Assembly: GCA_019745505.1 (NCBI GenBank)
Contig: JAIETE010000030.1
Location: 1 to 64,000 of the forward strand
Length of the DNA: 64,000 nt
Direction of reading: 5' to 3'
Source: Candidatus Obscuribacterales bacterium
GTDB taxonomy: Bacteria; Cyanobacteriota; Vampirovibrionia; Obscuribacterales; Obscuribacteraceae
Below, in pieces: positions 1-64,000 of the stretch. The translations under genes were made by a program, and so were the position numbers. A model generated the notes under the pieces. The model was not told the DNA's origin. It made no database searches and worked only from the letters and a program-made list of their open reading frames with translations. How positions within the stretch are numbered: position 1 is the stretch's first letter; the number at the start of each line of letters is the position of its first letter.

Positions 1-276
1 GGAATCAAATTCAAGTCTGATCCAGGTCTCTGGGTGACATACACGGCATTGCTATTTTTCTTTCTTGGCTCGATTTTAGTCGCTGTTCCCGATCTTAAGA
101 TCTGGGCGGCCGTTGATCCTGGGGAGGGCGACGCAAGCCAGTGTTGGCTTGGCTTCAGCGGAGTGAAGTCGGCGCGTATCATGCGCGACCATTTGCGGCG
201 AATTGAACAAGCAATGAAAAGTCAGTTCTATGAAGATAAGCCTGAAAGAGGAGTTGTAATGTCTAATGAACGCTGA
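1..276 (+). CDS. Cytochrome c biogenesis protein Ccs1/ResB, C-terminal part
   Basis: The reading frame is open from the first base, so only the C-terminal 91 residues are present and the start lies outside the window. The visible part begins with a DPG-containing stretch followed by a hydrophobic segment (about residues 10-30 of the fragment), typical of the last transmembrane helix of Ccs1/ResB, and ends in a soluble basic tail. Ccs1/ResB works with CcsA in system II cytochrome c maturation, handling apocytochrome and heme on the outer face of the membrane. It overlaps the following ccsA gene by 11 bases, the usual pairing. Identification leans on that neighbour because the fragment is short. 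Confidence 0.75.
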   Translation, partial: GIKFKSDPGLWVTYTALLFFFLGSILVAVPDLKIWAAVDPGEGDASQCWLGFSGVKSARIMRDHLRRIEQAMKSQFYEDKPERGVVMSNER

Positions 277-1258
277 AGCAACCTTTGTGAATGCAGCAGG
301 ATTTTCAAGCCTTTTCGCTTTCTGGATATTTGCGATCGCTTCTGCTTTTCAGTCCAGATTGAGAGCCCTTGGTGCGGCCGGTGTACACTTGCTGATCTTT
401 TGCTTTGTCTGCATCAGCCTCTCTTTGCTGGTCCGGGCTCTGGGAGCGGATCGCTTTCCTGTTGCCAATCTGTACGAGAGTCTGCTGTTTTTTTCCTGGG
501 GATTACTTCTGGCATTTGTACTGCTTCGCAACCAAATCAGCACCCTGTATCTCGGGTGCTTGACCGCGCTCTCGGTTAGCCTTGTATTTTTATACGCTAG
601 CTGGTTGCCGCCCGGATTGCAAGAGGTGAGACCACTTATGCCTGCTCTGGTCAGCTTTTGGAGAGTTATACATGTTCCTCCGCTGATAGTCTCTTACGCA
701 TTCTTTTTAATCAGTGGACTGGTGGCAATCCTGAACTTCTGGAGCGCACGGCGGAGGTTAACCGCTATATGCTGTCTCATGGCTCTGACGCTGTGTGTCG
801 TGAGCGTTTTTCTTGGAACGCTAAAGCTTGCCTCGGCGCAATCGATAAATCTACTATTCTGGTTTGGGCTGACTGTATCTCTTGTTGCGATTACTCTATT
901 CTTTCACATGGAGACTAAGAGTCCACCTGTCGCAACAGAACTTTGTGAAGTGACTGATGCCGTTTGCCAGAAATCCATAACCATCGCTTTTCCTCTTCTA
1001 ACCTTTGGAATTATTACCGGTGCTTTCTGGGCCAATCATGCCTGGGGTGCTTACTGGACCTGGGATCCAAAAGAGTCAATGTCTCTGGCTACATGGTTGA
1101 GCTATGCTGCGTATTTGCATCTTCGCGCCCGTGATGACTGTCGTACCGATTCATTGTCCCTTTGTGCTTTCTTGGGACTGTTGCTGACAATTTTGACCTA
1201 CCTGGGATTTACATTCTTAGGTCTGGGAGGCCTCCACACGTATGGGAATCTCGCATAA
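266..1258 (+). CDS. ccsA: Cytochrome c assembly protein CcsA/ResC
   Basis: This 330-residue polytopic membrane protein carries heme across or along the membrane and ligates it to CXXCH apocytochromes in system II maturation. The diagnostic tryptophan-rich WWD-type signature is seen near residue 260 (WGAYWTWDPKES), flanked by conserved histidines such as the one in WANHAWG. About eight hydrophobic segments are visible. Its start overlaps the end of the Ccs1 fragment, so the two are translationally coupled. The pair fits the window, which encodes at least five c-type cytochromes including an octaheme one. Length matches the family. Confidence 0.93.
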   Translation: MNAEATFVNAAGFSSLFAFWIFAIASAFQSRLRALGAAGVHLLIFCFVCISLSLLVRALGADRFPVANLYESLLFFSWGLLLAFVLLRNQISTLYLGCLTALSVSLVFLYASWLPPGLQEVRPLMPALVSFWRVIHVPPLIVSYAFFLISGLVAILNFWSARRRLTAICCLMALTLCVVSVFLGTLKLASAQSINLLFWFGLTVSLVAITLFFHMETKSPPVATELCEVTDAVCQKSITIAFPLLTFGIITGAFWANHAWGAYWTWDPKESMSLATWLSYAAYLHLRARDDCRTDSLSLCAFLGLLLTILTYLGFTFLGLGGLHTYGNLA

Positions 1259-1366
1259 GCGATCCCGCAATTGCAGGGCGATCACCTGCAGGTTCTCATG
1301 CCCGGGATCGATACAGCAATCGCAAACATTTCGTTAACGTGGCTGGTGACACATAAGGATATAACA

Positions 1367-1507
1367 ATGATTCGAACCAAAAGCCAATCCATGAGAACGT
1401 CATCCTCAGCGAAGCTCTCGACCATGAGGGGAAATGAGAAGGTCTTAATTAAGCCTTTGTCTCGCGCTACGCTCAAGCGCCCAAGACAGAGGGCGCGATT
1501 CAAATAG
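1367..1507 (+). CDS. Possible small basic peptide upstream of a SPASM enzyme
   Basis: A 46-codon ORF starts at an ATG preceded by an AAGGAT-like ribosome site and ends 23 bases before the radical SAM/SPASM gene. The peptide is rich in Arg, Lys, Ser and Thr, has no Cys and almost no acidic residue. A longer version from 1271 exists in the same frame but lacks a clear ribosome site. SPASM enzymes often modify short peptides encoded next to them, so this could be a substrate, but the sequence resembles no precursor family known to me. It may be a chance ORF in the leader. Confidence 0.3.
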   Translation: MIRTKSQSMRTSSSAKLSTMRGNEKVLIKPLSRATLKRPRQRARFK

Positions 1508-1530
1508 AAATTGAATTCTGAGGCAATTCA

Positions 1531-2928
1531 GTGTTGAGGCTTAGCAGGTTCACATTTTTGGTTGCCGTCAATGGTGTCAGCGAAAACTGGCTGATCTACA
1601 ACGCTCTTACCGATATGGGCGTTCTGGTCGATTCATCCATTGCCAGACCTATTTCTGGGGCGCTTAAGCGCGGACCTGGAAGGAAGCCCTTCTGGAGGTA
1701 TGAGAAAAATACCGGCTCTGAGGCTCGACTGCAAAGAGTCGCCGACTCCCTGCCGGCTGCGATCACGGCAGAGCTCAGAAGACTGGCAATTCTGGTGGAT
1801 CCGATCAAGGAAGAATTGTGTATCGATAGCATTGTTCAAGATTTCCTGCAACCCTCCTGCCTGAAATTGACGATTGCTTATACCGCTCGCTGCCAAATGG
1901 CTTGCGGTTATTGTTTTCAGTCCGGGCGAGATAAATCCAGGCACCACGACCAGAACTTGATAGATGAAACCATTGCGTGGGCAGAGACATACATAAGAGA
2001 TCATGGGTTGCATGCGCTTCATCTCGGTTTGTTTGGCGGCGAGCCGCTAGCGGATTACCGGATTGGCCTTGCTTATGCACGGGGGTTCAAGCAACTCACT
2101 GATCGTTTGTCTATACCATTGGAGATCAGTCTGACCACAAATGGGCTGAATCTCTCCAACGAAATTCTCACACAATTGCGCAGCTGCGGGCTGACGTATG
2201 TGCGAGTCACGTTAGACGGGCCTCCATCAATTCACGATCTGAGGCGCCCAACCAATTCGGGCGGAGGGTCTTTCGATCGTATACTGGCAAATCTCAAGAA
2301 GTCCAGGCAAATAGATGGCTTTGGAATTGGAGTTGCCGTCAATGTGGATGAAACAACTTCACGCTCCATTGGCACTTTGCTGGAGGTCTTGCATGAAGCT
2401 GAACTCAAGGAAGACGTAGAAATCATACTTGAGCCGGTAATGCCGCAATTTTCAAAAGATGCCAGCGAACGGTATGATTCCGCCGGACAATTGCGATATC
2501 TTGCAGATGCCTTTCATCAGGTAGTTGAGAAGCAATTTGCAAGCCCTCTTCTTCCTGGCATGTGCGGCAGCTGCAATGTAATTCAGAAGAACTGCTTTGT
2601 AGTAGATTGGAATGGTGACTTGTTTCGTTGCAGCTTTACTATGCTTGAAAAAGGCATGTCCTGCGGCAGCGTTTGCGATGGATTCGGCGTTAGCGCGCTC
2701 ACTGCAGCTGGCAATCTCCAGAATAATTTCGATCGTGCATCTGAAGTTTTAAATTCGTGCCAGGAAAGGCAGTGCCCATATCTATCGCTTTGTGGAGGTG
2801 GTTGCCGCTTTCAGTCCTGGCTTGCAGATGGAGACTGGGCTGCACCAAGCTGCCCGGAGAAGCTCTTTAACGAAATAGCTGCCGATGCATTTGCGCATTC
2901 TTTCGACTTAAAAACTCGCAGGCGTTAA
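1531..2928 (+). CDS. Radical SAM/SPASM domain protein, peptide-maturase type
   Basis: This 465-residue protein has an N-terminal region (about 1-95) with the NWLIYNALT pattern found in front of peptide-modifying radical SAM enzymes. It is followed by a radical SAM domain with the CxxxCxxC cluster site (CQMACGYC, about residue 124) and a GGEPL glycine-rich motif. A C-terminal SPASM region holds many cysteines (CGSC, CP..SLCGGGC), predicting one or two auxiliary [4Fe-4S] clusters. The start is GTG with an upstream GAGG; a TTG follows directly. Known relatives modify ribosomal peptides or enzyme subunits. Here the substrate is unknown; a small basic ORF sits directly upstream and no other candidate is visible. 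Confidence 0.85.
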   Translation: MLRLSRFTFLVAVNGVSENWLIYNALTDMGVLVDSSIARPISGALKRGPGRKPFWRYEKNTGSEARLQRVADSLPAAITAELRRLAILVDPIKEELCIDSIVQDFLQPSCLKLTIAYTARCQMACGYCFQSGRDKSRHHDQNLIDETIAWAETYIRDHGLHALHLGLFGGEPLADYRIGLAYARGFKQLTDRLSIPLEISLTTNGLNLSNEILTQLRSCGLTYVRVTLDGPPSIHDLRRPTNSGGGSFDRILANLKKSRQIDGFGIGVAVNVDETTSRSIGTLLEVLHEAELKEDVEIILEPVMPQFSKDASERYDSAGQLRYLADAFHQVVEKQFASPLLPGMCGSCNVIQKNCFVVDWNGDLFRCSFTMLEKGMSCGSVCDGFGVSALTAAGNLQNNFDRASEVLNSCQERQCPYLSLCGGGCRFQSWLADGDWAAPSCPEKLFNEIAADAFAHSFDLKTRRR

Positions 2929-3014
2929 CGATGTCGGCAGTCTGCGAGCAATTTGCCGCCGAAACAAGGCTAACTATGAATGCATGCTCGTTTTGTTTTG
3001 ATCGCTGGAAATAT

Positions 3015-3239
3015 CTATGTTGAAACTACTGGCCCTTTAGCGAAGAACTCTTGAAGATCCTTAATTAGGTCGTCGAGAGCGTCGATATGGCACATACCCT
3101 CACAAATCGTCAGCTCACAGTCATGAACGCTTTCGTCGCATTCGGATGAAACGTCGACTCCGTGTTTTAAGAACACTTCAATAGCATCCGGTCTTTCGTC
3201 GAGAATCGCTTTCAATGTCGTATTTTCGGTGATATTCAT
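3015..3239 (-). CDS. Small DUF1858/ScdA_N-like protein with four cysteines
   Basis: The 74-residue protein starts at an ATG with a strong GGAGGAA ribosome site; a longer upstream extension in the same frame overlaps the rrf2 gene and is rejected. The pattern of a DERPDAIEVFLKHGVDV-type helix pair resembles DUF1858 or the ScdA N-terminal domain, small helical modules often found with hybrid-cluster, NnrS and RIC proteins of NO stress. Cysteines lie at about 34, 41, 46 and 50. It follows the Rrf2 regulator in the same direction with a 76-base gap and probably shares its transcript. A metal or Fe-S related role is inference. Confidence 0.7.
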   Translation of the reverse strand: MNITENTTLKAILDERPDAIEVFLKHGVDVSSECDESVHDCELTICEGMCHIDALDDLIKDLQEFFAKGPVVST

Positions 3240-3315
3240 GACTACTTCCTCCTTCGATTGACAGTGGAATGAGACCGGCTGCAGTTGAGAATCGTCACCC
3301 GGCAGAACCCGAAGC

Positions 3316-3786
3316 TTAACGACCTTTCTTTTTTGCCGGCGTGTTTTTTTTCTTCCTTTTGTCCTGACGCGGAAATGTATAGATGTTATCCGCATTAGGG
3401 CCAGCAAGTAAGTCGGAAATTCTGGTATCTCCAAAGGCTCGCTCGACCAGCGCCGTTGCTTCGTCCAATCGGCGGTGAAGAGGGCACAGCTTAGTTGCGT
3501 GAGCATCCAAATCCAAAGGGCACTCGCGAATGCGTTCTATTGGGTCTACCGCATTAACAACGTCAAGAACAGTTAGTTTGCTGGCAGCGATTTTAAGTGT
3601 AAAACCTCCTCCCAGTCCTCTTTGTGATTGAACAATCGATGATCTTGAAAGAAGTTGAAGTACTTTCGCTAAATATGCATTCGGGATTTTGGTAGCTTGA
3701 GAGATCTGTTCTGTGGTTTGTCCACCGGTATTTTCTGCAAGGAAAACAGCTGCTCGCAATGCATACTCTGCTGTTTGTGAAATCAT
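3316..3786 (-). CDS. Rrf2-family transcriptional regulator, NsrR-like
   Basis: This 156-residue protein begins with MISQTAEYALRA, the standard Rrf2 N-terminus. A winged helix follows (about 20-70), with a recognition region at residues 30-60 and a wing around RGLGGGF. Two cysteines (in ECPL and LCPLH) are placed where Rrf2 regulators of the NsrR/IscR group bind an iron-sulfur cluster, but the usual third cysteine is not seen. A Lys-rich tail ends the protein. It is divergent from the qNOR at 3995, with 208 bases between the starts, so it most likely controls that gene in response to NO or Fe-S state. A second homologue is at 53416-53844. Confidence 0.88.
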   Translation of the reverse strand: MISQTAEYALRAAVFLAENTGGQTTEQISQATKIPNAYLAKVLQLLSRSSIVQSQRGLGGGFTLKIAASKLTVLDVVNAVDPIERIRECPLDLDAHATKLCPLHRRLDEATALVERAFGDTRISDLLAGPNADNIYTFPRQDKRKKKNTPAKKKGR

Positions 3787-3846
3787 TTCTACAACCTTCT
3801 GGATATTAGGATATTGAAATCCAGTTTAGCCCTTGATACGATAAAC

Positions 3847-3920
3847 GTCAAATTCGGACCGGCGATTCGACTCTGTATTTGTATGTCAAAAATGAACACC
3901 GGTTGGGAACAAAATGGGAC
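3847..3920 (+). promoter_or_regulatory. Conserved qNOR upstream region, candidate NO-responsive control
   Basis: Two blocks are kept in both qNOR copies although the surrounding sequence has diverged. One begins GTCAAATTCGGA and ends GATTC; the other contains AAAATGAACAC and GGTTG followed by GAACAAA. The first block starts exactly 148 bases before the ATG in both copies (3847 and 21204). Retention at fixed distance suggests binding sites or promoter elements, possibly for the divergent Rrf2 regulator. No textbook FNR or NsrR consensus is present. Confidence 0.45.
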
Positions 3921-3994
3921 CACAAGCGCCCTGTCTTAATGTGTCGCGAGCGGTCGAAAGGGTAAGCAGAGGCTTATATTAGAGGATTGCATTT

Positions 3995-6295
3995 ATGACT
4001 TACTCTAGATTGTGGATTGGTTTCGCCCTGGTGGTTGGACTTTCCTTCCTGGTTTTGGGCTACTTTGGCTATGAAATTTACATGCAGGCTCCACCGGTGC
4101 CGGAGCAGATCCGCTCGCAAGATGGGAAAGTTCTCTTTACCGCCGACGATATAAAAGAAGGACAGAGTGTCTGGCAATCCATTGGTGGGCAAGAGGTCGG
4201 ATCTGTTTGGGGGCATGGAGCGTATGTTGCTCCCGATTGGTCGGCAGATTTCTTGCATAGAGAGCTTGTCATAATTCTCGATCGCTGGGCGCAAAAAGAA
4301 GGTGCAGAAGACTTCTCGAAGTTGGAGCCGGAAAAGCAAGCAGCTTTAAAGGAGCGGCTAAAGAGCCTGATTCGAACAAATAGATTCGAGCAGTCCAATA
4401 AAGTGCTAACGATCAGTGCGGATGAGTCGGCTGCCATTGAGGAGGTTGGCAAGCATTACTCGGCGCTGTTTTCAGGCGATGCGTCCATGGATAAGCTGCG
4501 CGATGCCTATGCGCTGCAGCCGCACGCCGTGAAAGATTCTGCAAGAATGAAACAAATGATCGGATTCTTTTATTGGACCGCCTGGGCTTGCAGCACGAAC
4601 AGGCCGGGAAGTGAAATCACCTACACCAATAACTGGCCGGCGGAATCACTGATTGGCAACGCGCCGACTGGGGCGATAGTTGTTTGGTCTGTTTTGAGCT
4701 TTGTGTTCTTACTGGCAGGCATTGGCGCTCTGGCGTGGTATTTCGCTGCAGAGCGCGGGCGGGAAGTTGCACACAGTCATGAGATTCCATCTAACGATCC
4801 GCTATTGGGATTGACTCCTACGCCTTCCATGCAAGCTACTCTCAAATATTTTTGGATTGCCGGCGCATTGCTGGTTGTTCAAGTCGGCCTTGGTGCGTTA
4901 ACGGCGCACTACGGTGTGGAAGGTTCTGGGTTCTACGGCATTCCGCTTGCTCAATGGTTGCCATATGCTGTGACGCGGACCTGGCATACACAACTGGGCA
5001 TATTCTGGATTGCAACAACCTGGCTGGCGACAGGATTGTTTATCGCTCCTGCCGTATCCGGCTATGAACCTAAGTTTCAACGTGCAGGCGTGAATTTGCT
5101 TTTTGCCTGCTTGCTTGTCATCGTTGTGGGCTCAATGGCAGGAGAGTGGATGGGGGTTCAGCAGAAATTAGGACTGGATGCCAATTTCTGGTTTGGCCAT
5201 CAAGGGTATGAGTATGTCGACTTAGGACGATTCTGGCAGATCTTTTTGTTTGCCGGTCTGTTTATCTGGTTAGGGCTTATGGCAAGATCGCTCATGCCTG
5301 CATTTAAACGTCCTGAAGAAAACAAAAGTCTTCTGTCATTGTTTTTGATTGCCTCCATCGCAATTGCTGCATTCTATGGAGCTGGCCTGATGTATGGCCG
5401 GCATACGAATCTTGCTATTGCAGAATACTGGCGATGGTGGGTAGTACACCTCTGGGTGGAGGGATTCTTCGAGGTATTCGCAACAGTTGTAATCGCGTTT
5501 TTGTTTACGCGAATGGGATTGCTGGCTCATCGAACAGCGACAGCCAGTGTGCTTTTCTCAACGATCATCTTTCTTGCTGGCGGCATTATCGGAACGATGC
5601 ACCATCTCTACTTCACTGGAACTCCGACACCGGTTTTGGCCTGGGGAGCTACCTTTAGTGCATTGGAAGTGGTGCCGCTCACTCTAATTGGATTTGAAGC
5701 TTACGGCAATCTCACTTTGAGCAAGGCGCAACCATGGGTGAGGGCCTATCGCTGGCCGATTTACTTCTTTGTTGCAGTAGCTTTCTGGAATATGGTCGGC
5801 GCCGGACTGTTCGGTTTTTTGATCAATCCACCAATCGCTTTGTATTACATGCAGGGATTGAATACCACACCAGTACACGGTCATACTGCGCTTTTCGGCG
5901 TGTACGGCATGCTGGCAATCGGCTTGATGCTCTTTTGTCTCAAAGGGCTGGCGACCCGAAATTTGTGGAAACCTGGTGCTGTGCGTTTTGCTTTCTGGTC
6001 GATCAATATCGGTCTGGGCCTCATGGTTCTTATCAGTCTTTTGCCGGTTGGTTTATTGCAAACATGGGCGAGCGTAGAGCATGGACTGTGGTACGCGCGC
6101 TCCGCTGAGTTCTTGCAGACTCCCACTATGAATGTCCTGAGATGGCTGAGAGTAGTCGGAGATACAATATTTGCAATCGGTGTTTTCGCACTGGGTTGGT
6201 TCGTCCTGGGACTAAAGACGGGCTGGTCCATTTCCGGGCAAGTTGATCCTGATATGCCAGTACGTCAGCCGGTGGCATCCGCGAGGTCGGATTAG
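3995..6295 (+). CDS. norZ: Quinol-dependent nitric oxide reductase, copy 1
   Basis: This 766-residue membrane enzyme reduces two NO to N2O with quinol electrons. It has the N-terminal helix plus large periplasmic domain (about 30-200) that marks qNOR, then twelve or so helices of the heme-copper oxidase superfamily. Active-site residues are all present: the FeB ligands of HLWVE (H485, E489) and the HH pair (H536, H537), the buried Glu of ALEVVP (E558), and the heme histidines of VHGH. The quinol-site set of Geobacillus qNOR (H328, E332, F336, D746) corresponds to H305, E309, F313 and D723 here and is complete. It is divergent from an Rrf2 regulator. A nearly identical paralogue sits at 21352. 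Confidence 0.96.
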   Translation: MTYSRLWIGFALVVGLSFLVLGYFGYEIYMQAPPVPEQIRSQDGKVLFTADDIKEGQSVWQSIGGQEVGSVWGHGAYVAPDWSADFLHRELVIILDRWAQKEGAEDFSKLEPEKQAALKERLKSLIRTNRFEQSNKVLTISADESAAIEEVGKHYSALFSGDASMDKLRDAYALQPHAVKDSARMKQMIGFFYWTAWACSTNRPGSEITYTNNWPAESLIGNAPTGAIVVWSVLSFVFLLAGIGALAWYFAAERGREVAHSHEIPSNDPLLGLTPTPSMQATLKYFWIAGALLVVQVGLGALTAHYGVEGSGFYGIPLAQWLPYAVTRTWHTQLGIFWIATTWLATGLFIAPAVSGYEPKFQRAGVNLLFACLLVIVVGSMAGEWMGVQQKLGLDANFWFGHQGYEYVDLGRFWQIFLFAGLFIWLGLMARSLMPAFKRPEENKSLLSLFLIASIAIAAFYGAGLMYGRHTNLAIAEYWRWWVVHLWVEGFFEVFATVVIAFLFTRMGLLAHRTATASVLFSTIIFLAGGIIGTMHHLYFTGTPTPVLAWGATFSALEVVPLTLIGFEAYGNLTLSKAQPWVRAYRWPIYFFVAVAFWNMVGAGLFGFLINPPIALYYMQGLNTTPVHGHTALFGVYGMLAIGLMLFCLKGLATRNLWKPGAVRFAFWSINIGLGLMVLISLLPVGLLQTWASVEHGLWYARSAEFLQTPTMNVLRWLRVVGDTIFAIGVFALGWFVLGLKTGWSISGQVDPDMPVRQPVASARSD

Positions 6296-6597
6296 AAAAG
6301 TTCTTCTCTAGCATCAGCACAAATGGCGGCCATGAAGTATTTAATTGCGCCCCAGAACCAGAGCACTACACCAGCTCCCACGAGCAGCAGGCTTTCTCTG
6401 GCCGCTGCCGGTACTTCGAAAGCTGCCGAAAAAGAGAAGTAACAATAAAGAATGATTCCCAGCACGGCTACAGCGCATCCGGTGATGATGAGACGCTTGC
6501 CTGCCTGCATTGACTTCACGGAATCAAGTTGCTCGTCGGCAAGTTTCTCACCGGCAACAGAGTTACCATAATTTGCATTGAAATCACTTGCGACCAT
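6292..6597 (-). CDS. Small membrane protein after a TDT transporter
   Basis: The 101-residue protein starts at ATG sharing one base with the TGA of the transporter gene (TGATG), a sign of coupled translation. Two hydrophobic segments (about 36-58 and 69-92) follow a soluble N-terminus. No family is recognised. Its 3' end overlaps the convergent qNOR stop by four bases. A decayed piece of the same gene lies behind the second qNOR copy at 23650-23778, which supports that it is a real gene that travelled with the duplication. Longer versions of the ORF simply read into the transporter gene. Confidence 0.7.
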   Translation of the reverse strand: MVASDFNANYGNSVAGEKLADEQLDSVKSMQAGKRLIITGCAVAVLGIILYCYFSFSAAFEVPAAARESLLLVGAGVVLWFWGAIKYFMAAICADAREELF

Positions 6598-7772
6598 CAG
6601 GGATTCTCCTTTTTTTGATTGTATTGGTGTTGACTTGACCGCCAGGCTGTCGAAACAAAGAAAAGGCACGCAAAGAGCGGGCGTTTTGCCATACTCAAGA
6701 AGGTAACGAGCCAGGCAATCAGACCGATGACGATAAATACCCTGGCCAGGTTGCTCAGCACAGGAATGTTGAGCAGGATGCTTAATTTCAATGTGCAGAC
6801 CGAATACATTCCCAGTGGAAAGACCAGGCCCCAGTAAAGTGGATCGTAACTGAATTTCAAGCGCTTCACGCCGTGGCGCCATACACCAAGCGCAAAGAGC
6901 ATAGGAATCCACCACGATGCAGTCGCCCAGTACATGGTGGTCAGACCTTTAACAAACGGCATAATCTGACAGACAGGCTCCACGGCTTCAAAAGTCTTTC
7001 CCAGTTCGCAACCGGCAAGAGTAGTAATGGCCATGGCCCCCATATTGATCCAGTAGGGAGGAATCAAGTCTGTTGGCTCAAAACTGAAGAACATATATCT
7101 GTAGACAATCAAAGAAATGAGCCAGATATAGAGCATTCCGCCAAACAGCCAGAATGACAGATTGAAAAGAGCAAGTACGTCGCCTGTCAGAAAGTGCGGG
7201 TTAATCTGGCAGCCCAAAACACAAATCGATTCTGTGGCGACCACCGAGACCAGCCAGCCACCGTTAATGCCAGTCTCAATGGAGGGTTTGTCTTTTTTTA
7301 CTATGAGCAGCACGAAAATGCCGTAGGTGGTCACCAGCCAGAGGACAAGACCGATCCAGAATAGAACTTCCGCCAGTTGCCAGTTGTGGAAAAGCAGATT
7401 GATTTGTGTCCCGAGCACGTTGGTGGCGGCAATTACAGTGAAGAATCCGAAGGCTCGCTTGTGCGACGACCAGTCCTCGGTGAACCTGGACTGAAAGACA
7501 ATCGCCCTAATTGCGTAAAGAAGGCAAAGCGAAAAGTAGGCGAGAATGTTGACGGCAAACAGTATGAATGCCAGATCCTTGAGTTTGAATAAATAGCAGC
7601 CTGTAGAGACTATTCCTGTGGCCATCACAAGAGCGAAGTAAGCAGGATGCAATTCTTCCACTCGCTTGGCCAGCTTTGCGCTCGCCCAGGCGCTCAAGCT
7701 GTTTTCCCTGGGAAAACAGCCTATTGGAAGCTTAGAGTATGCTGCATCGTTCATGATACCAGCATCTCGCAC
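6597..7772 (-). CDS. TDT/SLAC1-family transporter (TehA-like)
   Basis: The 391-residue protein has about ten hydrophobic segments and the family hallmark HPAYFALVMATGIVS near residue 42. Family members are anion channels or exporters (C4-dicarboxylate Mae1, tellurite-resistance TehA, plant SLAC1 for chloride and nitrate). Here it lies between a qNOR and a NarXL-like two-component system, so nitrate, nitrite or another anion is a possible cargo, by inference. The GTG at 7772 and the ATG at 7754 are both possible starts and neither has a strong ribosome site. The next gene starts inside its stop codon. Confidence 0.88.
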   Translation of the reverse strand: MRDAGIMNDAAYSKLPIGCFPRENSLSAWASAKLAKRVEELHPAYFALVMATGIVSTGCYLFKLKDLAFILFAVNILAYFSLCLLYAIRAIVFQSRFTEDWSSHKRAFGFFTVIAATNVLGTQINLLFHNWQLAEVLFWIGLVLWLVTTYGIFVLLIVKKDKPSIETGINGGWLVSVVATESICVLGCQINPHFLTGDVLALFNLSFWLFGGMLYIWLISLIVYRYMFFSFEPTDLIPPYWINMGAMAITTLAGCELGKTFEAVEPVCQIMPFVKGLTTMYWATASWWIPMLFALGVWRHGVKRLKFSYDPLYWGLVFPLGMYSVCTLKLSILLNIPVLSNLARVFIVIGLIAWLVTFLSMAKRPLFACLFFVSTAWRSSQHQYNQKKENP

Positions 7773-7810
7773 CCTACCCTGTGGCGCTATCGGCGAAAGT
7801 AGCGGATATT

Positions 7811-7851
7811 TGTAGGACTTTCGGAGGGGCTCTGTCGGATTTTGTCCTACA
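7811..7851. promoter_or_regulatory. Inverted repeat between response regulator and TDT gene
   Basis: Arms TGTAGGAC and GTCCTACA, perfect over eight bases, are separated by 25 bases in the short gap between the end of the response regulator gene and the start of the transporter gene. There is no T-run, so a simple terminator is less likely than an operator for the transporter gene. The neighbouring NarL-type regulator is the obvious candidate binder, but the sequence is not a classical NarL heptamer pair. Confidence 0.35.
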
Positions 7852-7868
7852 TAAATTCTTGCCGCTTG

Positions 7869-8498
7869 TCAGTCGACCAGCCCATGCTGCATGCCATAGC
7901 GCATCAGTTGCGCATTGGAACTCAAGCCCATTTTCTCCAGAATGCGAACCCTGTATGTGCTTACAGTCTTGACGCTAACCTGAAGCATACCGGCTATTTC
8001 GGAAACCGAATGCCCCCTGGCAATCAGAATGAAAACCTCGTGTTCTCTTGTGGACAGCGCCTCGTGCGGATGCTCGCAATTGCCGAGCGATAGATATTCC
8101 GCTAAGTTGGCGGCAATGCACTGGCTCATATATTTTCTTCCCGCGATCACTTCCTTGATGCCGGCGATCAGTTCGTCTGGAGTGTGCTCCTTGGTTAGAT
8201 AAGCAGATGCTCCTGCTCTCAATGCTTTGACAATGAATTGCTTTTCGCTGTACATGCTGAGAATCATTACCGGTGTTCGCGGAGCCTGTCGTTTTAGATC
8301 CGGCAATATATTCAGGCTCATTTGACCGCCCATGGCAATATCGAGAATGATGAGGTCCCAGTTGCCAGCGCGCACTTTCTCAATCACTTCGCTGCATGAG
8401 GCAGCCTCATCCACGATTGAATCCGCGAATTCCTCATCGATTATGTGTTTCAAACCGGAGCGAAACATTGCATGATCGTCAGCCAGCAAGATGTGCAT
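7869..8498 (-). CDS. NarL/FixJ-type response regulator
   Basis: The 209-residue protein has an N-terminal receiver domain (MHILLADDH acidic pocket; phospho-acceptor Asp in LIILDIAM near residue 54; Lys in YLTKEHTP) and a C-terminal LuxR-type helix-turn-helix (about 145-205, LSTREHEVFILIARG through VKTVSTYRVRILEKM). The ATG at 8498, two bases after the kinase stop, gives the canonical receiver start; an upstream GTG at 8528 lies inside the kinase gene and is less likely. It is the partner of the kinase at 8500-10257. Targets are not proven; the nearby transporter, qNOR and nar genes are plausible. Confidence 0.92.
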   Translation of the reverse strand: MHILLADDHAMFRSGLKHIIDEEFADSIVDEAASCSEVIEKVRAGNWDLIILDIAMGGQMSLNILPDLKRQAPRTPVMILSMYSEKQFIVKALRAGASAYLTKEHTPDELIAGIKEVIAGRKYMSQCIAANLAEYLSLGNCEHPHEALSTREHEVFILIARGHSVSEIAGMLQVSVKTVSTYRVRILEKMGLSSNAQLMRYGMQHGLVD

Positions 8499-8499
8499 A

Positions 8500-10257
8500 T
8501 CAATCACCTGTTTGCAATCTGGGGACACTCACGTCGATCTCCGTACCGTGGCCTGGTGAGCTGGTAATGTTAAACACACCGCCTACCAAAAGGCAGCGCT
8601 CGTGCATGCCGATAAGCCCGAGCGAATGAGAGTCCGCTGCATCCGGATTAAAACCCTTACCGTTGTCTTTGATCCTGAGCCTGTAAGAATCGCCGCTGTA
8701 GCTCAGCCGCAGGTGCGCCTCTGTGGCATTTGAGTGTCTGGCTATATTGGTGAGACTCTCCTGCGCCACTCTGTACAGTGTAATTGAGATCAGCCAGTCA
8801 ACAGGTTCCTCGATTCCGCTCGTCTCAACATCGATAACTACTTTTCCACTTTGCTCGGTATTTCGCGCCAGTATCTCAACAGCGGAAGCCAACCCCATTC
8901 TGTCCAGCACCGGCGGGCGCAGCTCAGATGCGATTTCGCGAATAAATTTGACCATATCATCAATCTTGGCTGAAATACGGATTATATCCTGAATAGCTTC
9001 CTGCCCTCCTGCCCATTTTTTCTCAAAGCTTCGCAAGTCGAGCTTTATGCTTGTAAGCACCTGCCCAACTTCATCGTGAAGATCTCGTGCGATTCTTTGT
9101 GCTTCTTGTTCTTTGGCAATCTGCAAGTGGCGGGCACTCTTTTCCAGCCGATCGCGTGTTTCCTCTAATTCTTGATGTCTGGCTCTCAATGTGTCGGCCA
9201 TCGAGTTAAAAGTCGCAGCCATGTCCTCAAGCTCACCGGTTCCGGAGCTGGCCGAAACACGAGCGGCATAGTCTCCGCCACCAAATCGTTTGGCGGTAAG
9301 CGAAAGAGATCTCAGCCAGCGCAAAAGAGTCAGCTCTTCCAAAATCACAACGAAAGCGCCTGTTGTGAGAGTCAGTAAGCTGAGCAAACCGAACATGCGG
9401 AGGAATATGGCATTGGCACCGCGGTTGATGCTCTCATGCGGCAATGCCGTGGCGATAATTATTCCCGGCAGCTCTTCCATCGGTGCCACTGCCAGAGTAT
9501 GCACATGCCCGTGCCTTCTGGCTTGAATCATAGTCCTGCCACCGCGAGCCTTCTCCGCTAGTTCAGGAATCAAAGACGCCACCGGATACTCGTCGGTATT
9601 GCAAGGGTTAGATCTGGCCAGCACAGTGCCATTTCTGTCCACGATGAATAGAGTGTGTTGAGCTGGCGCTCTCACTCTTTCTGTCATCTCATTGAGCCAT
9701 TTGAGATCCACCGCTACAAAAACGACACACAATACGGAGCCAGTGCGGTCACGGACAGATCTGGCCAGATGCACCAGCGGGCGCCGGACAATCGGGCCTA
9801 TCGTGTAGCCGCCAGTTTCTACCTCACGTGAGCCGAGAGATCTCTGTATAGCGCTGTAATTGGACATGTTTATTCCTTTCGGAAACGAGCAGGCGCTGCT
9901 CATGACCTCACCGCTCTTGCTCAAAATGGCGATGTTGATCAGTTGAGGATAGCCAGCCAACAAGGAAGAAAGGAAATCTGAATCAAAGTTGGACTTGAGA
10001 GTGCTGCCTGACGCTTTTTCCATTTTGTCAGTCAACCAGCGCAAAAGACTCTTGGCTCCAAGCATTTGGTATAGATGTTCGCGCGCAATAAGATCGACGA
10101 AGTAGTGCGCTTCACTCTGTGCTCTTGTTAATGCGCTCTCTCTTTCCTGCTGCGCAATGATGAAAATGAAGAGCATCGCCGGAAGTGTGGCAACACATAT
10201 AAGAAGTATCAGGCGTCCTCTTAGAGTGCTGAAGAAGGACTTTAGAAGGCTGTTCAT
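8500..10257 (-). CDS. Membrane sensor histidine kinase, NarX-like (HisKA_3)
   Basis: The 585-residue protein has a first membrane helix near 15-35, an extracytoplasmic Cache-like sensor (about 40-275), a second helix near 280-305, a HAMP linker and a HisKA_3 dimerisation domain with the phosphoacceptor in ARDLHDEVGQ. The HATPase domain has an N box (ESLTNIARH), DNGKGF and GLIGMHER glycine motifs. This is the NarX/NreB/LiaS architecture that pairs with NarL-type regulators, and the regulator follows after one base. The ligand is unknown; the sensor does not show the NarX P-box nitrate motif clearly. Confidence 0.92.
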   Translation of the reverse strand: MNSLLKSFFSTLRGRLILLICVATLPAMLFIFIIAQQERESALTRAQSEAHYFVDLIAREHLYQMLGAKSLLRWLTDKMEKASGSTLKSNFDSDFLSSLLAGYPQLINIAILSKSGEVMSSACSFPKGINMSNYSAIQRSLGSREVETGGYTIGPIVRRPLVHLARSVRDRTGSVLCVVFVAVDLKWLNEMTERVRAPAQHTLFIVDRNGTVLARSNPCNTDEYPVASLIPELAEKARGGRTMIQARRHGHVHTLAVAPMEELPGIIIATALPHESINRGANAIFLRMFGLLSLLTLTTGAFVVILEELTLLRWLRSLSLTAKRFGGGDYAARVSASSGTGELEDMAATFNSMADTLRARHQELEETRDRLEKSARHLQIAKEQEAQRIARDLHDEVGQVLTSIKLDLRSFEKKWAGGQEAIQDIIRISAKIDDMVKFIREIASELRPPVLDRMGLASAVEILARNTEQSGKVVIDVETSGIEEPVDWLISITLYRVAQESLTNIARHSNATEAHLRLSYSGDSYRLRIKDNGKGFNPDAADSHSLGLIGMHERCLLVGGVFNITSSPGHGTEIDVSVPRLQTGD

Positions 10258-10575
10258 TTAACGATGTTCGAGTTGGTTCAATTCTGACTCTAAAGACTGG
10301 GTGTTATTTGCGAACCATCCTTTCGGCTGATATGTGTTTTCAAATGATCGAGCCTGGCGCAGCGCGATCGATGTGGAAAGGACTGTCGGGTGGGAAGACT
10401 TTGTATTAATGGATGCAATTGAGAACAGTTCTCCTGTTTCTAAAAATGCCGATTTGCACTGCAATGGACTAGCTTTCGTGCGCAAAAATGCGACATCGAT
10501 CTTAGGGATGTTTGTGGGGGGGGGGGCTGCTTGGAATCTGGCTGTCCATTCCTGGACCGATGCCGTAGCCGACAA
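10258..10575 (-). CDS. Doubtful ORF directly upstream of the kinase
   Basis: A 105-codon ORF ends with TAA immediately before the kinase ATG, and the kinase has no ribosome site of its own, so coupled translation is conceivable. The product has no recognised domain. Near its N-terminus a run of eleven cytosines encodes three prolines. The region also has to hold the promoter of the divergent gene at 10627. Most likely this is a leader region rather than a protein gene, but it is recorded because the stretch is otherwise unexplained. Confidence 0.2.
   Translation of the reverse strand: MSATASVQEWTARFQAAPPPTNIPKIDVAFLRTKASPLQCKSAFLETGELFSIASINTKSSHPTVLSTSIALRQARSFENTYQPKGWFANNTQSLESELNQLEHR
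10516..10526. repeat. Homopolymer tract of 11 G
   Basis: Eleven consecutive G residues lie about 100 bases before the start of the secreted OB-fold protein and inside the doubtful minus-strand ORF in front of the kinase. Tracts of this length slip in replication and can switch promoters or frames. It is also a common place for sequencing or assembly error. Confidence 0.8.
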
Positions 10576-10626
10576 AAAATGTTAAAAGCAGAGAACTCTA
10601 AAAACATAGGGAGCGGAGTTAAATTG

Positions 10627-11070
10627 ATGCGTAAGTTAGCCGTCTTATTGAGCCTGTTGCTGTCCAACTCGTTTACCCCGTCTCCGGCTAACCCCTCTTC
10701 CGAAGACTTTGCAAAGACCACTTGTGACGCTGTATCCCATCGCTCAACCAAGCAGGGAGAGCGCCCCGGCAAGGTTTCGGCGGTACTCAGTCCGCAAAAT
10801 ACCAGTAAACATATCGGTGATTATGTGACTGTCAAGTTTGTGGTCGACAATGTTCATGCTTGCCGGAAAGGACACGTGTACCTCAACGAGACTAGGGATT
10901 ATAAAACTTGTTTTGCGGCAATCATATCTGCGGCAAGCCGCAAGTTCTTTCCTGCTGACGCCGATAAAGCCTACAAGGGCAAAACGGTGGCAGTCACGGG
11001 AACGCTAGAGATGTATGGTGGAACACCGAAGATTGTTTTAGACAAGCCCGAACAACTGCTCGTCGAATAG
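10627..11070 (+). CDS. Secreted OB-fold-like protein
   Basis: The 147-residue product starts with a clear signal peptide (MRKLAVLLSLLLSNSF) after a GGAG ribosome site. The mature part runs from a VSAVLSPQNTSKHIGDYVTVKF strand pattern to a closing GTLEMYGGTPKIVL pattern, which is the look of a tRNA_anti-like OB-fold as found in small periplasmic proteins. Two cysteines are present (in HACRK and TCFAA). It precedes the octaheme cytochrome gene on the same strand with a 229-base gap. Its role is unknown; the fold is inferred from the pattern only. Confidence 0.7.
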   Translation: MRKLAVLLSLLLSNSFTPSPANPSSEDFAKTTCDAVSHRSTKQGERPGKVSAVLSPQNTSKHIGDYVTVKFVVDNVHACRKGHVYLNETRDYKTCFAAIISAASRKFFPADADKAYKGKTVAVTGTLEMYGGTPKIVLDKPEQLLVE

Positions 11071-11299
11071 AGCCTAGAATCAAAACATTTCTTTTTGCTG
11101 GGCTGCTGCGTCTTTGTGGTCGCTGCGCAGTATTCGTCTATGGGACATGCTGGCGCTTCCGGTAGTAGGAACCTGCAGGTGATCACTTTGCGGATTGGCT
11201 CTTCTGAGAATAGACTTTGTGAGAGTTGCCAAAGCCGGGTTTGCCGAGCTTTATGGTGGCAGTTAAGCCGCTGCATAAATCGCCGTGTAGAGGTTTGTT

Positions 11300-13639
11300 G
11301 TGAAGGAGAAGGCAACCTTACGCTCCGGCAAGCCAACACCTGGGGATTTTGCCGCGGTGGCAGGTGCTCTACTGCTTCTGGTTTTGGCCTTGTGGCTTTA
11401 CCAGCAAAGCTTCGGCAAAGAGCCCTGGCTGAAGTGTCAGGAGCACTTGAAGAATAAGCGCATAGCCGTTTTGCGCGAGCGGCTGGCAGCATTGCACAGG
11501 CAAAAGGACTCTGTCTTAAGCGGCTCGGCAGAACGCCCGCGCGGGGCGGAATTGTCGCCGGCAGCCAGAGCCATCCTTGAGGCAACAGTAAAACTGGAGG
11601 ATGATTTGAGAAAAGTCGAATTCAGCCTCCCCACCATAAGAGAAGTCAGTATCGGACATGGTGCTACGAGGCGCGTGGAAAAATGCATGACCTGTCATGA
11701 TGGCATCGATAGGACAGATTGCGTGCTTGCTCCTGAAATAGGCTTGAGCGTGCATCCTGACAGCCAGTCATTATTCAAGCTTCATCCCGTTGAAAAGTTC
11801 GGATGTACTGCGTGTCATGACGGCAACGGCAGCGATCTGAATTTCCCTCATGGAAATATCCTCAAAGGTAAGATGGTGCAGGCCAGCTGCGCGCGCTGCC
11901 ATGAAGATGCGCCGCTGCTTTCGGGGGCGCCTGCCGCTCTTAAGGGCGCGCGCCTGTTTCAAGAGCGTGGCTGTCAGGCTTGCCACAACGTAAAGGGATC
12001 CTCTTACCTGACGGTCAAGGCAAAGCGCCCCGGTCCGGACTTAACGCGCCTTGCCGGCAAGGTTGATATGGACTGGCTTGCCGCCTGGATTCAATCACCC
12101 AGGAAAGTGCACAGTCGTACTTTGATGCCCGAGTTTGGAGAAAAGGGTGCCGGACTGCCGCCCGACGAGGCAGTGCAAATCGCTGCATATTTGCTCAACA
12201 GCTCCACTGCCCCCCTTCTGTCTCAAGCAGCGCTTGTCTCTGCCGCGTCTGGCAGCAAAAGGAATGATAACGATCTCCGCAAAGACAAGGGAAGAAGAAT
12301 TTTCTCAGAGCGCGGCTGTCTTGCCTGCCACGAGCTGGGCAAACTGCGCTCCCCCGGTCCCAAGCATCTTTCGCTGGACGGCATCGGTGACAAAGTCTCC
12401 TATGCCTGGCTTTATTCCTGGCTTGAGGATCCGGCAAGAATTTCCCCCGGCACTGCCATGCCGAAATTCGACTTGAAAACGGATGAGATTGAGGCTCTTT
12501 GCCACTTTCTTATGAGCAGCAGGTCTTACGCCACCTTCAGCAGCATAGAAAGCACAGCCGGCCAGATGTCTTTTCAGGCGCAACAGTCTGGCAAAAAACT
12601 GATTGGAAAATACGGCTGCTACGGCTGCCACAATATTGCTGGATTTGAGAAGGTGGTCCAGCCCGTTGGTCCCGATTTGAGCAATTTTGGCGCCAAGGAT
12701 TCTTCGGTCTTTATGTGGGGCAAGCGAAATTCCGTCCCGCGCGGCAAGCGCAGCTGGTACACCTGGACGATTGCCAAACTGAGAAACCCTCATGCTTTCG
12801 ACAGCAAACGCATTAAGTCCAGCATGCCGGATTTTCATTTGAGCCAGTCGGAAATAACGCAGCTTCTGGTTTTTCTCAAATCGCTGTCCGAATCGCCATC
12901 TGTGCCGTCCGAACTCAGGCGTTCAGCCAGTGCCAGACAGAAGGATCGCATTGCCAGTCTGGAGCTCGTTCATCAGCATGGCTGCCTGGGCTGCCATACG
13001 ATGTATGACAGCGACGATTCGCAGAGGATGGGCGGGTTCAGCAAAGTCCCTGCCAGCCGAGGAGGAGTCTTTGCGCCCAATCTATCTGCTGATGAGGGGC
13101 GTTTCAAAGCAGGCTGGCTTCGCAGATTTTTGCGAGCACCATCGGCGGTGCGCCCTAACTTGATGGCGGAGATGCCGAAATACAATTTCGATAGCGGCGA
13201 GCTCGATCATTTGCTTGGCTATTTCAGCGCGATGCCGGATGCAGGAGTTAAAACAGCGCACCTATTCGATCGTTCCTTTACCGCTGGCAAGGAATCAGCA
13301 CAGGGTGCGCGTCTTTTTGAACGTTACCAGTGCGGCGACTGCCACAATGTGGCGGGCAGAGCGATTGCAAAAAGCAGTCAGCTTATCTGGTACCACGATA
13401 TCGAGCGAGCGCGCCTGATGGCACCAGATTTATCCCTTGCTGGTGAGCGGCTTAAAGAAAGCTGGATGAGGCAATGGCTGAAAAATCCATACTCCGTGCT
13501 TCCCACAACGACGATGCCAGAACTGGCTCTGACATCAGATGAGGCTGATTCACTTGTCCAATATCTCAAAAGTCTCGCTCGTTCGCGCATCAATATCAGG
13601 AACTGGCAGGAGGGCTCGAATGGATCCCACTCTCATTGA
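11300..13639 (+). CDS. Octaheme c-type cytochrome, membrane-anchored
   Basis: The 779-residue protein has an N-terminal signal anchor (about 18-37) and eight CXXCH heme sites: CMTCH, CTACH, CARCH, CQACH, CLACH, CYGCH, CLGCH and CGDCH. The later sites sit in repeated class I cytochrome c units, each with a downstream Met in an MP-type motif (LMPEF, AMPKF, SMPDF, EMPKY, TMPEL), so it looks like several fused monoheme domains after a short multiheme start. It belongs on the outer face of the membrane. The start is GTG with GAGG nearby. The next gene, a PuuD-like membrane cytochrome, overlaps it by 20 bases, so the two probably form one electron-transfer complex. Confidence 0.9.
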   Translation: MKEKATLRSGKPTPGDFAAVAGALLLLVLALWLYQQSFGKEPWLKCQEHLKNKRIAVLRERLAALHRQKDSVLSGSAERPRGAELSPAARAILEATVKLEDDLRKVEFSLPTIREVSIGHGATRRVEKCMTCHDGIDRTDCVLAPEIGLSVHPDSQSLFKLHPVEKFGCTACHDGNGSDLNFPHGNILKGKMVQASCARCHEDAPLLSGAPAALKGARLFQERGCQACHNVKGSSYLTVKAKRPGPDLTRLAGKVDMDWLAAWIQSPRKVHSRTLMPEFGEKGAGLPPDEAVQIAAYLLNSSTAPLLSQAALVSAASGSKRNDNDLRKDKGRRIFSERGCLACHELGKLRSPGPKHLSLDGIGDKVSYAWLYSWLEDPARISPGTAMPKFDLKTDEIEALCHFLMSSRSYATFSSIESTAGQMSFQAQQSGKKLIGKYGCYGCHNIAGFEKVVQPVGPDLSNFGAKDSSVFMWGKRNSVPRGKRSWYTWTIAKLRNPHAFDSKRIKSSMPDFHLSQSEITQLLVFLKSLSESPSVPSELRRSASARQKDRIASLELVHQHGCLGCHTMYDSDDSQRMGGFSKVPASRGGVFAPNLSADEGRFKAGWLRRFLRAPSAVRPNLMAEMPKYNFDSGELDHLLGYFSAMPDAGVKTAHLFDRSFTAGKESAQGARLFERYQCGDCHNVAGRAIAKSSQLIWYHDIERARLMAPDLSLAGERLKESWMRQWLKNPYSVLPTTTMPELALTSDEADSLVQYLKSLARSRINIRNWQEGSNGSHSH

Positions 13640-14822
13640 TTGGCTCAACTTGTCATTGCGCTGGATGCACTTGATTGCAGGCATATCCTGGATCGGGGCG
13701 TCCTTCTATTTTGTCTGGTTGGATAGCCATCTAGAGCCGCCAGACCATTCAGTTGCGGCCAAATCGATGGTGGAAGGGGAGCTGTGGATGGTGCACAGCG
13801 GCGGGTTCTATCAAGTAGAGCGCCGGAAAATAGGACCGGGCGAGATGCCAGAGAAGTTGCACTGGTTCAAATGGGAAGCCACTTTCACATGGATTACCGG
13901 ATTCTTGCTTCTGAGCCTTGCTTATTACATGACCAGAGGCGTTTATCTTGTAGATCCCAGTGTTGCTTCGATTACGCCAGCTCAAGCGACAATTACAGGG
14001 CTCTTGACGCTGGCTGTTTGCTGGCTCGTTTATGACTTCATCTTTCAGTCCAGGTTTGCCGCCAGTGGGAAACTTGCCACCTGGCTGTCACTTGCTTTGC
14101 TGATCGCGCTGGACTACGGGCTCTGCCATGTCTTCAGCGGGCGCGGGGCCTATATTCATTTTGGCGCGTCTCTGGCTACGATTATGGTATTGAACGTCTG
14201 GGTGCGCATTTTACCGGCCCAAAAGCAGATGATCGATGCCACCAAAGAAGGGCGGCAGCCGGACTTTTCGCTGGCAGCTAACGCAAAAAGACGCTCCATG
14301 CACAACAGCTACATGACGTTGCCTGTATTGTTCATGATGATAAGCAACCACTATCCGATTACATACGGCTCCCATCTCAACTGGATCGTGCTCATTTTGC
14401 TTGTGATATTGGGCGCCAGCGTCAGGCATTGCATGATTGCTCCGGCGAAAGAAGCCCTCTGGACCCTTGTTCCTGCATTGGCAACAGTCCTTGCTCTTTT
14501 CGTCCTGACCAGACCGCAAGCGCCCCCTTCAAACGTCTATGAGCCTTCCTCCGGTTCTGTCACAGCGCTTCAGGCGCAAACGATCATGCAGCGCCGCTGC
14601 CTCAGATGCCATTCATCCAGCCCCAGCGACGAGACTTTCCAGGCGGCGCCGCAGGGAGTCATGTTTGACACGCCGGAATTGATTGAGTCTTATGCCGATA
14701 GAATCAAAGTCATGGCCGTCGACTCTAAAACTATGCCTCTGGCAAACAAGACAGGCATGACTGACGAAGAGCGCTCGATGCTGGGCAAATGGCTGGATAC
14801 GGTTGTTGCTGCCGAAGAGTGA
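13620..14822 (+). CDS. PuuD-like membrane protein with C-terminal cytochrome c
   Basis: The 400-residue protein matches the Urate_ox_N family (DUF989) over about residues 1-300: WMHLIAGISWIGASFYFVWLD near the start, then GELWMVHSGGFYQVE and LHWFKWEATFTWITGF, with around eight hydrophobic segments and several intramembrane histidines. The C-terminal 90 residues form a monoheme cytochrome c (CLRCH, about residue 325). In purine degraders PuuD oxidises urate and passes electrons to cytochrome c. No purine gene is nearby, and the gene overlaps the octaheme cytochrome gene, so a respiratory role with that protein is more likely here. The start at 13620 has a GGAGG ribosome site. Confidence 0.85.
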   Translation: MDPTLIDWLNLSLRWMHLIAGISWIGASFYFVWLDSHLEPPDHSVAAKSMVEGELWMVHSGGFYQVERRKIGPGEMPEKLHWFKWEATFTWITGFLLLSLAYYMTRGVYLVDPSVASITPAQATITGLLTLAVCWLVYDFIFQSRFAASGKLATWLSLALLIALDYGLCHVFSGRGAYIHFGASLATIMVLNVWVRILPAQKQMIDATKEGRQPDFSLAANAKRRSMHNSYMTLPVLFMMISNHYPITYGSHLNWIVLILLVILGASVRHCMIAPAKEALWTLVPALATVLALFVLTRPQAPPSNVYEPSSGSVTALQAQTIMQRRCLRCHSSSPSDETFQAAPQGVMFDTPELIESYADRIKVMAVDSKTMPLANKTGMTDEERSMLGKWLDTVVAAEE

Positions 14823-14893
14823 CAGCGATTCATCTTCGTTTGGCTGCGCTTGTGAGCCGGCCAGTCAGCTTAATCGGCCGCCAAATGAAATCC

Positions 14894-15136
14894 TCACACC
14901 CAGGTCATCTGGCAGCATCTGATTAGTGAGCGCACATAGGCTTCGCCCTTTTGTTGCAAAACAGCATGAGTGAATTTGCAGGACGGGTTGTAGAAAAGTG
15001 CCCAAATCGTCTCTTCGTCGTAGCCCATAAAGACGAACTTATCTACCAGGTTCTCCGCTACTTCCTCCAGATCTACATCAAGAGTGACGCCGGCCGTCTC
15101 AGTTGAATCGTCTAGATCGGATTCTTGTTTTGCCAT
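14894..15136 (-). CDS. Small hypothetical protein
   Basis: An 80-residue product starts at ATG with a good GAGGAAAAG ribosome site; longer upstream forms in the frame lack one. The N-terminus is acidic, followed by a helix-rich part with two cysteines next to each other near the C-terminus (IRCCQ). No family is recognised. It is convergent with the PuuD-like gene and divergent from the B12/radical SAM gene, alone in its transcript as far as seen. Confidence 0.55.
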   Translation of the reverse strand: MAKQESDLDDSTETAGVTLDVDLEEVAENLVDKFVFMGYDEETIWALFYNPSCKFTHAVLQQKGEAYVRSLIRCCQMTWV

Positions 15137-15227
15137 GATTCTTTTCCTCTGGCTGAAACTACTCTGATGGACGGGCTCGAGCATCGTTCTTTGGTATGAA
15201 GAAAAAATGGTTCCGCTTGCTTTGTGT

Positions 15228-15247
15228 GGGCACCTGGCAGTGCCCAT
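15228..15247. other. Hairpin in divergent intergenic region
   Basis: Arms TGGGCAC and GTGCCCA enclose a six-base loop. It lies in the 302-base gap between the small hypothetical gene (minus) and the radical SAM gene (plus). There is no T-run after it, so it could be an operator or part of a leader rather than a terminator. Apart from this hairpin nothing is recognised in the gap. Confidence 0.4.
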
Positions 15248-15438
15248 CCCCGGATTTTGCTGGCGATGGTATTCTGTCGGCGTAGCTTAGATTGAACGGA
15301 AGTAGCGAGCGGAAAGATACACCATTGAACATGGATTGTGCGCTCTTCATCTGGCGTCGTTTGGTGGAGAACTTTTAGTGCTGCCCAAACTTACCGCACG
15401 CTCAGCAAAGTCAGTCATTCGCGGAGTACGATCGGATA

Positions 15439-17088
15439 ATGAAACTGCTTCTCACATCTGTATTTGGACCGTTCGGTGTGGACGATCGATATGGCAGGCG
15501 TTTGAATGTCATGGAGCTTTTTCATAACCAGGTAACCCGCGAACAGGGTCTATTTTCACTTCGTATCAACCACCCAAGCTTTGGTTTGTACTTGATTGCT
15601 GAAAATCTGGAGACACCAACTGCGGTGCTCGACTTTCCTTCAATCGATCGCTTTACTAAAGAAGTGAAAAAAGGATATGACTTTATCGGAATATCCTCAA
15701 TTGTTGCTAATTTTTGCAAGGTGAAAAAGATGGTCGAGATTATCCGGGAGCTCTCGCCCAGGACTAAGATCATCATCGGTGGGCACTGCACCAGTATTCC
15801 CAATATTGAAAATCTGATCGACAGCGACTACTTTAGCAGCGGCGAGGGCATCAGCTGGTTCAGGCGGCTTCTTGGTGAAGACGTCAACAAGCCGGTCCGG
15901 CATCCGGCAATTTATTCGACTTTGAATAGAAGTGTTATGGGAGTGCCTCAGCCGGCTACTGCTGGTGTTATCGTACCTGGTCTGGGTTGCGTAAACGCCT
16001 GCTCCTTTTGTGCCACCACTCATCACTTTCAGAAGAAGTACATTGGCTACTTGAACACAGGAAAGGAGCTCTATGAGACGTTACGCGAAATAGAAGGGAA
16101 GCTGGGATGTGATGAGTTCTTCGTTATGGACGAGAATTTTCTCAAAAACCTGCCGCGCGCTCAAGAGTTGCTTGCGCTGATGGAGCGGGACAATAAGTAC
16201 TTCTATCTTGGTGTATTCTCGTCCGCTGAGACGGTTGCCGCCTGCGGAGTGGAGTTTATGGCCAAGCTGGGCATCGATTTTGTCTGGATCGGCGTTGAAT
16301 CAAAGCGATCAAGTTATGCAAAAACCAAAGGCATTGATCTGAAATCCTTGATTCATGATTTGAGAGAGCACGGCATCCAGGTGCTGGGCTCGGCAATTCT
16401 CTTTCTGGATCATCACACCAGAGAAAACATACAGGAAGACATCGATTTTACAATTGACCTGCAAACCGACTTCGTTCAGTTCATGGAATTAGGACCACTC
16501 CCAGGAACCGCTCTATATAAAGAATATGATGCCGCTGGCCGGATTTTGGCAAATGTCCCATTTGAAGATTGGCATGGGCAGGACAAAATCTGGTTCTCGC
16601 ATCCGAATTTCAGCCGTTCAGAAACTCACGATTATCTGAGAGATGCGTTTCGTCAAGATTATGAACGCCAGGGACCGTCATTGCTCAGGTTGGCTGATAC
16701 TTCTCTTCGAGGTTACAGAACCATGAAGTACCATGAAGATCCTCGATTGCACGGCATGCAGAGCCGACTGGCCAGCCGGTGCAAAGCCCTCCGTATGCTT
16801 TTCCGGGCAAGCAAGACGTTTTCTGAAAATTCTAAAACCATCGAAATGGTCGCTTATCTCGAGGACCAGTATGGCAAGGAATTTGGACCAATGAGTATGA
16901 CGGAATGTCTACTTTCGATGGCAGTTCAAATTTTTGCCTGGAAGGAGAAGAAGTTTTCACTACTCGAGGGCAAGATGAGGCAACCGCCAACTTGTTACGC
17001 ACAATATCGCATGCCGACCGGTATTAGATTACCCATTATTTCAAGTCTTTTCAGAAAAAAGCAGCTCGGTTCACCACCGGTGTCATGA
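15439..17088 (+). CDS. B12-binding radical SAM protein
   Basis: The 549-residue protein has an N-terminal cobalamin-binding-like Rossmann region (about 20-150, with VKKGYDFIGISSI and KIIIGGHC patterns). A radical SAM domain follows with the cluster motif CVNACSFC near residue 190, a DENFL motif and a barrel ending around residue 400, then a 150-residue C-terminal extension. This is the class B layout of methyltransferases and rearrangement enzymes such as BchE or the hopanoid enzymes HpnP and HpnR. The substrate cannot be named. It stands alone between divergent and convergent neighbours. Confidence 0.85.
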   Translation: MKLLLTSVFGPFGVDDRYGRRLNVMELFHNQVTREQGLFSLRINHPSFGLYLIAENLETPTAVLDFPSIDRFTKEVKKGYDFIGISSIVANFCKVKKMVEIIRELSPRTKIIIGGHCTSIPNIENLIDSDYFSSGEGISWFRRLLGEDVNKPVRHPAIYSTLNRSVMGVPQPATAGVIVPGLGCVNACSFCATTHHFQKKYIGYLNTGKELYETLREIEGKLGCDEFFVMDENFLKNLPRAQELLALMERDNKYFYLGVFSSAETVAACGVEFMAKLGIDFVWIGVESKRSSYAKTKGIDLKSLIHDLREHGIQVLGSAILFLDHHTRENIQEDIDFTIDLQTDFVQFMELGPLPGTALYKEYDAAGRILANVPFEDWHGQDKIWFSHPNFSRSETHDYLRDAFRQDYERQGPSLLRLADTSLRGYRTMKYHEDPRLHGMQSRLASRCKALRMLFRASKTFSENSKTIEMVAYLEDQYGKEFGPMSMTECLLSMAVQIFAWKEKKFSLLEGKMRQPPTCYAQYRMPTGIRLPIISSLFRKKQLGSPPVS

Positions 17089-17119
17089 TATTGCATGTTA
17101 CAGCAATTGTGGCATCGCT

Positions 17120-17175
17120 TTGCCGCACGCGATAGGCACCGCTCTCATGCGTAGCGAAGTTGGTAAGTGCGGCAA
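17120..17175. other. Long inverted repeat between convergent genes
   Basis: Arms TTGCCGCAC and GTGCGGCAA, perfect over nine bases, lie 38 bases apart between the convergent radical SAM and TPR genes. The inner part can pair weakly as well. Its position suggests transcript-end structure for one or both genes, although no T-run is visible. Confidence 0.4.
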
Positions 17176-17214
17176 CGAAATCTATTGGCGTGTTTGAGCT
17201 GTTTTGCTCGCGCT

Positions 17215-18216
17215 TTAAGAGGCTATCTGTTTTAGTTCGCGAACGCGCCGGCTCAAGCGTTCGATTTCCTCTGAATGACCAAGTCGAGTAAGCAGGCGGG
17301 AATAGAGCAAAAGCTTGTCTGCCATACTGCCTTCTGGCGCATCCCAGCGTAAAGACTCAGCGCTTTCGCAAAGCTTCTGGGCTGATTTGAAGTCGCCCAT
17401 CATGCAATAGAAGTCGGCGATATCATTGATTACTTCTGATTTATCCAGTTTTTCTCCCCTATCGTAGCATTCGGACCTGATTTCCGCTGATTCCCGGCAG
17501 AGTCTGCGTGCTTCTTCGCAGCGTCCTTGTGCGCAAATTGACATGCCCAGCTGATTACCAATGATGGAAAATTCTTTGGCTAGTTTCTTCTTCTCCTGGA
17601 AAAATTCTCTCGCCTGTTCGAATAGCTGCTCGGATTCCAAATAGTTGCCGATTCGATAATGAACTTGCGCCAGCATTGATGTCGGTGCCACCATCGCTTG
17701 TCCTTCGAGATTCCTTTGTTTTACAGCGTGCCTCAAATGCTTTTCCAAATAGACGCTGGCACTGTCCATGTCTTCCAAGACCCACGATAAGCAGGCCAGC
17801 CTGATAATGCAGTCATCAACAGTTTGAGATTCGACTCCATAGATTTCATCGAGGATCCGGAGGGCTCGCTTTTCCTTTTCCCGGGCATGAAAAAAGCGTC
17901 CAGACAGGCAATGGCACACTGCGATTTCTTGAAGTATTCTCGCAATCATTACTCTTTCTCTCTTTGCCTTCATTTGCAGAATGGAGAGTGCGCGATAGTA
18001 AAGGCTCAGAGCATCAGCGAATTCATTCCTTTCGCGTTTGACTCGGGCATATACCATCAGTAGATCCACAAAGACCATATCCCTCTGGTACGCATTTGAG
18101 CTGAATCTCTCCATCGTTCGAGCTAAGATTTGATCCGCTTCGGCATAGCAGCCTTTTTCGTAAGCCTGTCTTCCTGCCTCTACGCATGAATCCCAAGTTT
18201 CTGGTGAGCTATTCAT
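17215..18216 (-). CDS. TPR-repeat protein
   Basis: The 333-residue protein is all helical with repeated tetratricopeptide units, for example EAGRQAYEKGCYAEADQIL near residue 12, DALSLYYRALSIL near 65 and SARFFHAREK-type repeats onward. No signal peptide or membrane segment is visible, so it is probably cytoplasmic and mediates protein contacts. No other domain is attached. It is not in an operon with a gene of known role. Confidence 0.82.
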   Translation of the reverse strand: MNSSPETWDSCVEAGRQAYEKGCYAEADQILARTMERFSSNAYQRDMVFVDLLMVYARVKRERNEFADALSLYYRALSILQMKAKRERVMIARILQEIAVCHCLSGRFFHAREKEKRALRILDEIYGVESQTVDDCIIRLACLSWVLEDMDSASVYLEKHLRHAVKQRNLEGQAMVAPTSMLAQVHYRIGNYLESEQLFEQAREFFQEKKKLAKEFSIIGNQLGMSICAQGRCEEARRLCRESAEIRSECYDRGEKLDKSEVINDIADFYCMMGDFKSAQKLCESAESLRWDAPEGSMADKLLLYSRLLTRLGHSEEIERLSRRVRELKQIAS

Positions 18217-18488
18217 GAATGCATCCTCACTGCTCGATGATATCTTTAATTGTTATCGTGAATTTCGGTACATTTTGTAGCATCCTTCAATTGGATGAAT
18301 TTGCTTTTCGATTCGGCTCATCAATTAGAATAGTGAATTCGAAGTAACCACCAGTGATTCGACAGGCGCTTGCGTTGCGCTCATGTGTTTCAACATGCGA
18401 CACTTGTCGCGATCTCTGCAGCATGACATTCTTGCTTACACCAAGAGGAACTTGTGTCCGTCACCTAATTCTCGCCAGTAGGCTTTTT

Positions 18489-18875
18489 ATGAAAACTCAT
18501 TTCATTCTATATGTGAAAGATCAAAAATCCAGTTGCAACTTTTATTCGGCTGTTCTTGAGACTGCACCAACTCTGGATGTTGCTGGTATGACTGAATTCG
18601 AGTTGAGCGAAGAGAGTGTTCTAGGCCTGATGCCAGAAAGTGGCATTCGGCGACTTCTGGGTGATGCATTACCTGATCCCGCGACAGCACGCGGAATTCC
18701 GCGCGCGGAAATCTATCTGGTTGTTAAAGATGCTGGCGCTTATCTTTCACGAGCAGTTTCTCGGGGTGGTATTTTATTGGGCGATGTCCTTATGCGAGAT
18801 TGGGGTGATCTGGTTGGCTACTGCCTCGATCCTGACGGTCACGTACTTGCCTTCGCTCAGCCCGCGCAAACTTGA
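18489..18875 (+). CDS. VOC-family (glyoxalase-like) protein
   Basis: The 128-residue protein starts at MKTHFILYVKDQ and shows the two-unit vicinal oxygen chelate layout: a YVKDQKSSCNFYSAVLE unit at the start and a closing DPDGHVLAFAQP unit, as in lactoylglutathione lyase and PhnB-like proteins. The second unit keeps a His in the C-terminal strand, but a full metal triad cannot be assigned. Length is typical. An upstream extension of the frame to 18354 lacks a ribosome site. Substrate unknown. The 293 bases after it hold no gene that can be supported. Confidence 0.78.
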   Translation: MKTHFILYVKDQKSSCNFYSAVLETAPTLDVAGMTEFELSEESVLGLMPESGIRRLLGDALPDPATARGIPRAEIYLVVKDAGAYLSRAVSRGGILLGDVLMRDWGDLVGYCLDPDGHVLAFAQPAQT

Positions 18876-19168
18876 GAATTTCACCAAGGAGAACTACGTT
18901 GCATCAACAATCAATTGTGGCAACCTGCATGTTCTCATTACTTGGAATGATTTTATTGCGTTCTGCAGAGTCTAAGACTGTTTGAGCGCTTGTATATTGG
19001 TGCCCTATTGTCTTTTGCAGTTCTGATTCGGAGTGCTTACTATGCGCATATCTATTGGATCGCAAGTAACCGCCAGCTCTCTAGTAGTATAGCCGGCAGG
19101 AACTCTTCAGGTTGCGGTTTGTGGACTGAACCACTCTTTGGACTGTGGGCTAGTAGCTATGCATACTT

Positions 19169-20899
19169 TCACTGACTATTTTCAATCACACGATTCAACT
19201 CCGAAACAAAGGCATCAGCATCTACGCCGTGCAATCGGCAAGCTCTGGCGATCGAGACCTGGCGGGCGACTGTTCTTCGCAAAACAGGATTATTGATGGC
19301 GCTGAAGCCTCTGGCAAGGAAGATCGGCTCTGTCTCTGGGAACCACTCAAGTACATTGGAAACAATCGAATCGGCTGTTATGCGAGCAGGTCTGGGCCCT
19401 CTCAGTTGCTGATCAGACGGCGCTCCCAGGAGAATTCCGGCAAGATGCACCGCCCATAGTAGCAACCCGATCACTTCCAAACTTCCGCTTATGCCCAAGA
19501 GTGGAAACAACCTCTTGTCCCAGTCTGTACCTGCCTGCAAGACTACACGAAGAAAGCAGCCGGTATTGACCAGGATGAATGGCCAGACGAGCCCAGTCTG
19601 TGTGCGCGAATCGATGCCATTGAGGGTGGGTACGACTTTGGCAGAATACCCCATGATCATCAATGATATAAAGCCAACTGTAATGGCGTGCCTTATTGCC
19701 CCAGCGTATGCGTGACTGGACTGCAAAGCGCCGACTTGCAAATAGAGAGGTGTTGCCAAAAGCATCAAAAGTGAAATGAAAAGCCACGCAAATGCGGCCT
19801 TGATGAATTTTTCCACTCTGTCCTTGTCTGGAAAATTCTGCCATAGCCGAAATGGCAGGCATACCACAAAACAAGCAGCCAAGATACTTGCGTGCGCTCC
19901 TTCTGTCAGCAAGCCTGCAAATGGACTTGATTGCAGTGCAGCCAGGCTAATAATCTCCGCAACCACACCGCCTGTGAGCAACACGAGACCGACCATTGCT
20001 TGCCTCGAGCTGACCGATGGCAGACCAAAAAGCGCCGGCAAGGTTCGTAGTGAAACACCCAAAATAATTGTTATTGCCAAACCGTGAAATTGCATGTCGC
20101 GCAAAGCGGGCAGGCAACAGGCTAAATAGAAAGACGGCATGTTCTTGCCGGCAGCCAGAGTCAGGCAGAGATTGGCAATGCTGGAAATGACAAACCACCC
20201 CAATGCAGTAAAAACATAAGCAATGTACGGCTCAAACTCTTTTCCACTTTCCTTGTAAGTTGTAAACAAGTGTGCCAGGAAAATCGTCACGGCTATCAGT
20301 TCAGCGGCCGCCGCGCAGGTAGCCAGTGCATGCGCCCACTCATGGTCGGCGGCAAACGGTATGGACAGTGACGCTAACAATACTCCGGAGCACATGAGAC
20401 TGAATACGATGGCAGCCAGAAACGGTTTGACCAGCCTGTAATGCCAGAATCGAGGGAATGCCTGGTAAGCAAAACCCATTATGAAAAATCCCATCCAGCC
20501 GTATACCTGAGCCTGGGCATGGGCATTGATCTCCTGCTGGGAGGCTGCATTGAAGCCGTGTCCTATCGAAATTCGCCACAGGAGCATTACTCCCCAGGTC
20601 GCACCAAGAGTGAGAATAGTAAATAATCCCGCTAGAAAGAAAGGACGATAAATTGTGTCGGCAAATCCTGGTCTTTCATCTTCCGTCAGAATGACATTGT
20701 TTGGTTGGAGGACTGCGCTTTGAATTTGCGAGAGAAGAAACGATTCGTCGAGTCCATGTGCACGTGCGAAATATTCAAGGGTCTCGTGCGGGCCTTTTGT
20801 TCCGCCGCATCCCTTTAATCCAAATTTGTCCAGTATTATCCTTGCCTGAGGATACTCATGGAGCAGGTCTGGGATCATTGTCTTTGGTGTAATTTTCAT
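19169..20899 (-). CDS. NnrS-like membrane protein with N- and C-terminal DUF1858-like domains
   Basis: The 576-residue protein has a small N-terminal helical domain (about 1-65, MIPDLLHEYPQARIILDKFGLKGCGG) resembling ScdA_N/DUF1858. About twelve hydrophobic segments follow, with the NnrS pattern EINAHAQAQVYGW and several intramembrane histidines (FHGLA, RHAIT). A second helical domain closes the protein (about 505-576, ITADSIVSNVLEWFPETEPIF). NnrS proteins bind heme and copper and protect cells against NO and its thiol-iron products. The position between NO reductase loci agrees. The double capping with small domains is unusual. Transcribed away from the duplicated qNOR segment. Confidence 0.85.
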   Translation of the reverse strand: MKITPKTMIPDLLHEYPQARIILDKFGLKGCGGTKGPHETLEYFARAHGLDESFLLSQIQSAVLQPNNVILTEDERPGFADTIYRPFFLAGLFTILTLGATWGVMLLWRISIGHGFNAASQQEINAHAQAQVYGWMGFFIMGFAYQAFPRFWHYRLVKPFLAAIVFSLMCSGVLLASLSIPFAADHEWAHALATCAAAAELIAVTIFLAHLFTTYKESGKEFEPYIAYVFTALGWFVISSIANLCLTLAAGKNMPSFYLACCLPALRDMQFHGLAITIILGVSLRTLPALFGLPSVSSRQAMVGLVLLTGGVVAEIISLAALQSSPFAGLLTEGAHASILAACFVVCLPFRLWQNFPDKDRVEKFIKAAFAWLFISLLMLLATPLYLQVGALQSSHAYAGAIRHAITVGFISLMIMGYSAKVVPTLNGIDSRTQTGLVWPFILVNTGCFLRVVLQAGTDWDKRLFPLLGISGSLEVIGLLLWAVHLAGILLGAPSDQQLRGPRPARITADSIVSNVLEWFPETEPIFLARGFSAINNPVLRRTVARQVSIARACRLHGVDADAFVSELNRVIENSQ

Positions 20900-21104
20900 A
20901 GCGTTTTGCGTCTTTGTTCCTGAGTCGCAAGGAATTATGCTGAGTGACGGCTAGTTTTCTGGTAATCCTATCTATCCGCCAGACGCATCCTAATTAAGTT
21001 TACTATTTGGCATGCACATATTGATTCTCTTTTCTTCCGTGTGAATCGATCTTTGGGACTAAAAGATGCTGCCGTTCGCCACAATGAAGACAATTGCCTT
21101 ATTG

Positions 21105-21144
21105 GGTATGGCTCGAAACGCATACTCTGTAGTCTTTGAATCAT
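21105..21144 (-). pseudogene. Remnant of Rrf2 gene 5' end
   Basis: On the minus strand the sequence from 21144 begins ATGATT and keeps GAGTATGCG-like codons matching the first 12 codons of the Rrf2 gene at 3786, with at least one frameshifting deletion. The surrounding bases (GCATACTCTG and AATCATTT on the plus strand) match the source. It encodes nothing now and marks the left edge of the duplication. The remaining part of the 452-base gap between NnrS and qNOR copy 2 is duplicated promoter sequence. Confidence 0.65.
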
Positions 21145-21351
21145 TTTTGTATCCTCTGGATTTTAGGACATTGATGTCGAGTTTCATGACTGGTAGGATA
21201 CAGGTCAAATTCGGAGCGGTGATTCAGTATTGCAGTCGAAATGTAAAAAATGAACACTGGTTGAGAACAAACTGGCGCTATTAAACGCCCTGTTAAATTG
21301 AGTCACGAGCACTCATAACGGTTCTGCTGAGTTTATGTTTGAGGTCGATTT

Positions 21352-23652
21352 ATGACTTACTCTCGGTTGTGGATAGGTTTCACCCTGGTAGTCAGCCTTT
21401 CTTTTTTTGTCCTGGGATACTTTGGCTATGAAATATACATGCAAGCTCCACCCGTGCCGGAGCAGATCCGCTCACAAGATGGAAAAGTCATCTTTTCTGC
21501 TGAAGATATAAAGGAAGGGCAGAGTGTCTGGCAATCAATTGGCGGGCAAGAAGTCGGTTCAGTCTGGGGGCATGGGGCGTATGTTGCTCCTGACTGGTCG
21601 GCAGACTTCTTGCATAGAGAGCTTATCATAATCCTTGATCGCTGGGCGCAAAGAGGCGGTGCGGAAGGCTTTTCGAAGTTAGAACCGGAGAAGCAAGCAG
21701 CTCTGAAGGAGCGGTTGAAGGGTCTGATTCGAACAAATAAATTCGATCCTTCCAGTAAAGTGCTGACGATCAGTCAGGAAGAGTCTGCAGCAATCGAGGA
21801 AGTCGGCAAGCATTACTCGGCGCTGTTCACCGGCGAAACTTCCATGGATAAGCTGCGCGATGCCTACGCGCTACAGCCTCAGGCGATCAAAAATCCTATA
21901 GCGATGAAGCAGCTCGTCGGATTCTTCTATTGGACTGCTTGGGCTTGCAGTACCAATCGACCCGGAAGTGAAATAACCTACACCAACAATTGGCCGGCTG
22001 AATCACTGATTGGCAATGCGCCGACCGGGGCGATCGTTGTTTGGTCAGTTTTAAGCTTTGTTTTCTTACTTGCCGGCATTGGCGCTCTTGCCTGGTATTT
22101 CGCGGCGGAGCGCGGGAGAGAAGCTGCGCACAGTCATGAGATTCCGTCGAACGATCCACTTTTGGGATTGACGCCTACGCCGTCTATGCAAGCGACTCTC
22201 AAATATTTTTGGGTTGCCGGAGCTTTGCTGGTAGTTCAAGTTGGACTGGGGGCATTGACCGCGCATTACGGTGTGGAGGGTTCCGGCTTCTATGGCATTC
22301 CGCTTGCTCAATGGTTGCCGTATGCTGTGACGCGAACCTGGCACACTCAACTGGGAATATTTTGGATTGCCACAACCTGGTTGGCGACAGGATTGTTTAT
22401 CGCGCCTGCCGTCTCGGGCTACGAGCCTAAGTTTCAGCGGTTTGGCGTGAATTTGCTTTTTGCCTGCTTGCTTGTCATTGTCGTTGGCTCAATGGCAGGC
22501 GAGTGGATGGGTGTTCAACAGAAATTGGGGCTGGATGCCAATTTCTGGTTTGGACATCAAGGGTATGAGTATGTCGACTTAGGACGATTCTGGCAAATCT
22601 TTTTGTTTGCCGGTCTATTTATCTGGTTAGGCCTCATGGCAAGATCGCTCATGCCCGCATTTAAGCGTCCTGAAGAAAACAAAAGTCTTCTGTCATTGTT
22701 TTTGATTGCCTCCATCGCAATTGCTGCATTCTATGGAGCTGGTCTGATGTATGGCCGGCACACTAATCTTGCTATTGCTGAATACTGGCGCTGGTGGGTG
22801 GTACACCTCTGGGTGGAGGGATTCTTCGAGGTATTCGCAACAGTTGTAATCGCGTTTTTGTTTACGCGTATGGGATTGCTTGCTCATCGAACAGCGACAG
22901 CCAGTGTGCTTTTTTCAACGATTATCTTTCTGGCCGGCGGCATTATCGGAACGATGCACCACCTCTACTTTACCGGAACTCCGACACCGGTTTTGGCCTG
23001 GGGCGCCACGTTCAGTGCACTGGAAGTTGTACCGCTGACTCTGATTGGATTTGAAGCTTACGGCAATCTCACTTTGAGCAAGGCGCAGCCATGGGTTAGG
23101 GCCTATCGCTGGCCCATCTATTTCTTTGTTGCAGTAGCTTTCTGGAATATGGTCGGCGCCGGATTATTCGGATTTTTAATCAATCCGCCTATCGCACTGT
23201 ATTACATGCAGGGATTGAATACCACACCAGTACACGGTCATACTGCGCTATTCGGTGTGTATGGCATGCTGGCAATTGGCTTGATGCTTTTTTGCCTCAA
23301 AGGATTGGCGACCCGAAACTTGTGGAAACCTGGGGCTGTGTGTTTTGCTTTCTGGTCGATCAATATCGGTCTGGGGCTGATGGTTCTTATCAGTCTTTTG
23401 CCGGTTGGTTTACTGCAAACATGGGCTAGCGTGGAGCATGGACTATGGTACGCGCGTTCTGCCGAATTTTTGCAGACTCCTACCATGAATGTCCTGCGAT
23501 GGTTGAGAGTCGTCGGAGATACGATATTTGCAATCGGTGTTTTTGTGCTTGGTTGGTTTGTCCTAGGGTTAAAGACAGGATGGTCCATTTCGGGGCAAGT
23601 GGATCCTGATATGCCAGTACGGCAGCCAGTTACATCTGCGAGAGAGGATTAG
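21352..23652 (+). CDS. norZ: Quinol-dependent nitric oxide reductase, copy 2
   Basis: The 766-residue product is nearly identical to copy 1, with the same length and no gap. Differences cluster in the first 190 residues (periplasmic domain) and are rare later. All catalytic residues (HLWVE, MHH, ALEVVP Glu, VHGH) and quinol-site residues (His, Glu, Phe, Asp) are kept, so it should be functional. It carries its own copy of the upstream region. It precedes the nar operon by 490 bases, and read-through into nar is possible. Silent changes are also unevenly spread, which suggests gene conversion in the 3' two thirds. Confidence 0.96.
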   Translation: MTYSRLWIGFTLVVSLSFFVLGYFGYEIYMQAPPVPEQIRSQDGKVIFSAEDIKEGQSVWQSIGGQEVGSVWGHGAYVAPDWSADFLHRELIIILDRWAQRGGAEGFSKLEPEKQAALKERLKGLIRTNKFDPSSKVLTISQEESAAIEEVGKHYSALFTGETSMDKLRDAYALQPQAIKNPIAMKQLVGFFYWTAWACSTNRPGSEITYTNNWPAESLIGNAPTGAIVVWSVLSFVFLLAGIGALAWYFAAERGREAAHSHEIPSNDPLLGLTPTPSMQATLKYFWVAGALLVVQVGLGALTAHYGVEGSGFYGIPLAQWLPYAVTRTWHTQLGIFWIATTWLATGLFIAPAVSGYEPKFQRFGVNLLFACLLVIVVGSMAGEWMGVQQKLGLDANFWFGHQGYEYVDLGRFWQIFLFAGLFIWLGLMARSLMPAFKRPEENKSLLSLFLIASIAIAAFYGAGLMYGRHTNLAIAEYWRWWVVHLWVEGFFEVFATVVIAFLFTRMGLLAHRTATASVLFSTIIFLAGGIIGTMHHLYFTGTPTPVLAWGATFSALEVVPLTLIGFEAYGNLTLSKAQPWVRAYRWPIYFFVAVAFWNMVGAGLFGFLINPPIALYYMQGLNTTPVHGHTALFGVYGMLAIGLMLFCLKGLATRNLWKPGAVCFAFWSINIGLGLMVLISLLPVGLLQTWASVEHGLWYARSAEFLQTPTMNVLRWLRVVGDTIFAIGVFVLGWFVLGLKTGWSISGQVDPDMPVRQPVTSARED

Positions 23653-23778
23653 AAAAGTTCTTCTTGCGAGCCTGAGCGTACGGTGCCCATGAAGTATTCT
23701 ACTGTGCACCAGAACCAGAGCACTACACCAGCTCCCGCCAACAGCAGGCTTTCTCTGGCAGTTGCCGGTACCTCGAAG
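23650..23778 (-). pseudogene. Remnant of the small membrane protein gene
   Basis: About 125 bases after the qNOR stop match the 3' part of the gene at 6292-6597, including CCAGAACCAGAGCACTACAC and the AGCAGGCTTTCTCTGG block, with substitutions and small indels. The match stops abruptly near 23778, and no start or ribosome site follows, so this is a truncated, dead copy marking the right edge of the duplication. Between it and 24067 nothing else is recognised. Confidence 0.7.
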
Positions 23779-24066
23779 TCGCAGTACACCGTCTAGTAAG
23801 ATTGCTATTACGATAATCTATGGCAGAACGCCAATTTCAATGCGGACCGACGTTCTTCGGGCATATGCCAATTTCCATTGTCATCAAAGACCTCTTGTGT
23901 GAATAATGCGGCATCGAACTTTAGGATGATTCCTTCTATAAATGCCGCAAACAAATTTTCTTTTGTTCTAAAGTCGTGACGTAGCCTGTCATTTCATTAT
24001 TGGTTCCATTCGCAAGGTCTCGTTACAAGGGATTCTGGCAATAGGATAGATTTGTCCTCATTCGTT

Positions 24067-24102
24067 CTTCGGAAGGATCCTTCCGAAGCATCCCATTTGG
24101 GA
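24067..24102. promoter_or_regulatory. Perfect 22-bp palindrome plus second short palindrome before the nar operon
   Basis: A perfect palindrome with half CTTCGGAAGGA occupies 24067-24088. A second one, TCCCA-TT-TGGGA, follows at 24091-24102. Both lie 41-76 bases before the first gene of the nar operon. They are too compact and lack a T-run for a terminator of the upstream gene, so operator sites for the nar promoter are the better reading. They do not match FNR or NarL consensus sites. Confidence 0.5.
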
Positions 24103-24142
24103 CAATACGGACACGCTTGCTGAAACAATTCCGGGAGGATAC

Positions 24143-24970
24143 GTGTTTACTGTCGCAAGAGTCTTTTTAAGAGCGAAGAAAACGCAGTTTCTCCTGCGTT
24201 TCGTGTCGGTAATAACCTGTTTCCCATTTATTTATTGTGCCGACGTGCGTGCTCAAGATGCAGCTTCCATTTACAAGGAGAAGTGCGCGGGCTGCCATAC
24301 CATTGGTGGTGGTGATATGGTAGGCCCCGATCTTGCGCGTTGTCGCTCGTGGCCGGATGCGGAGCTGCAAGAGAGTATCAAGCGCATGGAGGTAAACACG
24401 GGACCACTTACCGATGCAGAGGTAAAATCTCTGCTGGGCTACTTGAAGAATTCCACGGCGAAATCCACGCTTCCTGGAAAGCAGTCGCCTTCGTCAGAAG
24501 CAACACCTGACCAGTCTTCAGCGAGTCAAGTAGAAGCGGTTTCTCAGAAGACCATCCCGGAGCCTGCGTCAGCCGAAAGAGGAAAAAGGCTTTTCTACGG
24601 AGAAGAGAGTTTCAAGAATGGGGGGCTTTCTTGTATTGCCTGCCACAGCATAGACCATAACGGCGGCAATATGGCTCCAGATCTGACAGGCATTTCCGAA
24701 AGAATGCCTGTTGCAGCTCTAGTTTCGGCTTGTGAGAATACGCCGTTCAAAGTCATGAAGGCCGCATACAAGGAGCATGCAATCCTTCACCAGGAAGCTC
24801 TCGATCTTCAATCTTACTTAGCTTCACTGAAAGAGCCGCATGAAAAGGCGGTAAGACATCCACTCGGACTTTACGCTGGGATCTTTGCGGCAATAGCTCT
24901 TGCATTTATTGCTTTTGGATATCGGGGAAGAAACGCGAGCGTGCGTTCGAAGCTGAAGAGGAGAGACTGA
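24143..24970 (+). CDS. Diheme cytochrome c, membrane-anchored (NarC-like)
   Basis: The 275-residue protein has an N-terminal hydrophobic signal, two class I cytochrome c domains with CAGCH (about residue 50) and CIACH (about 172) joined by a Ser/Pro/Gln-rich linker, and a C-terminal membrane helix (about 240-260) with a basic tail. The start is GTG after GGGAGGAT. It is the first gene of the nar operon, one base before narG. Thermus nar operons also begin with a diheme cytochrome, NarC, which helps heme insertion and electron transfer in that enzyme; a similar role is inferred here. Confidence 0.88.
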
Positions 24971-24971
24971 G

Positions 24972-27900
24972 ATGGCCTGGATAAAAGATGTTTTTTCTCC
25001 AAAACAGAGGCAGTGGGAAGACTTTTACCGTAACCGCTGGCAATATGACAAAATCGTCCGCAGTACTCATGGTGTAAATTGCACTGGCTCCTGTAGCTGG
25101 AATGTATATGTGAAAAATGGCATTGTCACCTGGGAGCTGCAGGCGCTCGACTATCCGACCATTAGCAAAGATATTCCGCCTCACGAGCCGCGTGGCTGCC
25201 AGCGCGGTATTTCTTGCTCCTGGTATCTCTATTCTCCTCTGCGCGTAAAGTACCCGTACATGCGAGGTGTTCTAGTTGATTTATGGCGCAAAGCCAAAGA
25301 GGACCACAAAGATGATCCCGTTGCTGCCTGGCAATCAATCGTAAACAACAACGAGCGCCGACAAGAATTTCACAATGCGAGAGGAAAGGGTGGTTTCCGT
25401 AGAGTCAAATGGGCGGAAGTAAACGAGCTCATGGCGGCGGCCAATATCTCCACCATAAAGCAGCATGGTCCGGATCGTATCGTTGGATTTTCTCCGATTC
25501 CGGCAATGTCCATGGTCAGCTATGCCTCCGGTGCGCGCTTTCTCCAGCTCATGGGCGGTGTGTGTCTTTCATTCTACGACTGGTATTGCGACTTGCCGCC
25601 AGCTTCGCCGGAGATCTGGGGAGAGCAGACCGATGTTGCCGAGAGTGCCGACTGGTTTCATTCCAAATTTGTTGCCGTAGTAGGGTCGAATGTGCTCATG
25701 ACTCGCACACCGGATGCCCACTTCCTTGTAGAAGGAAGGCACAGAGGCAGTAAGGTCGTAGTATTTTCTCCGGATTTCTCTCAAGCCTCCAAAATCGCTG
25801 ATGAATGGATCCCGATACATCAGGGGCAGGACACTGCTTTCTGGATGGCTGTAACACATGTCATTCTTAAAGAGTTTTACTGCGATAAAAAAACACCCTA
25901 TTTTGTTGATTACGTGAAGAAGTACAGTGACATGCCATTTTTAGTTGCATTGGAGAAGAACACTGACGGCACCTATTCACCGGGAAAATTTCTGCGAGCC
26001 AGTCAAATGTCCGCCACCAAGGATCTAGAGAATAGTCAGTGGAAGATGTTCGTTCTGGACGGAAATACAGGCAAGCTGGTTGTTCCAAAGGGCACAGTGG
26101 GTCACCGATGGCAGAAAAAGAAAGGCGAGTGGAATCTAAAACTGGAAGATGAGGTCACAGGTGCAAAAATTGATCCGTTGATCATGTTGCATTCCGGTGG
26201 TGAGATTCCTCAATCCTCCGTTTCCGTTCGCATCAAAGATTTCTCCAACTTCGACGAGGAGTCCCAGTACCTGCGCGAAGTACCGGTAATTGAAATTGAT
26301 ACGGTCGATGGACCGTTAATGGTAACGACTGCATTCGAACTAATGCTCACTCAATACGGTGTGAAGCGGGGCTGCACCGGCGAATATCCGGAGAACTACG
26401 ATGACAACGAGACTAACTACACTCCAGCATGGCAGGAGAAATTTACCGGAATAAAAGCCGGGGGGGTCGTGAAATTCGCTCGTGAATGGGCGCGTACGGC
26501 AGAATCAAGCAAAGGAAAGTGCAGTGTTATTATTGGCGCTGGTGCCAATCACTGGTATCACAACAATTTGATTTATCGCTCGATCATTACGCCACTTATC
26601 TTGTGCGGGTGCGTCGGAGTCAACGGCGGCGGTCTCAATCACTACGTTGGTCAGGAGAAATTGGCTCCCCAGGCCTCGTGGGCGCCTATTGCTTTCGGAG
26701 GGGACTGGTCTGGTCCGCCGCGTTTGCAAAATGCACCATCCTTTCACTATATACACTCCGACCAGTGGCGATACGATGGAGTGCTGGATGATGTCTGCGC
26801 GGTCAGCGACGAGACTCATTCAATGGCGCGCGGGCACACTGCAGATCGCCAGGCTCAAGCCGTACGCTCCGGCTGGATGCCGTGCTATCCGCAGTTCAAT
26901 GAAAGCAACCTTTCTGTCATAGAAAGAGCTCAGTCGCAAGGAGCGAAAACCGATCAAGAAGTGATCGACGCGGTAGTAAAAAGGCTCAAGGAGCGTTCGC
27001 TCAAATTCTCCATGGAAGATCCGGATAATAGCGAGTCTTATCCTCGCGTTTGGTACATCTGGCGCGGAAATGCCCTTCTGGCTTCGGCAAAGGGGCATGA
27101 ATACTTCCTCAAGCATTACCTGGGCACGCACAACAATTCGATCGCCGAGGAGAAAGCAAAAAATCTTGTCGAGGAAGTGACATGGCACGATAAGGTCGAC
27201 ATGGGCAAGATGGATCTTGTCGTCGATCTCAATTTTCGAATGGACTCATCGGCGCTTTATTCCGACATTGTTCTTCCGGCTGCCACATATTACGAAAAGC
27301 ACGATCTCAACACGACCGACATGCATTCTTTCATCCATCCGCTGCAACCTGCCGTGCCACCATGCTGGGAGGCAAAGAGCGACTGGGACATTTTCAAGGA
27401 GATTGCGCGCTCGACCGCCCGTCTCAGTGAGTGTTATTTACCCGAGCCCGTAAAGGATTTGATTGCATCGCCACTTATGCACGATACGCCGGCTGAGATT
27501 GCCCAACCGCAAGTTTTAGACTGGCTAAAAGACGAATGCGAAGCAATACCGGGTAAGACCATGCCCAATTTGAAAATTGTTGAGCGAGACTATACCAATC
27601 TGTACAACAAATTCATTTCTCTTGGGCCACTAGTCAGAGCAAATGGACTGTCCGTGCATGGCACACACTACGATGTCGACGATCTCTACGATCAGTATAT
27701 GCAAAACAATCCCACCGAGACATGGGGAGGAAAGACTTACCCTTCATTGCGCCAGGATTTGAATGCTTGCGAATTGATCCTTTTGCTTGCCGCTGAGACG
27801 AATGGAGAGCTGGCTCATCGTGCCTATCTCGCAGAGTCTGTAAAAACAGGAATAGATCACACGCATCTTTCCGCAGATTCCAGAGCAATCAGATATTCAT

Positions 27901-28613
27901 TCAATGATTTGAAATCTCAGCCCAGGCGTGTACTGACTACTCCTTTCTGGACTGGCGTGACCAAAGGGGAGCGTACTTATTCCGCATACTGCCAGAATGT
28001 CGAGGAAGAAATCCCTTGGAGAACCCTGACGGGTAGGCAGCACTTATATCTCGACCATGAAACCTACATTGCTTTCGGAGAGAACCTTCCCACTTACAAG
28101 CCGAGACTCTCCAAGCATGCGGCTCGCGATCTCGAGAAGTCAGCGCATGATGGTGGCTCGCTCGTCCTCAATTATCTTACACCTCACGGAAAGTGGCACA
28201 TTCACTCAACCTTTGGCGATACCTTGAGGATGAAGACACTTTCTCGCGGCATCGAGCCAATCTGGCTCAATGACAAGGATGCCGACTTGATTGGAGTCGC
28301 TGATAACGACTGGGTAGAGGCATATAACGATCATGGCGTTGTCTGTACAAGAGCTTGTGTTAGTGCGCGAATACCGAGGGGCATTGCTTTCATCTACCAC
28401 TCGCCTGAGCGTACCGTATCGGTGCCGAAATCAAAGGAACGTGGCATGAGAAGAGCTGGAGGACACAACAGCCTGACGCGCGCGCGCTTGAAACCGCTTT
28501 TTATGATCGGAGGATACGCGCAGTTTACATACGCATTTAATTACTGGGGACCTCAGGGCGTCAACCGCGACACCTTTGTGGTGGTCAAACGCATGGATAA
28601 AGTGGAGTTTTAG
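24972..28613 (+). CDS. narG: Respiratory nitrate reductase, alpha subunit
   Basis: The 1213-residue catalytic subunit reduces nitrate to nitrite at a bis-MGD molybdenum centre. The FS0 cluster site is H33, C37, C41 and C76 ([10 protein letters not shown] and RGC). The molybdenum Asp is in [10 protein letters not shown] (about D203). Long stretches agree with E. coli NarG to the very end ([18 protein letters not shown]). No twin-arginine signal is visible, so it should face the cytoplasm as in classical NarGHI. Size fits the family. It is followed after three bases by narH. Nitrite oxidoreductases share this fold, but the close similarity to NarG and the NarJ and NarI partners favour nitrate reduction. 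Confidence 0.97.
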
Positions 28614-28616
28614 ACG

Positions 28617-30119
28617 ATGGACATACGAGCACAAGTATCGATGGTTTTCCATCTTGATAAATGCATAGGCTGCCATACCTGCAGCGTTGCCTGCAAGAAT
28701 GTTTGGACCGATCGTCCCGGTGCAGAATATATGTGGTGGAACAACGTGGAAACAAAACCCGGTACAGGGTTCCCGACGTTGTGGGAAGATCAAGTTCACT
28801 ATAAAGGCGGTTGGAAAGTCAGCGGCAAGAGTGGAACTCGCAAACTCGAACTGCGAAGCCAGAATAAGCTCGATTCGTTTATTAAGCTTTTCTACAATCC
28901 CAATCAGCCTGGACTTGAGGATTATTATGAGCCTTGGACGTATAAATACGCTGAGCTATTCGACAGCGAGTTAGGCACCGACCAACCCACTGCCATCCCT
29001 GTCTCGCAGATCACAGGTGACCCTGTAGATATAGTTGCCGGGCCGAACTGGGACGATGATCTGTCTGGTTCACCAATCTATGCTGAAAACGATTTGAATC
29101 TTGAAGGTCTGTCTGAGGAAGAGAGAGAGCAGATGTTCGAGATTGAGCGCGTGTCAATGATGTACCTGCCGCGTATTTGCAATCATTGCGCCAATCCGAG
29201 TTGTGTCGCATCCTGTCCTTCCGGTGCACTTTATAAGCGCGGGGAAGATGGAATTGTTTTGATAAATCAGGACGTCTGTAAAGGTTGGAGGGCCTGCATT
29301 TCTGCCTGCCCATACAAGAAAATCTATTACAATTGGAAGACGGGTAAATCAGAGAAGTGCATTCTTTGCTATCCGAAGCTTGAAACAGGCCAGATTCCTA
29401 ATTGCTTTCATTCTTGCGTTGGTCGCATTCGCTATTTGGGGGTCTTGCTGTATGATGCGGATCGCGTTGCTGAGGCCATGAAGGTTCCTGATCATGCTCT
29501 TGTCGAATCGCAGAGAAGCGTGATACTGGATCCTTTTGATGAGACTATCGTTGCGCTTGCGAAGAAAAACGGCATCAGCGATGAATTCATAAAGGCCGCG
29601 CAATTGTCCCCAGTGTACAAGTACGTGATGAAATGGAAAATTGCCCTTCCTCTGCATGTCGAATATCGCACTATGCCGATGCTCTTTTATGTCCCCCCGC
29701 TTTTGCCCGTGATGGGCAAGATGGACAATGGGATTTACGAAAATCCTGTCGATCAGTTTTTTACAAGCCTGGAAAAGTCGCGGCTGCCAATTAAATATCT
29801 TTCTCGTTTGTTCAGCGCCGGTAACGAAGAGCTGATCGAGTCTGTGATGAAAAAATTGATGGCTGTTCGTTACTACAAACGTTCGATCGAGATGTCTGAT
29901 CTCGATATTGTGCTGGTCAGCCGCATGATGCGTGAAGGCTCCACAACTCCCGAGGAGGCTGAGGAGATTTACAGACTGACCGCATTACCCACCATCGACG
30001 AGCGTTTTGTAATACCTGAAATTCAGAGAGAAGAGGCGATTGAGGGCACGTGCAATCCTGAGCTTTGCAAGGGATCATGCGGACTTGGCATCAATCAGCC
30101 CGCGGGGAGGGGACTATGA
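28617..30119 (+). CDS. narH: Respiratory nitrate reductase, beta subunit
   Basis: The 500-residue iron-sulfur subunit carries electrons from the membrane part to NarG. Four cluster motifs are seen: CIGCHTCSVACKNVW at residue 20, CNHCANPSCVASCP near 190, CKGWRACISACP near 220 and CILCYP with NCFHSC near 250. The Trp in CKGWRAC is the NarH mark for the [3Fe-4S] cluster. Length and the sequence around AEYMWWNNVETKPG agree with NarH. Its stop overlaps the narJ start (ATGA). Confidence 0.97.
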   Translation: MDIRAQVSMVFHLDKCIGCHTCSVACKNVWTDRPGAEYMWWNNVETKPGTGFPTLWEDQVHYKGGWKVSGKSGTRKLELRSQNKLDSFIKLFYNPNQPGLEDYYEPWTYKYAELFDSELGTDQPTAIPVSQITGDPVDIVAGPNWDDDLSGSPIYAENDLNLEGLSEEEREQMFEIERVSMMYLPRICNHCANPSCVASCPSGALYKRGEDGIVLINQDVCKGWRACISACPYKKIYYNWKTGKSEKCILCYPKLETGQIPNCFHSCVGRIRYLGVLLYDADRVAEAMKVPDHALVESQRSVILDPFDETIVALAKKNGISDEFIKAAQLSPVYKYVMKWKIALPLHVEYRTMPMLFYVPPLLPVMGKMDNGIYENPVDQFFTSLEKSRLPIKYLSRLFSAGNEELIESVMKKLMAVRYYKRSIEMSDLDIVLVSRMMREGSTTPEEAEEIYRLTALPTIDERFVIPEIQREEAIEGTCNPELCKGSCGLGINQPAGRGL

Positions 30120-30748
30120 CTTGTAGCACAGGCTGCAGATGCAGCTCGGAAGATGACAGATCTTTGATGTCTAACGCACAGGCAATGCCGTCCGAGTGCG
30201 CCGGACGCACTGGCGGGACCATGCGAGGTATTACGCTGGCGCAGCTTGCTTTGATGCTCTGTTATCCGGACGAGCAATTCCATTCGAAGCTAGATGGACT
30301 AACTGATTCAATTGGTTCTGTTTATCCGGAAGCGTTAAAACCGTTCAAAAGGTTCTGCGAGCTGTCAAAGGCGTCTTCGCTTGCAGAACTCGAAGAACTG
30401 TACACTCGTACATTTGATCTGGCGGCGATTGCCAGTCCCTATATAACAGGTTATATATACGGCGACGAGAATTATGATCGCGGAACACTCATGGCGTGCT
30501 TGAGTGAAAATTATTCTCGCCTCGGTTTCGAGCTGGAAGGGGAGCTTCCCGATCATTTGGCGCTTTTATTACGCTTCTCCAGCTGGTTGGACGAGGAAAC
30601 TCTCGATGAGCTTATAGAATACTGTTTGCGAGAGCCTGTTGCGCAAATGTGCGAGCAGCTCAGAAATTCCGACAATATGTACTTCTTTCTATTGAGCGCG
30701 ATCAGCGCGGTTTTGAACTCTGCGCAGAGAGGAGATTCCCACAAATGA
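30116..30748 (+). CDS. narJ: Nitrate reductase chaperone
   Basis: The 210-residue helical protein is the cytoplasmic chaperone that inserts the molybdenum cofactor and holds NarGH before membrane docking. The family signature ELPDHLALLLRFSSWL is seen near residue 145, after a conserved FDL-x-SPYITGYIYGDENYDRG stretch. The start at 30116 overlaps the narH stop by three bases. The N-terminus is unusual, with a cysteine cluster (MTCSTGCRCSS) of unknown meaning. The stop overlaps the next gene by ATGA, so the chain is coupled. Confidence 0.9.
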   Translation: MTCSTGCRCSSEDDRSLMSNAQAMPSECAGRTGGTMRGITLAQLALMLCYPDEQFHSKLDGLTDSIGSVYPEALKPFKRFCELSKASSLAELEELYTRTFDLAAIASPYITGYIYGDENYDRGTLMACLSENYSRLGFELEGELPDHLALLLRFSSWLDEETLDELIEYCLREPVAQMCEQLRNSDNMYFFLLSAISAVLNSAQRGDSHK

Positions 30749-32061
30749 TTGACTCTCTTCTGTTCATTGCTCTGCCGTATCTAGCTATTTTTGTTGGTGT
30801 GTTTGGTTCCATTTACCGAATTCGTACTGCTCCAATGACTTACTCGTCGTTGTCATCGCAGTTCCTTGAGAGTAAAGGATTGATGTGGGGATCCTTACCT
30901 TGGCATATTGGTATCACTGTTATTCTGCTTGCGCATTTCATCGCGTTTCTAGCACCCGGATTTTGGCAGAGTATGATCTCTCATCAGCTTGCACTGGCTG
31001 TCGTCGAGTCAGCCGGTTTGGGCCTCTCTTTCTTGTGCTTGATCGGATTGATAGTTCTAGCCGTAAGGCGTATGACATCGGCGAGAATTCAAGCCGTAAC
31101 TTCAGTCATGGATCTGGTTGTGATTGTCCTGCTGCTCTTACAAGTCGGTCTTGGTGTGGCAACGGCGGTTCACTGCAAATGGGGCAGCTCGTGGTGCTCG
31201 GGAACTACTACTCCTTACTTGTGGAGCATTATCACATTCCAGCCGGACATGTCTTACATAGTCGATCTGCCCCTCTTAGCGAAGGCGCATATCGTCGGAG
31301 CCTGGCTCTTTATATTCGTGATACCCTTTTCCCGGCTGATACATATGTTCGCCGTGCCTGTCGAGTATTTATTCCGCCCGCCGCAGAATGTTGTCTGGAC
31401 CAATGCAAATCACTGTAATGTAGCCAGTCAGAGTTTTGTCAAGGAGGAAGCCAGGCGCCATTTTTTACGAGCTTTTTGCGGTATTGCATTTGGTGGCTTT
31501 TTGCTTTCTATCGGCACATTCAGGAATGTCTTTTCATTTTTCTTCGGACCCCGCCTCGGGCGCAAAGAAGAAACAGAGCTGATGGAATTGAGACTCTCTA
31601 GACTGGAGTCTACGGTGGGACAGAGAAAGTTGGAATTGGAAAGACAGGCATCCAATTTTATTTTGGTTGGCAAGCTAGCCGATTTGAGCCCAGATGACGG
31701 GAAGTATTTTATCGACTACAAGATGCAGCCGGCGATTGCATTTAGAGGAAGGGATGACTTGCCGCTTTTGATTAGTGCCAAGTGTACTCATTTGGGTTGT
31801 ACCGTAGGTAATAAGGTTGACGATAAAGGAAGAATACTTTGTCCCTGCCATGTTTCTTTTTTCGATATCAACACCGGTGAGCCGAACGCGGAGGCGCCTG
31901 CTAAAGCTCCGCTGCCGCACCTAGGATGGGTGATTATGGATGAGCATGGGAAAGTGCTGGTCAGTCGAGATGCCTCTGGTAAGACAGAGGGGGTGTTGCA
32001 GCCTCAGTCAAGGGCTTCAGCGCAGGTGTTCATAAGCAAGGGCCAGGAGGCTAAGGCATGA
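30745..32061 (+). CDS. narI: NarI-Rieske fusion protein
   Basis: The 438-residue protein joins two modules. Residues 1 to about 225 are the gamma subunit NarI: five hydrophobic helices with the heme b histidines in WHIGITVILLAH and in KAHIVGAW through RLIHMF. Residues about 250-438 are a Rieske protein: a RRHFLRAF-type anchor helix, a linker with charged coiled part, then the [2Fe-2S] motifs CTHLGC (347-352) and CPCH (366-369). NarI is normally separate. Here quinol oxidation by NarI heme b and a high-potential Rieske centre are on one chain. The reading frame is continuous with no sign of error, and the gene overlaps both neighbours. Confidence 0.92.
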   Translation: MIDSLLFIALPYLAIFVGVFGSIYRIRTAPMTYSSLSSQFLESKGLMWGSLPWHIGITVILLAHFIAFLAPGFWQSMISHQLALAVVESAGLGLSFLCLIGLIVLAVRRMTSARIQAVTSVMDLVVIVLLLLQVGLGVATAVHCKWGSSWCSGTTTPYLWSIITFQPDMSYIVDLPLLAKAHIVGAWLFIFVIPFSRLIHMFAVPVEYLFRPPQNVVWTNANHCNVASQSFVKEEARRHFLRAFCGIAFGGFLLSIGTFRNVFSFFFGPRLGRKEETELMELRLSRLESTVGQRKLELERQASNFILVGKLADLSPDDGKYFIDYKMQPAIAFRGRDDLPLLISAKCTHLGCTVGNKVDDKGRILCPCHVSFFDINTGEPNAEAPAKAPLPHLGWVIMDEHGKVLVSRDASGKTEGVLQPQSRASAQVFISKGQEAKA

Positions 32062-33161
32062 TCGACATGGAGAAAGTAACCCGTGGACTGGCTGAATTCG
32101 CAAGCGAGCGATTTCCTGTCGATAAGTTGAACTTTCACTCCATGGTCGAGAAAAAGGAAGTACCAATTCATCGAATGAGCTGGGGTTACTATACCGGCGG
32201 GCTGACCATGTTTTTCTTCATGATTCAGGTCGTATCAGGACTTTTTCTTCTTTTCTACTACCAGCCGACCGTCAGCGACGCACATGTGTCAGTCGAGTAT
32301 ATAAGTCATCATGTAGCCGGCGGTGCGTTGATCCGAAATATGCATGCATGGTCTTCCTCATGCATGATCTTTTTCGCCATGGTACATTTGCTAACTGCAT
32401 TTGCAATGAAGTCGTTTGAAAAACCCCGTGAAATTACGTGGATAGCAGGAGTGATTTTACTCTTCATTACATTTACGTTTGGTTTCACCGGTTATCTTTT
32501 GCCCTGGAACCAGATCGCCGTCAATGCCACCAAAGTCGGTTTGCAGTCGGTGGAATACGTAGGGCAGTATTTGCCCGGGCAGCTGGCTGATGTTCCCAGA
32601 ATTTTGCGCGAGACATTCCAAGGTGAATCAAGTGTGGGGCAGTCTACCTTGGGTCGTTTTTACGCCCTCCACGTCGTCATTCTGCCTTTGCTACTGGGCG
32701 CTCTTCTGGGGCTGCATCTTCTCAGCGTCCAATTGCACGGGATGAGCCAGGGTGTCGACGTGCCAGCAAGGAAATCAGAGAAGTTTGTCAGCATCTTTAT
32801 TTTCAAAGATTTGACTCTCTGGGCGACCGTCTTTCTTGCGCTTTTTGTCGTTGCCCTGTGTATTCCGTTCGACTCACTTCTACCTTTTCCGCTTCTTGCG
32901 CCATTTAACGCGCTTGGCTCCACTCCTCAGGGAATCAAGCCCGAGTGGTACTTCTATTTCGTCTATTACCCTCTCGAGCTATTACCGTTCTGGGTCATAC
33001 TAATTGCCAGTATCGTTGTAGTTTCCATCTTGTTTTTTACACCCTGGATTTTCAAAGGAACCAGTCGACGGACGTTAGGATTTATTGCCGGCGCGGCTAC
33101 GGCATATCTTCTTGTCATGACAATTTTTGGCGAGCAGATTTATCACTTCTTCAAACATTGA
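32058..33161 (+). CDS. Cytochrome b of bc-type, single polypeptide
   Basis: The 367-residue membrane protein resembles cytochrome b: a helix with G-x-x-L-x-x-F spacing, heme histidines in NMHAWSSSCMIFFAMVH (about 90-106) and in LHVVILPLLLGALLGLH (about 208-225), and the quinol-site motif PEWYFYF near residue 295. It carries both the PetB-like and PetD-like parts in one chain. It overlaps the NarI-Rieske gene (ATGA), so it most likely forms a quinol-oxidising module with that Rieske domain. Haloarchaeal nar operons also carry a Rieske and a cytochrome b. Confidence 0.93.
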   Translation: MIDMEKVTRGLAEFASERFPVDKLNFHSMVEKKEVPIHRMSWGYYTGGLTMFFFMIQVVSGLFLLFYYQPTVSDAHVSVEYISHHVAGGALIRNMHAWSSSCMIFFAMVHLLTAFAMKSFEKPREITWIAGVILLFITFTFGFTGYLLPWNQIAVNATKVGLQSVEYVGQYLPGQLADVPRILRETFQGESSVGQSTLGRFYALHVVILPLLLGALLGLHLLSVQLHGMSQGVDVPARKSEKFVSIFIFKDLTLWATVFLALFVVALCIPFDSLLPFPLLAPFNALGSTPQGIKPEWYFYFVYYPLELLPFWVILIASIVVVSILFFTPWIFKGTSRRTLGFIAGAATAYLLVMTIFGEQIYHFFKH

Positions 33162-33175
33162 GCATGGTGGGAGCA

Positions 33176-33799
33176 ATGAGAAAAAGCGAAGACGGAAAGA
33201 CGATTTCAGCCAGATTAAAAGCTCTCGTAGCTCTTGCTGTGCCGTTACCATTTCTCATTCCGCTGCAGAGTTTTGCCTATCCTGAGTTTCAGCAGTTTGT
33301 TGAGCAGCATTCCCACAGAACCGTGAATTGTGCGATGTGCCATTCGAATGAAAATGGACCTGTCGGTGATGGGCGTGGGCAAATTGGATCATTGACGCCG
33401 GAAGAGATGAAACGGTTGAATGCCGCCCGTTTGGCCGTGGAGCCGGGGCAAGAGATTGACAGCCCTATTTTGAATCAATTCGGCAATGAAATAATCAAGG
33501 CAATTGGCAAGAAGAAATTTGTTCAAATCAAGTCGGATCCCGCTCGCCTTGCCGAAGCGTTGTCTGCCAAGAATGATATCGATGGTGATGGCATATCCGA
33601 TGCAACTGAGTATCTGGATGGAAGCGATCCACTGAACAAGTTCCATGGTGATGTCGGTAAGTTATTCCTTGTCAATCTCGATCGTTTCAAAATGCATATC
33701 GTGCTTGCCATAGTTGCAGTTTTATCCGTGAACTATGGGCTTCTGCACTTGATAAAGGCGATCTCGATTCTGCAAAGTAAACGACGTGCTGAAGAGTAA
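33176..33799 (+). CDS. Monoheme cytochrome c with EF-hand-like loop
   Basis: The 207-residue product has a basic N-terminus with a signal segment, one CXXCH site (CAMCH, about residue 49), a calcium-loop-like stretch DIDGDGISDATEY near residue 140 and a C-terminal membrane helix (about 175-195). The ATG at 33176 has GGTGGGAG before it; an ATG at 33164 is also possible. As the last gene of the nar operon it probably takes the place of cytochrome c1 for the preceding cytochrome b and Rieske domain. No bc1-type c1 sequence similarity is evident. Confidence 0.85.
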   Translation: MRKSEDGKTISARLKALVALAVPLPFLIPLQSFAYPEFQQFVEQHSHRTVNCAMCHSNENGPVGDGRGQIGSLTPEEMKRLNAARLAVEPGQEIDSPILNQFGNEIIKAIGKKKFVQIKSDPARLAEALSAKNDIDGDGISDATEYLDGSDPLNKFHGDVGKLFLVNLDRFKMHIVLAIVAVLSVNYGLLHLIKAISILQSKRRAEE

Positions 33800-33852
33800 T
33801 CACACTGATCCGCGTCGAGCTACAATTCGGATGGCTTCTTCCAATTCACCGC

Positions 33853-35361
33853 TCAGGGTGTAGTTTCCTTTTCGATTGCTTTGGCGATTTCAGGGGCTCG
33901 CTCATTCATCATATGCGTGATCGTCCAATGCATCCAGATCAAGCAAATGATGATAACGAAGGAGAAGAACATCCAGCAGGTGGTCCAGATTCCCGTAGCG
34001 TTGAGAATGGCACCGAACAAAATTGGTCCGACCCAGCCTCCCAGCCCGCCGATAACGCCTACGATGCCGCCGACGACTCCGATGTCTCTGGGAAAATAAT
34101 CTGGAATGTGCTTGTACACAGCAGCTTTGCCGATTCCGGTGGCGATGCCTACAACAATTACAAGCGCCGTAAAGATCCAGACGTTTGCCTGAAAGAAAAT
34201 ATGGGTTATTCCGCGAGCCAGTAGCTGTTTCTTTTCCACTGAGTCACCGACTTTAACTACCGGTTCCTGCCAAAACGTGAATGTGGGCATTACCAGGACG
34301 TCTTCGTGCTCCTTTGCGTAGGTAATTATATCAGCGCCTTCTTTAGGCTTGAGTTTGTAAGTCTTATCACCCACATTCAGTGAGCTGGAGGTTATGCTCG
34401 TCACGACGCCCTTTTTGAGTGCCATTATGCCTTCACCTGGTGACATGATGTCCATGCGTGGAATCGATAGCAATATGCATGCAGCCAGGCATGAGCCGAG
34501 TACCCAATACATTACCGCGCGTGCTCCGAGAAGATCCGAGAGCCAGCCGCCCATTGCCCGAATGACACCGGAAGGCAGGCTGAATATGGACGCCATCAGA
34601 CCTGCGGTTGCCAGAGACATTCCGTATACGTTCAGGTAATAAGGGATCAGCCATTGAGAAAGTGCAACAAATCCGCCGAATACAAAGAAATAATAGAGCC
34701 CGAATCGCCATACTCTTGCGTGCTTTAGTGGCGCCAGTTGTTGCTTGAGCGTGAAGCCTTGGGAGTGCTCGATGCGTTTCTCGTAAGAGAATAACCAAAA
34801 GATAATCGTCATAACTAGAAGCGCACCGGCATAAACTTTCGGCATGTTGCGCCAGCCTTCCAAGTTTTGACCGTGATCTGTCAAGAACGCGAGCAAATGC
34901 GGAGCACCAAAACTGGTAATGGCCGCTCCAGCATTGCCGGCGCCGAAAATACCAAGAACTGTACCCTGGCGTTCTTTAGGAAACCAGATTGAGGTGTATG
35001 CGATTCCGACGGCGAATGAAGTGCCTGCCAGTCCAAATCCCAGTCCGGCAATTAGGAACTCAGTATAAGAATTACAGAAACTAACGCAATAGGCTGAAGC
35101 TGCCGAGACAAGCATAACTAGCGCGAATACTTTACGACCGCCATAGCGGTCCGTCCAGACACCCACAGGCAAGCGGATTATCGAGCCCGTTAGAACTGGC
35201 GTGCCAATTAGCCAACCTAGCTGTCCTTTGTCGAAATTGAACAAACCATTGTCTATGAGAAAAGTAATAAGCACCCCATACATCATCCAGCATGAGAAGC
35301 AGACGATGAAGGATAGCGTGTTGACGGTAAGGACAGAAATGGCCTTCTTATTCTCAGACAT
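33853..35361 (-). CDS. Nitrate/nitrite transporter NarK-type, with soluble insertion
   Basis: The 502-residue major facilitator protein has twelve helices and the nitrate signature-like glycine stretches (GFGLAGTSFAVGIAY near 110 and GIVGVIGGLGGWVGP near 435). Between the eighth and ninth helices it has an insertion of about 85 residues, predicted mainly beta, with VVKVGDSVEKKQLL resembling a barrel-sandwich turn. It is convergent with the nar operon and 33 bases downstream of the other NarK gene, with which it probably forms an operon. Two different NarK types next to nar is a known arrangement, usually nitrate-proton symport plus nitrate-nitrite exchange. Confidence 0.9.
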   Translation of the reverse strand: MSENKKAISVLTVNTLSFIVCFSCWMMYGVLITFLIDNGLFNFDKGQLGWLIGTPVLTGSIIRLPVGVWTDRYGGRKVFALVMLVSAASAYCVSFCNSYTEFLIAGLGFGLAGTSFAVGIAYTSIWFPKERQGTVLGIFGAGNAGAAITSFGAPHLLAFLTDHGQNLEGWRNMPKVYAGALLVMTIIFWLFSYEKRIEHSQGFTLKQQLAPLKHARVWRFGLYYFFVFGGFVALSQWLIPYYLNVYGMSLATAGLMASIFSLPSGVIRAMGGWLSDLLGARAVMYWVLGSCLAACILLSIPRMDIMSPGEGIMALKKGVVTSITSSSLNVGDKTYKLKPKEGADIITYAKEHEDVLVMPTFTFWQEPVVKVGDSVEKKQLLARGITHIFFQANVWIFTALVIVVGIATGIGKAAVYKHIPDYFPRDIGVVGGIVGVIGGLGGWVGPILFGAILNATGIWTTCWMFFSFVIIICLIWMHWTITHMMNERAPEIAKAIEKETTP

Positions 35362-35394
35362 AGTTAACGACTAATTTCCTGCGCTTGTATGAAT

Positions 35395-37032
35395 TTATGG
35401 GTTCTTGAACTCGGCACCGGGTCTTAAGTAAAACCACCAGTTAAGAACAACACATAGCAAGTAGAATGCTGCGAATCCATAGAGAGCGAATTCCGGTGTC
35501 CCCTGCTCGATTTGCTCGCCGATTACCTTCGGTATTATGAATGCACCATAAGCGGCGACGGCCGAGGTCCAGCCGAGGACTGGACCAGCCTGCTCCTTAT
35601 TGAAGATTGCCGCTATAGAGCGAAACGTCGAGCCATTGCCGGTGCCTGATGCAAGGAAAAGAGCAAGAAAAATCAGGAAGAATGGTGCGAAATATTGCTC
35701 CGGATTGGGACTCTGGTAAGCGAGCCTCATGAAGTGAGAGGCGCCTAGCGCTGCAGCTACCATGACCACTGATGCAACTTGCGTGACAAAAGCTCCGCCC
35801 CATTTGTCAGATAGCCAACCGCCAATAGGTCGTATGAACGCACCAATGAATGCGCCCATCCAGGCATATGTAAGAGCGCTGGGCGCATGCGGGTTGGCAA
35901 CATTGTGCATCATTATTCCATCTGCGCCCGGTGCGTGCGAGAATCCGAAAATAACCTGAATGGCGAGCGGAAAAGCGGCTGCGTAACCGATAAAGCTGCC
36001 GAAAGTCATTGTGTAGATGACTGTCATTATCCAGGTATGCTTGTTCTCGAAAATCTTGTATTGTCTATGCAACATCGGCTTAATCTTGCCCGGTAAGAGC
36101 TTGAGAAGCATTATCGTTGAGGCGATTACGCAGGGCAGTACGATCCACTGATTGATTCCTAGTCCACCTGAATTTACCGGTAGAAATGCGTAGCAGCCTG
36201 CCATTGACGTGGCGACGCCGATCGACAACATTCCTGCGATCTTTGCTATTGCCCCTGGGGTTGAGCCGATTTCCGGAGAGACGAATTCGTCGCGGATATT
36301 GTTCATTCCGACCCATGCTAGTACTACTAGCGGTATCAACAGCACTACCCAAATGTAGCCCGCGTTTTGGATAAATGTTTCCGTTCCGGCAGCAATTTTG
36401 CCAATTAGTGTTCCAGACGGCGCTTTCAGTATCATTGACTTTTGCCCTGCAATTCCGAGCGTCATAGATAAGGGAACGAGAATCTGCATTGTTGTTACGC
36501 CGAAATTGCCAATTCCGGCGTTCAAACCTAGCGAAAGACCCTGCATCTTTTTGGGAAAGAAGAAACTGATGTTTGACATTGATGAGGCGAAATTACCTCC
36601 GCCCAGCCCGGACAGCAAAGCCAAAATCTGAAACACCCAGAGTGGCGTCGTCGGATCAGAAAGTGCAAGACCGGTTCCAAGAGCCGGCAGTATTAAAAGC
36701 AGTGTGGTGAAAAATATAGTATTGCGCCCACCGGCCATCCTTATGAGGAAAGTGCTCGGTATGCGCAGGGTAGCACCTGAAAGTCCGGCGATGGACATGA
36801 GGGTGAAGAGTTGCTCTTTGCTATACGGAAATCCAAGATTGAGCATTTGGACCGTTATCACTCCCCAGTACATCCAGACGGCAAAGCCGCACAGAAGGCA
36901 AGGGATCGAAATCCACAGATTGCGCAGTGCGATATTCTTGCCTCCGTCTTGCCACTGCCGTTGATCCTCGGGGTTCCATCCACAAAGGTCGCTTTTCGGA
37001 AATTCCTTCTCTGTTATTGTCAGTGTTTGCAT
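35395..37032 (-). CDS. Nitrate/nitrite transporter NarK-type
   Basis: The 545-residue major facilitator transporter starts with a soluble 40-residue N-terminus and has twelve helices. Nitrate-signature glycine motifs occur near 150 (SGLGGGNFASSMSN) and 480 (GWTSAVAAYGAFIIP). An enlarged loop lies around residues 195-225. It is the promoter-proximal gene of the two transporter genes; a perfect palindrome lies 109 bases in front of it and it is divergent from a YwiC-like gene. It likely imports nitrate or exchanges it for nitrite. Confidence 0.92.
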   Translation of the reverse strand: MQTLTITEKEFPKSDLCGWNPEDQRQWQDGGKNIALRNLWISIPCLLCGFAVWMYWGVITVQMLNLGFPYSKEQLFTLMSIAGLSGATLRIPSTFLIRMAGGRNTIFFTTLLLILPALGTGLALSDPTTPLWVFQILALLSGLGGGNFASSMSNISFFFPKKMQGLSLGLNAGIGNFGVTTMQILVPLSMTLGIAGQKSMILKAPSGTLIGKIAAGTETFIQNAGYIWVVLLIPLVVLAWVGMNNIRDEFVSPEIGSTPGAIAKIAGMLSIGVATSMAGCYAFLPVNSGGLGINQWIVLPCVIASTIMLLKLLPGKIKPMLHRQYKIFENKHTWIMTVIYTMTFGSFIGYAAAFPLAIQVIFGFSHAPGADGIMMHNVANPHAPSALTYAWMGAFIGAFIRPIGGWLSDKWGGAFVTQVASVVMVAAALGASHFMRLAYQSPNPEQYFAPFFLIFLALFLASGTGNGSTFRSIAAIFNKEQAGPVLGWTSAVAAYGAFIIPKVIGEQIEQGTPEFALYGFAAFYLLCVVLNWWFYLRPGAEFKNP

Positions 37033-37140
37033 GACCTTTTCGCCTCTTGCGTGATGTTCAGATGATATAGATGCACAAAGCGCAGAGCCTCATTCGCTGG
37101 GTTGATTACCGGAGATTGAGTGAGGATGTAAACGTATTAA

Positions 37141-37162
37141 TTATCGTTCTATAGAACGATAA
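37141..37162. promoter_or_regulatory. Perfect 22-bp palindrome in narK/ywiC divergent promoter
   Basis: The half-site TTATCGTTCTA is followed directly by its exact reverse complement. It lies 109 bases before the narK start and 51 bases before the YwiC-like gene start, in AT-rich surroundings. The form is that of an operator bound by a symmetric dimer and could serve both directions. It is unrelated to the GC-rich palindrome in front of the nar operon. Confidence 0.6.
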
Positions 37163-37212
37163 ATCGAACCCGCCGATAATCCATCATGTATAAGTAGTGG
37201 AGTAGAATTGCG

Positions 37213-37911
37213 ATGTCTTTCTTCCGTTCACGGCTTACCTGTACAAACCAACCGATCTTGAAATTGCCCCGTGAGCATGGTGCTGTCACCGTATTCTCGC
37301 TGGCAACGCTTGTCTCTCTCTTTCTCTCATTCGGTGAGTTAACGCGCCTCGCATGGGCTTTAGTTTTGCTGTGGCTGATGATGGTATCCGCTTACGACTG
37401 TAAGTTGCTTTTCCGTACTACTTGTTTGTCAATTTTGTTGATGGGGCTGTGTGGAAATTTAACTGGCGCTCTCTTCTTTCTCCTCGTCTTTTTTGGCATC
37501 GAGACGATCAAGTCCTCTCACGGTGTAAGAGATCTCTGGTGGAGGGAAATACTGGGACTTTCGGGAGCAGCCCTGGCGCCGCTTCTTTTGAACGGTTTGA
37601 TATTGAGCAATTTTCAGTCAACACTTATCGCTTGTTTGGCTTTTCTCGCATCTGTTATGACAGGAATTTCTTTGATTCATGCCCGAAAACCTGAGCTTAA
37701 TGTCAATCCGATTATGACAGCCATTCTTTCCCTGTTTCTCTGGATCTGGCTTGCCCGTTTGAATCCGATATTGACGATGGCCTGTCTCGCACCTTTTTGC
37801 TTGCAGGTGCTCTGGCTCTTCAAAGCAGTAAGTCCTAGTTTCAAACAACTCGGCATTGCCCAGGCAGCTTGTATGACCACGGTTTCTCTGGCTGTCCTCT
37901 TTTTACACTGA
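37213..37911 (+). CDS. YwiC-like membrane protein
   Basis: The 232-residue protein has about seven hydrophobic segments and the YwiC family start KLPREHGAVTVFSLATL (about 17-34). The function of YwiC is unknown. In Bacillus subtilis ywiC sits among nar and fnr genes, and here again it lies beside narK, a conserved linkage that points to anaerobic nitrate metabolism. It is convergent with the following hypothetical gene. Confidence 0.78.
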   Translation: MSFFRSRLTCTNQPILKLPREHGAVTVFSLATLVSLFLSFGELTRLAWALVLLWLMMVSAYDCKLLFRTTCLSILLMGLCGNLTGALFFLLVFFGIETIKSSHGVRDLWWREILGLSGAALAPLLLNGLILSNFQSTLIACLAFLASVMTGISLIHARKPELNVNPIMTAILSLFLWIWLARLNPILTMACLAPFCLQVLWLFKAVSPSFKQLGIAQAACMTTVSLAVLFLH

Positions 37912-37945
37912 GTCACCATACAGAGTTGTTTCTCTTTTTCAAAGC

Positions 37946-39562
37946 TCATTGTGAGATGTTCTTGAGCTTTGTTTCCATATCCTTCAGTTTGTTCATTCTG
38001 TCAGTCAGCTTTTGATGCGGGAGTGTGGCTTGCTGGCCCATTGTGTACAAGTCCATTTCGCCGCGTGTTCGGGATTGAAGTGTGTCTAGTATCCATAGGC
38101 TTGTACCAGGTATATAGCTCGTAGCTCCCTGCGCGACCCTCTGTCCGAATAGCTGGGCCTGCGTCTTTCGAGACGGTGCGGAGCCAAAATACTTGGTCAA
38201 AGGATTAGTCGGTCCTTTTGCTGCGGTTTTCTTCGCGGATTGCTGCTTCGCAACCGAAGTGCTGAATCCGTATCCGGCATTCATGAGTTGAATACCCCAG
38301 GCCATTTTGCTACCACCGATTGCGGCGTTGAAGAGGCAGCGCTCGATGAACTCTCGATCTGCTTTCTTCTTCTCCGCCGCATTCATTTCTGCCTGCTTCT
38401 TCAGAATTCCACCAGCAGAGTCATATATTGAAATTCGTTGCGTGAGAGAGGAGGAATTCTGCGTCTGCTGTCTAAGGCTGGCCAGATGTTCCGCCAGTTG
38501 TGCCTTGGGAATTTCACCGAAGTCCTTTTTCATCAGCCTTCGATCTATTGAGCCAACACAGTTGCTAACGGCCCTTCCCATCTCGGGACCTAGTGCTATG
38601 GTTGCTCCCGATATCGTGAACCCTATTCCGGCCGGACCTGCCAACCTTGGCTTACGACAGGTGACCGCCAATAGTCCGCACAGAGAGCCTAGATAACCGC
38701 CTGTAGTAGCAGATACGAAACCGTTCAGGTATGCGAAGTTGCGGGCTGCGAGCCTCTTCTTTGCCCGCACATGAAAATTGCAATACTCGGAAACTGCCAT
38801 GTTTCTCAGATCCTGCAGCACCGGGGTCTCGCTCTCTGCGACCTGCCGTTGCTCTTGACTCAGTGAACTCAGTCCGGAAAGCAAAATTTCTCTTTCCTTG
38901 ATCTTCTCATCAATGCGCTGCATTAGCGCGATTGCCCTTTTCTTGGTGCTCTTTGTGTCCAGTCCGGTTTTCTTAATTCTTCGATCGTTCGCCAGATCAA
39001 GGGCGGATTCTAGAAGAATGCCGCCTGTAATTATCGAATGACTGGTTAAAAGCATAATGGGCCCTGACTTGAGAGCCGTTCGCGATGCCGCTGCGGGCTT
39101 TCGCCAGGTCCGCCAGCGTTCCGCGGCGATCGTTGTAATACCGGCTGTCGCTACTCCCGAGCCGCCTAAGTTGTACAGGAACGTTCTCCAAGGCTTTATG
39201 CGGTTTTTGTCTGTCGATTTCATCCGCAGGTCGGTATTCAACCTGAGTAATTCGATTTCCAAACCCAAGATTTCATTTGACAAACCGTCGACCTGGTTCG
39301 GGTATGGAGTTTGCTCGCCTCTTAGGGCCGGCGTTTCGTCAGGGACTGCGTCATAGGTTATCCGCAATCTGCTGTCCGGAATTGTTTTTTCTTCAAAATT
39401 TGGTTGCGCAGACTCAGTAAGCGAGTGTAGATGCTCCTGCTCAGCTTGACTCGATTCATATGGCGTCTGAGTCGATGCTTCATTCGCCCTAACAGGGACG
39501 GCTCCGGCACTGAGCAGCGGCAGAACCAGCAGAAGTGAAATATTTCCTCTTCTATTTTTCAT
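37946..39562 (-). CDS. Hypothetical secreted or membrane protein
   Basis: The 538-residue protein begins with a signal peptide (MKNRRGNISLLLVLPLLSAGAVPVRA). Two glycine/alanine-rich hydrophobic stretches near 125-190 and 285-330 and charged helical parts with LR/EL repeats follow, suggesting helices and coiled coil. The latter half has a Lys/Ala-rich area. No family is recognised. No partner gene is evident; the neighbours are a YwiC-like gene and an acyl-CoA dehydrogenase. The length and intact frame over 1.6 kb support a real gene. Confidence 0.65.
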   Translation of the reverse strand: MKNRRGNISLLLVLPLLSAGAVPVRANEASTQTPYESSQAEQEHLHSLTESAQPNFEEKTIPDSRLRITYDAVPDETPALRGEQTPYPNQVDGLSNEILGLEIELLRLNTDLRMKSTDKNRIKPWRTFLYNLGGSGVATAGITTIAAERWRTWRKPAAASRTALKSGPIMLLTSHSIITGGILLESALDLANDRRIKKTGLDTKSTKKRAIALMQRIDEKIKEREILLSGLSSLSQEQRQVAESETPVLQDLRNMAVSEYCNFHVRAKKRLAARNFAYLNGFVSATTGGYLGSLCGLLAVTCRKPRLAGPAGIGFTISGATIALGPEMGRAVSNCVGSIDRRLMKKDFGEIPKAQLAEHLASLRQQTQNSSSLTQRISIYDSAGGILKKQAEMNAAEKKKADREFIERCLFNAAIGGSKMAWGIQLMNAGYGFSTSVAKQQSAKKTAAKGPTNPLTKYFGSAPSRKTQAQLFGQRVAQGATSYIPGTSLWILDTLQSRTRGEMDLYTMGQQATLPHQKLTDRMNKLKDMETKLKNISQ

Positions 39563-39596
39563 TTGTTGTCATCCTTGAACTGGTCACTGTCTTCTC

Positions 39597-40754
39597 TCAG
39601 ACGTTTGCTTTGGTCGACTCCGTCGTCAATTGTCTTGAAATAATCAACCTCTGTATCTGGCTGGTCCCTTCGTAAATCTGAAAAATCTTTGCGTCTCTCA
39701 TTAGTTTTTCAACTGGATATTCTCTCGAGTAGCCATACCCACCGAATATTTGTACCGCATCTACTGCTGTCTGCATTGCAGTATCAGCGGCGAAAGCTTT
39801 TGCTATGGCGGCTTCCCTCGTGTTGCGTTTGCCCTGGTCGATGAGCCAGGCTGCTTTCCAAGCAAGCAGGCGTGCGGCCTCGACATTCTTGTCCATATCG
39901 GCGAGCATGAATGCTATGGATTGGTAGTTTGCAATTTGCTGACCGAAGGCCTGTCTTTCGCGTGCGTAAGAGACCGCATATTGCATTGCAGACCGGGCTA
40001 ATCCGACAGCAGCTGCTGCGACTAGAGGTCTGGTATGATCGAAGGCTGACATCGAGATTTTAAATCCGTCCCCTTCATTTCCTAAGCGATTGTCGGAGCC
40101 AACTTTCACATCGTCAAAGGTTATAGCGCGCGTGTCGCTGGCTCTTTGACCCATATTGCTCTCTTTCTTGCCAACAGAAATTCCTTCAGCCTCACGACTT
40201 ACTATGAAGGCCGTCATACCGCGGCTGCCCTGCTCAGGTTCCGTTGCTGCAAGAACATAGTACCAGTCTGCAACGCCGGCATTGGTAATCCACATTTTTT
40301 GTCCATTCAGTACATAATCGTTACCAATTTTCTTAGCTGTCGTTTTAATTCCTGCAACATCAGAACCTGCCTGTGGTTCCGTCACGCAGTAAGCTGCGAA
40401 TGCGAGCCTCTCCGTCATTGGCGTGAGAAACTTTTTTTTCTGCTCGGAGCTGCCTGCCACTATAAGTGGTGCTTCGGCCAGATTGTTTGCTTCCATGGCA
40501 GTTCCGATCCCCGTGCATGCGGCACCGATCTCTTCGGCAATCAAGCAACCTTCGAGGACGCCCAACCCCGGTCCTCCGAACTCTTCCGGAATATGAGTGT
40601 TCATCAAACCGGATTCCCAGGCTTTTTGGCATATCTGTCTTGGAAATTCGCCTGTTTCATCATGGTGCGCACTCTTAGGTACAATTTCCTTGACTGCGAA
40701 GTCTTTGGCCAGGCGTCTAATCTGCTCTTGTTCCTGGGATAGTTGAAAATCCAT
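39597..40754 (-). CDS. Acyl-CoA dehydrogenase
   Basis: The 385-residue flavoenzyme introduces a trans double bond into acyl-CoA and passes electrons to ETF. Family marks are the FAD-binding stretch AYCVTEPQAGSDVAG near 125, WITNAG near 160, and the C-terminal IYEGTSQIQRLIISR carrying the catalytic Glu of the short/medium-chain type. The start at 40754 has a good AAAGGAGC ribosome site; the longer frame to 40811 is not supported. It is divergent from an HxlR regulator that may control it. Confidence 0.93.
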   Translation of the reverse strand: MDFQLSQEQEQIRRLAKDFAVKEIVPKSAHHDETGEFPRQICQKAWESGLMNTHIPEEFGGPGLGVLEGCLIAEEIGAACTGIGTAMEANNLAEAPLIVAGSSEQKKKFLTPMTERLAFAAYCVTEPQAGSDVAGIKTTAKKIGNDYVLNGQKMWITNAGVADWYYVLAATEPEQGSRGMTAFIVSREAEGISVGKKESNMGQRASDTRAITFDDVKVGSDNRLGNEGDGFKISMSAFDHTRPLVAAAAVGLARSAMQYAVSYARERQAFGQQIANYQSIAFMLADMDKNVEAARLLAWKAAWLIDQGKRNTREAAIAKAFAADTAMQTAVDAVQIFGGYGYSREYPVEKLMRDAKIFQIYEGTSQIQRLIISRQLTTESTKANV

Positions 40755-40940
40755 GGTCTGCTCCTTTGCATCTTCTGTCTTTGGATCGTTCTTCACTACG
40801 TATGAGCTCAAGGCGGTCTTAATTTAACGCTTCACCAAATTTCGAGTATCCTACTGGCGAATGATGCATGCGCGCATTCTAAAAAGGATTTTCTCGGCTT
40901 CGCGATTCGCTAGTCATTTAGGATGAGGGAGTCCTATTTT

Positions 40941-40974
40941 GAAATTGTTATATTTGTAATACAGACTCAATTTC
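40941..40974. promoter_or_regulatory. Inverted repeat in HxlR/acyl-CoA dehydrogenase promoter
   Basis: Arms GAAATTG and CAATTTC are separated by 20 bases, ending 11 bases before the HxlR start codon. Autoregulatory operators of HxlR proteins often lie in such divergent promoters, so it is a candidate site; binding is inferred from position only. Confidence 0.35.
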
Positions 40975-40984
40975 CGCTGCGCTC

Positions 40985-41401
40985 ATGGAATATCAAAAGC
41001 ACAAAAAATTGAAAGCGGCCGAAAAGTGCCCCATAGTTAGCGTGCTCGACGTTATTGCAGCCAAGTGGACTGTCGAGATCATGAGAGAAGTATCCCTCGG
41101 GCCGACTCGGACACGAAAATTTTTGCGAGTAATCCCTGGCTTGAGCATGAAGAGTTTGCAAAGCCGGCTGAAGGAATTAGAGAAGTATGGACTGGTAAAT
41201 AGGCAGGAATACGACGTTCTGCCCAGGCGAGTCGAGCATGTGATAACGGACCGCGGCAAAAGGGTGATCAGTATCTATTTGCAATTGAAGGAGCTTTCTG
41301 ACGAGATGTTTCCTGTTTTCTGCGTATGCCCTATGGAAATCTCTGCGCCAGGAGTTTGCTCAGAGTTCAGCTGTCCCCATCGACCAGCCGGGAGAGACTG
41401 A
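40985..41401 (+). CDS. HxlR-family transcriptional regulator with C-terminal cysteine cluster
   Basis: The 138-residue protein carries the HxlR winged helix: CPIVSVLDVIAAKWTVEIMREV near 15-36, RKFLRVIPGLSMKSLQSRLKELEKYGLV and a wing with YDVLPRRVEHVITDRGK. The conserved N-terminal Cys (about 15) is a known redox-sensing residue in related proteins. Unusual is a tail with four more cysteines (FCVCP, VCSEFSCPH), which could bind metal or respond to oxidation. Divergent from the acyl-CoA dehydrogenase gene and followed by a terminator. Confidence 0.88.
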   Translation: MEYQKHKKLKAAEKCPIVSVLDVIAAKWTVEIMREVSLGPTRTRKFLRVIPGLSMKSLQSRLKELEKYGLVNRQEYDVLPRRVEHVITDRGKRVISIYLQLKELSDEMFPVFCVCPMEISAPGVCSEFSCPHRPAGRD

Positions 41402-41440
41402 AAAGGAAGAAGGAGTCTTTTATGACTCTTTCTTCCTTTT
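41401..41440 (+). terminator. Rho-independent terminator of the HxlR gene
   Basis: A strong stem formed by GGAAGAAGGAGTC and GACTCTTTCTTCC with a six-base loop starts at the stop codon and ends in TTTT. The complementary A-run on the left means it could work in both directions, also ending the convergent radical SAM transcript. Confidence 0.8.
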
Positions 41441-41534
41441 CTGCTTCAGCCGAAGTACAACATGTTAGACGTTCGATTGATTTTGGCAGAAATCGAAGTG
41501 CCATTCTTCCACCGATTGAATGAGCACCTGAAGG

Positions 41535-42665
41535 TTACCTCTGGGTGTCGACAAAAGAGCATAAAGTATCTTCAGCCAGGTGATTTCCTGATTCTGCGAA
41601 AGCCCTTGCGCGCGAGCCGCCGCATAGCTCTTTGTACCGGCAGGTACCACATTTGCCACCGAGCTGCTGCGCGTTTCGCAATGAATTGAACAGAGGATGC
41701 TGTCTGTATATGTCGACAAGCGAAGTTTCTCGAATATTGCCGCAGCTAAGGGGTAAGAATCCGCTCGGGTATATGTCTCCGACGTGGGAGATGAACATGA
41801 TTCCCTTTCCATCGTTCACCGACTGGTAAGACCTCAACGCGCCAAGCTTGAAAGAGGGGGATATTCCGGCAAGCGCATCGTCAGAATCGGATGAATTACG
41901 CTCTAGGTATTCCAGCAAAACACGGCGAAAATGCGGAGCTGCTGTCGCCTTTACGTCGAATTTTCCATGTTTGGCGAGGGCAGCCATTTTCAACAGAATT
42001 TCTTCGGCTTCCGTGGAAGATATCTGCATCTCCTTTCCTGCGCGCCCTGTTGGTACTAGGAAGAAAGCACTCCATAGCACGGCGTTGAAATCTTCTACAT
42101 TTTTTATGAGGTTCTCGAATTTTTGAAAGTTTCCCTTCCAGATTGTCGAGTTGATCTGAATCGGAAGTCCATGCTTGTTTGCCCAATTGATAATGTTTAA
42201 GGTCCAATCAAAGGAGCCAGGAACTCTCCTGAAGGCATCATGTGATTCGCGATCTGGTCCGTCCAGGCTGACTGCTATTCTGGCAATACCGCTGTCTTTC
42301 AATGCGCGAATTGTATTTTCTGTCGTTCTTGGAGTAGCGCTTGGAGTGATTGCTGTAGTAAATCCTCTTTCACTGGCGGCCTTAACGATCTGAAATAGGT
42401 CAGGACGCCAGACGGGGTCGCCGCCTGTCAGCACAATCAGCGGTTTGCCGAATTCTGAAAACCGATCCATCACACTGCAACATTCCTCGAATGTCAATTC
42501 CCTGTCGTCTCTCTTTCGGATTGCGCTGGCTCTGCAGTGCACGCAGTTCAGGGCGCAAGCGCGAGTCAGCTCCCAGAGCACAATGTAGGGGGCTTGGTGA
42601 AATGAGCCGCTGAAGCACTTTTTATCTTTGACCAGGCTCTCTTTCTCAGTATTGTTCATATGCAT
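41535..42665 (-). CDS. Radical SAM/SPASM protein, AhbD/NirJ-like
   Basis: The 376-residue protein has a radical SAM domain with CALNCVHC near residue 38 preceded by the IVLWELTRAC pattern, the GGDP motif near 82, and a C-terminal SPASM-type cysteine set (CG.. followed by GGKCGTCRYKELCGG). WELTRACxLxCxHCRA is typical of the heme-forming enzymes AhbD and NirJ and their relatives. With a protoporphyrinogen-oxidase-like gene 4 kb away, a tetrapyrrole role is plausible but not proven. No heme d1 genes are seen nearby. The next ATG in frame is two codons on. Confidence 0.82.
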   Translation of the reverse strand: MHMNNTEKESLVKDKKCFSGSFHQAPYIVLWELTRACALNCVHCRASAIRKRDDRELTFEECCSVMDRFSEFGKPLIVLTGGDPVWRPDLFQIVKAASERGFTTAITPSATPRTTENTIRALKDSGIARIAVSLDGPDRESHDAFRRVPGSFDWTLNIINWANKHGLPIQINSTIWKGNFQKFENLIKNVEDFNAVLWSAFFLVPTGRAGKEMQISSTEAEEILLKMAALAKHGKFDVKATAAPHFRRVLLEYLERNSSDSDDALAGISPSFKLGALRSYQSVNDGKGIMFISHVGDIYPSGFLPLSCGNIRETSLVDIYRQHPLFNSLRNAQQLGGKCGTCRYKELCGGSRARAFAESGNHLAEDTLCSFVDTQR

Positions 42666-42759
42666 TACGACTAACCAAACTGTTTAATTATATGGCTGCA
42701 AAAAGACGCTGCTATCAGCCGATTGGATGATAAACAGCGCAATTAAAATGGATTGTCAT

Positions 42760-44208
42760 CTATTTTGTCAGAATCGGTTTTGTGTGAGGATGCGCTGCCT
42801 TATCCAAGATAAAGTTCAATACGTCTTGAGCGCTGTAATTGTCTCGATTCTGTCCTACAATTCTCTTGATCTCGCCAATGTATTTTCCTGCAGTTACCAG
42901 CGGCGGCTCCAGATATCCATCCTTTTGCACTTGGGATAAGCCCACAGTAGACATTAGTCCATTGCAAAGGCATTTCTTTCCACAAGTTTCTTCTATTTTC
43001 CCGCCCTTCTGAACAAAATTATTAACAGGCTCCCCTGAGCATCTGAATCCAACCGAGCCATCCTCTTTCTTGTATGCTTGACGCAGATAGCCAAGATCGC
43101 AGATCCTTTGCCTGTTCAGATAAATCAATTCATCAGATAATGAGGATTCTACCGGCACTACTTTGAATGGATAGCCTGATGCGGAAGCCGCCGGATCCGT
43201 GAATACTTCTGGTTTTTCCTTTTGTATCCATTCGATTACTTCCCTCTTAATCGAAGCCTCAATTCCTGATTCGTTGCAGAATGCAAACAGGCTGCCGAGC
43301 TGAATGCCTTTTGCACCAGACTCAAGTGCTTTCCTCAGACCCTCCGGGCTTCCGTATCCGCCTGCCAGCCAAAAAGGCAGACCGATCTTTTGAAAGCTAT
43401 CCGTGTCAATTTCGTCTTTGGGACCGTAAATCGGCTCTCCATGCTCGTCGACCCTTACGCCTCCGCGGGGCGGGGCATTGTGCCCCCCCGCGGAGTGATG
43501 TTCGACTACAAAACCGTCCACTTTGCCGCTTGATTTCTTTGCCAGAGAAAGAGCCAGTACTGATGAAGACACGATCGCTAAGAACTTCGGACGTTTCAAA
43601 TCTGTTTGTTTGATCAGATACTTTCTCGGATCAAATTCGACGGTATAGCAGTCTTCCGCGCTGCTGCCTTCGACATCGATTTTTAGGCTGGTAGGTTCTT
43701 GTCTGCTCAGGCGATCGAGTATTCCAGGTATCGCACGAGGAATACCCGCTCCCATGAGGACGAAGTCTACTCCAGCAAGCATTGCTCCGAAAATGGAGGG
43801 CAATGTTGGTAGGTCGATCTTTGTAAGGTAGTTGATACCAACGAGTCCTTCGTGGCCTTCCTTTGCTAAGAAGACTTCCACAAAATTGGCTAATACTGTC
43901 AGATCGATCAGAAGTCCAGCTGACTTCATGCTGTGCATGGACACTGACTTGTAGGGCGTATCGGGTTTTCTGCCCCCCTCAATGAAATACTCCCTCAGGA
44001 TGCGCTGTGCTATTTCTGGTACTGGAAACTTGCCGATTGCCCTGCGAATGGTGCCATCTGCATCGCCATCCTGTAAGCGCCGCGCCAGTACGGTGTCCAG
44101 CATGGTGCCTGAAACGACGCCCATTTGCCCTGCTTGCGCAACTGCTCTGGCTAGGCGGTAATTGGAAACCGCGACACCCATGCCGCCTTGAATGATAGTG
44201 GGATACAT
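42760..44208 (-). CDS. Nitronate monooxygenase/NPD-family flavoprotein
   Basis: The 482-residue protein has the TIM-barrel start MYPTIIQGGMGVAVS, a VLMGAGIP turn, the catalytic-type His stretch EHHSAGGHN near 245 and the FMN-phosphate loop LAGGYGSPEGLRKAL near 290, followed by GAKGIQLGS. It thus belongs to the 2-nitropropane dioxygenase/FabK superfamily. The last 110 residues form an extra region with cysteines (CSGEP, CGKKCLC), not present in short family members. The ATG at 44208 gives the canonical start; the GTG at 44265 would add 19 residues without family support. Substrate unknown. Confidence 0.85.
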   Translation of the reverse strand: MYPTIIQGGMGVAVSNYRLARAVAQAGQMGVVSGTMLDTVLARRLQDGDADGTIRRAIGKFPVPEIAQRILREYFIEGGRKPDTPYKSVSMHSMKSAGLLIDLTVLANFVEVFLAKEGHEGLVGINYLTKIDLPTLPSIFGAMLAGVDFVLMGAGIPRAIPGILDRLSRQEPTSLKIDVEGSSAEDCYTVEFDPRKYLIKQTDLKRPKFLAIVSSSVLALSLAKKSSGKVDGFVVEHHSAGGHNAPPRGGVRVDEHGEPIYGPKDEIDTDSFQKIGLPFWLAGGYGSPEGLRKALESGAKGIQLGSLFAFCNESGIEASIKREVIEWIQKEKPEVFTDPAASASGYPFKVVPVESSLSDELIYLNRQRICDLGYLRQAYKKEDGSVGFRCSGEPVNNFVQKGGKIEETCGKKCLCNGLMSTVGLSQVQKDGYLEPPLVTAGKYIGEIKRIVGQNRDNYSAQDVLNFILDKAAHPHTKPILTK

Positions 44209-44495
44209 GGCTAGTCTAAACTCCCCTGAGAAAACTACATCCTCTCCGACATCGTGGGGCTGCACTTATCCCACTTAACTTTCATTGAGTTATCGAATCC
44301 TAACAAATGGACTGGTTTTTCACTATGGTTACAAAAAGGTGCCCACCTTGTGTAAGGCGGCATTCCTTGCCCTGGGTGAGGAATTGAGCTTTGTATCGTA
44401 GAAGTTAACAGCTGCTGTTTTGAGTCTGAAAATGATTGACAGCGTTGCATGAGCATGCGAAGTTAGTGTCGTTTCGCTCTACGAAGGATATAGAA

Positions 44496-44813
44496 ATGCG
44501 CAAACCTCCGCAAAGATTCCTCAACTTTCAGAAAAATTTTCCTCAGGTTTTTGAAGCTTACGAATTGCTGGGCAAGGCTGTTGCTGAGGCTGGACCGCTT
44601 AATGCAAGAGAGAGTGCTTTGGTCAAGATCGGTATTGCATGCGGTGCAAAACTTGAAGGCGGACTTCATTCGCATTGTCGCAAAGCCTTAGATGCCGGAT
44701 TGAGCCCCCAGGAGATTCGTCAGGCTGTCCTTTTGTCGACTACCACTCTAGGGTTTCCATCTATGATGGCTTGTTTGTCTTGGGTTGATGATGTGATTGA
44801 AGAAAAGAAGTAA
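44496..44813 (+). CDS. Carboxymuconolactone decarboxylase (CMD) domain protein
   Basis: The 105-residue protein has the CMD core NARESALVKIGIACGAKLEGGLHSHCRKALDAGLSPQEIRQAV. The spacing Glu, Cys, and H-S-H-C recalls AhpD-type thiol centres, although the first Cys of the usual CxxC pair is displaced. CMD proteins act in peroxide defence or as small decarboxylases; a redox role is suggested. The start has an AAGGAT ribosome site. A terminator follows 30 bases after the stop, so it is probably monocistronic. Confidence 0.85.
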   Translation: MRKPPQRFLNFQKNFPQVFEAYELLGKAVAEAGPLNARESALVKIGIACGAKLEGGLHSHCRKALDAGLSPQEIRQAVLLSTTTLGFPSMMACLSWVDDVIEEKK

Positions 44814-44842
44814 ACAGTCTTCGAGCTGGAAGTGGTTACCTG

Positions 44843-44880
44843 GAAGAATCCACCTGCGGGTTGATTCTTCTTTTCTTTAT
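44843..44880 (+). terminator. Rho-independent terminator of the CMD gene
   Basis: Arms GAAGAATC and GATTCTTC, extended by a CACC/GGT inner pairing, are followed by TTTTCTTT. It lies between the CMD gene and the tyrosine phenol-lyase gene. Confidence 0.75.
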
Positions 44881-44913
44881 ATTGCGAGACACTTATTCCT
44901 CACATTCAGGTAG

Positions 44914-46416
<1,503 letters not shown>

Positions 46417-46500
46417 TCCGTCGCCGGGTCGATTCGAAAGCCGTCGCTCTTTTCTATTATTGAATCTCGAACTGATTTAGACGTGGATGGTGCTTGATTT

Positions 46501-47949
46501 TTGAATACTTTCAATTTCTGCGAGTCAAACTGCCGTGATAGTTTGAAAGTTGCCATCGTTGGTGGAGGCGTGTCCGGGCTGTCCAGTGCATATTTCTTAC
46601 TTCGAGAAGCGAAGACTCGTGGCGTTCGAATCGAGCCGACTATTTTTGAAGCGAGAAGTGATTTAGGAGGTGTTGTAAAGACCGTCCGCCATGGCGGGCT
46701 GGTTCTTGACATGGGCCCTGAATGTTTTGTCTCCACAAAACCTGCGGTTGGGGAAATTGCTCGCGAATTGCACTTTGATTCAAGAATAATTACTCAGGCT
46801 GAGCGCCGGACATTTATTGCGGAGGCCTCTGCACTTCGTGAAGTTCCGGAAGGACTGCTTTCGATGAATCCAAATATTCCGGCACTCCTCATGAGTCGTC
46901 TTTTCTCCTCTCGTGCAAAGGTCCGCTTGGCTGCCGAGCCTCTGATCAGGCGTGGAAACAACTCCGGCGACGAATCTGTCGCTGATTTCGTCAGCCGGAG
47001 ATTCGGCATCGAGTTCTTGGAGAGACTCGCCGAGCCACTAATTGGTGGATTGTACGGAGCTGACCCATCTATGCTGAGCGCTAAGGCTTCAATGCCTCAC
47101 CTTGTAGGATTGGAAATCGCCCACGGCAGTGTTTTCGTGGGAATGGCCAAGGACCGATGCCGTCAGCTAATCGAGCACGATAGACAGAGGACGCTTGCAA
47201 AGTCTAATGCCGGTACTATGTCTACTTTTGACGGCGGCATGGGTGTGTTGGTTGATGAGTTGAAAGCTAGCCTCGGTACCAGGGTAAGAATCATCAATTC
47301 TCAGGTCGTCTTTTTGTGCCGGTATGGAGGCGCAAACAAGTGGCTGATTGGGAGCCGCGATCGGAAAAAAGAGTGGTTTGATGCCATCATGATTGCATTA
47401 CCAGGACCGGCTGCAGCACCCCTTCTCTTTTCGGTTGATGAAAGTCTTTCATGTGCTCTTTCTTCGATAAAGTATTCTTCTCCGGCGGTTGTGAGCATGG
47501 TCTTCGAACAGGCAGCCCTGGCAGAGCCTTTGAAGGGATCGGGTTTTCTTGTCCCCAAAAGCATAAGACGGAGCGTACGAGCATGCACCTTCAGCAGCAA
47601 TAAATTCAGGAGAGAAATGACAAGGGAGCACGTTGTCTTGCGAGCTTCTTGCAATGTTGCTGATGCGAAGAGCAGTGATGAGGAGATCAAATTGGCCGCT
47701 GTCGATGAGCTTAGGGATTATCTGAAAATACTCGAAGAGCCTATCTTTTCAATTGTGGCCAGGCATGAGAATGCAATCCCGCAATTTGCACCAGGATATG
47801 AAAATCTTCTTGCGTTGATCGAGAGACGCAAGGCTGCTTTGCCTGGTTTCGCGCTCGTCGGTAATGCTTTCGGCGGCATGGGCGTTTCTGATTGTGTGAT
47901 GAGAGCCCGTCTGGAGAGTGAACGACTTCTCGAGCAAATTGAGTTCTAG
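46501..47949 (+). CDS. Protoporphyrinogen/coproporphyrinogen oxidase, HemY/CgoX type
   Basis: The 482-residue flavoprotein opens with the FAD-binding VAIVGGGVSGLSSAYFLL, followed by FEARSDLGGVVKTVRHGGLVLDMGPECF, EPLIGGLYGADP near 180 and a closing VGNAFGGMGVSDCV, all typical of HemY/CgoX. It oxidises a porphyrinogen to porphyrin in heme synthesis. The frame opens with TTG at 46501; another TTG 42 bases on is possible and neither has a clear ribosome site, so the start is uncertain. It sits between two PLP lyase genes, 22 bases before the second. Whether the three act together is unknown. Confidence 0.9.
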   Translation: MNTFNFCESNCRDSLKVAIVGGGVSGLSSAYFLLREAKTRGVRIEPTIFEARSDLGGVVKTVRHGGLVLDMGPECFVSTKPAVGEIARELHFDSRIITQAERRTFIAEASALREVPEGLLSMNPNIPALLMSRLFSSRAKVRLAAEPLIRRGNNSGDESVADFVSRRFGIEFLERLAEPLIGGLYGADPSMLSAKASMPHLVGLEIAHGSVFVGMAKDRCRQLIEHDRQRTLAKSNAGTMSTFDGGMGVLVDELKASLGTRVRIINSQVVFLCRYGGANKWLIGSRDRKKEWFDAIMIALPGPAAAPLLFSVDESLSCALSSIKYSSPAVVSMVFEQAALAEPLKGSGFLVPKSIRRSVRACTFSSNKFRREMTREHVVLRASCNVADAKSSDEEIKLAAVDELRDYLKILEEPIFSIVARHENAIPQFAPGYENLLALIERRKAALPGFALVGNAFGGMGVSDCVMRARLESERLLEQIEF

Positions 47950-47971
47950 TTCGCCAGGAAAAGGTGCGTTG

Positions 47972-49420
47972 ATGAAAACTATAATTGAGCCTTTCAGAAT
48001 CAAAGCGGTGGAGCCGATTCGATTGACATCGAGGGCGGAGCGAAACGCGCTTTTGGAGAAGTCCGGATATAATTTGTTTCAGATACACGCGCAGGATGTC
48101 ACCATTGACTTTTTGACCGACAGCGGGACGGCGGCGCTGTCTAGCGAACAGTGGTCTGCTCTTATGCGCGCCGACGAATCGTATGCTGGAGCCGCCAGCT
48201 TTTTCAGATTTGAGCGAGCCGTGCAATCGATTTTTGGTTTCCGATATACGTTGCCCGTGCACCAGGGGCGTGCCGCTGAGCGGTTGCTCTTCAAGCAAAT
48301 GGTCTCTGCGGATCACATAGTGCCTTCGAATACTCATTTTGATACTACTCGTGCCAACATAGAATCACTGGGAGCGGTAGCGCTCGATTTGCCCTGCGCA
48401 GAGTGGCGAACTTGCGATGCCGGCGCGGCGTTCTCCGGGAACATAGATCTAGTCCAATTGGAGAATCTCCTCAATAGTACTGAATATGGTGTAATACCGC
48501 TGGTTCTGCTAACTGTGACTAACAACGCGTGTGCAGGTCAGCCCGTGTCGATGCAGAATGTCAGAGAGACCAGCCGCTTGCTCAAAAGGCACCAGATTCC
48601 GCTGTTTCTCGATGCGGCACGCTTCGCCGAGAACGCTTACTTAATTCATGAGAGAGACAGTGAGTTTTCCAGTCGTTCGATTGCTGGGATCGCTGGTGAA
48701 ATGTTCGCCTATGCGGACGGCTGTTTGATGTCTTGCAAGAAAGACGGCATCGCAAACATTGGCGGATTCATTGGTGTCAACGAACTCGAACTGGCGGAGA
48801 AGCTGAAAGAGGAGATGATCGTTACAGAAGGCTTTCCCACTTACGGTGGTCTTTCGGGACGGGAATTGGAGACAATTGCGGTCGGACTCAATGAGGCGTT
48901 ACAGGAAGACTACCTTCGTTATCGCGAGGCGGCAGCATTGTATCTTCACAGTGGACTGCAAGAGATCGGAGTCCCGGTAGTTTCTCCTTCTTCTCTGCAC
49001 GCTGTCTACGTAGACGCCGCTGAGATGTTTCCACATGTTTCGGCTGTTGAACTGCCAGGGCAGGCTCTTGCTTGCGAACTATTTAGAGAGGCCGGAATTC
49101 GTACCTGTGAAATTGGCACCGCGATGTTTGGAAGAGTAGATGAGAAAACGGGTGCGACGATTTGCGCATCAAGGGAGTTAGTGCGGTTAGCTCTTCCTCG
49201 CCGAGTTTATACGCAAAGTCATTACGAGTACGTAATAGAGGCGTTCGAAAATATCTTGAAGCGCAGGTCTCACATTCGTGGGCTTAAATTCAAAACCCAG
49301 TCCAAAAGACTCAGGCATTTCACGGCCGTCTACGAGCCCCTAGATACTGATGTTTCGTCGCTGTTGAATAGCCCGGTTGTCCAAAAGTTCTGTCCTGATG
49401 AGCCTGCTTGCGAAATTTAA
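47972..49420 (+). CDS. tnaA: Tryptophanase-type beta-eliminating lyase
   Basis: The 482-residue PLP enzyme shares the lyase frame with its neighbour but follows tryptophanase in key blocks: [38 protein letters not shown], the PLP lysine in LMSCKKDG and AGIRTCEIGTAMFGR, where E. coli TnaA has an AGIRAVEIGS block. It should convert tryptophan to indole, pyruvate and ammonia, with some uncertainty on substrate because several loops differ. The ATG at 47972 follows AGGAAAAGG. Indole could serve as signal. It is convergent with the NOD-like gene. Confidence 0.85.
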   Translation: MKTIIEPFRIKAVEPIRLTSRAERNALLEKSGYNLFQIHAQDVTIDFLTDSGTAALSSEQWSALMRADESYAGAASFFRFERAVQSIFGFRYTLPVHQGRAAERLLFKQMVSADHIVPSNTHFDTTRANIESLGAVALDLPCAEWRTCDAGAAFSGNIDLVQLENLLNSTEYGVIPLVLLTVTNNACAGQPVSMQNVRETSRLLKRHQIPLFLDAARFAENAYLIHERDSEFSSRSIAGIAGEMFAYADGCLMSCKKDGIANIGGFIGVNELELAEKLKEEMIVTEGFPTYGGLSGRELETIAVGLNEALQEDYLRYREAAALYLHSGLQEIGVPVVSPSSLHAVYVDAAEMFPHVSAVELPGQALACELFREAGIRTCEIGTAMFGRVDEKTGATICASRELVRLALPRRVYTQSHYEYVIEAFENILKRRSHIRGLKFKTQSKRLRHFTAVYEPLDTDVSSLLNSPVVQKFCPDEPACEI

Positions 49421-49440
49421 TAACGTCTCCACTAATATCT

Positions 49441-51807
49441 CTAACTGGTCAAGGAAGTGTCTGCTTCCGCTTTTTCCAAAATGGGTTCCGGCGATATCAA
49501 GGCTTCTGATTTTGCCGGCGCTTCTTTTGGTTTTGTCGTGTACAACTGGCTGAGATTGTTCAGAACAAACATACATAATGGAACTACTCCACCAATGACA
49601 AAGATCGCACCGCCGACAATGCGCATCCATGTGAGGGTTTGAAAGGCGCTTGATTGCAAGAATGCCTGCGATCTGGCATACCAGAGTCCATCGGTAAGGA
49701 CGGCGTTCAGTTGTATCACCCCAGCCGGAAAAAGGTCGAGCAGTACCATAAGCATCAGACCTGCGTTCAAAGACCAGAATGCAACAGTAATTAACCTGCT
49801 GTTCCATGAATGTGAGGGAATTAAAAAGCGCAAACAGAAAAGCATAGCGGATAAGGCTAGATTTCCATAGACTCCCATTAGAGCTGCATGCCCGTGATTT
49901 ACTGTCAGATATGTTCCATGCTCATAGTAGTTGACTATGGGAAGGTTAATGATGAACCCGAACACACCGGCTCCCATGAAGTTCCAGAAGTTCACGGACA
50001 GCAAGAAGAGATATGAGTCTTCGTGAGCGAATTGTTCACGGGCACCAAGTCTCTTGCGCTCGTTTTGAGGAGCTTTCGCCAACCGGAATGATTCAAGCGT
50101 CAAAATTATCAGAGGAACCACTTGCAGTGTTGAGAAAACGCTGCCCAGAGCAAGGGTTTCCACTGGTTTCGCGTTCCAGTAGAAATTATGCGAGATTCCG
50201 ATGATACCTGAGCCCAAGAAGAGTAGTGTCGACAAATAGACCGCTCTTCCTGCGCTCTGAATCGTCACCAGTCCCATCAAATACATAAAACAAGCGATGA
50301 GTGCGGTCGTGAAGACTTCAAAAAACGCTTCCACCCACATATGAATGACGCACCATCTCCAGAAATCGGCGATAACGAAATTCGTCTTGGGGCCAGCCAC
50401 AAAGCCTGAGATGAACAAGCCGAGCACGCAGAGAACTGAATAGAAGAGCCAGTTGGGCAAGGCTAGGGGATGATCATTGCGCAGAAATCCTTTAATGCCG
50501 CGATAGATCAGGAACGCCCATACTCCAATAGCGAGGAAGAGAAGCCCCTGCCACAACTTTCCAAGTTCTACGAATTCCCAGCCTTGATTGCCAAGGAGCC
50601 ACCAGTCCTTGAGCATACCCAGTGGCCCCATCAGAACACCGACCGAACTGCCAATGACAAGAATGACTAGCATCAAGAAAAGCAGATTGACCAGATTTGC
50701 CTGCCCCTTCGGCTCGGCTTTAGTGAGCATGGGAATTATGAATAAAGATGCGCCCATCCAGCAGGTTGATATCCACAAAAGTGAAAGCTGCAAGTGCCAG
50801 CTGCGTGTTATCGGCAAAGGCAGAAACTTTGCGATGTCCACTCCCGCGAAGGTCGTGAACTGAACAAAGTCATGAATTGTCAGGACTCCGGCCAGGACCT
50901 GAAGCAGAAAAAGTAAAATTGCTGCAGCGAAGAATTTGTAGGTGGCTTTCTGAGTTGGCGAGGGGGTGAAGCTAGAGAGAAAGTCCAGTGTCATAAGTCT
51001 TCTCGCCGGATCAAGCAGCCTTGATTGTGAACCGTTTGAACCGACTCCTATAGATTCCGCCGGACTTTTGAGTGAAACATCTAGACGCCCACGCAGATAG
51101 AGAACGCCTCCCAGTCCTAGCATTAGACCCATGCACCCGGCCACACTCCAGAAAGTTATTGGCCAGCTGGGAACATTGCCGGCTAATGGATCATACGGCC
51201 AGTTGTGCGTATAGCTGTATTTATGCCCGGGGCGCACAGCGGAACATACCCATGCGCCCCAGAAGAAGAATGAAGTCAGATTTTGAAGTTGCTTCTCGTC
51301 ACTAATATATGAGACCGGATGTATTGTTTCTTTTCCAGTGCCTTGAAAGAAATCGTGGTAGTGTTTCACGAGCGTATAGTACGCTATTTTCTGACCCTCG
51401 CTGATCGAAACAGTGTTTCCAGCCGCATCGTATGCGTTGTGCCTGATTTCTCTTTTAACCTTGTTCTCGATGGCTGCCAGCCTGTCTACATCCAGTTTTG
51501 CCGTTTGATCTCCTCCGACATATGACTCAATCATTGCAGTTGTGATCAAGTGAAGTGCATCAGCTGTAAAGTCCGGACCACGTCCGGCACCATCGCCGAA
51601 CATACTGCCATAATTCATGAGGGCGTACTTTTGAAATACAAGCTGTCCTTCTAAAATCGAATTTTGCGAAACGACAACGCGGCCATCCTTGTCAACGAAG
51701 TCCGGTATCGGTGGTGCGTCCTGGTATGTGCGTATGCCCATGAAAACGACACCAGCCAATCCGCTAATTAGAACGATTGAGATAGGCAGCCACCATTTGC
51801 GAAACAT
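49441..51807 (-). CDS. NOR-family heme-copper protein with NO dismutase-like substitutions
   Basis: The 788-residue protein has the qNOR layout: N-terminal helix, large outer domain (about 30-215), then about thirteen helices. In Geobacillus qNOR numbering it keeps FeB ligands H508, E512 (HMWVE) and H559, but position 560 is Asn (SHNFYW instead of MHHLYF) and E581 is Gln (TLQVVP). In the quinol site H328 and F336 stay, while E332 is Gln and D746 is Gly. The heme histidines (NHGH) remain. Asn at 560 and loss of quinol-site residues are reported for putative NO dismutases. It may therefore dismutate NO to N2 and O2, or be a divergent NOR. The ATG at 51807 has GGAGG; a longer frame does not. Confidence 0.88.
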   Translation of the reverse strand: MFRKWWLPISIVLISGLAGVVFMGIRTYQDAPPIPDFVDKDGRVVVSQNSILEGQLVFQKYALMNYGSMFGDGAGRGPDFTADALHLITTAMIESYVGGDQTAKLDVDRLAAIENKVKREIRHNAYDAAGNTVSISEGQKIAYYTLVKHYHDFFQGTGKETIHPVSYISDEKQLQNLTSFFFWGAWVCSAVRPGHKYSYTHNWPYDPLAGNVPSWPITFWSVAGCMGLMLGLGGVLYLRGRLDVSLKSPAESIGVGSNGSQSRLLDPARRLMTLDFLSSFTPSPTQKATYKFFAAAILLFLLQVLAGVLTIHDFVQFTTFAGVDIAKFLPLPITRSWHLQLSLLWISTCWMGASLFIIPMLTKAEPKGQANLVNLLFLMLVILVIGSSVGVLMGPLGMLKDWWLLGNQGWEFVELGKLWQGLLFLAIGVWAFLIYRGIKGFLRNDHPLALPNWLFYSVLCVLGLFISGFVAGPKTNFVIADFWRWCVIHMWVEAFFEVFTTALIACFMYLMGLVTIQSAGRAVYLSTLLFLGSGIIGISHNFYWNAKPVETLALGSVFSTLQVVPLIILTLESFRLAKAPQNERKRLGAREQFAHEDSYLFLLSVNFWNFMGAGVFGFIINLPIVNYYEHGTYLTVNHGHAALMGVYGNLALSAMLFCLRFLIPSHSWNSRLITVAFWSLNAGLMLMVLLDLFPAGVIQLNAVLTDGLWYARSQAFLQSSAFQTLTWMRIVGGAIFVIGGVVPLCMFVLNNLSQLYTTKPKEAPAKSEALISPEPILEKAEADTSLTS

Positions 51808-51918
51808 ACGAATTCCTCCGCGCCATTCTTCTACTATCTTCATACGCCCTTGAGGCGAGAAATGTACAGTGTTCCGGCGCTAGTTTCGAAAAATCAGTCT
51901 GAAGGCGGACACCTGAAT

Positions 51919-51949
51919 GTGCCTACCGTATCTCCGCATGTATAGGCAC
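51919..51949. promoter_or_regulatory. Inverted repeat between NOD-like gene and membrane protein gene
   Basis: Arms GTGCCTA and TAGGCAC, perfect over seven bases, are 17 bases apart in the 218-base divergent gap between the NOD-like gene and the unknown membrane protein gene. Its central position suits an operator acting on both promoters. Confidence 0.45.
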
Positions 51950-52025
51950 CTCGTTGTAACTACTTACCAATTTTGACTTGTAATGCTTACGATTGAAATG
52001 ACGCCCCTTCGCAAAGGTTCTCAAA

Positions 52026-53102
52026 ATGCAGACTTACTATGGATCCGATGGACAGGCGCTTGTACGCGCACAGCAGAACCCGTGGCTGATTGGCAGAAAG
52101 GAGGATATCTCGTTTTTCTTTTTGCCAGTCATAGTGGCTGTGGCTGTTTATTATTTAGCTCAAACTCAGCTGGTAGCTAATTCAATGTTTTTGACTATGA
52201 TTGCGGCTTATGGATTTGGTCTGGGACCACTTCATCAAGGCGCTACCTGGTTCACATATTTTGATAAAGACAATTTGGCGTATTACAAAGGTAATCAGAT
52301 AAACAGATTTCGTTTTTTCATCTTGCCGCCGGTACTAATTTTGACTGGGATTGTCGCTACGATAGCTTGCCCTCAGTTCTTGTTCGGTGCTTTGACTGTT
52401 TGCCACGTCGACCATCTAGTGCAGCAGAGCGTGCGCCTGTCGCGCTTGTATAGAAAGGAGGATAAGTTCGCGACCACAAACTTCGAGCTTGAAGGAATTT
52501 CGCAGTACTCAATTGCATTTGCCTTCACTCTTGTTGGCTTTTACCGCTTCGATTTTTTAGGATTTGCTTCTATGCCTGGAGCGCTCTTTCTTACCATTGC
52601 AATTTGCGTAATAGCAATGCTTAGTGCGCTTGCGTACTTGGGCGGGATCTATCGGCAGCATATGGATGGATTGCCCTTGAACCTCCCTGCGTTGTTGTTT
52701 TGGATTCTATCCGTCTTGGCATGGGTTCCGGGAGCGTTGGTCTCAAATTACTTTGTGGCGTTCTTGATTCCGCTTACAATTCATTGGTTTCAGTTTCTCG
52801 GGATGAATGCCATTCTGGTTGAGCGAAAAGCCGCCTGTACAACTTGTTCTGCGACGGACTCGAGAAGGAGCTTGTTTCGTCCGGCTGGTATTTTGTTTGG
52901 TGTTTGTTTCATTTATTTGTCGATGTTTGTGTTCATTGACTTTCTCTGTCACTCGCCCGTCTCTGTTTATCTAAGGGGGATTTGTTTGGGCGTACTCGCC
53001 GGTCTGTCAATGTGTCACTACATGCTGGATACATTCATCTGGCGCTTTCAAGATGAGTACCAGCAGCAGCACATCTTGCCGTACATAATCAAAAGCGATT
53101 GA
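52026..53102 (+). CDS. Unknown polytopic membrane protein, histidine-containing
   Basis: The 358-residue protein has about nine to ten hydrophobic segments. Conserved-looking histidines lie in or near membrane parts: LHQGATWF near 72, CHVDHLVQQSVRL near 125, IHWFQFLG near 250 and MCHYMLDTFIWRF near 337. Such spaced histidines could bind metal or heme. I do not recognise the family, though an HYxLDxxIW ending is known from uncharacterised bacterial membrane proteins. It shares a divergent promoter region with the NOD-like gene, which makes a common function possible. Confidence 0.7.
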   Translation: MQTYYGSDGQALVRAQQNPWLIGRKEDISFFFLPVIVAVAVYYLAQTQLVANSMFLTMIAAYGFGLGPLHQGATWFTYFDKDNLAYYKGNQINRFRFFILPPVLILTGIVATIACPQFLFGALTVCHVDHLVQQSVRLSRLYRKEDKFATTNFELEGISQYSIAFAFTLVGFYRFDFLGFASMPGALFLTIAICVIAMLSALAYLGGIYRQHMDGLPLNLPALLFWILSVLAWVPGALVSNYFVAFLIPLTIHWFQFLGMNAILVERKAACTTCSATDSRRSLFRPAGILFGVCFIYLSMFVFIDFLCHSPVSVYLRGICLGVLAGLSMCHYMLDTFIWRFQDEYQQQHILPYIIKSD

Positions 53103-53167
53103 TGTCGCACCGCTACTGACTGCCAGGTGAAACAGGCATGGTCTCTACTCTGTGCTCATCCCTGGTG

Positions 53168-53276
53168 TTGATGTAATACATTTTCACTCTGGTACATCAA
53201 AATCGAGGCGACATTCCGGCTCCTCTCTTGATCGAGATGTGACGCAAGAACGGTGCCGCTGGGAAAGGTCGCCTCG
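53168..53276. other. Two consecutive hairpins, possible structured RNA
   Basis: The 313-base gap between the membrane protein gene and the second Rrf2 gene holds two inverted repeats in a row: TTGATGTA with TACATCAA (53168-53200) and CGAGGCGAC with GTCGCCTCG (53204-53276). No coding frame in the gap looks real. They may end the upstream transcript or form a small RNA; no known family is recognised. Confidence 0.3.
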
Positions 53277-53415
53277 ACGAGGATCTGTCACTTGGTGTTG
53301 CTGCTTTTCTTCGCTCTCTTTTTCGATGATTAGTGTGGTGATCGATTGTGTTTCTTGAAATGACTGTTTGCGGCTCGTAAAGTATCGGCATACTTTTGCT
53401 CAGCTAGCCTAGCAA

Positions 53416-53844
53416 TCATTTAAGACTTTCGAGAAGTGGTATCGATTTCGTCGGTGTGGAAAGAATATCTTGTATACTTGTTTCCGCGAAACTTCGCTGC
53501 AAGATAGCTGTTGCGTCGTCTATTTTTCTATGAAGAGCGCAAAGTACCGTTCCATGTGACTCGATCCCAAGCGGACAATGCTCAATCCGTTGAATCGGGT
53601 CGACAGCATTTACCACATCCAGCGTGCAGATTTCGACTGGCTCATTTACCAAACAAAATCCTCCGCCACAGCCTCTTTGAGAGCGCACGATATTAGCCTT
53701 TACGAGAAGCTGCATAACTTTAGAAAGATACGCAGGGGGCACCCTTGTCGCTATTGCAATTTGCTTCGTTGTGAATGCCGAATTCGGATTCATAGCCAGA
53801 TAAACGACAGCTCTGAGAGCGTACTCTGCTGTTTGAGAGATCAT
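53416..53844 (-). CDS. Rrf2-family transcriptional regulator, second copy
   Basis: The 142-residue protein is closely related to the Rrf2 protein at 3316-3786: MISQTAEYALRAVVYLA start, winged helix with RGCGGGF wing, and the same HCPLGIES through LCALHRKIDDA block with two cysteines in the cluster region. A further Cys sits in the wing (RGCGG) and one follows (FCL), so the possible ligand set differs from the first copy. It precedes no gene in its own direction, but lies between the NOD-like gene and the rubredoxin-RIC and globin genes, which are likely targets. Confidence 0.88.
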   Translation of the reverse strand: MISQTAEYALRAVVYLAMNPNSAFTTKQIAIATRVPPAYLSKVMQLLVKANIVRSQRGCGGGFCLVNEPVEICTLDVVNAVDPIQRIEHCPLGIESHGTVLCALHRKIDDATAILQRSFAETSIQDILSTPTKSIPLLESLK

Positions 53845-53923
53845 TTTGCAATTCCTTTTATGAGATCTCGACAGATCGCGTTGCCGGTTAGATAGCCTCT
53901 ACTGTCATTCCTTGTATCTGTCA

Positions 53924-54907
53924 CTAGCTTATGGCTATACTCGATTTTGCTTCATTTGATGCAGAGGAAATTTTCAAGCAGCGCGGAAAAAGAATGTTGT
54001 TCTCCTTATGGACATGCAGATGCATCTCAGACTCAAAATTTGCCAATGATTTGAGAAGCACTTTGAAGGTGGTGCATGCATCCGGTGGAGGATTGTAATC
54101 ATTGGTCAAATTTCGAAGTGTGCATAGGGCTTCACCTGCATCCTCGTGTTCCATAGTCATAACCGCTATTGGGTGTTCGATACCTGCGCCGCAACCAAAC
54201 ATTGCGCTCTTGTTTGCTTCCATCGCGGCTATGCCGGGGAAAAGTATTAATTCTTCCTTCTGCATATGCAACTCTAACTGTTCCTTTAGGCGAGCAAAAA
54301 TTTCCGCCACTTTAATCATTTCGGGATGACTGTTCCCATGGACGCGCGCTACCTTATCGGTTAGAGCAAGAATTCTTTTCAGTTCAAGCCGCAGAGGATC
54401 GTGATAGCAAGCCAAAATATGATCGATCAATTCCTTGAGGCTTGTGCGCGTCCAGTCAGGCTCGAGCACGGGTTCAAGTTTCTCGGAAACTATATTTAGT
54501 TTTTGCATTATGGTCTCTACATCCAGGTGCCTTTTCTGACAGGCGTCTGCCAGGCTGATCTTGCCGCCACAGCAGTAATCGATGCCATACTGCTCAAAAA
54601 ATTGAGTGAACGCCGGATTCATGATCACTAATTCTCCGACAGGAGATTCTTTTGTGATTTTTGACTTCGAATCTATGGGAACGTTTAGTTTGATCTTCTT
54701 GTGAGGTTCACAAACCTGCTCCAAGCCAGGCAAACGCACACATGAGCACGGTTGAAACATCTCTTTTTTTGAATTGCAATCAGGACAATTCCATTCTTCC
54801 GGGAGATCCTCGAAACTTTGCAATGGAGCAATATGTTGCCTCGGCTCTCCCACTGCTTCGTCGTAAATGTAGTTGCACACCGTGCATATGTTTTTTGCAT
54901 TAGACAT
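53924..54907 (-). CDS. Rubredoxin-RIC (ScdA/YtfE) fusion, Fe-S repair di-iron protein
   Basis: The 327-residue protein joins three parts. A rubredoxin domain comes first (about 1-60, CTVCNYIYD and CPDC for one iron). Next is a ScdA N-terminal domain (about 85-145, FFEQYGIDYCCGGK). Last comes a hemerythrin-like four-helix domain (about 165-310) with di-iron ligands in IDHILACYHD, LELHMQKEE, TMEHEDAGE and LHVHKENNILFP. RIC proteins release iron to repair Fe-S clusters hurt by NO. A fused rubredoxin would supply electrons. The start at 54907 has a GGCGGAG site. It is followed downstream by the Rrf2 gene on the same strand. Confidence 0.92.
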   Translation of the reverse strand: MSNAKNICTVCNYIYDEAVGEPRQHIAPLQSFEDLPEEWNCPDCNSKKEMFQPCSCVRLPGLEQVCEPHKKIKLNVPIDSKSKITKESPVGELVIMNPAFTQFFEQYGIDYCCGGKISLADACQKRHLDVETIMQKLNIVSEKLEPVLEPDWTRTSLKELIDHILACYHDPLRLELKRILALTDKVARVHGNSHPEMIKVAEIFARLKEQLELHMQKEELILFPGIAAMEANKSAMFGCGAGIEHPIAVMTMEHEDAGEALCTLRNLTNDYNPPPDACTTFKVLLKSLANFESEMHLHVHKENNILFPRCLKISSASNEAKSSIAIS

Positions 54908-55045
54908 AACAAGCTCCGCCCGTTTATGATATTGGACCATTGTGTCCAGATTAGCTTTTTCAGTCCTCGTTTCTATCGTTCCCAGGTATGATTTTGCCTG
55001 TCCTTCGATTGGACTAACCGCGAAGCTCGCTACGTGTCGACTTCG

Positions 55046-55570
55046 TTACGCTTCTCCGGACTGCCCTTCGGCAACCCATGGACGTGGATCGTCTTTCTTG
55101 AATCCATTAGGCTCGAAGCCTGCCTTGGTTAGTTCTTCTTGAAATTTATTCGGATTCTCTGCCGCTTCTATCATAATTTTGGAGACTGTCTTTAGAGCAT
55201 CTTCCCATGTGCTTTTCATTTCTTCAGTCCACTCGCCCTCTTTGCTTAGATGTTCGGCAAGCACTGACACCAGATTTTCTGATACTGCAGCATAGTGGGC
55301 ACTTTCGGTTTTGTATTTGAGATGACGAATACCCATTGCATGCAAGAAGGGTACGAGGATGTCTGGCTTTTCCACTGCTCCAACAATGGATGCCACCGAG
55401 GCAAGCAGTTTCTTGTGCTGTTCCTCTGGTGGGGTTGAGAATAGTGGACGGACGGCTGGATACTTCTCGAAAAGCCTGGCGTAAAACCTCATTCCAAGAG
55501 CTGTAGCACCACCGTTTTCTATTTTGGCGCGTTCAAAAGTCTCTCTAAGTAATTTTGCATTTAACGACAT
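55046..55570 (-). CDS. Single-domain globin
   Basis: The 174-residue protein has the globin fold as in the heme domain of flavohemoglobin and Vitreoscilla hemoglobin: FYARLFEKYPAVRPLFS near 30-46 (Tyr and Phe of the heme pocket), a LHAMGIRHLKYKTESAHYAAVSENL stretch with the proximal His near 85, and WEDALKTVSKIMIEAA near 128. No reductase domain follows. Such globins react with NO and O2 to give nitrate or store O2. It lies between RIC and a sensor kinase, with two palindromes in front. Start context is consistent with MSLNAKLLRETF. Confidence 0.92.
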   Translation of the reverse strand: MSLNAKLLRETFERAKIENGGATALGMRFYARLFEKYPAVRPLFSTPPEEQHKKLLASVASIVGAVEKPDILVPFLHAMGIRHLKYKTESAHYAAVSENLVSVLAEHLSKEGEWTEEMKSTWEDALKTVSKIMIEAAENPNKFQEELTKAGFEPNGFKKDDPRPWVAEGQSGEA

Positions 55571-55657
55571 TGTGTTGGCTCCTAAAAGCGTACTTTGATT
55601 CTGCGGCTAGCCCAGTTGTGTGATTGCAAATGATCGCATTGTCACCGTTTCTGCTCA

Positions 55658-55701
55658 ATCATCTCAAAAGATGATATTCGGGTGCTCATCCCCACGGATG
55701 A
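55658..55701. promoter_or_regulatory. Tandem palindromic sites in front of the globin gene
   Basis: Two perfect inverted repeats with four-base spacers lie 88-131 bases before the globin start: ATCATCT-N4-AGATGAT (55658-55675) and TCATCC-N4-GGATGA (55686-55701). Their centres are 27 bases apart. They share the pattern TCATCY-N4-RGATGA, which indicates a dimeric regulator binding twice. Confidence 0.6.
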
Positions 55702-55790
55702 TTCCAGGCTGTAAGAGTGCTTGCAATATCCGGTCATCTTGGTCAATTGCTAATAGACATTATTTGTGTAGGCAATTGTTCGTTTGATGA

Positions 55791-56813
55791 TTATGCTTGC
55801 CGGCCAAATGGTAACGAGAGTGTGAATCTTGCGCCTTTGCCTTCAGAGCTGTCACATTTGAGCGTGCCATCATGTGCTTTGGCTATCTCAGCGCAAAGAC
55901 ACAAACCGACGCCGGTTCCCGGCGAGTATTTGCCGACATTAGAGACATAAAAGAAACGCTTAAAGAGACTATCCATATCGGCAGGGTCAATTGCCGGGCC
56001 GTCGTTTGCTACTGAGATGGTTGCAGTTTCTTCTCTTTCCTCACAGACTATAGAGACACTGCTTCTGGCGTACTTAATTGCGTTGTCTACCAAATGGCTT
56101 ATTATCCTCTGAGTTTCAGCGATATCGCATACGATCTCAACATCTGCATTTGGTTTTTCCACATGCAGAATAATGTTCTTTTTCTTTGCTTTTAGAAGCT
56201 CGTCGTCTTTGATATCGACAAGGTCTATTAGTTTGTGCTTTCTTTTCTCAATTGTAAAGTTTCCGTTTTGATAGCGATAGAGCGCCACGAGCATCATGAG
56301 CAAGCGGTCCAGGTCGCGATTGTTTTCAACTGTGAGCTCAACAATTTCTCTTTGCGCTTCTGTAAGTTCGCCATATGAACCGTCTATTAAATGATTCAGT
56401 GTGGTTTGAATTGCTTGTACGGGTGTCATTAAGCGGAGTTTCAAGGCCAGTACGAAGTCTTCTCGCTGATTGACCAGAGCGTTATTCGATGCTTCTAGTC
56501 TTTCAAGTTGTGAGTGCTGTTCAGCAATTGCAATATTTAGCTCGGACGTTTTCTCTTCTAGCCTCTTGCGGAAATGATCTCTCCAACTTACGAGTTCGGC
56601 TTCTTTTCTGCGCATTACCCACCACATGAAAGACACGCCGATTGTCGTAGCCAGAAAGCCGCGGACGAAATGGAGTTTCTTTAATTGCGTGGTGCTCGCA
56701 TCTGCAAGCGCAATCTGTTCGAGCGCAAAGAAGAGAACCATGCCAGCAAAGGCTAGCACAATGGCTAGAATCAGTATTTGAGAGGGTTTTAAACGGTCAA
56801 GGTAACGTATCAT
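55791..56813 (-). CDS. Membrane histidine kinase-like protein without phosphoacceptor His
   Basis: The 340-residue protein has two N-terminal helices (about 12-30 and 45-65), a coiled region (65-110), a HisKA-like dimerisation region (about 115-180) and a HATPase domain (about 220-340; HLVDNAIKYA, NDGPAID, GTGVGLCL). Where kinases carry SHELRTPL-like sequence, this one reads LKLRLMTPVQAI, so the phosphorylated His is absent although the rest of the helix pattern is kept. It may be a pseudokinase, a phosphatase-type sensor or work through a partner. No response regulator is adjacent. Confidence 0.85.
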   Translation of the reverse strand: MIRYLDRLKPSQILILAIVLAFAGMVLFFALEQIALADASTTQLKKLHFVRGFLATTIGVSFMWWVMRRKEAELVSWRDHFRKRLEEKTSELNIAIAEQHSQLERLEASNNALVNQREDFVLALKLRLMTPVQAIQTTLNHLIDGSYGELTEAQREIVELTVENNRDLDRLLMMLVALYRYQNGNFTIEKRKHKLIDLVDIKDDELLKAKKKNIILHVEKPNADVEIVCDIAETQRIISHLVDNAIKYARSSVSIVCEEREETATISVANDGPAIDPADMDSLFKRFFYVSNVGKYSPGTGVGLCLCAEIAKAHDGTLKCDSSEGKGARFTLSLPFGRQA

Positions 56814-57289
56814 CTCTCGAAGTGTCGAATGACTCCCTCCTCTTTGACGGGCGAACCGTTAGATCGACTTCGTTCTGACGAAAATAGATTTATCAGAATC
56901 CATTGCGAGAGCCAAATTTAAAACATTTGGTATTGAGAATAAAACTCAAATGATTTACAGTCATCATCCCAAGTGCTGATTCAAACGCCGAGCCGATTAA
57001 CCTGATGAGATTTCTTGTACTCTTTGGACTCTACCGATGATTCGACGACAGACGGTCACTAGTCTACCTGGCTCAGAACTGTTGCTGTCAGGATAGAATC
57101 TGCTGATCTCTGTCCGAAATCAAGATCATTTTTGATCTCAGAAAGTAATGTCGGCAAATAGATTGCAGAGGTTCCTCCATGCCTTATCGGTCTGAGGACC
57201 TAGTCTCCGAAGCTGTTCAAGCTGCGAGCGAAAGAGTCTCACACGCCTGGCTTGGCATCCACCGTTTCTTTCTCATTTAGTTTGCTCAA
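56814..57289. other. Intergenic region without recognised gene
   Basis: Nothing that can be supported as a gene is seen here. Short GATTAACC and GATGATTC words occur (around 56990-57020) that resemble parts of the motif found before two usp genes, but they are incomplete. Confidence 0.4.
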
Positions 57290-57690
57290 TCAACCTTCTA
57301 GAAGTTCTTTCACATCGGCAAGAAATCTGGCGAGATCAGCTGCCCCCGTGAATGCATCGTTGACCAAATAGATAGGTCTACTCTAAATTGGATGTGCAAA
57401 CACAACGGCCGGTTTCCGCAGTTACGCCAAATTTGCCCAGCTAGCTGACTCCGAATGGAGCATTGGATATGCGAGCAGGATGAGCAACTTGAGCCGTCGC
57501 AATTGCTTTGAGCAAGACCGCGGTCTCGGTTATTCGTATGTGCTTTTCTGAGAAACTCTCCTTTTGTTTCTCTACCCAGCCCATGTCGATGTCGCAAAAT
57601 AATGTCGACGGTAAAGCATTCTTGCCGACGACTGTGAGAAGGTCGAGAACATTCCATCTGCACCTCTCCAGGTGTTAGTAGGTGAGATTC
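57290..57690 (-). pseudogene. Possible decayed gene upstream end of the usp cluster
   Basis: On the minus strand protein-like stretches continue across frames with several stops and a shift: a part containing GKNALPSTLFCDIDMGWVEK, a helical part ITETAVLLKAIATAQVAHP, and after two stops and a frame change IYLVNDAFTGAADLARFL ending at a stop at 57290. This looks like the C-terminal remains of a soluble enzyme. The family is not recognised and the reading depends on my manual translation. Confidence 0.3.
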
Positions 57691-57726
57691 GGCTCTGGCT
57701 TTCCCATCGTTGCTCGCGCCTGTAAT

Positions 57727-58143
57727 TTATGCAGTCTGCTTGCAAACTTTGATTACCTGTACTGTACAAGGTGCCCTTTTGACGAGATCCTCCGCCACGC
57801 TGCCCAGCTCCGGACGGCGGCATCCGGTCTCGCCGTGCGATCCGATGATCAATAAATCCGCCTTTTGTTCGACCGCGTCTTCGATTATTGAATCCGGCAA
57901 TTTGCCGGTAATTACAGCTCCTTCTACCTCGTGGGGGGTGAGTTTGTGCTTTATTCTTTCCACTCGGTCATTCAAGATCAGTTGAGCCTGGTGGATCAGC
58001 TGTTCGCATTTTTCCCAATCTGCGGCTGAGTCGACTATAGAGATGATGCGAAACTCGACATCCGCAGACCATATCGCCTTACACACTTCAGCAAGTATTT
58101 TTTCAGCGAAATCAGAGCTGTCAATTGCAATTAGCGCTTTCAT
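57727..58143 (-). CDS. Universal stress protein UspA family, first of three
   Basis: The 138-residue protein begins MKALIAIDSSDFAEKIL and ends with the ATP-binding motif IIGSHGETGCRRPELGSVAEDLVKRAPCTVQVIK, which carries the GxxG-type loop in altered form (GETGCRRPELGS). Usp proteins bind ATP and support survival in starvation or anoxia. The start at 58143 follows an AAGGTAGG site; the longer frame to 58173 adds a non-family stretch. It follows the DUF2934 gene by 13 bases and likely shares its transcript with that gene and the avidin-like gene. Confidence 0.9.
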   Translation of the reverse strand: MKALIAIDSSDFAEKILAEVCKAIWSADVEFRIISIVDSAADWEKCEQLIHQAQLILNDRVERIKHKLTPHEVEGAVITGKLPDSIIEDAVEQKADLLIIGSHGETGCRRPELGSVAEDLVKRAPCTVQVIKVCKQTA

Positions 58144-58156
58144 TGTAGCCCTACCT

Positions 58157-58366
58157 TTAATTGATAGATTCAATGCTCAATTGTTTCTCTGCTTCAAGCC
58201 AGTCTTCCAGATCAAAACCGTGCACGCATCCGCGCTGTTCAAAAATTTGATAAGCACGCTGCGAGATCAATTCCAAACGCACGGGAGTGGCATGAACGAT
58301 CAGATGGTGAGCATCTTTTCCTTTTCCTTTCTCATTTGCTTCCTTTTCAATATTGCCTTTTGACAT
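58157..58366 (-). CDS. DUF2934-like small protein
   Basis: The 69-residue protein has a charged N-terminus and the DUF2934 pattern RLELISQRAYQIFEQRGCVHGFDLEDWLEAEKQL. The family is common in bacteria with many stress genes and its function is unknown. It lies between the avidin-like gene (28 bases upstream) and a usp gene (13 bases downstream), all on the same strand, so it belongs to a stress operon. Confidence 0.8.
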   Translation of the reverse strand: MSKGNIEKEANEKGKGKDAHHLIVHATPVRLELISQRAYQIFEQRGCVHGFDLEDWLEAEKQLSIESIN

Positions 58367-58394
58367 TTTCGCTTTCCACCTCTTTGTTTCGGAA

Positions 58395-58823
58395 TCAGAT
58401 TATGCTGCAGTACAGTGGATGTGAAGCGTCGTCCGGACTGGGGCAATTTTCACTCTCTCGCGGACCGCGTACAAATCTGTCCTGGCCGCTCCATGTAGAC
58501 TTCCAAGATTGATCTTTATTTTGGTGTGCATCGACAACCATCTGCCAGGAAGCTTCAAAAGCCTCTTCCTCTTTGTTCAAGACCTGACCGATCCATGTCG
58601 TGATTGTGCCGTGGTTGGAGAATGCAACGCAAAAGGAGAAGACGTCGCCTACAGTAAATCCAGTCAGCGGATAGGAAGTAGGTGCATCTTGGCTCGAGAT
58701 TGTTCCACTTAAAAAGTAGCCGGTGATTTTTCCGGATTCATCAATCTCAATGTGCATTTGTGAGTTATGCTGGTTGTGCCAGATGCCTGACAACAGTTGC
58801 TGTACTGATTCTTTTGTCTTCAT
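58395..58823 (-). CDS. Avidin-family protein
   Basis: The 142-residue protein follows streptavidin from strand one to eight: LLSGIWHNQHNSQMHIEID with the Asn and Ser that hold biotin's ureido group, ITGYFLSG (Ser of the Tyr/Ser pair kept, Tyr shifted or Phe), SYPLTGFTVGD, ITTWIGQ (Thr and Trp kept), EASWQMVV (Trp kept) and SWKSTWSGQDRF (Trp and Asp kept). The Trp at streptavidin position 79 appears as Phe. No signal peptide is seen, so it would be cytoplasmic, unlike most avidins. The start at 58823 follows GTGGAGTT. Biotin binding is likely but unproven. About 25 extra C-terminal residues follow the barrel. Confidence 0.82.
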   Translation of the reverse strand: MKTKESVQQLLSGIWHNQHNSQMHIEIDESGKITGYFLSGTISSQDAPTSYPLTGFTVGDVFSFCVAFSNHGTITTWIGQVLNKEEEAFEASWQMVVDAHQNKDQSWKSTWSGQDRFVRGPRESENCPSPDDASHPLYCSII

Positions 58824-58963
58824 TTTCTTAACTCCACGGAACTCATCCATCATCCAACTCTCGACGAAAGACAGCATGAGCTTCTGGAACGATTTGACCT
58901 AAGACTTTCGGATGATCGCATCTATCTAAAGGTACGCAGGACTGTCTAGGGTTATACGTAGAC

Positions 58964-58994
58964 GTTAATTCTCGAGGATTAACCAACATCATTC
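58964..58994 (+). promoter_or_regulatory. Repeated usp upstream motif, first copy
   Basis: The motif CGAGGATTARCC-N3-ATCATTC occupies 58973-58994, 98 bases before the usp gene at 59092, and recurs with the same inner spacing before the usp gene at 62945. Here its left part also belongs to a near-perfect 20-base palindrome, halves GTTAATTCTC and GAGGATTAAC (58964-58983). A shared regulator of the stress genes is the likely meaning. Confidence 0.55.
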
Positions 58995-59091
58995 GGATAG
59001 ACCATGTCCGGAGCCGGACCGGGAGGCACAATGAGTTGATTGACGTGACGAATCTGATTCTTGTTACATCCGGTCAAAAGGTCCAATAACG

Positions 59092-59538
59092 ATGATTTCC
59101 AAAATTTTGATAGCAATCGAAGACACGTACTTCATGCCGGCAATCGAGTCTTTTTTATCTCAGCTGCAAAGCAAAGCCGGTGAATTACGGATCAAGATCT
59201 TGCATGTAGTAGAGCCTGAGACTGCTGTTTATTCATGGCCGAGTGCCGAATACCGCAGTGAAGCGGAAGCTCTTGTTGGCGACGTTTGCAAAATCCTGTC
59301 CGAAAAGTTTCCTCAGTACAAAGTAGAAGGGCAACTTCGCGAGGGAATCGCCAAGGAAGAAATAATTGAAGAAGCCAGAGCATTTTCAGCCGATCTCATA
59401 CTCATGGGACCACATGGAAAAAATGGTATTGGAAAATTCCTTATGGGCAGTGTTGCCAAAGATGTGATTCCGCTGGCGCCATGTTCGGTTGTGCTTCTTC
59501 GCGCTGAAATAGCGCATAAGCAGCCGAGCCCACGGTGA
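59092..59538 (+). CDS. Universal stress protein UspA family, second of three
   Basis: The 148-residue protein begins MISKILIAIEDTYF and has the intact nucleotide loop LILMGPHGKNGIGKFLMGSVAKDVIPLAPCSVVLL (GxxGxG type, near 103-120), so ATP binding is expected. It starts with ATG 98 bases after the repeated motif and is divergent from the avidin-like gene. The third Usp at 62945 shares the PHGxxGISK/GIGK loop, pointing to a local duplication. Confidence 0.92.
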   Translation: MISKILIAIEDTYFMPAIESFLSQLQSKAGELRIKILHVVEPETAVYSWPSAEYRSEAEALVGDVCKILSEKFPQYKVEGQLREGIAKEEIIEEARAFSADLILMGPHGKNGIGKFLMGSVAKDVIPLAPCSVVLLRAEIAHKQPSPR

Positions 59539-59546
59539 CTGTTTTT

Positions 59547-59993
59547 CTAGCTGGCTAACTCCATTCCAGTCATTGGAATCAATTCCATTTTCTCAAGCAC
59601 TTGTCTGGGAATTCGCACACTCAATCGCAACATGAGCTCTTGCGGCGGCCAGTGCTGGTCGGGTTCAATCACACCCAATTCGAGAAGCAGTGTCCTGATC
59701 TCTTCGACCGTGCAGTATCTTCTTCCATGCCACGACACTTCGCCATTGTCTCTTGCAAGAGAGAAGCCGATGTAGGCTGGCTCGAGATTTACAATCAGAT
59801 AGCCATCAATCATAAGCACCCTCATGTTTGCAAGAATAGGAAAAGGGTATTCTTTTAAAATAGAAGTAAGAAGTGTATTCCGTATCATTCTCGAGAATGG
59901 TTTCGTTTTCTTCCCAATGGCCTTCGATTCGAGAAGATTTAATCGCAAGGCCCCTGCATCGCGCTTGTGAATCATTCCTAAGTCCGTTGGCAC
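59547..59993 (-). CDS. Hypothetical protein
   Basis: A 148-codon ORF convergent with the usp gene (8-base gap) and divergent from the P-type ATPase. The middle (ILANMRVLMIDGYLIVNLEPAYIGFSLARDNGEVSWHGRRYCTVEEIRTLLLELGVI) has a mixed alpha/beta pattern that looks like a folded domain, and the end has regular LMLRLSVRIPRQVLEKM helices. No family is recognised. A later ATG (MIRNTLL, about 35 codons in) is an alternative start. Confidence 0.5.
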   Translation of the reverse strand: MPTDLGMIHKRDAGALRLNLLESKAIGKKTKPFSRMIRNTLLTSILKEYPFPILANMRVLMIDGYLIVNLEPAYIGFSLARDNGEVSWHGRRYCTVEEIRTLLLELGVIEPDQHWPPQELMLRLSVRIPRQVLEKMELIPMTGMELAS

Positions 59994-60049
59994 ACCCCTT
60001 CCATTTCGCTGAAAATGGGAGCTATCGCATTGTCTGACGAATTGTATTG

Positions 60050-62830
60050 ATGGAAAGAATATCCAATGTGGTGGAATCTACCAATTCTGGTGCGGAATTG
60101 GAGCTTCCTTTCATGCCCACGGATGCGGTATTGCAGAGGCTTAGCAGCGGGCTGACCGGTCTACAGGCACAGGAAGCCAGCACCAGGCTTACGCGTCATG
60201 GAGCCAATAGAATTGAGGTTCGTGTCCCCTCCTCACTGTTCAAAGAACTGGCTGACAATTATTTGCACGCAATGGCGATCCTTCTATGGATTACCGGCTT
60301 CATCGCTTTTGTCGCTCACATGCCCCAACTGGCAATAGCAATTTGGCTCGTGAATCTGGTCAACGGCACTTTCAGCTTTTGGCAGGAGTTCCGCGCACAG
60401 AAAGCCGTCGACGCTCTCAATAAGCTCTTGCCACCTAGCGTGACAGTGATTCGAGACGATCAGCAGCTCAATATTCCGGCCTCCAACCTAGTGCCCGGTG
60501 ACATCGTCCTTCTCGAAGCGGGCGATCGAATCTCCGCCGATATGCGTCTCATTGCCAGCCAGAGTTTGGAAGTGGACCAATCGACCCTGACGGGTGAATC
60601 GAGACCTGTAAGAAAAAGCTGGCAACCTTTGAAAAAGAGCACTGGCGGCACCAGCCGAACGGAGATTGCCAATTTGGTATTTGCCGGCACGACTGTTGCT
60701 GCCGGTCATGGACAGGCGGTCGTTTATGCTACAGGAACGGGCACCGAGTTTGGGAGAATTGCCCATCTTACTCAGACAATCGTCGATCAACCTAGCCCAT
60801 TGCAGAAGGAGATGGAAAGGCTGACGCGCGTAGTTTCGCTCTTTTCCGTCAGCATCGGCATTGTTATGTTCTTCGCGGCCAAATTGTTTACTCCGGCCAG
60901 TACGATAGAAGCCTTCATCTTTGCACTGGGTATGGTCGTTGCTTTTGTGCCCGAAGGAATGGTGCCCACAGTAACGCTTTCTCTTGCGCTTGCCGTTCAG
61001 AGAATGGTGAAGAGAAATGCGCTGGTCAAGCGACTCTCTTCTGTGGAAGCCCTGGGCAGCTGCAATATCATCTGTACGGATAAAACCGGAACACTAACTG
61101 CAAATGAGATGACCGTAGTTAAGGTCTTTGCCGGCAACAAAGAATACAAGCTCTCCGGCTTGGGCTATTCATTAGAAGGAGAGCTGGACCCTATGCCGTT
61201 GCCGGAGAGCGGCAAGGAGGTTTTCGAGCTTTTCAAAGCGGGAGTATGGTGCAATAACACTCGACTGGACGCACCGAGTCAACATCCGCTTGCCGGCGAT
61301 CCTACTGAAGTGGCGCTTGTCGTGGCTGCCGCAAAAGCAGGACAGCCTATCAAGAGCCGTACAGCCAGGCTGAGCGAGAATGTCTTCGATTCTCGCCGTA
61401 AATGCATGAGCACAATTCATGCCGAGGGTCAAAAGAAAGTAGCCTTTATAAAAGGGTCTCCGTCTCATGTAATCGACAGATGCAGTAGCGAATTCGCTTC
61501 GGGGCAAGAAGTAAGCATCGACCCATTGCGCAGGGATGCTCTTCTTGCGCAGGTAAATGCTTATGCCATGGATGGATTGAGAGTAATTGCGGCAGCCAGG
61601 AAAAATCTCGACCCGGCTCAGGAAGATTTTTCCGTCGAAGCGGTAGAAAACGATCTCTGTTTCTTAGGACTTTTTGCAATGTACGATCCGCCCAGAGACG
61701 GGGTCGTCGAAGCGGTGGAGAAGTGCAAACGTGCCGGTATTCAGGTTGTGATGATTACTGGCGACTATGAGGTAACCGCAGAGGCGATCGCCAGGAAAGT
61801 GGGGATGATCGCACCGGGCGCGGTGAAAGTCATTACCGGACCTCAATTGGAGCGAATGTCGGAGCAAGAGTTTGTCGAGTCGATTTCCAGCGCTACAATT
61901 TTTGCCAGAGTGAATCCTGAGCATAAGCTGAGAATCGTTCGCGCATTCCAACGCCGAGGCAATATCGTCGCCGTTACAGGCGATGGTGTTAACGATGCTC
62001 CCGCCCTTAAGAAGGCTGACATCGGAGTAGCGATGGGCGAGGGTGGATCGGACGTTGCGAAAGAGTCCGCCGATATGATTTTGTTGGACGACAATTTCGC
62101 CTCGATTGTCAGTGCCATCGAAGAAGGTCGAGCTGTATACGACAACATCAAGAAGTTTGCAGTGTATGTTTTCAACAGCAACATGGCCGAAGCTGTTCCT
62201 TTTATCGTGATGCTGGTGTCCGGCGGTTTAATTCCCATGCCCTTGACTGTGATGCAAGTTCTTTCCATAGACCTTGGCACAGACATGGTGCCGGCTTTAG
62301 GTTTGGGCACGGATCCGGCGGAACCCGGCATCATGGACCGCCCTCCGCGCTCGCTCGAGCAGCCGATTTTGTCCACGGCACTGCTTTCAAAGGCACTGCT
62401 CTGGTACGGACTTATCGAGGCCGCTGCAGGAATGTCCGGGTATTTTTTCCTCAATTGGCTGCATGGTTGGCCATCAAATCCATTGGCACCTGCCAATTCT
62501 CACGTTTGGTGCATGGCCACATCCATGACTCTGGCCTGTATTGTGTGCAGCCAGATTGGTGCTGTCTTTTGCTGCCGCACTAATTTATCATCAATCTTCA
62601 CAATCGATATTCTGAAAAATCGCTTGATTGTCGCGGGTGTGATTTGTGAAATCATCCTTCTTGCTTTGCTGCTTTATGTTCCATTCTTGAATGAAATCTT
62701 CAATACGGCGCCTTTGGGAAGAACTGAAATTGTTTTTGCCATTGGTTGCATTCCGGTCATGATTTTCTTGGATGAAATGCGCAAGCTGTATCTGCGTCGT
62801 CATAAATTCACTCCTCCTGATGCGCATTAG
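60050..62830 (+). CDS. P2-type cation-transporting ATPase
   Basis: The 926-residue pump has the TGES actuator motif at 181-184, the phosphorylation site in CTDKTGTLTANE (D344), KGSP of the nucleotide domain near 467 and TGDGVNDAPALKKADIGVAMG near 645, with about ten membrane helices. The first cytoplasmic stretch and the C-terminal SIDLGTDMVPALGLGTDPAEPGIMDRPPR place it in the P2 group of Ca2+ and Na+/K+-type pumps; the ion is not certain. It sits between two usp genes. Mycobacterium CtpF, also P2-type, belongs to the DosR dormancy regulon with Usp proteins, a similar company. The ATG at 60050 is preferred over the TTG before it. Confidence 0.93.
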   Translation: MERISNVVESTNSGAELELPFMPTDAVLQRLSSGLTGLQAQEASTRLTRHGANRIEVRVPSSLFKELADNYLHAMAILLWITGFIAFVAHMPQLAIAIWLVNLVNGTFSFWQEFRAQKAVDALNKLLPPSVTVIRDDQQLNIPASNLVPGDIVLLEAGDRISADMRLIASQSLEVDQSTLTGESRPVRKSWQPLKKSTGGTSRTEIANLVFAGTTVAAGHGQAVVYATGTGTEFGRIAHLTQTIVDQPSPLQKEMERLTRVVSLFSVSIGIVMFFAAKLFTPASTIEAFIFALGMVVAFVPEGMVPTVTLSLALAVQRMVKRNALVKRLSSVEALGSCNIICTDKTGTLTANEMTVVKVFAGNKEYKLSGLGYSLEGELDPMPLPESGKEVFELFKAGVWCNNTRLDAPSQHPLAGDPTEVALVVAAAKAGQPIKSRTARLSENVFDSRRKCMSTIHAEGQKKVAFIKGSPSHVIDRCSSEFASGQEVSIDPLRRDALLAQVNAYAMDGLRVIAAARKNLDPAQEDFSVEAVENDLCFLGLFAMYDPPRDGVVEAVEKCKRAGIQVVMITGDYEVTAEAIARKVGMIAPGAVKVITGPQLERMSEQEFVESISSATIFARVNPEHKLRIVRAFQRRGNIVAVTGDGVNDAPALKKADIGVAMGEGGSDVAKESADMILLDDNFASIVSAIEEGRAVYDNIKKFAVYVFNSNMAEAVPFIVMLVSGGLIPMPLTVMQVLSIDLGTDMVPALGLGTDPAEPGIMDRPPRSLEQPILSTALLSKALLWYGLIEAAAGMSGYFFLNWLHGWPSNPLAPANSHVWCMATSMTLACIVCSQIGAVFCCRTNLSSIFTIDILKNRLIVAGVICEIILLALLLYVPFLNEIFNTAPLGRTEIVFAIGCIPVMIFLDEMRKLYLRRHKFTPPDAH

Positions 62831-62848
62831 TCGGTTAACCTTCATTCG

Positions 62849-62870
62849 CGAGGATTAGCCGGGATCATTC
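62849..62870 (+). promoter_or_regulatory. Repeated usp upstream motif, second copy
   Basis: CGAGGATTAGCC and ATCATTC with three bases between them repeat the motif seen at 58973-58994 with one substitution (A to G) in the first block. It lies 75 bases before the GTG start of the third usp gene and after the ATPase stop. Confidence 0.55.
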
Positions 62871-62944
62871 TTGCAGTCCATGCACTCTTACTCACCATGC
62901 ACGAAAATGGTGAGTGTAGCAATCTGCGTGCTGGAGAAATTCAA

Positions 62945-63418
62945 GTGATTAGAAAGATTCTGATACCGGTGGAAGACGAGTTATTCGTTGATGCGATTGC
63001 AGATTTTGTCGAGAACCTGAATTCTCCCTCCAATGACTTGACTCTGCGTATCATGCATGCGGACATTCCGCCTGAGTCGCTGACTGCGTGGACTAAGGGT
63101 GATTCTGAATTGGAACCGATGAGGCTTGTTGATTCCGTTCGTTCGGCACTCAAGAAGCGAATTCCAGACCAGAGCATTGAGACTGTGGTCGTAGATGGAA
63201 CGCCGAAGAATGCGATTCTTGATGAAGCGCGAGCCTGGAATGCCGACTTGATTTTGCTTGGACCGCACGGACAAAGAGGAATAAGCAAGTTTATCCTGGG
63301 CAGTGTAGCTGCATCTGTCATACCTGATGCGCCCTGCAGCGTCGTCATGTTGAAGCCCCTCTTTCAAGAGAAAGAAAAGTTAGACGTTAAGGAAGTGGAA
63401 AAACAAGGAGCCGCGTAA
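62945..63418 (+). CDS. Universal stress protein UspA family, third of three
   Basis: The 157-residue protein starts with GTG after GGAGAA, giving VIRKILIPVEDELF as family start; the upstream ATG at 62897 lies within the promoter motif area. The ATP loop is LILLGPHGQRGISKFILGSVAASVIPDAPCSVVML near 105-135. The C-terminus is charged. The stop overlaps the start of the next gene by one base (TAATG), so both are translated together. Confidence 0.9.
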   Translation: MIRKILIPVEDELFVDAIADFVENLNSPSNDLTLRIMHADIPPESLTAWTKGDSELEPMRLVDSVRSALKKRIPDQSIETVVVDGTPKNAILDEARAWNADLILLGPHGQRGISKFILGSVAASVIPDAPCSVVMLKPLFQEKEKLDVKEVEKQGAA

Positions 63419-63786
63419 TGAAATCTCTTCAAGATGCATCACGAGTGAATCTCAAGGTTCATCATCGTTCGCATAAACGGTCGTTTCTTCTAGATGGTGT
63501 TAGGACTGGTATTACTGTGGGAGTGTTGTCGGCGCTCTGGCACTTCGGTTGGCTTATCCTGGTAGCCACGAATACGGCTCAAATGGTCTGTGATGCAATG
63601 CTTCGCCTGCATTCGATCGAGCCTGTCTACCTCGTATCTCCGTTTCGCCTGGAATTTGCGCTTGCTCTTATAGCTCTTTCCACGGCAGGTGGATTTTTGG
63701 TCGGCTATCTTTATGCTCTTATCTGGAACTCGGTAGGGAAAATCGGAAGAAAGCAAAGAGCTAATAGAGTGCAGGCGACTCAATAA
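63418..63786 (+). CDS. Small two-helix membrane protein
   Basis: The 122-residue protein has a basic N-terminus, two hydrophobic segments (about 30-50 and 80-105) and a basic tail. No family is assigned. Its start shares a base with the stop of the usp gene, so it is a co-translated partner and may tie the stress response to the membrane. Confidence 0.72.
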   Translation: MKSLQDASRVNLKVHHRSHKRSFLLDGVRTGITVGVLSALWHFGWLILVATNTAQMVCDAMLRLHSIEPVYLVSPFRLEFALALIALSTAGGFLVGYLYALIWNSVGKIGRKQRANRVQATQ

Positions 63787-63809
63787 ATCATTTGCCGCAA
63801 GAGAATGAC

Positions 63810-64000
63810 TCAGTCTAGATCTTTGGTGAGAGCAGATAATTCTTCGCTCTTCCTCAGCCTTTTCATGGCTTTGGCTTCGATTTGTCTTACACGCTCTCTG
63901 GAGATCCCAAATAATTCTCCTACCTGCGTTAGAGTCATAGTCACTCCATCCGGAATGCCGAAACGCATTCTCAAGATTTGTTGTTCTTGCGCAGGCAGAA
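63810..64000 (-). CDS. RNA polymerase sigma factor, SigA/RpoD-like, C-terminal part
   Basis: The minus-strand frame is open to the window edge and encodes the last 63 residues of a sigma-70 protein: region 4 with [47 protein letters not shown]. The SRERVRQIE helix contacts the -35 element. The stop is at 63810-63812. Whether it is the primary or an alternative group 2 sigma factor cannot be told from this part. Confidence 0.93.

Follow-up and report, generated by a model that had tools for sequence, protein, structure and literature searches.

A nitric oxide dismutase-family gene in a metagenome-assembled genome of Obscuribacterales

Introduction

Nitric oxide dismutase (NOD) is among the few proposed light-free biological routes to O2. 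The 64,000-nucleotide stretch of DNA analysed here (the window) belongs to a metagenome-assembled genome (MAG) of Obscuribacterales, which is 84% complete and 5% contaminated. Besides two canonical qNORs, the window encodes a third homologue, in which a preliminary description had noticed NOD-like changes of the active site and quinol site. This locus raises the question of whether the third homologue is a NOD, an intermediate form, or a member of another NOR class, and whether it may evolve O2.

Active site and quinol site of the third homologue

The gene, here called nod, occupies positions 49441..51807 on the minus strand. The longest open reading frame covers 49441-51843 and encodes 800 residues from the ATG at 51843, and an internal ATG at 51807 gives a protein of 788 residues. 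A GGAGG ribosome-binding site is located directly 5' of ATG 51807, and the N-termini of homologues coincide with this codon. Therefore, 49441-51807 is likely the gene, in agreement with the coordinates proposed previously. The reading frame contains no stop or frameshift, and the heme c motif CXXCH is absent from its translation. A scan for promoters and terminators gave scores no better than those of shuffled sequences. Comparison of nod with orthologues from two independent MAGs (78% and 73% identity) yielded a saturated pS of 0.81–0.83 and a low pN of 0.15–0.18, indicating that the gene is under purifying selection.

The protein was aligned by HMMER to Geobacillus qNOR (3AYF), whose numbering, checked by counting, is used throughout. 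The third FeB ligand carries the substitution H560N (AAT codon, 50185..50187), and the second catalytic-site change is E581Q (CAA codon, 50122..50124). The quinol site is altered by E332Q (CAG codon, 50860..50862) and D746G (GGT codon, 49609..49611). All four codons are on the minus strand and, counted from ATG 51843, correspond to Asn553, Gln574, Gln328, and Gly745, respectively. Residues H508, E512, E516, H559, H328, and F336 are retained, as are the remaining invariant histidines of the core (H355, H651, and H653). The alignment bears out the four substitutions of the preliminary description and its list of retained residues (H508, E512, H559, H328, F336, and the heme histidines). The two qNORs of the window (3995..6295 and 21352..23652, both on the plus strand) are intact, as had been proposed, and keep all canonical residues.

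The hallmarks of NODs are the replacement of the third FeB histidine by Asn and of one Glu near the centre by Gln (PMC3413370). The window protein agrees with this definition by Ettwig et al. 2012 in having N560 and Q581, and its quinol site is degraded through E332Q and D746G, though H328 and F336 remain. The four residues that identify a qNOR (H560, E581, E332, and D746) are all altered.

Membership in the NOD family

An alignment of six Obscuribacterales NODs was used to scan GTDB-based contigs, which confirmed 209 relatives; the best 80 of the 209 were kept. The NODs compared, 83 in total, come from Bacteroidota, Pseudomonadota, Planctomycetota, and other phyla. Asn560, Gln581, Glu512, His508, and His559 are each present in 83/83 sequences, a count that describes the clade rather than a random sample, as the set was picked by similarity. 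Position 746 is Gly, Ala, or Ser. In contrast, the 25 qNORs contain H560, E581, E512, H508, H559, and D746 without exception. Eight alignment columns discriminate NODs from qNORs at a level of at least 95–97%, and the window protein agrees with the NODs at each of them. Of the quinol-site residues, H328 occurs in 65 and F336 in 48 of the 83 NODs.

The retained E512 had led the preliminary description to consider an intermediate form. This doubt was not upheld: E512 is kept in every one of the NODs, so its retention is normal for the family and does not mark a qNOR–NOD intermediate, which is ruled out; the glutamate that is lost is E581. It had also been considered that H560N might be unique to this assembly, but N560 was found in independent MAGs as well as throughout the NOD set. 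The occurrence of the same substitutions in independent MAGs, together with purifying selection, rules out a sequencing error or one-off mutation.

The NOD clade, which includes the window protein, is separated from all tested qNORs with support of 100 in one tree and 100/100 in another, so that the protein does not fall inside canonical qNORs, the placement that would have spoken against the NOD-type reading. The clade is anchored by Algoriphagus and Scalindua, whose genes have been termed nod (PMC10264387 and PMC10359470, respectively), and by the genus Cecembia, for which a nod has been published (PMC13386854). The trees were calculated without the Methylomirabilis and HdN1 proteins, which were not among the best 80 of the 209 loci, and without bNOR, nNOR, and eNOR reference sequences. 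Two NODs of MAGs labelled Armatimonadota (L101) and Bdellovibrionota (L099) nest in the Bacteroidota NOD clade, which reflects either transfer or misbinning.

An AlphaFold2 prediction from 40 sequences reached a mean pLDDT of 82 and a pTM of 0.85, and its best PDB match was 3AYF (TM 0.85). The window protein is thus predicted to adopt the qNOR fold, which says nothing on its chemistry. Based on the residues, the trees, and the predicted fold, the window gene is almost certainly a member of the NOD family, and the NOD-type reading of the preliminary description is supported by the substitutions, the phylogeny, and the diagnostic columns.

The window protein shares H560N, the replacement of a Glu close to the catalytic centre by Gln (E581Q), and an altered quinol site with the NODs of Methylomirabilis (DAMO_2434/2437), HdN1, Algoriphagus, Cecembia, and Scalindua. 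The heme and remaining FeB histidines, the qNOR fold with a cytochrome c-like domain devoid of heme c, and a nearby NsrR-type regulator are also common to them. It differs in its Obscuribacterales host and in belonging to a separate lineage, which is approximately 49–62% identical to the NODs of other phyla. In the NC10 and aquifer clusters, T328/R332 are frequent (PMC10286720), whereas the window NOD keeps H328/F336. Furthermore, no pMMO was recognised near the window nod, which is linked to genes for HemY and tyrosine phenol-lyase. With the qNOR of known structure (3AYF), the protein has in common the fold, the architecture, approximately 36–46% identity, H508/E512/H559, and the heme histidines, but not H560, E581, E332, or D746.

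Genomic neighbourhood of nod

Genes associated with the response to NO lie in the vicinity of nod. A Rrf2-family (NsrR/IscR-like) regulator is encoded at 53416..53844, a rubredoxin-ScdA/RIC iron-sulfur repair protein at 53924..54940, and a single-domain globin at 55046..55570, all on the minus strand; an NnrS-like protein with two DUF1858 domains is encoded further away (19169..20899, minus strand). Of 77 nod loci, 26 have a Rrf2 gene at a distance of no more than 1.5 kb; these 26 are mostly from Bacteroidota and do not represent as many independent events. RIC homologues were found at 21 of the examined nod loci. The recurrence of Rrf2, which agrees with published nsrR–nod links, and that of RIC support a putative NO-responsive role. 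The divergent neighbour of nod is an unannotated membrane protein with conserved histidines (52026..53102, plus strand), located beside nod in G002 and G007 too, with 64% identity among the three genomes. Matches to it were found in 30 of the 53 genomes of the order, most of the others being diverged paralogues (30–39%). An avidin-family protein is encoded at 58395-58877.

On the other side of nod are genes for a tyrosine phenol-lyase (44926..46416, plus strand), a tryptophanase/TPL-family paralogue (47918..49420, plus strand), and an NMO/FabK-like flavoprotein (42760..44265, minus strand). All three recur in nod islands, and the lyase and its paralogue do so in several Obscuribacterales genera. 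Between the lyase and its paralogue lies the second genome copy of a HemY-type protoporphyrinogen oxidase of the O2-dependent type (46501..47949, plus strand). HemY is encoded near nod in the window genome, G007, and G015. Two HemY copies above the cut-off are present in four of seven NOD genomes, whereas each of four relatives without NOD has a single copy. The extra copies of the window genome, G002 (contig C395), and G007 (contig C244) form their own clade and are linked to nod, whereas that of G029 has a separate origin and shares a contig with nod, at a distance of about 40 kb. The HemY–nod link was found by looking in a small sample and is a lead rather than a result.

The preliminary description had called the organism a denitrifier, which holds in part. 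The window encodes a narGHJI nitrate reductase (24972..32061, plus strand), the narI of which contains a Rieske domain, the two qNORs, and a NarK-family transporter. G015 has a homologous nar cluster on its nod contig, close to nod, and the order of the narI–Rieske fusion and the following cytochrome b6-like gene (30649-33161) matches that in G015. A third qNOR-type match and a cbb3-type oxidase are encoded elsewhere in the window genome. However, a search for NosZ in this MAG (84% complete) found none, and G025 is the only one of the seven NOD genomes that encodes it. NirS gave only weak partial matches, and NirK none above the cut-off, in this MAG and the six other NOD genomes; the best NirK match per genome scored 61–82 bits, compared to a cut-off of 296. 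The NirK candidate of the window genome was rejected: it is multicopper-oxidase-like, scores better against copper_res_A, and does not have the type-1 Cu Cys at the NirK position.

Proposed reaction of the NOD

Based on the substitutions and the neighbourhood of nod, a mechanism can be proposed. NO, either derived from nitrite that the Nar of this contig produces or supplied by denitrifiers in the surroundings, would probably induce nod, as the Rrf2/NsrR-like regulator, RIC, globin, and NnrS in its vicinity suggest. NO would enter the heme b3/FeB site, where Asn serves as one of the FeB ligands and Gln replaces E581. As the quinol site is degraded, quinol probably cannot feed the site with electrons for the reduction of NO. 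Two NO molecules would instead be rearranged into N2 and O2, so that NO could be removed without electron cost. The released O2 may be used locally by the cbb3 oxidase, by the globin, and by enzymes that require O2, for example the linked HemY. Overall, the protein is probably a sink for NO that is induced by NO, works without quinol, and releases O2.

For O2 evolution by the window protein itself, we lean only slightly in favour. The quinol site still has H328 and F336, although H328 is also found in most NODs. That no NirS or NirK source of NO was found in the seven NOD genomes and that three qNORs are able to remove NO as N2O also count against this role. No NOD has been isolated or demonstrated to form O2, and the results of physiological studies conflict (PMC13386854). 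Alternatively, the protein may be a quinol-independent NO detoxifier or binder that forms N2O or another product with a different electron donor and does not evolve O2. The NO-stress genes Rrf2, RIC, globin, and NnrS, the first and second of which recur near nod elsewhere, would suit such a function. In addition, the family matches in the window include no recognisable dedicated hydrocarbon monooxygenase, and purified NOD is absent from the literature. Nevertheless, the changes of the FeB ligand, E581, and the quinol site hold across phyla with few or no exceptions, pointing to a definite new chemistry, and the physiology of Methylomirabilis favours O2 formation (PMC3413370). We regard a NOD-family protein that does not release O2 as possible but rather unlikely.

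Distribution and host lineage

Obscuribacterales, which do not photosynthesise but are related to the cyanobacteria, are placed in the Cyanobacteriota/Melainabacteria group (NCBI). Including the window genome, nod is carried by 7 of 53 Obscuribacterales genomes and 5 of 25 genera. The six further copies, five of full length and one fragment, are 60–78% identical to the window protein. Judged by bit score, no NOD was present in the 385 other genomes of an even sample of 386 Cyanobacteriota. Nine other matches were checked; H560, E581, and D746 are present in the eight that aligned cleanly, while the alignment of the ninth was poor. Carriage by plasmids or viruses was rejected. The plasmid sequences among the listed matches reach only about 35% identity and, where annotated, are NOR or cbb3-type oxidases. 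One IMG/VR match is a NOR-like fragment (39%) on a 231-kb contig called viral (L192), and the alignment does not cover its catalytic site.

Together, the six full-length NODs of Obscuribacterales make up a single lineage (support of 97 in one tree and 92/87 in another), the sister of which is a sequence from an Acidobacteriota MAG (92/93). This sister, together with the incompleteness and contamination of the window MAG, could indicate that nod was misbinned from another bacterium of the metagenome. However, independent MAGs of the same genus, to which G002 belongs, contain orthologues of 73–78% identity with common neighbours, nod of G029 (about 10 contigs, 97% complete) is located within a 223-kb contig, and the Obscuribacterales sequences cluster together, which makes misbinning very unlikely. 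That the gene is a canonical qNOR or another NOR class (bNOR, nNOR, or eNOR) with chance substitutions or sequencing errors is suggested by the retained E512, H328, and F336, but is extremely improbable given the identical substitutions in independent MAGs, the NOD state of all diagnostic columns, E512 in all NODs, and the placement in the NOD clade, albeit in trees that do not contain the three other classes.

Implications

Judged from its sequence, the window gene would add a new member and a new host lineage to the already known NOD family. Our literature search, in which two key surveys (Murali 2024 PNAS and Ruff 2024) were not covered, found no publication pairing NOD with Obscuribacter or Melainabacteria and no report of NOD in Obscuribacterales; priority cannot be claimed. 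We tentatively propose, with more doubt than confidence, that Obscuribacterales make O2 from NO in the dark and use it in O2-requiring reactions, including those of HemY and cbb3 respiration. The repeated HemY link offers a testable use of O2 other than hydrocarbon oxidation. The presence of a separate NOD lineage in the group that is sister to oxygenic cyanobacteria enlarges the circle of potential dark O2 producers and is relevant to how such organisms use O2 in anoxic settings. If the proposed reaction is true, the phylum of oxygenic photosynthesis would also hold a second, unrelated O2-evolving enzyme.
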